Part shown: one piece after another, positions 1-29,126 of the stretch | Layout of the letters: the number at the start of each line of letters is the position of its first letter | How positions within the stretch are numbered: position 1 is the stretch's first letter | Origin: a virus | Virus record (IMG/VR): IMGVR_UViG_3300025280_000119 | Location: 1-29,126 of that record | Reading direction: 5' to 3' (one strand) | Length of the DNA: 29,126 nt | Translations under genes and position numbers: made by a program | Notes under the pieces: model-generated | Seen by the model: the letters and a program-made list of their open reading frames with translations, nothing else | What the model was told of the DNA's origin: nothing | Databases searched by the model: none

Positions 1-37
1 GCCAGCGAGTCCCCTTGCGGCAAGGGGACTCGCTGGC
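1..37. repeat. Perfect 17-bp palindrome (hairpin) at window edge
   Basis: Bases 1-17 are the exact reverse complement of bases 21-37, with a 3-nt CGG loop. The palindrome lies inside the open reading frame of the tape-measure gene. There is no T-tract, so it is not a terminator. Its position at the first base of the window makes a fold-back assembly or amplification artefact possible. Confidence 0.9.
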
Positions 38-778
38 AGGGCTGGAACGGGACTCTTGACGCTCGGTGTAGGTGATGATGCAGCGAGGATGCTTGCCCCT
101 CATTTGGGTAAAGTCTTAAAAAGTCTTCTTAGAGTCGGACCAGTTACAGCAATGATTGAAACGGTCATGGCAGCGCGTGATATTAAAAGGATGATGGACA
201 CTGGCGTTCGTGGTGAGATTCTTGAACAGGCAATAGGAAAGCGAGCAATGGAAGCCCTCGGTGGAGCAGGCGGCGCAATGCTCGGTACATGGGTTGGCGG
301 GATGGCAGGTTCAGCGATTCCTGGACCGGGCACTGCTGCAGGAGCATTCCTTGGGAGCATCGGCGGCGCGATGTTAGGAAAAGCCCTCCTGGGACTGCTT
401 GCGAACGCCTCACCATCGACGGCACAGAAATTCGGAGGCACGATCAATAGGATGTTTGGTCCAGATGCTGCACGCGATACCACTGAGGCGTCGGTTACAG
501 CTAGGCGACGAGGGGGACCAGCAACCGGGTTAACTTTGGTTGGCGAAGGAGGTCCAGAGATATTATCTCTCCCCCCAATGTCTAATATTATTAATAATAA
601 TAACGCCACGCAGATGGCGGCAGCAGCCGCAGGGGGAGAATTAGGAGGCGCAAATCAACAACCTATTGAAATTGTTATTAACATTGATGGTGAAGAAAAA
701 ATGCGCAAAGTCATTGGCGACGAACTAGGACTCACTGGCGGCGGCTCTGTGGTAGAAATGTTACGACTTTCACTATAA
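2..778 (+). CDS. Tail tape-measure protein, C-terminal part (partial)
   Basis: The reading frame is open from the window edge (frame starting at base 2), so this is the 3' end of a longer gene. A TTG at 56 could serve as a start but is unlikely to be real, because the upstream codons continue as plausible protein. The protein is Ala/Gly-rich with alternating hydrophobic helices (encoded around 240-410), like the membrane-active segments of tape-measure proteins. Near the C-terminus it has the motif VGEGGPEILSLPP followed by a run of Asn; this 'VGE.GPE....P.....NNN' pattern is typical of tape-measure C-termini. The role would be setting tail length and acting in DNA ejection. The position directly before baseplate genes agrees. 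It is noticeably more GC-rich than the following genes. The family is inferred from motif and context, not from a search. Confidence 0.7.
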   Translation, partial: PASPLAARGLAGRAGTGLLTLGVGDDAARMLAPHLGKVLKSLLRVGPVTAMIETVMAARDIKRMMDTGVRGEILEQAIGKRAMEALGGAGGAMLGTWVGGMAGSAIPGPGTAAGAFLGSIGGAMLGKALLGLLANASPSTAQKFGGTINRMFGPDAARDTTEASVTARRRGGPATGLTLVGEGGPEILSLPPMSNIINNNNATQMAAAAAGGELGGANQQPIEIVINIDGEEKMRKVIGDELGLTGGGSVVEMLRLSL

Positions 779-821
779 ATTTTAGTTAGAACCTAGTTAC
801 GGTATATAGGAGAATTTATAC

Positions 822-1727
822 GTGTCAACTATATTAGACGCACAACAGGGACATATTAGCAGCCAAATTGGTACTAATGATACGGATGTTGTTGAAGCCC
901 AGCCGACAGAATCCGCGCCACTTATTAGCGATTCCGGGGTTGATTCCTTAAAAAATAAAAAACTTCATCTGCTTACATTTGAACACATGGCATCAAGGGA
1001 TTCAGTTAGTTTTCCTGCCATGATAAAATCATTTCAAGACGCTTTTAAATCTAAATGGGCTTCAGAGCAAGTTTACGGTCGCATGGATCCTTTTTATATT
1101 TTTGAAAATACCAATAGAACAATTTCAGTTTCTTGGACAATACCTGCTTATTCTATAGGGGACGCGCAACATAATTTAAATAGAATAAATAAACTTTCTA
1201 AAATGCTGTATCCACTTTATGACCACAATGGCAACCTCCAAACAGCACCGCTATGGAGGGTTAAATTTGCCAATTTAATAACTGATGTCGCAACAGGTGA
1301 TGGACTTGTATGTGCGTGCAATGGGTTTACATTCCAGCCAGTTATAAACGACGGATTTTTTGATCCAGAGCCTGGATTATTATTGCCAAAAAATATATCA
1401 ATAAGCGTGACTCTGAATGTTCTACACACTCATAAATTGGGGTATGAAAATAAAGCACCATTTACAGAGCCCATGTGGCGAAGCACATTAGAAAATGAAG
1501 AATTTGGTAGCTCCTTTCCATATCACCACGGACTTCAAATGACCTCGCCATCTTACGGGGAAGAAACCGCTCCAATAGATGATTCGGGATTAGGAGGATC
1601 TGGCGCGACTCCACAAGAAGATGAAGATGATCTTGGTTCGGGAGAAGCAGAGCCCGTAGGGGAACCCGAGGAAGAGCTTGCTGATGCAAACTCAGAGATT
1701 TTGGGAGGCAGCCAATGGATGGCGTAA
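822..1727 (+). CDS. Probable tail-tube initiator / baseplate structural protein
   Basis: This 301-residue protein starts at GTG, with a good ribosome binding site (TAGGAG, about 807-812). The centre (about residues 60-220) has the pattern 'NTNRTISVSW.IPAYS..DA..NL..I..L...LYPLY', then 'APLWRVKF.NLI' and a 'LLPK.I.ISV.LNVLH...LGY' strand. I associate this pattern with phage tail-tube-initiator or baseplate proteins encoded beside LysM-type proteins. The C-terminal 60 residues are acidic and probably disordered (QEDEDDLGSGEAEPVGEPEEE). The next gene is a LysM-like gp53-type protein and the previous one a tape measure, so it sits in a baseplate cluster. The exact T4 equivalent (gp48/gp54-like) is uncertain. 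Confidence 0.55.
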   Translation: MSTILDAQQGHISSQIGTNDTDVVEAQPTESAPLISDSGVDSLKNKKLHLLTFEHMASRDSVSFPAMIKSFQDAFKSKWASEQVYGRMDPFYIFENTNRTISVSWTIPAYSIGDAQHNLNRINKLSKMLYPLYDHNGNLQTAPLWRVKFANLITDVATGDGLVCACNGFTFQPVINDGFFDPEPGLLLPKNISISVTLNVLHTHKLGYENKAPFTEPMWRSTLENEEFGSSFPYHHGLQMTSPSYGEETAPIDDSGLGGSGATPQEDEDDLGSGEAEPVGEPEEELADANSEILGGSQWMA

Positions 1728-1742
1728 AGGGGTGGATAAATA

Positions 1743-2084
1743 ATGGCATCTTCTAGATATTCAGGTCGTAAAACTTTTAATAATATCAGCAAACGATACA
1801 AAGAGATGTTTAAGAATCGAAACGTAAATCGTATTAAACAGTATTCTACACCAAAAATTGTACATTTAACCCCAAGACAGCGGGCTTCTATAGAAAAAAT
1901 GCCTTATATATGGAAACAGGGAGATAGATATTTTAAATTAGCACAAAAATATTATGGAGCGGCTGAATTGTGGTGGGTAATTGCATGGTTTAATAAAAAA
2001 CCTACAGAAGCGCATTTAAAATTGGGCTCTGTTATACACATTCCCATGCCATTAGACCGTATATTAAAATATTATAAAATTTAA
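1743..2084 (+). CDS. LysM-like baseplate wedge protein (gp53-type)
   Basis: This 113-residue protein has a very basic N-terminus (about residues 1-45) followed by a LysM-like module. The module reads YIWKQGDRYFKLAQKYYG, then LWWVIAWFN, and ends at GSVIHIPMP; this matches the 'GD....IA..YYG...LWW.IA..N......G..I.IP' signature of phage LysM/gp53 baseplate proteins. In phages this fold is structural, joining baseplate or tail-tube parts, rather than acting on cell walls. The start is ATG 16 nt after the upstream stop, with a GGGGTGG purine stretch as ribosome binding site. It lies four bases before the next baseplate gene, so the two are probably co-translated. Confidence 0.75.
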   Translation: MASSRYSGRKTFNNISKRYKEMFKNRNVNRIKQYSTPKIVHLTPRQRASIEKMPYIWKQGDRYFKLAQKYYGAAELWWVIAWFNKKPTEAHLKLGSVIHIPMPLDRILKYYKI

Positions 2085-2088
2085 CATT

Positions 2089-4851
2089 ATGGAATACGTT
2101 ATTCAAAATCTTGATTTTATATCGCTTATATTTGTCAATTTAATGCCATTAATATTGGGCATAGGGATCCTTGATTACTTACCGGGTGGCGGCGGAGGAA
2201 CAAGTGACGTAGAGGAGAATTTCGAAGCTGCGGCAGAAATTGCAGCCCAGGAGGCAATAGATAATCCCTCTATTAACGAAGATTCTAAGGAATATAGTTC
2301 TGTTATTAGACTAAGGGAACAATGTTATTTATTAAAATATTGGCATGTTTTTAACACATGGTCCCAAGCTCACGATTGGGCAAAATTCCACCCAGTAACC
2401 GGCAATCCGGCAACAATAGTAAACATGTTGCGCTCCATTCCTGGTCAAGAAAAATTATTAAATCTCACACCACAGCAACTTTCACTAATGGTGCCAAAAA
2501 TACAAATTTTTAAAACTCTTTTTAGAAATGAGGATGATCCTATAGGAGAAGATTTTCAATTAAAATTTACAAACAATTGGGAAGATCGACCTATAGAACG
2601 AGATGATACTGGAGCCGCCACGGAAGAACGTGGAATGAGCATGGCAGATTATTTATATGAAAGAGGCGGACGGGGCGCAGGCGTAGGGTTAAAAAGTTTT
2701 TCTTTTCAACAACTTGGAGGTAACCCCGCGCAGGTAACAACAAATTTAGTTGCAACACTAAAATTACATTTTCAAAATCTTAATGATTTATTTAAACAAG
2801 CACAAGTGGTAGTGGATAACGATGGGAATGATCATGAAATTAGATTTATTGATTTGGTATCCCCAGTCTCAAAATATCAAGATGATACAGAAGCACCAGG
2901 ATGTCCACAAATATATAATAATGATTACTATAGAATTAAAATAATTTTAGGATGGACGGTGCCCCAGGCTGCAGCATTCGATGGAGATCCGAACTATGAA
3001 GAATTAAAAATAGCGGCAGAAAAAACACAGACTATTTTATTTCTATCGCTTAGACAACACGAGATAGATTTTAAACAAAATGGTACCGTGGAGTTCACTA
3101 TACATTACATTGCTTCGATTGAGGCGGCATTTCAATCTGAAAAAACGAATATCTTGTCCAGTCCCAGCATAGATAAAGCGCTTAAAGAAATAGAAGAGGA
3201 AAAAGATCAATTAAAAGAAGATAAGCAAGAAGCAGAAGCACGGCTGCGAGAACTAGGGCTTGAAGATGGAGATGATGCCGCACCTGACGCTGAGGACGGA
3301 GAGCCCAACACTGCAGAACTGATTCAAGAGCAGATAGAAGCGCTAGACCAACAAGCGAACACGGTTAAATCACAAGCTACTAGAAAAATATTAAATCAAC
3401 TGCACATTAACAATAGAATTAAATATATCGATATCGACAAAACCGAATTAGGATATTCGATGACCACGGACTCATTATTGAGCGATGGTCAAGGTGCTAT
3501 GTCAACTTTAATTTATCAGAATGCTGAAGGTGGCGAGGTGGTTACCTCAATGACCGCAGCAGAAGCAGAAGCACAAGGATATACAGAACAAGCACCATCT
3601 TGGGTTACTGGCGGCGAGACTTCAGCAGGGCAAACCGAGAATGAGGCTATAGAGGAAGACACCAACCGGAGAATTGAAGAACAGGTCGATGGTCCACCCG
3701 CCTCGTCCGCAGATGACTATGACGTATGCCAATCTTGGAATCCTGCCGACTGGTTCGGGAACTGTGACGGTCCATCTCCCGAGCCTAACTCCATGGAGGA
3801 AGTAGCCGAGGCAATTCCTGAAGGCAAACACAGAATATATTATATATATTTTGGTGACATATTAGAATCTGTTTTAGAAATTTTAGACCAAGAAGATCCA
3901 ACCGCTCTTAAGGGAACAGGCATTATGGCAGGACCATTTACGTTTCAAGATATCGCACGGGATGCAAGAGTTGCCATTAATATTGCCGATGTGCCTATTT
4001 CATTAAATTTGTATAGAACGTGGTTCTTAAAAAATGCGAGCTTTAAACGTACTGTATATTTATTAAAATATTTTTTAAGCGATATGCTTAAAAGCTTAAT
4101 TCAACCTGCATTGGGCAAGCAGTGTTGGGATAGAACAGGCGTACCAAGAGCAAATTATAATTTTGCAAATCTATCTGTTGCTTCTACTCCCGAAGGAGCA
4201 GATCCAATTAAAGGATACAGACTAGACAATGCAGCTAAACGAATACCAATAGAAGATATAAAAGGGATTGCTGGATTTGAGGATGTTCACAATACGGCTG
4301 TTTATAGTTACCTACTGCTACAATCTCAAATTGACACCCCCTGTGAAAGAACTGGCGATATAGATGAAGATCAGGATGATGGCATTTTTCATTTAGGGCT
4401 TGGTCAAGATCGCGGACTAGTTAAGCAAATTAAATTTAATAAACTTGATCAGCCAATGGTTCAAGAGGCTCGCATGTCATCAATGGGATCCCATGGATTT
4501 TTACGAGAAGTATATGATGCGAATGTTAGCATGGTGGGCAACACTTTATTTGAACCAGGAGCCAAGCTTTATATAAACCCCTCTATAATGGGACTTAGTT
4601 CTGTGGATGCACGATTTATAGGATTGGGCGGATATTACGACGTTATAACAATAGATAACAATTTGTCACCTTCTAAGTTTGAAACAAATCTGGTTTGTAG
4701 ATGGCAATCAGCCGGTGCTGGATGCGAGGAAGACGAGGACTTCGTTTGCCCCAATCCAGAGACTATAGCGGCAGCAGAACCTGAAACACCTATTACCCAA
4801 GAACAGGCAGAAGTAGAACAGGAACGAGCAGTATTCGAAGGAGACTATTAA
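2089..4851 (+). CDS. Large baseplate/tail structural protein (920 aa)
   Basis: The 920-residue protein opens with a hydrophobic stretch (about residues 8-28) ending in a Gly run, then an acidic region. A charged coiled-coil-like stretch (about 365-430, rich in E, K, Q) and an acidic low-complexity linker follow. The C-terminal 150 residues contain 'GIFHLGLGQDRGLVKQIKFNKLDQPMVQEARM', then 'LREVYDANVSMVGNTLFEPGAKLYINP' and 'GLGGYYDV'. Such strands are typical of phage baseplate/hub proteins that end in a tail-lysozyme-like or gpD-like fold. Four bases separate it from the gp53-like gene. Its length and context suit a baseplate hub or wedge protein. The hydrophobic N-terminus is odd for a virion protein, and a later start is possible, but no better ribosome binding site was found. 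Confidence 0.55.
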   Translation: MEYVIQNLDFISLIFVNLMPLILGIGILDYLPGGGGGTSDVEENFEAAAEIAAQEAIDNPSINEDSKEYSSVIRLREQCYLLKYWHVFNTWSQAHDWAKFHPVTGNPATIVNMLRSIPGQEKLLNLTPQQLSLMVPKIQIFKTLFRNEDDPIGEDFQLKFTNNWEDRPIERDDTGAATEERGMSMADYLYERGGRGAGVGLKSFSFQQLGGNPAQVTTNLVATLKLHFQNLNDLFKQAQVVVDNDGNDHEIRFIDLVSPVSKYQDDTEAPGCPQIYNNDYYRIKIILGWTVPQAAAFDGDPNYEELKIAAEKTQTILFLSLRQHEIDFKQNGTVEFTIHYIASIEAAFQSEKTNILSSPSIDKALKEIEEEKDQLKEDKQEAEARLRELGLEDGDDAAPDAEDGEPNTAELIQEQIEALDQQANTVKSQATRKILNQLHINNRIKYIDIDKTELGYSMTTDSLLSDGQGAMSTLIYQNAEGGEVVTSMTAAEAEAQGYTEQAPSWVTGGETSAGQTENEAIEEDTNRRIEEQVDGPPASSADDYDVCQSWNPADWFGNCDGPSPEPNSMEEVAEAIPEGKHRIYYIYFGDILESVLEILDQEDPTALKGTGIMAGPFTFQDIARDARVAINIADVPISLNLYRTWFLKNASFKRTVYLLKYFLSDMLKSLIQPALGKQCWDRTGVPRANYNFANLSVASTPEGADPIKGYRLDNAAKRIPIEDIKGIAGFEDVHNTAVYSYLLLQSQIDTPCERTGDIDEDQDDGIFHLGLGQDRGLVKQIKFNKLDQPMVQEARMSSMGSHGFLREVYDANVSMVGNTLFEPGAKLYINPSIMGLSSVDARFIGLGGYYDVITIDNNLSPSKFETNLVCRWQSAGAGCEEDEDFVCPNPETIAAAEPETPITQEQAEVEQERAVFEGDY

Positions 4852-4970
4852 TTCTATATATTTTGACCCCAGTTGGAAGTAAATTGAAAATACAGATCAG
4901 CCAAATTTTTTCGCTGGTAAATTTTTGAGATTTTCGATTTTATATTTTACAAAGCTAATTATAATATCAC

Positions 4971-6206
4971 ATGGCAAAGTATCCTACCTACATAACACCC
5001 CTGGGTAAAAATAACCAAAAAGCAAAATTTGCGTTTGATCAGAGAAGTTTATATAAAAATGATTTATTTTTACCGCATCATCAAGATAATTTAATTGATT
5101 TTTGGTATGGAAATCAAAATTATGGTAAACTTAATTCTGATAATGAATGTGTATTTTTGCTTGAAAATCGTTTAAAACAAATAAACGCAGACAAAACCAT
5201 ATTTGTGCTTAATTTTGTAGCAGATGCATATCACGATATGATTAAAGAATTGCAACTTAAATTTTTATCATTTGATATACCAACAAAAAATACATTTTTA
5301 GCAGCTATAAAGCCAACATCGGGCTGGAGCAGCGTTCACCATCATCATCATATAGCCATGAAAGCCTTATATAAACAACTGGCTAGAACCTTTTTTAATA
5401 AACAGGGTCACGGGCAACATGTACTTGATTTTAATTCTTTCATGGATAAATTTATGCAGTATTATGCGCGAACAGGACAAATTGCACCCATGACTAAAAC
5501 TGGTTTTATAAAGACTAAGAAAGCTTTACCAAACCAGTCGGGATTAATAATAAGCCTAGCTGATGAAGATTGCAGCAATGATATAGTCAAATTTTTTAAA
5601 TACATTAATGATGGTGCATTTGATACGTATTATAATGTAGCTAAGAAATATGGCTTTTATCTAGATAAAAACGCTCCATGGCGTTTAGTGGCTAATATAC
5701 ACTCCAACAGGATGAAAAAGTATATGAGAAGATACCATTTCCGACCAAAGAATCTATATGAACAGTGTTATATGAAAGCTAGCGATATGGACATTCAAAC
5801 ATTACAAATTTATATAGTACAATTCTACAACAGCTATGCAAAGGAATTTCCCACATCTAGAGTAAAAACCGTAACAAACGATGGCATTAAATATGCGCAA
5901 GCAAGAAGAACAGAAATAAATTTAGATCACATACTTGAAAAATATGATTCAGGATACTGGCTCTCGCTATATGCTAAAATGAGAAATATAGAGCAAGGAT
6001 ATATACTAAACGACTCGCAACTTAACGATCTTGTAAAAATCGCAATAGAAATGGAAAAACAATTTGACATTACGGGCGCAACAAGTTATATTAATACTAA
6101 GTTTCATGACACTGCCGAATCCGCCGCCGTTGCATCTACACAGACTGCCGCCTCTTCCTTTACCCTTGGCAGAGCAGGGCGTCTCACTCCGCGCCAAAAT
6201 GGCTAA
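4971..6206 (+). CDS. Uncharacterised protein, possibly virion-associated
   Basis: This 411-residue protein is not recognised with confidence. It is rich in Lys, Tyr, Asn and Phe and has no signal peptide or membrane segment. A segment 'VLNFVADAYHDMIKEL' (about residues 79-95) reminds me of structural proteins of T4-like aquatic phages, but this is a weak resemblance. Residues 123-127 are five consecutive histidines. The last 45 residues are Ala/Thr/Ser-rich and end in a basic tail (GRLTPRQNG). No exonuclease or polymerase motifs were found, so it does not look like the missing N-terminal half of the neighbouring polymerase. The ribosome binding site is weak. A consensus sigma70-like promoter for the downstream genes lies inside its 3' end (6064-6092). 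Confidence 0.6.
   Translation: MAKYPTYITPLGKNNQKAKFAFDQRSLYKNDLFLPHHQDNLIDFWYGNQNYGKLNSDNECVFLLENRLKQINADKTIFVLNFVADAYHDMIKELQLKFLSFDIPTKNTFLAAIKPTSGWSSVHHHHHIAMKALYKQLARTFFNKQGHGQHVLDFNSFMDKFMQYYARTGQIAPMTKTGFIKTKKALPNQSGLIISLADEDCSNDIVKFFKYINDGAFDTYYNVAKKYGFYLDKNAPWRLVANIHSNRMKKYMRRYHFRPKNLYEQCYMKASDMDIQTLQIYIVQFYNSYAKEFPTSRVKTVTNDGIKYAQARRTEINLDHILEKYDSGYWLSLYAKMRNIEQGYILNDSQLNDLVKIAIEMEKQFDITGATSYINTKFHDTAESAAVASTQTAASSFTLGRAGRLTPRQNG
6064..6092 (+). promoter_or_regulatory. Sigma70-like promoter inside a coding region, upstream of polA
   Basis: TTGACA at 6064-6069, a 17-nt spacer and TATATT at 6087-6092. It lies within the 3' end of the preceding gene, 125 nt before the family-A polymerase start, and would drive the polymerase, tubulin-like and membrane-protein genes separately from the tail module. 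It could be a chance match within coding sequence. Confidence 0.5.
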
Positions 6207-6216
6207 TTGGTATTAA

Positions 6217-7407
6217 ATGCCTTTTCAAATATTAGACAATAAACAAAAATGTATTGGATATTATGCAGACGGTTCTCTTATTTATGATAAGGTGCCGGAT
6301 GCAAGAAAGCAAACATGGGAATATTCATCACATTTAAAACAACGATGCGATATCGAATATGCAAAATTATTTTGCAATGGAAAAACACTAGACGAAGTTT
6401 GTCCTGATAATATTAAAGATAGTTTTGATGACATATCATTATCTTTAAAAGCATATTTTCGCTCTTTTATTGAGGCAAAAATTAGTCTAGATGATAATTG
6501 TTTTTTTGAAATGGTCCCGGAAAAATTTCTATTAGAATTTTGCGACATTAAAAATAAAATAACAACTCACGTTTTACAGCATTACAATAAGCCGCAAAAT
6601 TATGATTTTCTTGTAAATTTGACAAAATGTGTAGCTGACATACAATCACAAAAATTGTATATTGATGCCCATAATCTACAGCCTATCGCACATAAATTGA
6701 AAACAAGGAACTTTCTAAGGAAAATAAAACAAACCAAACCGTATTGTGAATATAATATATTTGGAACAAAAACGGGGCGCTTAACAAACAGAAAAGGTAG
6801 TTTTCCCATATTGACATTAGATAAGGAATTTAGGAACATCCTATCGCCAAAAAATGATTGGTTCATAGAATTAGATTACAATGCTGCAGAACTAAGAACA
6901 ATGCTGTCTCTTCTAGACAAAGAACAGCCTAATGTGGATATCCATGAGTGGAATGCTGCAAATGTTTATAGAGGCTTGGTATCAAGAGAAGAAGCAAAGA
7001 AAAGAATATTTGCTTGGCTATATAATCCCAATTCTAATGATCGTCTATCAGAAAGAGTATATAATAGGGATTCTATACTAAGTACTTATTGGGACGGTTA
7101 TAATGTACGAACAAGATTCAACAGGAGCATCCCTAGCGATCATCATCATGCTCTCTCTTATATTATTCAAAGTAGCTGTGTGGACAACGTGCTTAGACAA
7201 ATTATCAAAATCCACACTAAACTCAACAGATATGATACACGAATTGCATTCACCTTACATGACTCCATCATTCTCGACATGCCCGACTCAGAACGATCCA
7301 TATTGCCAGAAATAATTGATCTATTTTCTGATACTGAAATGGGCAAATTTTGCGTTAATGTTAAGGCAGGCAAAAAATTTGGTGAACTTAAAAGGTTAAA
7401 ATTATAA
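6217..7407 (+). CDS. polA: Compact family-A DNA polymerase, no exonuclease domain
   Basis: This 396-residue protein carries the family-A polymerase palm and fingers motifs in order. TGRL (186-189) precedes motif A, ELDYNAAELR, with catalytic Asp220 and Glu225. The O-helix follows RxxxKxxxFxxxY exactly (Arg257, Lys261, Phe265, Tyr269). YIIQSS has Gln318, and motif C is LHDS (348-350). The usual HDE is HDS here, but the metal-binding Asp349 is kept. Phe at the O-helix position predicts discrimination against dideoxynucleotides (family knowledge). No 3'-5' or 5'-3' exonuclease domain is present; the first 170 residues are unrecognised. At 396 residues it is far shorter than T7 (about 700) or E. 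coli Pol I (about 930). It begins 11 nt after the previous gene with a poor ribosome binding site. It may be a repair or gap-filling enzyme, since a DnaE subunit is also encoded. Confidence 0.85.
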   Translation: MPFQILDNKQKCIGYYADGSLIYDKVPDARKQTWEYSSHLKQRCDIEYAKLFCNGKTLDEVCPDNIKDSFDDISLSLKAYFRSFIEAKISLDDNCFFEMVPEKFLLEFCDIKNKITTHVLQHYNKPQNYDFLVNLTKCVADIQSQKLYIDAHNLQPIAHKLKTRNFLRKIKQTKPYCEYNIFGTKTGRLTNRKGSFPILTLDKEFRNILSPKNDWFIELDYNAAELRTMLSLLDKEQPNVDIHEWNAANVYRGLVSREEAKKRIFAWLYNPNSNDRLSERVYNRDSILSTYWDGYNVRTRFNRSIPSDHHHALSYIIQSSCVDNVLRQIIKIHTKLNRYDTRIAFTLHDSIILDMPDSERSILPEIIDLFSDTEMGKFCVNVKAGKKFGELKRLKL

Positions 7408-7408
7408 C

Positions 7409-8254
7409 ATGGACACAATTATAGGCTTAGGACAAGCGGGCTGCAATATTGCCGAAAAATTTAGCAATTACCCACAATATACCATCTATAAAATAGATAC
7501 AGATCTGGAAGAAGACCATAGAGAAAACGTATATACTTATTCAATATCGTCAGAAAACCATCCAGAAGAATATGAACAAAATTGTCCCGATTTTGATGAT
7601 TTTTTTGTAAATGCTAGCGATAATATTTTATTTATCTGCTGTGGTGCAGGATACATATCTGCCATGGCGTTAAGAATTTTAACATTCTTAAAAAACAAAA
7701 AAATCAATATTTTGTATATTAAGCCCGATATAGAGTTGTTGGGAATAGTTGAACGACAACATGAAAAAGTGGTATATAATGTTTTACAGGAATATGCAAG
7801 AAGCGGTGTTTTTAAAAATGTATATTTGGTCAATAATCTACTTGTACAGAAATTATTAGGAGATTTAACAATAATTGAGTATTATGATAAGATCAATGCT
7901 TTTATTGCCAACACGATGCACATGCTTAATGTTTATATGCACAATAAGCCTGTTTATGATTCATATTCTGAATCATATGATACTACTAGGATTTCTACAA
8001 TTGGCATATTAGACATTGAGTCTAATGAAGAAAAATATTTATTTTCACTTGCCAAGACCAAAGAAAAATGTTATATTTATGCTATCAATAAACAACAAGT
8101 TGAGACAGATGGGACACTGTTTAGCAATTGCATAGAAAATGTTAAACAAAGGTCAGAAAACGGAACAATAAAGACAAGCTTGGGAATTTATTCTACGCAG
8201 TACGAACAAAATTATGCATATATAATTGCATTATCCCAAGACATTCAGGAGTAA
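7409..8254 (+). CDS. Divergent tubulin/FtsZ-superfamily protein
   Basis: The 281-residue protein starts with IIGLGQAGCNIAEKF (residues 4-18), the T1 phosphate-loop pattern of tubulin, TubZ and FtsZ, followed by a second strand ending in IDTD (29-32; FtsZ has NTD here). A hydrophobic strand, 'ILFICCGAGYISAMALRIL' (73-91), sits where FtsZ/tubulins carry GGGTGSG and the following helix. Then come INILYIKPD (99-107), a helix with ER.HEK, 'VYLVNNLLVQKL' (138-149, like FtsZ 'LI.IPNDKLL') and 'YYDKINAFIANTMHML' (158-173, like 'DAF..AN.VL'). The order matches the FtsZ GTPase domain closely, but the Gly-rich T4 loop is shortened to CCGAG and the T7-loop Asp is not obvious, so GTP hydrolysis may be altered. 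It could alternatively be another Rossmann-fold nucleotide-binding protein. It begins one base after the polymerase stop and ends two bases before a membrane-protein gene. Confidence 0.65.
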   Translation: MDTIIGLGQAGCNIAEKFSNYPQYTIYKIDTDLEEDHRENVYTYSISSENHPEEYEQNCPDFDDFFVNASDNILFICCGAGYISAMALRILTFLKNKKINILYIKPDIELLGIVERQHEKVVYNVLQEYARSGVFKNVYLVNNLLVQKLLGDLTIIEYYDKINAFIANTMHMLNVYMHNKPVYDSYSESYDTTRISTIGILDIESNEEKYLFSLAKTKEKCYIYAINKQQVETDGTLFSNCIENVKQRSENGTIKTSLGIYSTQYEQNYAYIIALSQDIQE

Positions 8255-8256
8255 AA

Positions 8257-8520
8257 ATGTTGAAAAAAATACTACAAAGAATCCGTGCCTTTTTCGCAAG
8301 ATATATGACTATATTTAAATATTTAATTTTGGTTGTAGCACTTAGTGTGGCACTATTTACTGTAGCAAGTAGTAGTTATGAAAAAGGTGTTGATCAAGGA
8401 AAAGCACTCGGGCATTGTAGACTAATGTGTATGATGGTGGGTTATTATGATTATGAAGTAGATCAAGAACTTGATTGTTGGTGTTATGATGATACCTCAT
8501 ATTTTCTTATGCCTTTCTAA
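8257..8520 (+). CDS. Small single-pass membrane protein with Cys-rich tail
   Basis: This 87-residue protein has a basic amphipathic start (MLKKILQRIRAFFARYM) and a single hydrophobic segment (about residues 22-40, YLILVVALSVALFTVASSS). A polar tail holds four cysteines (CRLMC, then CWC). By the positive-inside rule the N-terminus should be cytoplasmic and the Cys-rich tail outside the membrane. No family is recognised. It starts three bases after the tubulin-like gene's last sense codon region, so the two are probably translated together, and a functional pairing is possible. It is not an obvious holin or spanin: there is no lipobox, and no lysis gene is adjacent. Confidence 0.6.
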   Translation: MLKKILQRIRAFFARYMTIFKYLILVVALSVALFTVASSSYEKGVDQGKALGHCRLMCMMVGYYDYEVDQELDCWCYDDTSYFLMPF

Positions 8521-8546
8521 AAAAAATGAAAAAAAATGAAAAAAAA
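8519..8546 (+). promoter_or_regulatory. Three A-tracts in exact 10-bp phase (UP element / bent DNA)
   Basis: Runs of eight A residues occupy 8519-8526, 8529-8536 and 8539-8546, each separated by TG, giving an exact 10-bp period. They end two bases before the TTGACA of the SSB promoter. A-tracts phased with the helical repeat bend DNA, and A-rich DNA directly upstream of -35 is the classic UP element bound by the RNA polymerase alpha subunit. The effect on promoter strength is inferred. Confidence 0.7.
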
Positions 8547-8548
8547 GC

Positions 8549-8577
8549 TTGACAACGCTTATAACATAGGCTATATT
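8549..8577 (+). promoter_or_regulatory. Strong sigma70-like promoter for the SSB operon
   Basis: TTGACA at 8549-8554, a 17-nt spacer and TATATT at 8572-8577. It lies in a true intergenic gap, is preceded by phased A-tracts, and leaves a leader of about 60 nt before the SSB start codon. It is probably the main promoter for the replication operon. Confidence 0.85.
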
Positions 8578-8587
8578 AAAGATAGCG

Positions 8588-8607
8588 AAGTAAGAAATTT
8601 ATTACTT
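8588..8607 (+). other. Small hairpin in the SSB mRNA leader
   Basis: AAGTAA at 8588-8593 can pair with TTACTT at 8602-8607 across an 8-nt AT-rich loop, at the expected 5' end of the transcript. T4 gp32 represses its own translation through a leader structure, so a similar role is conceivable here. The stem is only 6 bp and AT-rich, and nothing more supports the idea. Confidence 0.25.
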
Positions 8608-8644
8608 TGACTCTAGGCAAGCCAGCCACAATAAGGAGAAAAAA

Positions 8645-9412
8645 ATGGCAATTGATATGAATAAAATGAGGCAGCGTAAAGCTGCTTTGGAAAGCCGTGG
8701 AAGCGGTGGTAATGGGTCGCAGTTTTGGCGTCCACAAGATGGGGAGCAAACAATCCGTATTGTTCCCAACAATGATGGAGATCCTTTCAAGGATTTCTGG
8801 TTTCATTATAATGTAGGAGACAACGCAGGTTTCCTAAGTCCCAAGAAGAATTTCGGAGAAGATGATCCGCTTGATGACTTTGTTCGTAAGCTTTTTAAGG
8901 AAGGCACCGAAGAGAGCATTAAGATGGCGAAAAGCCTTATGGCACGCCAACGGTTTTTTGCTCCGGTAATTGTTCGCGGAGAAGAACATAAGGGAGTCCG
9001 TATTTGGGGATTTGGCAAGATGGTTTACGAACAGTTGATTAATCTTGTGCTTAACCCGGAATATGGCGATATTACTGAACCAGACACAGGAACCGATCTT
9101 GTGCTGCACTATGGCAAGCCCCAAGGCGCGTCATTCCCGCAAACAAAGTTGACTCCTCGTCGTCGTCCCTCGCCGTTATGTGACGATGCCGTAGGTGGTC
9201 CTGATCGATGCGCAGAACTGTTGGAAAACATTCCTGACATTGATACGATGTTTGAGCGTAAAACACCTGATGAGGTGGGTACTATGCTTGATGCATATCT
9301 TCTTGACGAAGAAGGCACCGAGAATGAGTCTAGTGAAACGGTTAAATACAGTGCTACTACTGATGAACCGACTAGTGTAGATGCCGCCTTTAATGAACTA
9401 ATGGGCGCTTAA
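8645..9412 (+). CDS. gp32: Single-stranded DNA-binding protein (gp32-like)
   Basis: The 255-residue protein begins with a basic segment, MNKMRQRKAALESRG (residues 5-19), matching the LAST/self-association N-terminus of T4-type gp32. A core follows with 'FWRPQDGEQTIRIVPN' and 'HYNVGDNAGFLSPKKNFGEDDP', patterns typical of gp32 homologues in T4-like phages. It ends in an acidic tail (about 215-255), which in gp32 recruits replication partners. The Cys3His zinc site of T4 gp32 is not visible: only two cysteines exist (in SPLC and DRC). It is shorter than T4 gp32 (301). It would coat single strands and organise UvsX, helicase and polymerase. The start has a strong ribosome binding site (AAGGAG) and follows the strongest promoter in the window. 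Codon use looks more GC-balanced than in its neighbours, as for a highly expressed gene. Confidence 0.8.
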   Translation: MAIDMNKMRQRKAALESRGSGGNGSQFWRPQDGEQTIRIVPNNDGDPFKDFWFHYNVGDNAGFLSPKKNFGEDDPLDDFVRKLFKEGTEESIKMAKSLMARQRFFAPVIVRGEEHKGVRIWGFGKMVYEQLINLVLNPEYGDITEPDTGTDLVLHYGKPQGASFPQTKLTPRRRPSPLCDDAVGGPDRCAELLENIPDIDTMFERKTPDEVGTMLDAYLLDEEGTENESSETVKYSATTDEPTSVDAAFNELMGA

Positions 9413-9437
9413 TAGTAGTATGCCAAGATCCCGCAGG

Positions 9438-9482
9438 GAGGCACGGGGACGGAAACAAACAAAAGTTTCTAATAGGTGCCTC
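9438..9482 (+). other. Possible hairpin between SSB and uvsX
   Basis: GAGGCAC (9438-9444) can pair with GTGCCTC (9476-9482) around a 31-nt loop, followed by ACATTTTT. It could attenuate transcription between SSB and uvsX, which would explain lower recombinase expression. The long loop and only 7 bp make it weak. It covers the alternative GTG (9476) upstream of the preferred uvsX start. Confidence 0.3.
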
Positions 9483-9505
9483 ACATTTTTAACATCGAGG
9501 ATATA

Positions 9506-10627
9506 ATGAGAATGGCAAAGAACACTTCAAAGCCTGGAAAATTGAGCATAGCAGACATGCGCTCACTTATTAATAAAAGGGCTGGGCAAGAAGTAGCACA
9601 CAATTTAAAAGAAGATAACCCCACAGAAGTAATAGACTGGATTCCCACTGGCTCCAGATGGCTTGATTCGATTGTGTGTCGTGGCAAGCTTGCTGGTATT
9701 CCGCTAGGAAAAACAGTAGAAATTGCAGGCTTAGAGGCGACAGGTAAAAGTTATATGGCGGCACAAATAGCTGCCAATGCTCAAAAAATGGGAATTGATG
9801 TAATTTATTTTGATAGCGAATCTGCAATTGATCCTTCATTTTTGGAAAGAGCAGGATGCGAACTAGACGATTTATTGTATATTCAAGCTACATCTGTTGA
9901 GTTTGTTTTGGAGACTGTAGAAGAATTATTGGGCAGTAATGATAATCGCATGCTGTTCATTTGGGATTCTTTAGCGCTGACACCGGCAATATCGGATATA
10001 GAGGGCGATTTTAACCCACTATCATCTATGGCTGTGAAAGCACGAATCTTAGCTAAAGGCATGTCCAAATTAACAGTTCCAATTGCAAACTCGCAATCAA
10101 CTTTCTTAGTTTTGAACCAGCTTAAGACTAATATTACTCGCTCTCCTTCGGAAGCGATGACCACGCCCTATATGACACCGGGCGGCAAAGCAATGATATA
10201 TGCGTATTCATTGCGTATTTGGCTAACAGGGAGAAAAGCAAAGGCTAGTTTTGTTCTTGATGATAAGGGCTTTCGAATTGGGTCCGAAGTTAAGGTTAAA
10301 TTAGAAAAATCACGCTTTGGGACACAAGGAAGACAATGTAATTTTAGAATCTTATGGGGATCTGAAATTGGTGTGCAAGACGAAGAATCATGGTTCGACG
10401 CTATTGGATCATCCGACAGACTGTTGCGTACTGGAGCATGGTACACACTTCTAGACAAACAGGGCGAACCAATTGGAAGTAAATTCCAGGCAAGCAAATG
10501 GGCTGAAAAGCTATCAGATGAAGAATTTCGTGCAAACGTTTTAGACATCATGGACGAAGAAGTAATTATGAAATTTGATAAACGCGAAGGAGATGCAGAA
10601 GAATTTTATGGAGAAGAAGGAATATAA
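9506..10627 (+). CDS. uvsX: UvsX/RecA-family recombinase
   Basis: From ATG 9506 (ribosome binding site GAGG at 9497-9500) the protein has 373 residues; an in-frame GTG at 9476 would add ten. Walker A is GLEATGKS (residues 75-82), Walker B is MLFIWDS, and the RecA core includes YFDSESAID, a Gln-containing strand LVLNQLKTN and the L2-like 'TTPYMTPGGKAMIYAYSLRIWL'. These order and spacing features fit T4 UvsX and phage RecA-like proteins. The C-terminus is acidic (DAEEFYGEEGI). It would form a filament on ssDNA, driving strand exchange and recombination-dependent replication together with the gp32-like SSB just upstream. Its stop overlaps the start of the next gene (TAATG). Confidence 0.92.
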   Translation: MRMAKNTSKPGKLSIADMRSLINKRAGQEVAHNLKEDNPTEVIDWIPTGSRWLDSIVCRGKLAGIPLGKTVEIAGLEATGKSYMAAQIAANAQKMGIDVIYFDSESAIDPSFLERAGCELDDLLYIQATSVEFVLETVEELLGSNDNRMLFIWDSLALTPAISDIEGDFNPLSSMAVKARILAKGMSKLTVPIANSQSTFLVLNQLKTNITRSPSEAMTTPYMTPGGKAMIYAYSLRIWLTGRKAKASFVLDDKGFRIGSEVKVKLEKSRFGTQGRQCNFRILWGSEIGVQDEESWFDAIGSSDRLLRTGAWYTLLDKQGEPIGSKFQASKWAEKLSDEEFRANVLDIMDEEVIMKFDKREGDAEEFYGEEGI

Positions 10628-10866
10628 TGTCTACTGAAAAAAAGAATAAAGTTTGGAAACGTTCAGGCATCTTTGATACATACGAAGAAGCCGCAGAAAG
10701 AAAAGAGTCGCTTATTTCTGGTGACAAATCGGCGGATCTGGCGACAAATCGTGCGGATCTTCTTGTGAAGATTAAAAGATATGGCAAAGGGTACAATAAA
10801 TTTCAAGTCAAGTATTGGCATCCAGATTTTGTAACTCTTGCTAAAAAGAAAAAGCGAAATAAATAA
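10627..10866 (+). CDS. Small basic protein of unknown function
   Basis: This 79-residue protein is strongly basic: it opens MSTEKKNKVWKRSG and ends LAKKKKRNK. The sequence 'GIFDTYEEAAERKESL' followed by 'VKIKRYGKGYNKFQVKYW' suggests a small alpha-beta domain of the SPOR-like or nucleic-acid-associated kind, but no family is assigned. The start codon overlaps the uvsX stop by one base (TAATG), so it is translationally coupled to the recombinase. That and the charge make a DNA- or recombinase-associated accessory role plausible; this is inference. Confidence 0.65.
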   Translation: MSTEKKNKVWKRSGIFDTYEEAAERKESLISGDKSADLATNRADLLVKIKRYGKGYNKFQVKYWHPDFVTLAKKKKRNK

Positions 10867-10919
10867 TATTATAATGAATATTACTAGTTATAATACGTCT
10901 AATTTAGAAAGGAGATAAG

Positions 10920-11246
10920 ATGAGATCTACAATCATGATTTTTGCTGCACTCTTGCTGTCGGCAAATACTGGATGTGTTGCATCAGCGCATGCACACCCC
11001 GTGCGACCAGCAGTAACGGCTCCACCACCGCCTGCACATGTAAATGTGCGTGCTTGGGTATGGCTCGATGGTCATTGGGGTCCGCATGGCTGGGTACGTG
11101 CACATTGGGTGCTTAGAGTGGTACCAACCACTCACTTTGGGCATCATCCCAATACTCACGTAAGATACGTAGCTGGTCGCCCACCCCCGCGCCAACACCC
11201 CCGTGCGCATCAACACCGCCAGCATCGCCATCGGCACACCCGCTAA
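10920..11246 (+). CDS. Secreted His/Pro-rich WxxGxW-type protein
   Basis: The 108-residue protein starts with a signal peptide (about residues 1-23; hydrophobic IMIFAALLLSANTG). A Cys at residue 19 gives only a poor lipobox (NTGC), so either lipoprotein or free secreted protein is possible. The centre is 'WVWLDGHWGPHGWVRAHWV', the Trp/Gly/His motif of bacterial WxxGxW-repeat periplasmic proteins. The last 40 residues are almost all His, Arg, Pro and Gln, which suggests metal or polyanion binding. It has a strong ribosome binding site (AAAGGAG, about 10908-10914) and is more GC-rich than its neighbours. A secreted protein amid replication genes looks like an acquired accessory (moron-type) gene. 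Its function is unknown. Confidence 0.65.
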   Translation: MRSTIMIFAALLLSANTGCVASAHAHPVRPAVTAPPPPAHVNVRAWVWLDGHWGPHGWVRAHWVLRVVPTTHFGHHPNTHVRYVAGRPPPRQHPRAHQHRQHRHRHTR

Positions 11247-11247
11247 T

Positions 11248-11284
11248 TGTCAAGTAAGTGTAAATTGTATTTAAATACTTGACA
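11248..11284 (+). promoter_or_regulatory. 9-bp inverted repeat overlapping the -35 box
   Basis: TGTCAAGTA at 11248-11256 is the exact reverse complement of TACTTGACA at 11276-11284, separated by 19 nt. The right arm contains the -35 hexamer TTGACA. The half-site spacing of about 28 bp, centre to centre, is close to three helical turns, so a dimeric regulator could bind here. No regulator is assigned. Confidence 0.45.
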
Positions 11285-11307
11285 GGAGCCTCCAACTATA
11301 GTAAAAT
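11279..11307 (+). promoter_or_regulatory. Sigma70-like promoter for the deaminase operon
   Basis: TTGACA at 11279-11284, a 17-nt spacer and TAAAAT at 11302-11307. The predicted transcript would start near 11313-11315, only about 16 nt before the ATG, so its ribosome binding site sits at the extreme 5' end. The promoter is interleaved with the hairpin at 11287-11320. Confidence 0.8.
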
Positions 11308-11320
11308 ATAGTTGGAGGCT
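11287..11320 (+). promoter_or_regulatory. 14-bp perfect hairpin enclosing -10 box and sequestering the RBS
   Basis: Bases 11287-11300 pair perfectly with 11307-11320 around a 6-nt loop. The loop holds most of the -10 box, and the 3' arm contains the GGAGG ribosome binding site (11314-11318) of the gene starting at 11330. A transcript from the local promoter would begin after the 5' arm and could not form the stem, while read-through RNA from upstream would form it and hide the binding site. T4 genes e and soc are known to use this logic. A short TTT follows, so weak termination is also possible. Confidence 0.75.
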
Positions 11321-11329
11321 TTGCTATCT

Positions 11330-11740
11330 ATGAAACACGAAAAGATTAAAAATTCTAAACGAACACAAAGGTTCATATCGTTGGCTAAAAATATAGCCAC
11401 GTCATCCGACTCTAAAGACTATAGACACGGCGCAGTGCTTGTAAAAGGATCCAATATCATTAATAGCGCAACCAATAAGAACAGTCATGCTAGGTTTGGA
11501 AAACGATTTAGAAAGAGAGATTGTGGGCACACTACACACCATGCCGAACTTGGTTGCGTGCTTGGCATTGACAGATCTGTGACCAAAGGCTCTGTCATAT
11601 ATGTATCTAGAATTGGCAAAAGAGGCGAACTAAGAATGTCGAAGCCGTGTGAAATGTGCGAAGCTATTTTGAAGCATGTCGGCGTTAAAAAAGTAATTTA
11701 TTCTATCAATGAAGAAGAAGTCGGATATTATAACCTATGA
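11330..11740 (+). CDS. Zinc-dependent cytidine/deoxycytidylate deaminase family protein
   Basis: The 136-residue protein has both zinc-site motifs of the cytidine-deaminase fold: His71-Ala-Glu73 (in THHAELG) and Pro106-Cys-Glu-Met-Cys110 (SKPCEMCEAIL). The N-terminal strand 'YRHGAVLVKGSNIINSATN' also fits. The substrate is not fixed by these motifs; next to RNR and dUTPase genes, dCMP-to-dUMP conversion is the natural guess. It is shorter than T4 dCMP deaminase (193). ATG 11330 is preferred over the in-frame TTG at 11312, because that TTG lies in the hairpin and GGAGG is 11 nt before the ATG. It has its own promoter and overlaps the next gene by 4 bases. Confidence 0.75.
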   Translation: MKHEKIKNSKRTQRFISLAKNIATSSDSKDYRHGAVLVKGSNIINSATNKNSHARFGKRFRKRDCGHTTHHAELGCVLGIDRSVTKGSVIYVSRIGKRGELRMSKPCEMCEAILKHVGVKKVIYSINEEEVGYYNL

Positions 11741-11979
11741 GTAAGAAAAGAATTAAATTTCGCGTTGGTGATTTGCTCGTTAAATACGATAATGGTATTC
11801 CAGAGCAAGCAATATTGCATAAAAAACACTCTCCTTATTTTAACGAAGAAAAAGAAAGAAAGATTCCGGCTATGTGGGAACTATTGGGCTGGGGATTCCA
11901 GTACCATAAGATACTTGAAAGCTTTTTGAAGACACAGATCGAAAAAGAACTAATCGACTACTATCCAGCAAAAAAATGA
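11737..11979 (+). CDS. Small conserved-looking phage protein, unknown
   Basis: This 80-residue soluble, charged protein begins MSKKRIKFRVGDLLVKYDNG, resembling a short beta-barrel lead-in (RVGD.LV). An aromatic 'MWELLGWGFQYHKILESFLK' helix follows. No family is recognised and there are no membrane segments. The ATGA overlaps at both ends (4 bases with the deaminase, 4 with RNase H) show tight translational coupling and support it as a real gene. Confidence 0.65.
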   Translation: MSKKRIKFRVGDLLVKYDNGIPEQAILHKKHSPYFNEEKERKIPAMWELLGWGFQYHKILESFLKTQIEKELIDYYPAKK

Positions 11980-12944
11980 AACGATTGTTAATTATTGATG
12001 CTCTAAATATGTATTTTAGAGCCTATATTGTGGACCCTAGTTTGTCTACCAATGGGCAACCAATTGGTGGCGTTAAGGGATTTATAAAAATCATGCAAAA
12101 GCTTGTGCGAGACACAAAGCCAGATGAAATTGTTATTTGTTGGGATGGAGAGGGCGGAAGCCAACGAAGAAAATCACATAATAAAAATTACAAAGAAGGA
12201 AGAAAACCAATTCGCCTCAATAGAGATATAAGAAATTTATCTGAAAACGAAGAATTGGAAAACAAAATTTGGCAACAGACCAGATTAATAGAATATTTAA
12301 ATCAACTACCCATTATTCAGCTTATGTTACCTTCTGTTGAGGCAGACGATATCATTAGCCTTGTAGCGCAAATGCCCGAGTATAAGGGGTGGCAAAAAGT
12401 TATTGTATCTTCCGATAAAGACTTCTTTCAGCTTTGCGATGGCGAAACTGTAATTTTGCGACCAATTCAAAAACAAATTGTAAATAAACACTCTATAACT
12501 AAAGACTATGGAATCCATCCAGTAAATTTTGCACTAGCCAGAGCAATTACGGGCGATATATCCGATAACCTTAAAGGCGTCCAAGGCGTCGGGCTTCCAA
12601 CTATTGCTAAAAGATTGCCATTTTTGTCGGAGGAAAAAAGTTATACTATTTCCGAAGTTATCGGCTACTGTCAAAAAATTGACTCTAATCTTAAGGCTTA
12701 TAAAACAATTGGCGAAAATACAGACTTAATAGAACAAAATTATAAACTAATGCAACTCTATGCACCATTTATCAGCGTTCAAGGGAAAAGCCAAATTAGA
12801 TATGCAGTCAACAATTTCGCTCCCGAGCTAATCAAAACCACCTTTCTCTCAATGATGATTCAGGACGGATTTGGAGTGGTGGATTTTTCAGATCTTTTGG
12901 CAACAATGAAAAGAATTGTTGCAGATTCTAAACAGAAAAACTAA
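11976..12944 (+). CDS. rnh: 5'-3' exonuclease / T4-type RNase H (FEN family)
   Basis: The 322-residue protein shows the PIN/FEN nuclease acidic motifs in order: IDALNMYFRA (Asp8), 'VICWDGEGGSQRRK' (about 49-62), 'SVEADDIISL' (about 115-124) and 'VSSDKDFFQL'. The helix-hairpin-helix region follows as 'GDISDNLKGVQGVG.PTIAKR'. Length and order match T4 RNase H (305 residues), which removes RNA primers and flaps from lagging strands. The start overlaps the previous gene by 4 bases. It would work with the SSB, helicase and polymerases encoded here. I am confident of the family; primer removal is inferred from the T4 system. Confidence 0.9.
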   Translation: MKRLLIIDALNMYFRAYIVDPSLSTNGQPIGGVKGFIKIMQKLVRDTKPDEIVICWDGEGGSQRRKSHNKNYKEGRKPIRLNRDIRNLSENEELENKIWQQTRLIEYLNQLPIIQLMLPSVEADDIISLVAQMPEYKGWQKVIVSSDKDFFQLCDGETVILRPIQKQIVNKHSITKDYGIHPVNFALARAITGDISDNLKGVQGVGLPTIAKRLPFLSEEKSYTISEVIGYCQKIDSNLKAYKTIGENTDLIEQNYKLMQLYAPFISVQGKSQIRYAVNNFAPELIKTTFLSMMIQDGFGVVDFSDLLATMKRIVADSKQKN

Positions 12945-12951
12945 TTATAAC

Positions 12952-13794
12952 ATGAAAACAGTATTTGACAATTGGCGCTTAACATTTAGCGGCATAGAAG
13001 AAAGTAAATTTATAGAATCAGATTTATTGGTAAATAATTGGAAAAACTATTTGCTGGAAGAAGTGGCACCTCTGGATATTGATCTTTCTAGTTTTGAATT
13101 GCAAGACGATTTTAATAGAAAAGTTTGGACCGAAGAGGATGATAAAATAAATCCCGATGCAAGAGACAACATGCTACAAATTGCTCAAGATTTTTGGGAT
13201 TCTCTAGAGCTTGAAGAGGTTGAAATATTAGATATTACACTGACCGGCTCATTATCCAATTATAATTGGTCACAATATTCGGATGCAGATCTGCACATTA
13301 TTATTGATTTAGCCGATATTAACGTAGATGTGGGTTTAGTTAGAGAATTTCTAAATGCTAAAAAATCCATATGGAACAGAGTTCATGACATCTACATTAA
13401 AGGATTTGAGGTTGAAATTTATGTTCAAGGACATGATGACCCGCATGAATCATCTGGTGTATATTCTATTTTAAATGATGAATGGGTTAAAAAACCAATC
13501 AGAGAAGAATATACTCTAGATAGAGACAATATACAGCTTAAAGCAGCGTCTTTGATAGATCAAATTGATCGAGTTGACGGCTTAATAGAAAAGGGCGAAT
13601 ATAAAGAAGCGCACGATTATGCTGAAAAGATAAAAAATAAAATTAGAAAAATGAGACAATCGGGGCTCGATGAGAAGGGAATATACTCTGTTGAAAATCT
13701 AGCCTTTAAGGTTTTACGAAGAACAGAATATTTAGAAAAATTATCTGATTTAAAATCAGAAGCATATGATTTAATGATGTCCATAAAGCAGTAA
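12952..13794 (+). CDS. Predicted nucleotidyltransferase (pol beta fold)
   Basis: From ATG 12952 the protein has 280 residues. It carries the nucleotidyltransferase signature TGSLSNYNW..YSDADLHI: Gly-Ser at 99-100 and Asp111-x-Asp113, followed about 50 residues later by the 'EVEIYVQ' strand that may hold the third acidic residue. The C-terminal third is helical and charged. The acceptor is unknown; members of this fold modify tRNA, proteins or antibiotics. It is not a toxin-antitoxin MNT/HEPN pair, as no HEPN partner is adjacent. The in-frame TTG at 12916 is less likely, as it lies in the RNase H gene. There is no clear ribosome binding site; the start context AATTATAACATG recurs at the tubulin-like gene. 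Confidence 0.65.
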   Translation: MKTVFDNWRLTFSGIEESKFIESDLLVNNWKNYLLEEVAPLDIDLSSFELQDDFNRKVWTEEDDKINPDARDNMLQIAQDFWDSLELEEVEILDITLTGSLSNYNWSQYSDADLHIIIDLADINVDVGLVREFLNAKKSIWNRVHDIYIKGFEVEIYVQGHDDPHESSGVYSILNDEWVKKPIREEYTLDRDNIQLKAASLIDQIDRVDGLIEKGEYKEAHDYAEKIKNKIRKMRQSGLDEKGIYSVENLAFKVLRRTEYLEKLSDLKSEAYDLMMSIKQ

Positions 13795-13798
13795 TAGC

Positions 13799-13827
13799 TT
13801 GACAGGAACATCATATCAGAATATATT
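13799..13827 (+). promoter_or_regulatory. Sigma70-like promoter for helicase-RNR operon
   Basis: TTGACA at 13799-13804, a 17-nt spacer and TATATT at 13822-13827. It shares the 10-mer CTTGACAGGA with the deaminase promoter. It begins just after the nucleotidyltransferase stop and leaves about 15 nt of leader before the helicase TTG. Confidence 0.82.
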
Positions 13828-13848
13828 ATTTACAGAGCGGAGCATATA

Positions 13849-15228
13849 TTGAGTACCAATGAAGTAGTCGATTTTAGTCGTTACGGCAAGGTTTTTCAAG
13901 AAAGCCTTGCGGCTTTAATTTTAAATGATCGTGCTTTTTGCGATCAAATGCAAGAAGTTCTTAAAACAGAATATTTTGAATTAAAATATTTACAAGTTTT
14001 TATAGAAAAGATCTTTCAATATAAAGAAAAGTATAAAGTACATCCATCGTCAAAAATAATGACTTCTATCTTTAGAACTGAACTTGAAGATGAGAATGAA
14101 GCTGTGAAAAATCAAACACGGCATTTCTTTGCCCGTATATATAATACAGAAGTTACTGATTCTGATTATATAAAGCAAACAGCATTAGATTTTTGTCGTA
14201 AGCAAGTTCTCAAAGAAGCTATGATAAAAAGCGTGAGACTGTTAAAAACATCATCATTCGATGAGATATCAAAAGTTGTAAATGATGCGCTGCGCCAAGG
14301 AGAAAGCTCTGATTATGGATATGATTATATAAAAGATTTTGAAAAGCGCTTTGAAATTAAGACAAGACGACCAATTACAACTGGATGGCAAGAAATTGAT
14401 GATTTGTGTCAAGATGGCATTGGTCGTGGTGAATTAGGCGTTGTCATTGCCCCTACAGGTGCAGGCAAATCCATGGCTTTGGTACATCTTGGCTCGCAAG
14501 CTTTAAAGCTGGGCAACACAGTTATTCATTATACATTGGAGCTTCAAGACACAAGTATTGGCGCACGATATGATAGTTGCATGACGGGAGTTCCGTTAAC
14601 GGATTTATTTTCTTTTAAAGAAATGATATATGAAAACGTCCAAAATATTGAGGGCTCATTAATAATTAAAGAATATCCCACTAAGTCCGCGAGTACAAAA
14701 AGTCTTAGGGTGCATTTAGACAGGCTGAAACAACGCGACATTGCTCCTGATATGATTATTGTGGATTACGCAGACTTACTTCGCCCTGTTGTGATGACAA
14801 GAGAAAAGCGGCACGATTTAGAAAGCATATATGAGGATTTAAGAGCAATTGCGCAAGAATATCAATGTCCTGTATGGACCGCTAGTCAGACCAATAGAAG
14901 TGGGCTCAATGCCGAGGTTATTACAATGGAGTCTATTTCCGAGGCGTATAGTAAATGTTTTGTTGCTGATTTTATTTTTTCGATGTCGAGAACAATTGAA
15001 GATAAAAGCAGCAATACTGGCAGAATTTTTGTAGCCAAGAATAGGTTCGGACCAGACGGGCTTGTTTATCCTGCATATATGGATTTAAGCAAAGTGATGA
15101 TTAAAGTTTTGTCCCCGAATGCAGAAAGCATGGAAACAGTGCTTGCAAACTCTGCAAAACAACAAGAGCAACATCTTAAAGAAAAATATAAAAATTATAG
15201 GAAAAGCAAGGAGAGCGGCAATGCATAA
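13849..15228 (+). CDS. dnaB: Replicative DNA helicase (DnaB/gp41 family)
   Basis: The 459-residue protein starts at TTG (GGAG at 13839-13842; the N-terminus MSTNEVVDFSRYG is plausible and the next Met is 35 codons later). A helical N-terminal domain is followed by the RecA-type core. Walker A is APTGAGKS (201-208), and then come 'HYTLELQD', Walker B 'MIIVDYADLLRP' and 'VWTASQTNRSGLN' with the sensor Gln. An Arg-finger-like 'AKNRFGPDG' ends the core. Order and length match T4 gp41 (475) and DnaB. It forms a hexameric 5'-3' helicase at the fork. It is driven by its own promoter and overlaps the RNR gene by 8 bases. No primase was found in the window. Confidence 0.9.
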   Translation: MSTNEVVDFSRYGKVFQESLAALILNDRAFCDQMQEVLKTEYFELKYLQVFIEKIFQYKEKYKVHPSSKIMTSIFRTELEDENEAVKNQTRHFFARIYNTEVTDSDYIKQTALDFCRKQVLKEAMIKSVRLLKTSSFDEISKVVNDALRQGESSDYGYDYIKDFEKRFEIKTRRPITTGWQEIDDLCQDGIGRGELGVVIAPTGAGKSMALVHLGSQALKLGNTVIHYTLELQDTSIGARYDSCMTGVPLTDLFSFKEMIYENVQNIEGSLIIKEYPTKSASTKSLRVHLDRLKQRDIAPDMIIVDYADLLRPVVMTREKRHDLESIYEDLRAIAQEYQCPVWTASQTNRSGLNAEVITMESISEAYSKCFVADFIFSMSRTIEDKSSNTGRIFVAKNRFGPDGLVYPAYMDLSKVMIKVLSPNAESMETVLANSAKQQEQHLKEKYKNYRKSKESGNA

Positions 15229-17635
15229 AGAAGAAATATTTGAAAAGACATTAGAGTATTTTAATGGGGATGAGCTAGCTGCAAATGTTTGGATCACTAA
15301 ATATGCATTGAAAAACAAGGAATCAGGTTATGATGAAGCAACACCGCAAGACATGCATGAAAGATTGGCAAAAGAATTTGCGAGAATTGAAAAACAGTTT
15401 GGCAGCGATAGAGCCTTATCGTATGAAGAGATACTAGCTTTATTTGAAAATTTTAAATATGTTGTGCCTCAAGGCTCTCCCATGATGGGCATTGGAAATA
15501 ATTATGTCAATGTATCATTATCTAATTGTGTAGTTGTTGACTCTCCTAAAGATAATATCTCTTCTATTGTCGATTCTGGCAAATATCTAGCCAATCTGTT
15601 TAAGAGAAGGTGTGGCGTAGGAGTTGATATTAGCAATTTGCGCCCCGAAGGAACAACCGTTAATAATTCTGCAGGAACCACAACTGGTGCATGGTCATTT
15701 GCTGATTTTTATTCTTATATCTGTAGAATGATAGGGCAAAATGGTCGTCGTGGTGCTCTTATGATTAGTATGGACGTGCGCCACCCCGATATTGAAAAAT
15801 TTATAACTATGAAGCACGATTTAACAAAAGTGACCGGAGCCAATGTTTCAATTAAAATATCTGATGATTTTATGGAAGCGGTAGAGGCAAATGAAGACTT
15901 TACACTTCGATATCCCGTTGATTCTAGCGAACCTAAATATAGCCGCACAATCAAAGCCTCCGAGCTTTGGCAAACGATTATAGCATCCGCGACGAAAACA
16001 GCGGAACCAGGACTTTTAATGTGGGGGAATGTTCAAAAATATCTCCCTGCGGAATCATATGCCGATGATGGGTTTAAGACTTTAACAACAAATCCTTGCG
16101 GAGAAATTCCCTTGTCTGCTTATGATAGTTGCAGATTGATATCTATTAACTTAAAAAACTTTGTTAAAAACAAATTTGAAGACGACGCCCGTTTTGACTT
16201 TAAACATTTTAAAAAAGTCGTTACAAGCGCGATGAGATTGTCAGATGATTTAGTAGAACTTGAAATCGAAAAATTACAAAACATAATCAACGTGTGTGAT
16301 ACACCAGACGAAAAAGAGCTGTGGACAAATTTATTAAACGCTTGTATAAATGGCAGAAGAACAGGGCTAGGCACCCACGGACTGGCTGATGCAATTGCGT
16401 GTTTACGTCTATCATATGATAGTGATGATGCTTTAAAGATTATTGAGCGTATATATAAAACTTTAAAAATTTCTGCTTATACAGAAAGTGCGAGACTCTC
16501 CGACGAACGAGGGAGCTTCCCAGTGTTTAATTGGGACAAGGAAAGAAAAAACAACTTTATACAAAATCTACCAAAAGAATTGCAACTTCTAATTGCACAG
16601 TGTGGTAGAAGAAATATATCGATATTGACCAATGCCCCTACTGGTTCTGTATCCATTATGTCACAAACATCATCAGGATTAGAGCCTGTATTTAGAAACA
16701 GATACACTAGACGCAGAAAATTATCGCACAATGAGGATGATATTAAGCCTGATTTTGTAGACGACTTGGGAGACAAATGGCTTGAATATGAAGTTTTTCA
16801 CCATAACGTACAAGAATTTTTTGATTTGTATGGGAGTGATGTGGTACCATCATTTTTTATTGAATCAGATCAGATTGATTGGCAAAGAAGAGTTGATGTG
16901 CAGTCTGTTATTCAAAAACATATTGATCATTCTATTAGCTCTACTATAAATCTTCCAAAGGACATTTCCACAGATATTGTTGGGGATTTATATTTTCAAG
17001 GATGGAAAGCGGGACTTAAAGGGATAACAGTTTATGTTGAAGGTTCGCGTTCTGGTGTTCTAATATCCGAGCTTGAAACCGATGCTAGATTCCCGCACCA
17101 CACTGCTACAAAAAGACCAACAGAGTTACCTTGTACCATACACCACGCCACTATCGAAGGTGAAAAATGGGTAGTATTGGTTGGTATTTTTGACAATAAA
17201 CCATATGAAGTTATGGGCGGATTATCAACATATGTTGAAATTCCTACAAAATACAAGGAAGGAACGTTAATTAAACATCCTCGCAAGACCATGAATTCTA
17301 AATACGATTTAAAATTTGGAGAGAATGGTGATGAAATTATAATTAAAGATATTGTAAAAGTATTCGACAATCCAAATCACTCTGCATTTACTCGCTTAAT
17401 TTCATTGGGCTTGAGACATGGCGCAAATATACAATATGTTGTAGAACAGCTATACAAAGATAGAGATAGCGATATGTTTAGTTTTGCAAAATGTATTGCC
17501 AGAGTACTTAAAAGCCATATTACAGATGGCTCCAAGGCAAATGGTATTATCTGCGATTCTTGTCAATCTAATTCTTTAATATATATTGAAGGGTGCATCA
17601 CCTGTAATAATTGTGGTTGGTCAAAATGCGGATAA
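15221..17635 (+). CDS. nrdJ: Class II (B12-dependent) ribonucleotide reductase
   Basis: From ATG 15221 (AAGGAG upstream) the protein has 804 residues. The frame extends 34 codons further upstream, but that lies inside the helicase gene. Redox Cys103 is in LSNC, catalytic NPCGEIPL has Asn291, Cys293 and Glu295, and YDSCRLISIN gives the partner redox Cys304. 'NAPTGSVSIM' and 'SSGLEPVF' follow, and a C-terminal zinc-ribbon-like tail has six Cys (CDSC, CITC, NNC, SKC). There is no ATP cone at the N-terminus and no beta-subunit gene next door, both in keeping with class II. It makes deoxynucleotides for phage DNA and needs adenosylcobalamin, so host or environmental B12 is implied. It is co-transcribed with the helicase and is followed 10 bases later by a co-chaperonin. 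Confidence 0.9.
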   Translation: MHKEEIFEKTLEYFNGDELAANVWITKYALKNKESGYDEATPQDMHERLAKEFARIEKQFGSDRALSYEEILALFENFKYVVPQGSPMMGIGNNYVNVSLSNCVVVDSPKDNISSIVDSGKYLANLFKRRCGVGVDISNLRPEGTTVNNSAGTTTGAWSFADFYSYICRMIGQNGRRGALMISMDVRHPDIEKFITMKHDLTKVTGANVSIKISDDFMEAVEANEDFTLRYPVDSSEPKYSRTIKASELWQTIIASATKTAEPGLLMWGNVQKYLPAESYADDGFKTLTTNPCGEIPLSAYDSCRLISINLKNFVKNKFEDDARFDFKHFKKVVTSAMRLSDDLVELEIEKLQNIINVCDTPDEKELWTNLLNACINGRRTGLGTHGLADAIACLRLSYDSDDALKIIERIYKTLKISAYTESARLSDERGSFPVFNWDKERKNNFIQNLPKELQLLIAQCGRRNISILTNAPTGSVSIMSQTSSGLEPVFRNRYTRRRKLSHNEDDIKPDFVDDLGDKWLEYEVFHHNVQEFFDLYGSDVVPSFFIESDQIDWQRRVDVQSVIQKHIDHSISSTINLPKDISTDIVGDLYFQGWKAGLKGITVYVEGSRSGVLISELETDARFPHHTATKRPTELPCTIHHATIEGEKWVVLVGIFDNKPYEVMGGLSTYVEIPTKYKEGTLIKHPRKTMNSKYDLKFGENGDEIIIKDIVKVFDNPNHSAFTRLISLGLRHGANIQYVVEQLYKDRDSDMFSFAKCIARVLKSHITDGSKANGIICDSCQSNSLIYIEGCITCNNCGWSKCG

Positions 17636-17645
17636 GGAGGATAAA

Positions 17646-17927
17646 ATGATTGTTCCATGTAATAGGTACGTTTTAATACAACCTATAGTAAACCAAATTG
17701 AAGAGAATTCCAATATTCTTTTACCAGAAGATTATGAGCCAGAGGAGTCTGCCTACGTGAGAGCAGAAGTGCTTGATTGGGCGAATGACTGTAAAATAGA
17801 ACTAGAGGAGAACTGCATAGCAGTAGTCACAAGACACATGATAGAAGAGGTAAATATTGATGATACAACACATTATCTTGTTCTCGAAAATCATATTATT
17901 GCTATGATTCCACAAAACAACTTATGA
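17646..17927 (+). CDS. groES: GroES/gp31-like co-chaperonin
   Basis: This 93-residue protein (GroES is 97) starts at ATG 17646 with a perfect AAGGAGG. It shows the Cpn10 layout: 'RYVLIQPIV' as the first strand, and a mobile-loop region with NILLPEDY (residues 23-30) where GroES has a Gly-Gly-Ile-Val-Leu loop. A charged roof region follows, then 'CIAVVTRHMIEEV' and the closing strand 'HYLVLENHIIAMI', equal to GroES 'YLI...DILAIV'. T4 gp31 replaces GroES so that GroEL can fold the major capsid protein; the same use is likely here. The loop is divergent, so I rely on strand order and length. Its stop overlaps the next gene by 4 bases. Confidence 0.75.
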   Translation: MIVPCNRYVLIQPIVNQIEENSNILLPEDYEPEESAYVRAEVLDWANDCKIELEENCIAVVTRHMIEEVNIDDTTHYLVLENHIIAMIPQNNL

Positions 17928-18427
17928 TATATTGGCGAAAAATATTAATTTTACTCACACTACTTGCAGCGGTTTATTCCGCGCAAGCGGTGGCAGCTAA
18001 ACCATTAGCAACTAATTTCACACTACGTGATATTAATGGTCGATCCTACGTCTTGTCAGAACACCGTGGTGAAATTATAATATTAAACTTTTGGGCAACA
18101 TGGTGTGGACCGTGTGCCTTGGAGCTACCACATTTAAATACAATTGCAAAAAAATATGCAGAGAACAATGTTAGTGTTGTTGTTGTAAGCATCGACGCAG
18201 CTAGAAATGCTTCACGGGCAAAGTCATATATACGAGCTAGAAATTATGTATTTACCGCGCTGCACGACACTGATACCACAGTTGTATCACAATACCATCC
18301 ATCAAAAACTATTCCTTTTACTGTTATAATCGATCAAAAGGGAGCAATTGTGTATCAACAAGTTGGATATTCTCCTGGTGATGAACAAGCTTATATTGAT
18401 ATAATTGAGAATTTGTTGCGCATATAA
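17924..18427 (+). CDS. Exported TlpA/ResA-like thioredoxin
   Basis: The 167-residue protein begins with a signal peptide (about residues 1-25: hydrophobic ILILLTLLAAVY, then AQAVAA as a cleavage site). The thioredoxin domain follows, with 'NFWATWCGPC' (Cys61 and Cys64) and cis-Pro131 in TIPFTVIID. 'FTLRDINGRSYVLSEHRG' is the usual AhpC/TlpA entry strand. TlpA-type proteins reduce periplasmic disulfides, for example in cytochrome c maturation. A phage copy with an export signal is unusual: as it stands it cannot serve the cytoplasmic RNR two genes upstream. It could keep an envelope or lysis-related protein reduced. The ATGA overlap with the co-chaperonin shows coupling. Confidence 0.85.
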   Translation: MIYWRKILILLTLLAAVYSAQAVAAKPLATNFTLRDINGRSYVLSEHRGEIIILNFWATWCGPCALELPHLNTIAKKYAENNVSVVVVSIDAARNASRAKSYIRARNYVFTALHDTDTTVVSQYHPSKTIPFTVIIDQKGAIVYQQVGYSPGDEQAYIDIIENLLRI

Positions 18428-18436
18428 TTTTGTATA

Positions 18437-19327
18437 ATGTATAAAGCCGATCAAATAGTCATTGGAGGCACTCTAAGTGCTTTTTTGTTTGCATATTATA
18501 GGAATTATCCATTAATTTTTACGAACTTAAACCCACCTACGCCATTTGATTTTTTTGAGGTTGGTGTTGATTTTAGTGATTTATACCTTGACTCAACAAG
18601 CTTTGAACTCAACACCACGAAAGAAAAGAAAATTTTAGGAGTTAGCCAGTTAGATTTATATGATAAAATTAATCCCATTATGACGCTTAGTGGGAGGGTA
18701 CTATTTTCACACAATACTGGAAATATTCATATTGATAAGAACACCATGCGTATAGTTACAAAAAATGCAAAAACATTTGAAGTCAAATTTAGAAAATTAT
18801 ATATATTTGATGATTGTAACATTAGCGGCTTAAATCCTCCCGCCACAAGTAAGACGCAACTATTTAAAGTTTTAGACTGGTTTGAAGTAAACTGTGGCGG
18901 CAAGCACAATATAGAACATATTTATACAAATGATAAATTTGTAAATGAGATTTATTTTTATCCATCATCACACACACCATCAAAAAAAGATTTAGTTGCC
19001 ATATCATACCTAACTCAAGAACAAATGGATAATTATGAATACTCCGATGCTTATGCAAGATTTAAAATTATACTAGAGCTTAAAAATGCTGGAATCAAGG
19101 GCAGCAAAAATGGGAAAAATCCCAACTTTCCAGAAAAATCTAATGAGCCATATAAATATCTTAAGCCCAAAATACGGGCTGTAAAGAGACAAATATTGCC
19201 AACAATGGATAAATATACTAATACAAAATTAATTGAATTTCGCTACGATACTGCACAACAGATAATACAAAATAATATGGCTGATTATACATCATATGCG
19301 AATAAGCTTAATATATTATTATCATGA
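18437..19327 (+). CDS. Unknown protein with Rossmann-like N-terminus
   Basis: The 296-residue protein starts ADQIVIGGTLSAFLFAYY (residues 4-21), a beta-turn-alpha pattern with Gly-Gly like FAD/NAD-binding Rossmann folds, followed by a second strand, PLIFTN. The rest is rich in Lys, Asn, Tyr and Phe, with no other recognisable cofactor motif; the acidic residue at the end of the second strand, usual for FAD binding, is absent. So nucleotide binding is only a possibility. It overlaps the next gene by 4 bases (ATGA), and both precede dnaE, which suggests a three-gene unit. Confidence 0.5.
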   Translation: MYKADQIVIGGTLSAFLFAYYRNYPLIFTNLNPPTPFDFFEVGVDFSDLYLDSTSFELNTTKEKKILGVSQLDLYDKINPIMTLSGRVLFSHNTGNIHIDKNTMRIVTKNAKTFEVKFRKLYIFDDCNISGLNPPATSKTQLFKVLDWFEVNCGGKHNIEHIYTNDKFVNEIYFYPSSHTPSKKDLVAISYLTQEQMDNYEYSDAYARFKIILELKNAGIKGSKNGKNPNFPEKSNEPYKYLKPKIRAVKRQILPTMDKYTNTKLIEFRYDTAQQIIQNNMADYTSYANKLNILLS

Positions 19328-20220
19328 TTGAACCCAAACCATTTATATCCAAAGGATTTCACCTAGCGGGTATTGTCCCAGTTGCGGGTCCATCCCATGA
19401 CTTTAATTTTGATTGGCACGACTCTTTGATGCCGATATCACAAAATTATACTGCGGTGGAAAGATCGATAATGGAATGTGCCTGGGCAGGTTGTGAAACA
19501 ATATGGATTGTATGTAATGACGATATAGCACCATTAATTAGACATAGGCTGGGAGAGTGGGTACAGGATCCAGTTTGGTATGGAAGAAGTTTAGAAATTA
19601 ATCCAAGTCTGCATAGAAAGCCAATACCAATATATTATGTCCCAATTCATCCAAAAGATCGTAAAAGAGTTGATTCATATTCTTGGAGCGTTCTGTATGG
19701 TGCCTTAACAGCGTATTGGATTAGCAAACAAATGTCTCAATGGATTATACCAGATAAGTTTTATGTTTCTTTTCCATATGGCATATATCCACCAATTGTC
19801 GTAAGAAAACACAGAAAGACAATATCAAGCGCACGCACATTTGCATTATCATATAATGGCAAAACAGTAAAAGATAATGAATATTTAGGATTCACCTTTG
19901 ATTCACAAGATTTTATTAATTGTCGAAAAACTGTTCGGCAAGAAGGCACAAGATTATGGAAGAATAGTGGTGAGGAAATTCCAACTGAAAAATTACCACT
20001 TGAAAAACGTTGGTCTTCACGTAATTTTACACTTGACAAAGTATTTAAATCAGTTATAATAGAAGATGAGCCCATACAATTAGATTGGTATTATAATATC
20101 GATTGCTGGGATGGGTATTGTTCGTATATAGGTTCAGACAAACGATGGGAAATACAAAGACCCAATAAGGAGATACTTAATTATCATGAATGGAACGGAA
20201 TCGGAATCGATGAGGAATAA
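19324..20220 (+). CDS. Possible sugar-nucleotidyltransferase-fold protein
   Basis: The 298-residue protein has an N-terminus reading 'LAGIVPVAGPSHDFNFDWHDSLMPI', then 'AVERSIMECAWAGCETIWIVCNDDIAPLIRHRL'. This resembles GT-A-type nucleotidyltransferases: a first strand with a Gly-rich loop, substrate-dependent 'D.LMPI', then a helix and the 'C..IWIVCND' strand. The consensus 'GGxGTR' loop is absent, so activity is doubtful. The remainder is Trp- and Tyr-rich, with 'HPKDRKRVDSYSWSVLYGALTAYW'. It is coupled to the gene before it and overlaps dnaE by 35 bases. A promoter for dnaE sits inside its 3' end. Confidence 0.5.
   Translation: MIEPKPFISKGFHLAGIVPVAGPSHDFNFDWHDSLMPISQNYTAVERSIMECAWAGCETIWIVCNDDIAPLIRHRLGEWVQDPVWYGRSLEINPSLHRKPIPIYYVPIHPKDRKRVDSYSWSVLYGALTAYWISKQMSQWIIPDKFYVSFPYGIYPPIVVRKHRKTISSARTFALSYNGKTVKDNEYLGFTFDSQDFINCRKTVRQEGTRLWKNSGEEIPTEKLPLEKRWSSRNFTLDKVFKSVIIEDEPIQLDWYYNIDCWDGYCSYIGSDKRWEIQRPNKEILNYHEWNGIGIDEE
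20033..20060 (+). promoter_or_regulatory. Sigma70-like promoter inside coding sequence, upstream of dnaE
   Basis: TTGACA at 20033-20038, a 16-nt spacer and TATAAT at 20055-20060, both hexamers perfect. It lies 126 nt before the dnaE start, inside the preceding gene, and would allow separate expression of the polymerase. Confidence 0.7.
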
Positions 20221-23200
20221 ATCAAAAATACCCTTTGTTGGGCTTCACGCGCATAGTGTCGCAGGTTCTATATTTGACGCTATAGGATATCCGCAGGAGC
20301 ATATGGATTTTGCGTATCAAAACGGCACCGATGCGCTAGCTCTTACAGATCACGGCAATATGAACGGCTTGGCTTATCAAGTGCTGCATGCTAAAAAGAT
20401 GCAGACAGATGGCAAAGAATTTAAGCCCATATTTGGATGCGAGGCATACTTTATTCCTTCGCTTTCTGAATGGCGCGACGAATATCAAAAAGCAATGTCT
20501 GACAAAAAACAAGCCCGTTCTGCAAAAAAGGACAAAGCTTCTGGGACAACCGTAGAGAATGAAGGTGATAGCAAGCGCGTACAAGACCTTCTTCGCCGTC
20601 GCAGTCATTTAATTCTCCTTGCCCAAAATCAGAAAGGGTTGCAAAATATTTTTAAATTAATATCTGAAAGTTATGAAGCAGAAAATTTCTATCGATATCC
20701 TCGCATGGATTATGATATGCTTGCCAAATATAGCGAAGGCGTAATTGCGGCATCGGCATGTCTTGGCGGCGTATACGCTAGTAATTACTGGCAAGCCAGC
20801 ACTTATGACGAAGATGGGAAATATGTAGACACCAATATTGATATAGCATTAGACTTAATGCGCGAAACTACACAAAATATGGTAAAGATTTTTGGTGACC
20901 GCTGGTATGGCGAACTCCAATGGAATAATATTAAGCAGCAACATGAACTTAATAAATGCATTATCACAATGAAAGAAGAATTTGGAATTAATCTTATTTC
21001 GACAGCAGATAGCCACTATCCAAATAAGACAGCTTGGAAAGATCGTGAGCTTTATAAACGCTTGGGCTGGTTAGGAAAAACTAAGCCAGATTATGGAAAT
21101 GGAGAATTACCGGCAGGCGTGGATGAAATTGGATATGAGCTTTATCCTAAAAATGGCGACGAAATGTGGGCAAGTTATAAACAATATTCAAAACAATGCG
21201 GTTTTGAGTATGATGATGACTTGGTACTAAACTCGATCACCAACACTTATAATATTGCTCACGAGCGTATTGAAAAGTTTCTCCCAGACAATACAGTCCG
21301 ACTTCCAGATTTTGTTGTCCCTGCTGGCTTTACGGCTAATGAGGCGCTTGCTAATATATCTCTGGAGGGTTTGAGAGATAAGAATTTGCACGATAATGCA
21401 GAATACATGAAAAGATTACGTCATGAATTAGATGTAATTAGTGGCAGGGGATTTTCGAAATATTTCTTGACAATGAAAGCGGTTGTGGACAAAGCCAATA
21501 ATAGCATGCTTACTGGTCCCGGTCGTGGCTCGGCAGCAGGCTCTTTGGTTGCTTATGTGTTAAATATTACACAAATCGATCCGATTAAATACGGTTTGCT
21601 ATTTTCTCGATTCTTACGGTCTGATACCACTGATTATCCAGATATTGATTACGATGTAAGTTCCCCTATGGAATTAAAAGAGCAGCTTATTGAAGAATGG
21701 GGTGACTCAACAGTTGTCCCAATATCAAATTGGAACACTCTTCAACTTCGTTCTTTGGTTAAGGATATATCTAAATTTTATGGCGTGCCATTTAAAGAAG
21801 TGAATGAAGTAACAGGCAAAATGCTTTTAGAGGCAACACCTGCAGCAAAGAAGGCACACGGAATTAAGGCAGGCGTATATGTGCCTACATTCGAAGAAGT
21901 TAAAGAATATAGCCCGACGTTAGGAGCATTTTTAAAGAAATATTCCAACATTGCCAATCATATTGATGTACTTTATGGACAAGTGCGTTCTTGTTCTCGC
22001 CATGCCGGGGGAGTTGTTATAGGTGAAAACCTTGATAAATGGATGCCCTTAATCAACAGCAAGGGCGTTCGTCAAACTCCTTGGGCAGAGGGGCAGAACG
22101 TTCGCCATCTTGAGCCATTGGGATTTATTAAGTTTGATATTTTGGGACTTTCGACCCTCGCTATGATCGATGGCGCAATACGTCATATTCTTAAGCGGCA
22201 CCACCACAATGCAGATCCAACTTTTGCCGATGTAAGCAATTATTATAATAAGTATCTACATCCGGGTGCTATCGATTTAAACAATGCTGATGTTTATAAC
22301 AATATATTTCATGATGGAAAGTGGGCAGGAATATTCCAGTTTACAGAAAAGGGCGCACAGACATTCTGTGAAAGAGCCAAACCAACAAGTATCATTGACA
22401 TTGCAGCCATTACATCTATTTTCCGCCCTGGTCCTTTGTCTGCAAAGGTAGATGATGAATATGTTGGAGCTAAGGAAAGCCCACAATATATAAAATATAT
22501 TCACCCATTGATTGAGGAAGTCACACAAGAGACGTATGGATTTTTAATTTTTCAAGAGCAAATCGCCATTCTAGCACATAAGCTTGGAAAAGACGTATCG
22601 CTTGATGAGGGAAATAAACTTCGTAAGCTGCTGACTAAAAAGGGAAGCGGCAAAGGTTATGAAGCCAAGATGAAAATCCATAAGAAATTTATTGAAGGCT
22701 GTGTAGAAAAGGAAATTAAGCGCGATGTGGCACAAAGTATATGGGATAAGTTTGAATATTTTTCTGGCTATGGGTTTAACAAATCTCATGCTGTGTCGTA
22801 TTCAATAATATCATATCAGTGCGCTTGGTTAGCTCACCATTACCCAGCGGAGTGGATGGCTGCATTTCTAGATAAAGAACCAGAAAGCAGAAAAGAAAAA
22901 GCCATCAATATAGCAAAGGGGTTTGGATTTAAAATTGAATCTTTAAACATTAATACATCTGGCACAGTTTGGGAAATTTCCGAAGATGGTCATACATTAA
23001 TTCAGCCACTGACTTCAATAAAAGGACTTGGTGAAGTTGCAATTGATCAGATTATAAAGAATAGACCATTTAATGTTGTTGAGGATTTTCTGTTCAATGA
23101 CGATATTATTTACAGCAAGCTCAATAAAAAAGCGCTAGATGTGCTAGTCCGCTCCGGTGCCATGAACTATCTTGTAGACAGCAGATTTACAGGGTTAAAG

Positions 23201-23665
23201 CATTTTTGGTCAGCCATAGCGGTAGATCGACCAAGAAAATTAAAAAACTTGGAAGACAACATCAAGCTGTATGCGCCAGAAGGCGACTTCTCGGATGAGG
23301 AAAAAATTCAATACTTAGCAGATTTAACAGGGACATTCCCAATGGCGAAAGTAATGACTCACGGCATAAGGCAAAAACTTAATGATATGTTTATCCCGCC
23401 AATTGGAGAGTTCGATTCGGAATTACAAGTTACATGGTTTGTGCCAAGGAAAATCATTCCCAGAAAAACTAAACATGGAAGCGACTATTGGCTTGTTGAA
23501 GTCATTGATGATACAGGCGCAGTCATTAATATTAAATGCTGGGGAATTAAAAAAGGATATGATCTTTTAATGTTGAACAAGCCCTATATGGCTAAGCTAG
23601 ACTATAACGAGCAGTGGGGATTCTCCACCAGATCAATAAGACATAATTTTAAATTATTGGGATAA
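20186..23665 (+). CDS. dnaE: DNA polymerase III alpha subunit (DnaE type)
   Basis: This full-length 1,159-residue enzyme (E. coli DnaE is 1,160) opens with a PHP domain: LHAHS (20-24), ALTDHGNM (52-59) and TADSHY. The polymerase palm has 'GPGRGSAAGSLVAY' and PDIDYD with catalytic Asp488 and Asp490. 'RHAGGVVIG' follows, then KFDILGL with the third catalytic Asp651, 'FRPGPL', 'FQEQIAILAHKLG' and 'GYGFNKSHAVSYSIISYQCAWL'. The helix-hairpin-helix part has 'IKGLGEVAIDQIIKNRPF', and an OB fold lies near the C-terminus. It is likely the main replicative polymerase. ATG 20186 has AAGGAG 13 nt upstream; ATG 20210 is an alternative. No sliding clamp, clamp loader or epsilon subunit is in the window; the PHP metal site could provide proofreading, which is inference. 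Confidence 0.95.
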   Translation: MNGTESESMRNKSKIPFVGLHAHSVAGSIFDAIGYPQEHMDFAYQNGTDALALTDHGNMNGLAYQVLHAKKMQTDGKEFKPIFGCEAYFIPSLSEWRDEYQKAMSDKKQARSAKKDKASGTTVENEGDSKRVQDLLRRRSHLILLAQNQKGLQNIFKLISESYEAENFYRYPRMDYDMLAKYSEGVIAASACLGGVYASNYWQASTYDEDGKYVDTNIDIALDLMRETTQNMVKIFGDRWYGELQWNNIKQQHELNKCIITMKEEFGINLISTADSHYPNKTAWKDRELYKRLGWLGKTKPDYGNGELPAGVDEIGYELYPKNGDEMWASYKQYSKQCGFEYDDDLVLNSITNTYNIAHERIEKFLPDNTVRLPDFVVPAGFTANEALANISLEGLRDKNLHDNAEYMKRLRHELDVISGRGFSKYFLTMKAVVDKANNSMLTGPGRGSAAGSLVAYVLNITQIDPIKYGLLFSRFLRSDTTDYPDIDYDVSSPMELKEQLIEEWGDSTVVPISNWNTLQLRSLVKDISKFYGVPFKEVNEVTGKMLLEATPAAKKAHGIKAGVYVPTFEEVKEYSPTLGAFLKKYSNIANHIDVLYGQVRSCSRHAGGVVIGENLDKWMPLINSKGVRQTPWAEGQNVRHLEPLGFIKFDILGLSTLAMIDGAIRHILKRHHHNADPTFADVSNYYNKYLHPGAIDLNNADVYNNIFHDGKWAGIFQFTEKGAQTFCERAKPTSIIDIAAITSIFRPGPLSAKVDDEYVGAKESPQYIKYIHPLIEEVTQETYGFLIFQEQIAILAHKLGKDVSLDEGNKLRKLLTKKGSGKGYEAKMKIHKKFIEGCVEKEIKRDVAQSIWDKFEYFSGYGFNKSHAVSYSIISYQCAWLAHHYPAEWMAAFLDKEPESRKEKAINIAKGFGFKIESLNINTSGTVWEISEDGHTLIQPLTSIKGLGEVAIDQIIKNRPFNVVEDFLFNDDIIYSKLNKKALDVLVRSGAMNYLVDSRFTGLKHFWSAIAVDRPRKLKNLEDNIKLYAPEGDFSDEEKIQYLADLTGTFPMAKVMTHGIRQKLNDMFIPPIGEFDSELQVTWFVPRKIIPRKTKHGSDYWLVEVIDDTGAVINIKCWGIKKGYDLLMLNKPYMAKLDYNEQWGFSTRSIRHNFKLLG

Positions 23666-23668
23666 AGT

Positions 23669-23697
23669 TTGCACATTCCACATTTTAGTGTTATAAT
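23669..23697 (+). promoter_or_regulatory. Sigma70-like promoter for dut
   Basis: TTGCAC at 23669-23674, a 17-nt spacer and a perfect TATAAT at 23692-23697, in the gap between dnaE and dut. The -35 is weaker than in the other promoters of this window. Confidence 0.7.
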
Positions 23698-23733
23698 AAG
23701 ATATAAATATGAAATTTAAACAGGAGATATTTT

Positions 23734-24192
23734 ATGTTACTTGAATATTGTCGGATCAGAGAGGATGTTACTCCTCCCACCCGAGCACATCCAAGCGATG
23801 CGGGCGTCGATGTACATTTTTGCCCAGCAGACAATAAGCCGATTACAATTGCACCAGGAGAGAGTCGTATATTATCCACTGGATTAAGATTTGGCGTGCC
23901 TCATGGTTATATGTTAGAAGTTAAAAACCGTTCTAGCGTAGCGTCCAAACGTAGTTTAATCGTTGGCGCTTGCGTTGTCGATTCAGGGTATGATGGCGAG
24001 GTATTTATTAATTTACATAATGTTGGCAACGCTGCTCAAATTGTCGAGCATGGTACAAAAATTGCACAAGTGGTAATGATTCCGGTAGTGCACTTCAGAG
24101 CACTAGAAACACATTCAAAAGATTTATACGATTGGTACCCAATCACCTTCAATGGAAGGGGCGAAGGCTCGCTTGGCAGTACAGATAAATGA
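23734..24192 (+). CDS. dut: Trimeric dUTPase
   Basis: The 152-residue protein has all five dUTPase motifs: SDAGVDV (motif 1), KNRSSVASK (2), VVDSGYDGEV (3, with the catalytic Asp region), GTKIAQVVM (4) and the C-terminal GRGEGSLGSTDK (5, here with Ser-Leu where the usual stacking Phe is found). It hydrolyses dUTP to dUMP and pyrophosphate, keeping uracil out of DNA and feeding thymidylate synthesis. The missing motif-5 Phe might lower substrate stacking. It has its own promoter and a good ribosome binding site (AGGAG), and its length is standard for the family. Confidence 0.93.
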   Translation: MLLEYCRIREDVTPPTRAHPSDAGVDVHFCPADNKPITIAPGESRILSTGLRFGVPHGYMLEVKNRSSVASKRSLIVGACVVDSGYDGEVFINLHNVGNAAQIVEHGTKIAQVVMIPVVHFRALETHSKDLYDWYPITFNGRGEGSLGSTDK

Positions 24193-24214
24193 TATATACA
24201 ACAGTTTCCATCTT

Positions 24215-24229
24215 CAATCATAGTGATTG
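24215..24229 (+). other. Small hairpin between dut and the ATPase gene
   Basis: CAATCA and TGATTG pair around a TAG loop in the 62-nt gap. There is no T-tract, so termination is doubtful. It lies about 25 nt before the GHKL ATPase start and could affect its translation. Confidence 0.3.
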
Positions 24230-24254
24230 GAGTGCATTAAAATAGGAGCAACAA

Positions 24255-25796
24255 ATGGAAAATTACACAACAGACAAGACAGAACAATTTGAGATTGATC
24301 CACATATTGGAAAATTATTTGATATTGTAATACCTCACATGGGACATGATATATCTAGCGCATTTATGGATTTGTTAGATAATAGCGACGACGCCGATGC
24401 CGAGAATATGCACATTTTCATTAATTCACCACCCGGCACCAATGCCACTATTGGCAGCTACATGCTTGCTGATGACGGCGACGGAATGAACCTGCACAAA
24501 CTTAAAGAATCATTCCGTTTTGCGACAACTTCGCCTCACGCACAAGGCGATTTGGGCAAATTTGGTGTGGGAGGCACCGCTGCATGCTTTACTGTGGCAG
24601 ATACTAAGACAACAATCACTAAAACAAAGGATGGCAAGAAAATTCTAGTAGCCAAATTTGATCGGCGTGACAAGAAGACTACCCAGGCAACATTGCGAGC
24701 CCCCGCACCGGAAGAGGTAGATTTGTTCAACGAATTATGTCCAAAGGGGCATGGAACAATTACTGTGTTAGAAAATCTTAAGGAGCCAATGCAATATACT
24801 CGCCCAGGTGATCTGAAAAATAAATTGCTTAAGGATATTGGTACTTGTTACCATCTACGCCTAGGTAAAAATAAAAAAATATATGTTTCTGTTAATGGAA
24901 AGCAAACAAAGGTTAAGCCTGTAGATCCGCTATTCTGGGGAAATGAGGATATTGTGATTAATAAATATCATGATAAAATAGAATTTGATGGCTGTAACAT
25001 AACTCTGCGTTTTGTGGAATTAAACACAGAACTTTTGCCATCAACACAAAAAGGATATAACCATCAAGGCATATATATTGCACGGTCAAATCGCATTATT
25101 GTGTGCGGGGGAGATCTCGGATTATGGAAAAGAAATCCTCTTTATAATGCTGGTCGTGTCGAAATTTCCTTTACTGAAGATCTAGATGATGATTTTGGAA
25201 TTGGAGCACTTAAAAATAGTGTTAAAATAAAACAGGCTTTAAGGGACGTTCTTATGGAAAAGATTAAAAAATTTCGAGCACTATTACAATCTAAATATAA
25301 GCTTGGTTCAAAATCCGTGCCCGCGAAGATTAAAGCATCAGAGGCGGCATTTGTTAAATTGCTTATGGATAATGCGGGTTCACTAAATTTGCCACGCTCC
25401 TCTAACAGTGGTACAAAACCGCCATCGAATGGGAGCGGCGCTACCAGCGAGCAGCAAAGGGGCACTGGAAACCCGCGAGGCTCCTATAAACCTCGTAACC
25501 GTATTTGTCCTGAATTCAGGCATATAGAATGCCCTCGCAGCAATCTTCCATATTGGAGCGAATGGGAAGACGAGAATGGAGAGCCACAGATGGTGTGCCT
25601 CATTAATACATCCAATGAGTATATTAAGGAATATTATCTTGCCGGATCTGTAGAAACCCAGAACGTTCTTCGAAGGCACTGGGCTGCTGATTTATTGGCA
25701 CAATGGGAATTTTATGATACGAAAGAGTTTTCTACAATTCAATCGCTTCAAGAATCACGAGCAGAAAAATTAAATAAACTCCATCGCGTCATTTAA
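24255..25796 (+). CDS. GHKL-fold ATPase (MORC/Hsp90-like), unknown role
   Basis: The 513-residue protein has the Bergerat ATP-binding site. The N-box is 'FMDLLDNSDDADA' (Asn43), G1 is ADDGDGMN (Asp73, DxGxG) and G2 is GKFGVGG (101-107). The layout resembles MORC, Hsp90 and MutL-type ATPases rather than histidine kinases. The catalytic Glu of the usual ELxxNS is Asp39 here. Residues about 190-320 look like a second alpha-beta transducer domain, with a Lys-rich segment. A Pro/Ser/Gly-rich linker (about 375-415) leads to a C-terminal domain with 'ICPEFRHIECPRSNLPYW' and Trp-rich segments. It may act on DNA or on protein complexes. It does not look like a complete topoisomerase: no TOPRIM or cleavage partner is adjacent. 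It begins with a good ribosome binding site (TAGGAG). Confidence 0.75.
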   Translation: MENYTTDKTEQFEIDPHIGKLFDIVIPHMGHDISSAFMDLLDNSDDADAENMHIFINSPPGTNATIGSYMLADDGDGMNLHKLKESFRFATTSPHAQGDLGKFGVGGTAACFTVADTKTTITKTKDGKKILVAKFDRRDKKTTQATLRAPAPEEVDLFNELCPKGHGTITVLENLKEPMQYTRPGDLKNKLLKDIGTCYHLRLGKNKKIYVSVNGKQTKVKPVDPLFWGNEDIVINKYHDKIEFDGCNITLRFVELNTELLPSTQKGYNHQGIYIARSNRIIVCGGDLGLWKRNPLYNAGRVEISFTEDLDDDFGIGALKNSVKIKQALRDVLMEKIKKFRALLQSKYKLGSKSVPAKIKASEAAFVKLLMDNAGSLNLPRSSNSGTKPPSNGSGATSEQQRGTGNPRGSYKPRNRICPEFRHIECPRSNLPYWSEWEDENGEPQMVCLINTSNEYIKEYYLAGSVETQNVLRRHWAADLLAQWEFYDTKEFSTIQSLQESRAEKLNKLHRVI

Positions 25797-25810
25797 TTAA
25801 TACAAACCGC

Positions 25811-25835
25811 TGGCAGACCGGCATAAAGTCTGCCA
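25811..25835 (+). terminator. Hairpin after the ATPase gene (weak terminator)
   Basis: TGGCAGAC (25811-25818) pairs perfectly with GTCTGCCA (25828-25835) around a 9-nt loop, followed by TATTTAAATTT. The GC-rich 8-bp stem and AT-rich trailer suit a leaky intrinsic terminator or a processing site ahead of the methyltransferase gene. Confidence 0.5.
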
Positions 25836-25859
25836 TATTTAAATTTCCCGAGGAAAATA

Positions 25860-26351
25860 ATGAACACAGCAACACAAAAGGTAATGTTCTCCAGCGAAAC
25901 AGGAGACTGGTCAACGCCACAAGATTTTTTTGATAAACTTAATTGGAGATTTGGACCATTTGATTTAGATCCATGTGCCAACCCCTATAATACAAAATGT
26001 GCTAATTTTTATACTGAGATCGAAAATGGTCTTTCTAAAGATTGGGGCGGTCATACCGTATTTGTTAACCCGCCTTATGGTCGTGGCATTGACAAGTGGA
26101 TTAAAAAAGGATATGAAGAATCATTAAAAGACGATACAAAAGTGATTATGCTAATACCCGCAAGAACTGATACTAAATATTGGCATGAGTATGTTATGAA
26201 AGCCACAGAAATACATTTTGTCAAAGGCAGGCTTAAATTTGGAGACGCTACCAACTGTGCGCCCTTCCCATCGGCTGTAATTGTATTTGATAGCAGGTGG
26301 CGCAATGTTTATAAAAATCTCCCAACAACTTACACAATGGAAAAACAGTGA
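25860..26351 (+). CDS. Phage-type DNA N6-adenine methyltransferase
   Basis: The 163-residue protein matches the phage Dam family: 'FSSETGDWSTPQDFFDKLN' at the start, FDLDPCANP (residues 35-42), then the catalytic NPPYGRGI (70-77) as the N/D-PPY motif. 'VIMLIPARTDTKYWHEYV', 'ATEIHFVKGRLKFG' and 'PFPSAVIVFDSRW' follow. The enzyme methylates adenine at N6, and the recognition sequence cannot be read from these motifs. No cognate endonuclease is adjacent, so it is an orphan, probably for evading host restriction or marking phage DNA. The start has a GAGGAAAA ribosome binding site. It overlaps the next gene by 4 bases (GTGA). Confidence 0.9.
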   Translation: MNTATQKVMFSSETGDWSTPQDFFDKLNWRFGPFDLDPCANPYNTKCANFYTEIENGLSKDWGGHTVFVNPPYGRGIDKWIKKGYEESLKDDTKVIMLIPARTDTKYWHEYVMKATEIHFVKGRLKFGDATNCAPFPSAVIVFDSRWRNVYKNLPTTYTMEKQ

Positions 26352-26650
26352 ATAGAAAACAAAAAAGAGCGCTAAATGCGCAAAATAAAAAAAACAACGC
26401 TAATGAAATAGTGAGCGAAAAATTAACATTATTTAATAAGCTTGGCGATGAGTGTCTAACTTGTGGCGAGGCTTTTGATAAACAGAATAAAGAAATGGTT
26501 AATGAATGGTATGTGATCGTTAGGCAAGAAGAAGAAAAAGTAAATCTTTATTGCCCCCCTTGTTGGGATCGAGCACAAAATATTGTAGAGAACTTTATGT
26601 CGCATATAGAAAGTGAGGTAGAAGATGATACAGAAAGCACTGACGTTTGA
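26348..26650 (+). CDS. Small Cys4 (zinc-ribbon-like) protein
   Basis: The 100-residue protein starts at GTG, overlapping the methyltransferase stop. It has a basic N-terminus (MNRKQKRALNAQNKKN) and two CxxC knuckles (Cys36/Cys39 in CLTC, Cys69/Cys72 in CPPC), and ends acidic. Two CxxC pairs about 30 residues apart suggest a single zinc site. 'FDKQNKEMVNEWYVIVRQ' lies between the pairs. I think related small proteins occur in T4-like phages, but no function is known to me. It overlaps the next gene by 26 bases. Confidence 0.7.
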   Translation: MNRKQKRALNAQNKKNNANEIVSEKLTLFNKLGDECLTCGEAFDKQNKEMVNEWYVIVRQEEEKVNLYCPPCWDRAQNIVENFMSHIESEVEDDTESTDV

Positions 26651-27647
26651 TGATATATTATTAGTTCCACAATATAGCAATATTAAAAGCAGAGGCGAAA
26701 TTGATATTGGCAACAATCTAGATGCCAATTTGCAATTATCGCTCCCGATCATAGCCAGCCCCATGGACACTGTGTGTGAAGGCTCTATGGCTAACCATAT
26801 GAGCCGCAATGGTGGATTGGGCATTATACACCGATATAACACTATAGATGAACAAGTACAGCATGTTGCCAGTGCCAAAGATAATACCAATCAAACTGTC
26901 GGAGCCGCTGTCGGCGTCACTGATGATTTTGAAGAAAGAGCATGCGCACTTAAAGATGCAGGGGTAGATGTAATTTGTGTGGATATAGCTCATGGACATC
27001 ACATTTTAATGAAAAGAGCACTAGTCATACTTAAGGATATGTTTGGAGATTCAATACATATTATGGCTGGAAACGTAGCTACAAAAGAAGGCGTATGTGA
27101 TTTGGTAAGATGGGGAGCAGACAGTATTCGTGTGGGCATAGGAGGCGGCTCTATATGCTCTACTAGGATACAGACTGGTCATGGCGTTCCAAATTTGGCT
27201 GCAATCATGGAATGTGCACAAGCAGAATTAGAACACCCAGTCCCTCTTATTGCAGATGGTGGTATCAAAAATCCTGGCGATATTGTTAAAGCGCTGGCTC
27301 TCGGTGCAGATTTTGTTATGGTAGGTTCACTATTGGCAGGCACTATTGAAACTCCAGGAGATATTATTTATTCTAGCGATAATAGTAAATATAAAACTTA
27401 TAGAGGCATGGCTAGCAAAGATGCACAAATGAACTGGAGAGGGCGCGTGTCTTCGCTAGAGGGAGTATCCACATTTGTCCCATTACGCGGCAGCGTAGCA
27501 GATATTTTGCAAGGCTTAGATCGTAGCATTCGTAGTGGATTTTCGTATAGTGGTGCACATAATATACAAGAATTTAGAGAAAAAGTAAAATTTGTTATGC
27601 AAACATCGGCTGGGCTAACAGAAAGTCGAACTCATATAATTAAATAA
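26625..27647 (+). CDS. guaB: IMP dehydrogenase / GMP reductase family enzyme without CBS domains
   Basis: The 340-residue (beta/alpha)8-barrel protein starts 'ALTFDDILLVPQYS'. The active-site loop is GGGSICSTR (Cys178) where the family has GPGSxCTTR, then 'TGHGVP', IADGGI (Asp211), 'GADFVMVGSLLAGT', YRGM (259-262) and a C-terminus 'FVMQTSAGLTESRTHI'. These residues are closer to IMPDH than to GMPR. The two CBS domains are absent. The flap after YRGM is only about 18 residues and lacks the Arg-Tyr pair that activates water in IMPDH, so the reaction could be GMP to IMP (GMPR) instead. The loop Pro is replaced by Gly. It would adjust the guanine nucleotide pool. ATG 26625 has GAGG upstream; it overlaps the Cys4 gene by 26 bases. 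Confidence 0.85.
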   Translation: MIQKALTFDDILLVPQYSNIKSRGEIDIGNNLDANLQLSLPIIASPMDTVCEGSMANHMSRNGGLGIIHRYNTIDEQVQHVASAKDNTNQTVGAAVGVTDDFEERACALKDAGVDVICVDIAHGHHILMKRALVILKDMFGDSIHIMAGNVATKEGVCDLVRWGADSIRVGIGGGSICSTRIQTGHGVPNLAAIMECAQAELEHPVPLIADGGIKNPGDIVKALALGADFVMVGSLLAGTIETPGDIIYSSDNSKYKTYRGMASKDAQMNWRGRVSSLEGVSTFVPLRGSVADILQGLDRSIRSGFSYSGAHNIQEFREKVKFVMQTSAGLTESRTHIIK

Positions 27648-27650
27648 ACT

Positions 27651-27992
27651 ATGGCAGATAAAAATAAATGGCAGGAACCATCTGAAAAATTAACGGTTCA
27701 CGTCCCACAAAGTCAAAAAGCAAAATTAAAAATAAGACTTCATCACGATGGGCTCACCCAGGCTTCTTTCTTAAGAGGGGTGGTAAGTGCATATTTACAA
27801 GAACAAGAAGAGTTCATGCATTGGTTTTCATCCTGGCTCAAGACTAATAGCAAAATTAAAGGCAAACTTAAACATTTAGATTCGCAAAAATTAAATCAAG
27901 AAGGAAAAGAAATCGAGAAAAAATTCGGAATTAATGATGGCGATATTGATGATATTTTTGATATTATACAACAAGAGTTTCCTGATTTATAA
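27651..27992 (+). CDS. Small ribbon-helix-helix-like DNA-binding protein
   Basis: The 113-residue protein has an N-terminal segment 'EKLTVHVPQSQKAKLKIRLHHDGLTQASFLRGVVSAYL' (about residues 12-49): a short strand, a helix, a turn and a second helix, as in Arc/MetJ-type ribbon-helix-helix proteins. The C-terminal half is charged and helical, ending in an acidic patch (GDIDDIFDIIQQEFPDL). It is close in size to T4 gp33, a late-transcription co-activator, but I see no sequence reason to claim that role. It starts 3 bases after the IMPDH-family stop. It is a candidate phage transcription regulator. Confidence 0.6.
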   Translation: MADKNKWQEPSEKLTVHVPQSQKAKLKIRLHHDGLTQASFLRGVVSAYLQEQEEFMHWFSSWLKTNSKIKGKLKHLDSQKLNQEGKEIEKKFGINDGDIDDIFDIIQQEFPDL

Positions 27993-28079
27993 TTTGAGCT
28001 TTTTCTATTTTAACGTACTATTTACTATTGTTAAAAACGCGCTATGGCGCATTGAGCAAAACTAGGAGAAGTTTAAATT

Positions 28080-29036
28080 ATGAGCAAATTAATAAAAGAG
28101 GAACGAATTCGTCGATGGATGAAACTAGCCAATGTGGAACCATTAGCGAATGGATTTGTTGAGAGACTGGATGAAGGCAATTTATCCAAAGGTGAAAAAG
28201 GTTTAGCCGCTAAAGGCGGTAACAAAGACCGGTCAGCAGAAAAAGGACACCCAGGTCCACACAAATTAAAGAAAGCATCTGGAGCCGGTCCTTTAGCTGA
28301 AAATGAAGAAGAAGAAGGCGAACAGCTTGAAGAACTCATGGGTGGTTACGCCCGCGACGATGAAGAGCTTGGTGGCTTAGAAGGTGAAGAAGGCATGGAA
28401 GGTGAACCTGAAATGGGTATGGAACCTGAAATGGACATGGAGCCTGAAATGGACGCCGATGTTGGCGTTGAAGCCAAACTAGAAGCTTTTGCTGAAAAGG
28501 TTGCACAAGCCGCACGCGAAGAGCTTGGTGTTGCCATGGATGTAGAAGGTGGCGAAGGCGAAGAAGGCATGGAACTAGAGCCAGATCTAGGCGGACCCGA
28601 AGGTGAAGTAGGGGATGAGCTTGGCGGAGAGCCCGAAATGGATGAGCTTGCTGAGGTTGATTCTGCTGCCCTTTCACGCAAAGCCGGGGGTCGAGGCAAT
28701 GTTGGCCATGAACCCAGACACCGTGCTAGAGGCACAGTAGGCGACCGACCCCAGCCCGGAGAAGAAGAAGAGGAAGAGAGACGAAAAAAGGTTGCCGAAG
28801 GCGAGCTTGATGAGGTCGATTCTGCTGCTCTTTCACGCAAAGCCGGAGGTCGAGGCAAACTTGGCCACGAGCCCAGACACCGTGCTAGAGGCACAGTAGG
28901 CGACCGTCCTGGAGAGGAAGAGGAAGAGCCACAACAGGCGCGAAGGGTTGCCGAGGGCTACGACCAGGATGCGTTAGTAAACGAGATTGTACGGCGCGTG
29001 GCAGAGAGAATTTTAAACACAACAAAAAGCTCATAA
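28080..29036 (+). CDS. Acidic repeat protein, candidate scaffold/head protein
   Basis: The 318-residue protein has a basic helical start ('RIRRWMKLANVEPLANGFVERL', about residues 10-31) and a long Glu/Gly/Met-rich acidic middle with tandem EPEM(D/G) units. It ends in a short helix, 'ALVNEIVRRVAERIL'. Two near-identical 33-residue blocks (AALSRKAGGRG..GHEPRHRARG) sit at 28653-28750 and 28812-28909 and are basic islands in the acid sea. The helix-acid-helix layout is like phage scaffolding or prohead-core proteins, and I recall similar proteins in marine T4-like phages, but no function is proved. It is more GC-rich than its neighbours. A good ribosome binding site (AGGAG, about 28063-28067) precedes ATG 28080. 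Confidence 0.6.
   Translation: MSKLIKEERIRRWMKLANVEPLANGFVERLDEGNLSKGEKGLAAKGGNKDRSAEKGHPGPHKLKKASGAGPLAENEEEEGEQLEELMGGYARDDEELGGLEGEEGMEGEPEMGMEPEMDMEPEMDADVGVEAKLEAFAEKVAQAAREELGVAMDVEGGEGEEGMELEPDLGGPEGEVGDELGGEPEMDELAEVDSAALSRKAGGRGNVGHEPRHRARGTVGDRPQPGEEEEEERRKKVAEGELDEVDSAALSRKAGGRGKLGHEPRHRARGTVGDRPGEEEEEPQQARRVAEGYDQDALVNEIVRRVAERILNTTKSS
28653..28750 (+). repeat. 98-nt direct repeat, copy 1
   Basis: This copy is nearly identical to 28812-28909 and starts 159 bp (53 codons) before it. Differences are mostly synonymous third-position changes plus a change after GGRG (NV versus KL), which points to an in-frame duplication held by selection on the protein. Confidence 0.9.
28812..28909 (+). 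repeat. 98-nt direct repeat, copy 2
   Basis: This is the second copy of the repeat in the acidic protein gene. It keeps the reading frame of copy 1 and encodes the same basic block rich in Arg, His and Gly. Confidence 0.9.
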
Positions 29037-29040
29037 TTGG

Positions 29041-29069
29041 TTGCTCAATGCTTATAAGCGTGTTATACT
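29041..29069 (+). promoter_or_regulatory. Sigma70-like promoter for the last (partial) gene
   Basis: TTGCTC at 29041-29046, a 17-nt spacer and TATACT at 29064-29069. It lies between the acidic protein gene and the gene starting at 29112. The spacer contains the palindrome CTTATAAG. Confidence 0.6.
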
Positions 29070-29100
29070 ATAACCACGGCAAACGCCGTGGTTATTTTAT
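29070..29100 (+). terminator. Intrinsic terminator after the acidic protein gene
   Basis: An 11-bp perfect stem (29070-29080 with 29085-29095) closes on an AAAC loop, with a GC-rich centre and TTTAT after it. It probably ends transcription of the acidic protein gene. The promoter at 29041-29069 would start its RNA within the 5' arm and so escape most of the hairpin. Confidence 0.65.
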
Positions 29101-29111
29101 ATGGAGTTAGA

Positions 29112-29126
29112 ATGAAATTATATATA
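29112..29126 (+). CDS. Start of a further gene (partial)
   Basis: ATG at 29112 follows a GGAG ribosome binding site (29103-29106) and the promoter at 29041. Only five codons (MKLYI) are inside the window, so no product can be named. Confidence 0.5.

Follow-up and report, generated by a model that had tools for sequence, protein, structure and literature searches.

The stretch of viral DNA analysed here (IMG/VR record IMGVR_UViG_3300025280_000119, positions 1 to 29,126; hereafter the window) contains a replication module in which a 281-aa protein of predicted tubulin/FtsZ fold is encoded from 1 bp past the stop codon of a family-A DNA polymerase ORF. The genes of this module considered below are:

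6217–7407, + strand: 396-aa family-A DNA polymerase domain, with which the replication module begins (Pfam DNA_pol_A, E 6.7e-13)
7409–8254, + strand: protein of predicted tubulin/FtsZ fold, 281 aa (from the ORF, an AlphaFold2 model, Foldseek and IMG/VR relatives)
8257–8520, + strand: small membrane protein-like ORF, 87 aa (relatives in some loci only, in one sub-clade)
8645–9412, + strand: gp32-like single-stranded-DNA-binding protein, SSB (Pfam gp32, E 3e-12)
9476–10627, + strand: RecA/UvsX-like recombinase (Pfam RecA, E 5e-35; PHROG UvsX-like)

Conservation and genomic context of the tubulin-like gene

Profile-guided scans identified relatives of the 281-aa protein on at least 585 and at least 580 confirmed IMG/VR contigs, all told uncultured and mainly marine, and the 64 relatives that were aligned share 36–48% identity with it. 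Ratios of dN/dS between close pairs range from 0.03 to 0.11, showing that the gene is under purifying selection; given these values and the relatives on at least 580 contigs, the ORF represents a real, conserved gene. With single sequences as queries, Pfam, PHROGs, PDB and INPHARED returned nothing useful, and searches of this kind would miss the family: no match was found in 50,697 phage records, in PHROGs or among PDB sequences, and Pfam yielded TrkA_N at E 0.047 and nothing else. PADLOC also gave no match, the family is unnamed in every annotation library used (Pfam, PHROGs, NCBIfam and PADLOC among them), and no published description of it was found in the open-access papers searched. RNA families and tRNAs were absent from the window. 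Among 84,980 bacterial and archaeal genomes, we identified a single match to the tubulin-like protein, in a WOR-3 MAG chromosome (CP070664.1; L091, 7514–13200), where a phage fragment of ~5.5 kb bearing polA, tubulin-like, SSB and RecA genes is flanked by bacterial genes, with N runs at its edge. We read this fragment as a likely chimeric scaffold of the public genome and rejected it as evidence of a cellular origin or of a host.

Genomic context was surveyed at 161 loci of the tubulin-like gene. A gp32-like SSB gene lies downstream on the same strand in all 142 loci with room to see it (within 900 bp in 139), and a polymerase gene is found no more than 500 bp upstream in 117 of 133, bearing out the initial annotation, which had placed the gene beside a phage family-A polymerase. 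The recurring gene order is polA, tubulin-like gene, SSB, RecA/UvsX, exonuclease and DnaB helicase. Within the polymerase, the motif A Asp, the O-helix R/K and the motif C HD are invariant in 24 relatives, and its length of ~400 aa leaves little room for an exonuclease domain. The next gene had been described as encoding a membrane protein, in agreement with a hydrophobic, membrane-spanning-like segment recognised by eye in the ORF at 8257–8520.

Upstream of polA, the window encodes a 411-aa protein (4971–6206) that is fast-evolving and conserved in position. Its model gave a weak match to VanY/VanXY-type D,D-carboxypeptidases (E 0.008), and it looks like the end of the tail module; it was rejected as a partner of the tubulin-like protein. 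In three relatives that lack the tubulin-like gene, the gap between polA and SSB is filled by members of a different family of small proteins of 104–151 aa (L289, 5675–6064; L290, 5785–6174; L291, 1346–1801), which share the motif HRKK.(S/T)NT(L/M)YTIN.LN.

Predicted fold and nucleotide site

An AlphaFold2 model of the 281-aa protein, generated from 65 sequences (pLDDT 96.7, pTM 0.93), contains the two-domain tubulin/FtsZ fold with its central helix H7. Foldseek searches of PDB with this model placed TubZ (4ei7) first, at E 1.4e-12 and a TM-score of 0.75 by query length, and the best 50 PDB matches were without exception TubZ or FtsZ, aligned over the whole protein; in a viral structure library, the top match was an uncultured-phage 'FtsZ' (E 1.3e-11, 15% identity). 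Sequence profiles gave fainter signals. The NCBIfam model matched by most of the 65 members was ftsZ (10 members, best E 0.03), Pfam Tubulin was matched by 7 (best E 0.0086), and an hhalign comparison of the family with FtsZ was collinear over residues 3–171 with a score of 27.3, which is marginal against 200 column shuffles (15.9 ± 3.0, maximum 28.6). Because sequence-level support is weak or marginal, it is mainly structure that carries the superfamily claim. On the predicted structure, the protein is a member of the tubulin/FtsZ superfamily, as the initial annotation had proposed, and the family forms an apparently new, minimal branch of it. The motifs on which that proposal drew are also present: GLGQAGC (residues 6–12), KID (28–30), the strand-helix at 72–92, and N143 with the H7 segment.

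The TrkA_N hit noted above as the sole single-sequence Pfam match, together with weak TrkA_N matches in 12 of the 65 members (against the 7 matching Tubulin), might point to a classical dinucleotide-binding Rossmann enzyme resembling FtsZ at its N-terminus only, but we consider this exceedingly unlikely and rejected it on the Foldseek results, in which no other Rossmann family came ahead of tubulin/FtsZ in PDB or the viral library and the Rossmann dehydrogenases and epimerases of the latter appeared at E > 1e-3 only; conservation of the H7 triad described below also argues against it.

Residue conservation was calculated over 94 non-redundant members (<80% identity), and the relevant elements of the gene are:

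7424–7444, + strand: T1 loop GLGQAGC, residues 6–12 (G6, G8 and G11 in 99–100% of the 94)
7640–7663, + strand: shortened T4 phosphate loop CGAGYISA, residues 78–85 (G81 93%, S84 93%)
7787–7804, + strand: family-specific QEYARS, residues 127–132, closing the helix that corresponds to H5 (96–100% of the 94)
7835–7837, + strand: T6 asparagine N143, a predicted guanine contact (97% N; paired with FtsZ N165 by hhalign)
7883–7897, + strand: H7 Y159-x3-N163, predicted guanine stacking and contact (Y/F 92%, N 98%)
7940–7987, + strand: T7/H8 region, residues 178–193 (no conserved Asp; no helix in the model by DSSP)

QEYARS and T1 are the best-conserved stretches of the family. The replacement of GGGTGSG by CCGAG that had been pointed out initially is present in the sequence; across the family, the T4 consensus is xGxGxISG, which departs from the GGGTG[TS]G signature and leaves a 2-residue gap against FtsZ GGGTGTG in the hhalign alignment. 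With the phosphate loop shortened in this way, the protein could have lost the ability to bind nucleotide or bind it differently. Unforced hhalign pairing aligned N143, Y159 and N163 with E. coli FtsZ N165, F182 and N186, the guanine-contacting residues that correspond to tubulin N206, Y224 and N228, and the whole triad (N143, an aromatic residue at 159, and N163) is found in 88 of the 94 members. Judged by these sequence features, the family probably binds guanine nucleotide.

The acidic residues of the catalytic T7 loop (NxDxxD; Glu in the case of alpha-tubulin) are absent from the 94 members, among which the best Asp column reaches 20%, confirming the earlier observation that no T7 catalytic Asp is evident. 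Residues 178–193 are among the less conserved parts of the family (mean entropy 2.31 bits), and the model forms no H8 helix despite a pLDDT of ~95 in this region. From the missing T7 acids, we infer that the usual GTP hydrolysis has been lost. An acidic residue occupies position 180 in 70% of members, though off the aligned place of the T7 acid, and might be a relocated catalytic acid. The initial view that a standard GTPase site seems to be missing holds for the hydrolysis-activating side, which is lost, and for the shortened T4, but is too strong as a whole because the guanine triad and the T1 glycines are almost invariant. Also strongly conserved are H171, N174 and R194 (95–98% of the 94 members), which by topology would lie, with QEYARS, away from the nucleotide side.

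The family thus shares with FtsZ the fold, the collinear T1-T4-T6-H7 arrangement and the guanine triad, and differs from it in T4, T7 and H8 as described, in the lack of a C-terminal tail, and in its marginal profile similarity. A divergent branch of the FtsZ superfamily that is missing some canonical elements, and for which filament formation is doubtful, has been reported in bacteria and archaea as FtsZl1, whose partners are VWA-domain proteins and membrane proteins (Makarova and Koonin 2010, PMC2875224). The part that is unrecognised in FtsZl1, T6-H7, is the same part that is kept in the 281-aa family.

Carrier phages

A T4-type gp23 capsid protein was identified in all 16 large contigs tested, which carry either the 281-aa family or the second tubulin-like family described below; no gp23 is present in the window itself. 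For one carrier (G006), the best isolate matches of gp23 were Flavobacterium phage immuto, Microcystis phage Mel-JY01 and Rhodothermus phage RM378, and the carriers are T4-related phages, probably of the Far-T4 type. RM378 is the cultured Far-T4 representative (PMC4360716), and Bacteroidetes have been proposed in silico as the hosts of a marine Far-T4 genome (PMC7198788); tubulin and FtsZ go unmentioned in both papers. The family profile matched nothing in immuto, Mel-JY01, RM378 or a 484-kb uncultured phage, and candidate relatives in the gap between polA and SSB of immuto, Mel-JY01 and the 484-kb record were rejected, as other proteins occupy it. The absence of the gene from these four phages indicates a feature of a sub-lineage. 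The carrier group is very common, widespread, uncultured and mainly marine.

Besides the family-A domain, the window encodes another polymerase, a DnaE-type (Pol III alpha) enzyme that is full-length at 1159 aa (20186–23665). A 340-aa dehydrogenase ORF (26625–27647; PHROG 9582) reads as the enzyme that opens the guanine nucleotide pathway, IMP dehydrogenase (GuaB), and shares the phage with the predicted guanine-binding tubulin-like protein. Also found were a 513-aa ORF (24255–25796) with a PADLOC match to MzaB (E 3.6e-8), probably via a GHKL-type ATPase domain; a GroES-like co-chaperonin ORF (17586–17927; PHROG 3188) overlapping a secreted thioredoxin-like ORF (17924–18427); and a very acidic 318-aa protein (28080–29036) with a repeated DSAALSRKAGGRG..GHEPRHRARGTVGDRP segment and no PHROG match.

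Candidate roles in phage replication and beyond

The invariant linkage to SSB and the linkage to the polymerase point to a role in replication, and the fixed place in the replication operon argues for a function in phage DNA metabolism. Our preferred reading, which we hold to be about evenly poised between right and wrong, is that of a tubulin-fold protein, predicted to bind guanine nucleotide and to be hydrolysis-incompetent, that serves replication as an accessory or scaffold; a non-hydrolysing scaffold had already been suggested in the initial annotation. The top face of the protein would bind guanine nucleotide; the protein would be unable to activate hydrolysis in a neighbouring subunit and would not build ordinary dynamic protofilaments. 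Stabilised by its nucleotide, it may assist the replication machinery or hold it together, with the conserved cluster of QEYARS, H171, N174 and R194 binding polymerase, SSB or DNA-associated complexes. Against a replication role, linkage of phage genes can reflect co-regulation alone, and the related phages immuto, Mel-JY01 and RM378 manage without the gene. More tentatively, at somewhat less than even odds, and by analogy, this would be a case of the tubulin fold being recruited to replication and away from any cytoskeletal role: the protein might be a non-hydrolysing, guanine-nucleotide-bound subunit that tethers or regulates the family-A polymerase and SSB at the phage fork, much as thioredoxin tethers and regulates T7 polymerase. 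We are not aware of any tubulin-superfamily protein that is known to be part of a replisome.

We consider it unlikely that the protein forms an unusual phage cytoskeletal filament, polymerising through a non-canonical interface and without GTP hydrolysis, that would hold phage DNA or replication foci in place or in clusters in the manner of PhuZ or TubZ. Such a filament would be in keeping with the fold, for which TubZ is the leading PDB match, and with the conserved residues of the nucleotide face, and the phage tubulins known so far (PhuZ and TubZ) form filaments that hydrolyse GTP and that transport DNA or set its position (PMC10299810, PMC7824862). However, the T7/H8 side, through which subunits canonically make their longitudinal contact, shows no conservation and is without H8 in the model, and the chain stops soon after the final strand of its C-terminal domain, leaving no tail like that of PhuZ or TubZ. 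TubZ of Bacillus plasmids and phages hydrolyses GTP and segregates DNA with TubR/tubC. The likeness to TubZ consists of the best PDB match (4ei7; 15% identity over the structural alignment) and of an extrachromosomal or viral location, whereas the 281-aa family lacks T7 and, in the model, H8, and has polA and SSB as its neighbours. PhuZ of the Chimalliviridae is likewise a phage-encoded protein of the tubulin superfamily, ~300 aa in length; the single PhuZ sequence used for comparison, that of 201phi2-1, retains GGGSGSV, and its profile alignment to FtsZ has a probability of 92%; for the 281-aa family, no profile alignment with PhuZ was obtained. Carriers of the 281-aa family further differ in their T4-type capsid protein and gene context. 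Finally, PhuZ uses a C-terminal helix and an acidic tail in filament formation, whereas the model of the 281-aa protein ends 5 residues past the last strand, with no extra helix.

A second phage FtsZ-like family, also of the tubulin superfamily, occurs in the same type of T4-related phage and sometimes in the same genome, as in contig G003 (165,872 bp), which also encodes a 364-aa FtsZ-like protein. This family differs in its length of 364 aa, in its FtsZ profile match at 97% probability, and in its canonical T1 (GVGGGGGK), T4 (GGGGTGS) and T7 (FDxKDLE, with an invariant Asp), motifs by which it is predicted to be catalytically intact. We identified it on more than 100 IMG/VR contigs, with no match in phage records; its members (L093, 1030–2121, − strand; also L096–L175) lie on large T4-type marine contigs, where the gene adjoins late sigma factor-like and baseplate-like ORFs. 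The 281-aa protein might be a cap, nucleator or regulator of this second FtsZ, its nucleotide face meeting the T7 face of the partner so as to end or seed filaments, somewhat like gamma-tubulin. The intact T4 and T7 of the partner and the presence of both families in six large contigs (G003, G015, G016, G017, G024 and G030) favour this role, which we nevertheless regard as quite improbable: the two genes lie far apart where both occur, and the 364-aa profile matched nothing in 12 plus 9 further carriers of 281-aa relatives, some of 184–194 kb (these contigs may be incomplete). With most large carriers showing no such partner, obligate partnership with a catalytic phage FtsZ was rejected as a general rule; in some phages, a partnership of the two families is possible.

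The initial annotation had also raised the idea of a decoy that would prevent division by binding the FtsZ of the host. Inhibitors of division are indeed encoded by phages, and a protein that keeps an FtsZ-like top face and is missing the T7 side could in principle poison FtsZ ends. Beyond the fold, this idea found no support and appears to us very improbable, since the gene is locked in the replication operon, between polymerase and SSB, across a large and deep family. The strongly conserved QEYARS is family-specific and not found in FtsZ, and the protein is not closely similar to cellular FtsZ, the 84,980 cellular genomes having yielded the one apparently chimeric match.

The family, left nameless by current annotation, is a potential marker gene for marine virology. 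It is a large family that appears to retain the base-binding half of the tubulin switch and to drop the hydrolysis half, while being locked to the SSB gene. This would demonstrate either a non-cytoskeletal use of the tubulin fold or the existence of tubulin scaffolds that work without hydrolysis.

Follow-up and report, generated by a model that had tools for sequence, protein, structure and literature searches.

What does a promoter achieve whose -10 box lies in the loop of a hairpin, when the same hairpin hides the ribosome-binding site of the gene that the promoter serves? Such an arrangement precedes a deaminase gene in the virus record analysed here (29,126 bases, hereafter the window, on which all coordinates are given). 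A perfect 14-bp inverted repeat, with arms at 11287-11300 and 11307-11320 and a 6-nt loop at 11301-11306, is interleaved with a sigma70-like promoter on the plus strand, in which the -35 box TTGACA (11279-11284) and the -10 box TAAAAT (11302-11307) are separated by 17 nt and match the consensus at 11 of 12 positions. The 5' arm takes up most of the promoter spacer and would be absent from RNA started locally, and the 3' arm is for the most part the leader of the local transcript and contains the Shine-Dalgarno sequence (SD) GGAGG (11314-11318), just as a previous sequence-only reading had described. That reading also placed the -10 box in the loop, which is correct for five of its six bases, the sixth (T11307) opening the 3' arm and taking part in the first pair. 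From the position of the boxes we infer a transcription start at about 11313-11315. The ATG of the deaminase lies at 11330, which leaves a longish spacing of 11 nt after GGAGG, and the tail following the stem, TTTGCTATCT (11320-11329), is a weak U tract, surpassed in many relatives.

The 14-bp repeat is not a product of chance. Perfect inverted repeats of at least 12 bp (loop 3-30) occur twice in the window as against a mean of 0.33 in 12 dinucleotide shuffles, none of which held a repeat of at least 14 bp. The other one, a 17-bp repeat with a loop of 3 at the very end of the contig (1-37), may have arisen as an artefact at the end of the assembly or be a genuine terminator-like stem. When folded as RNA, the promoter hairpin reaches -36.2 kcal/mol, compared with -16.5 (sd 3.1) in shuffles, none of the 200 being as low, and RNA from 11314 onward folds without such a stem. 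A search of Rfam gave no family at the gathering score. The sequence-only reading had further proposed that a second, 9-bp repeat covers the -35 box. This repeat does exist (11248-11284, plus strand; arms 11248-11256 and 11276-11284), but it is one of eight repeats of at least 9 bp in the window against 4.4 in shuffles, so that it is unremarkable, and we dropped it as a functional element; since the upstream gene ends 2-32 nt ahead of the -35 box, most relatives would have no room for it.

The genes around the element, all on the plus strand, suggest where read-through RNA would come from. A sigma70-like promoter, TTGACA-17 nt-TATATT (8549-8577), which has no strong stem (score 12.5), stands before the gene of a gp32-like single-strand DNA-binding protein (SSB; 8645-9412, PF08804, phrog_1192) and is likely to be the source of this RNA; the UvsX-like recombinase gene follows (9476-10627, PF00154, phrog_97), and a simple scan of the plus strand from 9000 to the hairpin found no terminator-like sites. 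Two small ORFs lie between the UvsX-like gene and the deaminase. The gene directly upstream of the element (10920-11246) encodes a small secreted His-rich protein with Trp-rich stretches, e.g. WLDGHWGPHGW, without a Pfam or PHROG match; many relatives have a similar small protein ahead of the deaminase. The deaminase itself (11330-11740) scores over the cut-off of PF00383 and carries HAE and PCxxC, which we take to be the zinc motifs of such enzymes; H71, E73, C107 and C110 are invariant. A search with its structure model (mean pLDDT 85) by Foldseek gave T4 dCMP deaminase as the best match (E 6.4e-5), followed by a plant cytidine deaminase and further dCMP deaminases, among them the one of phage S-TIM5. 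The earlier assignment of a nucleotide deaminase behind a sigma70-like promoter is in keeping with all this, and the modelled fold points to a zinc deaminase of the dCMP/cytidine-deaminase family. The stop of the deaminase is overlapped by the start (ATGA) of another small ORF (11737-11979), as it is by the next start in 27 of the 42 readable loci of relatives, and the stop of that ORF is overlapped in the same way (ATGA) by the start of a 5'-3' exonuclease gene (11976-12944, PF02739). Judging from the overlap, the small ORF is likely to be translationally coupled to the deaminase.

We consider it rather likely that the site at which an RNA started decides, through the element, whether the deaminase is translated from it. 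A polymerase arriving from the SSB/uvsX side would transcribe both arms, and the stem formed in the read-through RNA would pair the SD and block initiation; with a good U tract, the same stem would also end most of the upstream transcripts. The nested promoter would instead start transcription inside the 3' arm and give RNA without the 5' arm, in which the SD is free and from which the deaminase could be made. The next two genes in the window, being ATGA-overlapped, would share its fate by coupling, and the benefit might be that expression is set by the gene's own promoter alone. Folding predictions agree with such a switch: for the 37 hairpins described below, the probability that the SD is unpaired is 0.03 in the read-through RNA and 0.52 in the local RNA, taken to start 7 nt after the -10 box, and the local value is the higher one in all 37. 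Several points count against it. The local RNA would have its SD at the extreme 5' end, a possible handicap; the gap between GGAGG and the ATG is 11 nt in the window; the U-rich tails presented below could mean that much of the conservation is for termination; and some deaminase loci, listed below, fit no design or have no recognised promoter.

If the pairing matters, it should be kept in relatives. In IMG/VR a first search found 27 relatives and a profile search 506, the best 80 of which were fetched, and most of the fetched relatives showed the promoter-in-hairpin layout before the deaminase with different arm sequences. Because our MAFFT alignment (A2) misregisters the arms, we used an alignment-free swap test in place of a covariation count: promoters were picked by their -35/-10 match alone (107 loci, 100 with a promoter, 41 nonredundant), and each 5' side was paired with every other 3' side. 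The mean stem score of the 41 native pairs was 24.35, whereas permuted pairs gave 14.08 (sd 0.56) with a maximum of 16.1 in 2000 permutations, and for 20 of the 41 no foreign partner scored as high as the native one. With 30 control promoters of other genes, the native score was 11.58 versus 10.87 (sd 0.41) and no stem reached 20. Thus, pairing has been kept despite sequence change, and this is a property of the deaminase promoter, not of promoters at large. The stem threshold of 20 and an 80% identity filter were our own choices, and three loci whose match lay too close to the contig end (L026, L219 and L226) were excluded both from this test and from the survey of hairpin and leaderless loci below.

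For a description of the hairpins, a set of 43 loci was assembled from 33 of the 41 swap-test loci, L017 with its promoter corrected, and 9 of 14 loci found by pattern; L017 as first called, L021, L023, L027, L227, L229, L230 and L186 were dropped by hand for having no convincing hairpin or a wrong promoter. The stem score is at least 20 in 37 of the 43 (29 found via protein homology and 8 via a pattern containing CCTCC and GGAGG), a count that includes L209, which is really leaderless. In these 37 hairpins, the 3' arm holds the SD in 35 and has more G than C in every case, and the spacer is 17 nt in 35. The upstream gene, taken as the longest open frame by our script, is co-directional and ends 2-32 nt from the -35 box at all 43 loci, so that read-through is likely unless termination occurs. 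The strongest promoter hairpin of each of the contigs G001, G002, G004, G005, G006 and G008 is that of the deaminase promoter (25.5-39.5), the next best scoring 20 or below except in G005, where this palindrome read in reverse scores more; the deaminase promoter of G003 fell under the promoter threshold and was not recovered in this ranking. A T4-type Gp23 capsid gene is present in all six large contigs with a relative and in the 30.7-kb contig G008, i.e. in 7 of the 8 records searched, and none was found in the window itself; we therefore regard these phages as T4-like myoviruses.

A stem with such a position could also end transcription. The six bases after the stem contain on average 4.24 T in the 37 deaminase hairpins, with at least four T in 30 of them, and 3.91 T in 32 hairpins before other genes, which were pattern-selected and hand-picked from the stronger rows and so have the SD position built in; the corresponding figure behind the SD of 514 control genes is 1.57 (Mann-Whitney p 5e-20 and 8e-13). 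A terminator score is above 0 in 27 of the 37 hairpins including that of the window (18.5). On these grounds the element is probably terminator, promoter and ribosome-binding site in one, with a terminator share that varies among loci. One may go further and suppose that the hairpin is chiefly the intrinsic terminator of the uvsX operon, the next promoter having been squeezed into its loop and the masking of the SD being a side effect of the crowded 60-nt gap. The tails, the scores and the placement at a co-directional boundary at 43 of 43 loci would all suit such a terminator, but L217, L161, L182 and L017 have few T after the stem and no U tract, and the window's tail, TTTGCTAT, is weak and drew no call in the simple terminator scan. 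Nor need a terminator put its 3' arm on the SD: in phage RB49 several terminators simply precede a promoter, and the few stems that surround a -10 box there mostly have their G-rich side 5' and leave the SD outside.

Relatives without a hairpin bear on the same question. After two more profile searches, our survey comprised 193 loci, 75 of them nonredundant, which a script divided into 28 with a hairpin, 9 with a weak or doubtful one, 21 leaderless, 5 with neither and 12 without a recognised promoter; the script misses a few hairpins that are seen by eye, such as those of L188 (filed without promoter) and L017 (filed as neither). Among the 21 filed as leaderless, the ATG coincides exactly with the predicted +1, the seventh base past the -10 box, in 16 (L186, L209, L021, L023, L453, L454, L456, L458, L460, L463, L466, L468, L469, L475, L508 and L511), none of which has an SD, and with the sixth base in one; the other four, whose ATG stands at base nine or ten, are doubtful, and among them L166 and L515 have stems by eye. 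An ATG at the predicted +1 was thus found at 16 of 63 nonredundant deaminase promoters versus 2 of 65 control genes treated by a like procedure, and in the large genomes at none of 30 strict promoters, the genes of which start 16-55 nt away. The SD energy of the 17 leaderless starts, these 16 together with the start at the sixth base, averages -0.87 kcal/mol, which amounts to no SD when compared with -1.81 at random positions and -5.18 in 646 control genes, whereas 36 hairpin leaders have -9.66 kcal/mol, a very strong SD. On a tree of 46 deaminases, the leaderless label takes three changes, one of which is forced by well-supported branches.

We predict that these hairpin-less relatives make leaderless mRNA, of which lambda cI transcribed from PRM is an example; as there, the ATG would be the first transcribed base and no SD is present. 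What differs from leaderless mRNA elsewhere is that here it is an alternative to an SD-locking hairpin before the same gene. A leaderless start should keep read-through RNA silent without any hairpin or terminator, and that the leaderless relatives have no terminator counts against a hairpin that is chiefly a terminator, a view which we hold to be unlikely. That two designs would follow the same rule, to translate only if transcription began here, is the main argument that translation, and not termination alone, is under selection. Tentatively, we suggest as a possible generalisation that a large group of T4-like marine phages ties translation of the deaminase and its coupled neighbours to the start site by two unrelated devices, namely a very strong SD locked by a hairpin that holds the promoter or, where there is no SD at all, a leaderless start, so that the rule is conserved and the sequence is not; this would point to a cost of making the deaminase from uvsX-operon RNA.

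The palindrome could act as DNA, either as an operator or as a cruciform that forms under supercoiling to expose or conceal the -10 box, with the RNA structure being incidental. Although the repeat covers the spacer, the -10 box and the start region, a suitable place for either, we find this very improbable: the arm sequences vary widely across relatives while their pairing is kept, which argues against a sequence-specific operator, and a cruciform leaves unexplained why the G-rich SD side is always the 3' arm (37 of 37) and why the hairpin-free relatives are leaderless and lack an SD. It is scarcely credible that the hairpin is an RNA operator which a phage translational repressor, another protein or a ligand opens or closes, for although RegA and gp43 act through RNA operators at translation starts in T4 phages (PMC3014915), no loop or arm sequence is conserved here apart from the promoter and the SD, and a bound factor would not require the -10 box in the loop. 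The sequence-only claim that read-through RNA is silenced and promoter-started RNA is translatable finds good support in the recurrence of the hairpin, the compensatory changes in its arms, the SD in the 3' arm, the predicted accessibility and the leaderless alternative; it has to be widened in that termination is probably part of the job, given the U-rich tract in most relatives, and the start and the silencing are what we infer from these features.

The logic of start-site-dependent translation is known from T4 and its relatives. According to two published descriptions (PMC3014915, PMC2988022), RNA of the genes e, soc, 49, I-TevI/II/III, segB and Aeh1 mobE that started upstream folds over the SD, whereas a promoter at the 5' strand of the stem yields RNA without that strand, which is translated; this nested promoter belongs to the late class of the phage, and early expression is prevented. 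These accounts uphold the likeness to e and soc which had been drawn from the sequence, including the sigma70-like promoter as the point of difference. As in those genes, a predicted read-through stem covers the SD, which in 35 of 37 relatives is part of the 3' arm, and a nested promoter would, from the position of its -35 and -10 boxes, give RNA without the 5' strand. Unlike those promoters, the one described here is not of the late class but sigma70-like, with both boxes and a 17-nt spacer; moreover, it serves a nucleotide deaminase gene, a U-rich tail is found in most members, and leaderless starts take the place of the hairpin in relatives.

Related arrangements exist elsewhere. The PeSL cassettes of the T4-type phages RB49 and phi1, which occur many times per genome, join a sigma70-like promoter with a terminator stem-loop. 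The present element likewise has a sigma70-like promoter, and its U tail is weak in the window and strong in many relatives; there is one strong promoter hairpin in each large genome and one in the window. In RB49 (L446), several terminators lie directly before a promoter within positions 1-50000, and the promoters at 3201, 42355, 39130 and 36985 have the -10 box within a stem (scores 20-29) whose G-rich arm is mostly the 5' one, with the SD outside; in the element described here, the G-rich SD arm is the 3' side. In IS10 and IS50, read-through RNA from flanking DNA is said to hide the ribosome-binding site of the transposase, while the element's own promoter gives an open RNA, but this happens at a transposon end and not at a phage operon boundary. 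We found no description of the promoter-hairpin layout with sigma70-type promoters in phages in the open-access papers searched, which is weak evidence of novelty.

Isolated phages offered little for comparison. A blastn search with window positions 9400-13000 against 50,697 phage records found no close isolate, the deaminases of isolates (156 records) were all below 60% identity, and searches with the elements of L379 and L295 gave no useful isolate. The two relatives in bacterial genomes were both on MAG contigs, and no hairpin was recognised in them. Judged by annotation only, the deaminase follows closely on the upstream gene in three of five isolates and after a gap of ~90 nt in a fourth, the fifth record being unannotated, so the promoter-hairpin layout is not general for phage deaminases.

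The layout, for its part, is not confined to the deaminase, which the sequence-only reading had named as the gene under the element; this holds in the window, but other genes take that place in relatives. Two DNA patterns that require CCTCC in the promoter spacer and GGAGG downstream of the -10 box matched 98 and 87 stretches in IMG/VR, whereas a control differing by one base (CCACC for CCTCC) matched 6 against the 98. The stem score was at least 20 at 77 of the 127 distinct pattern sites, 27 of these being before a deaminase; the pattern imposes a 5-bp match, and part of the weaker sites may be due to chance. Ten proteins encoded behind other such hairpins were scanned, two of which had no family, and the rest included UvdE, pyrimidine dimer glycosylase, RNase H, a sigma-70 family protein, an SbcCD-like protein, a phosphoesterase and adenylosuccinate synthetase. 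The adenylosuccinate synthetase-like gene (PF00709, with a weaker match to PurZ) lies at L142:11118-12165 (+), G007, behind the same type of promoter hairpin. If translation does depend on the start site, the T4 late-gene trick would extend to sigma70-type promoters and be widespread in uncultured ocean phages, before the deaminase as well as UvdE, RNase H, a sigma factor and adenylosuccinate synthetase. That one promoter exists in a hairpin and a leaderless form would then be a natural experiment on two ways of tying translation to the transcription start, and the ~60 nt with terminator, promoter and ribosome-binding site would make a compact part that should shield a gene from transcription arriving from upstream.

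Strong promoter hairpins also form a second recurrent family, which stands before a small M78-peptidase-like protein (L379, L408, L407, L373, L412 and L374); the L379 protein had no tblastn match in phage records. In eight contigs, TTGACW-17-TATANT occurs at 53 sites, on one strand per contig, and the reversed pattern at 2, a strand bias that makes these sites very likely to be real phage promoters. The T4 late box TATAAATA showed no consistent coding-strand bias in these phages. Another motif, ACTADTTAT, stands shortly before genes at 95 coding-strand versus 6 other-strand sites in eight contigs; from this bias, it is likely to be a second promoter class of these phages and possibly a late one. 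We had considered a mirror image of T4, in which the deaminase is expressed early only and late RNA reads through, and dropped it as a general rule, as ACTADTTAT lies within 1.5 kb upstream at 4 of the 43 deaminase loci. Copies of this strand-biased intergenic motif are present in G001-G006 and G008 and, in the window, at 10883-10891 (ACTAGTTAT, plus strand), a possible promoter of the second class, and at 12940-12948.
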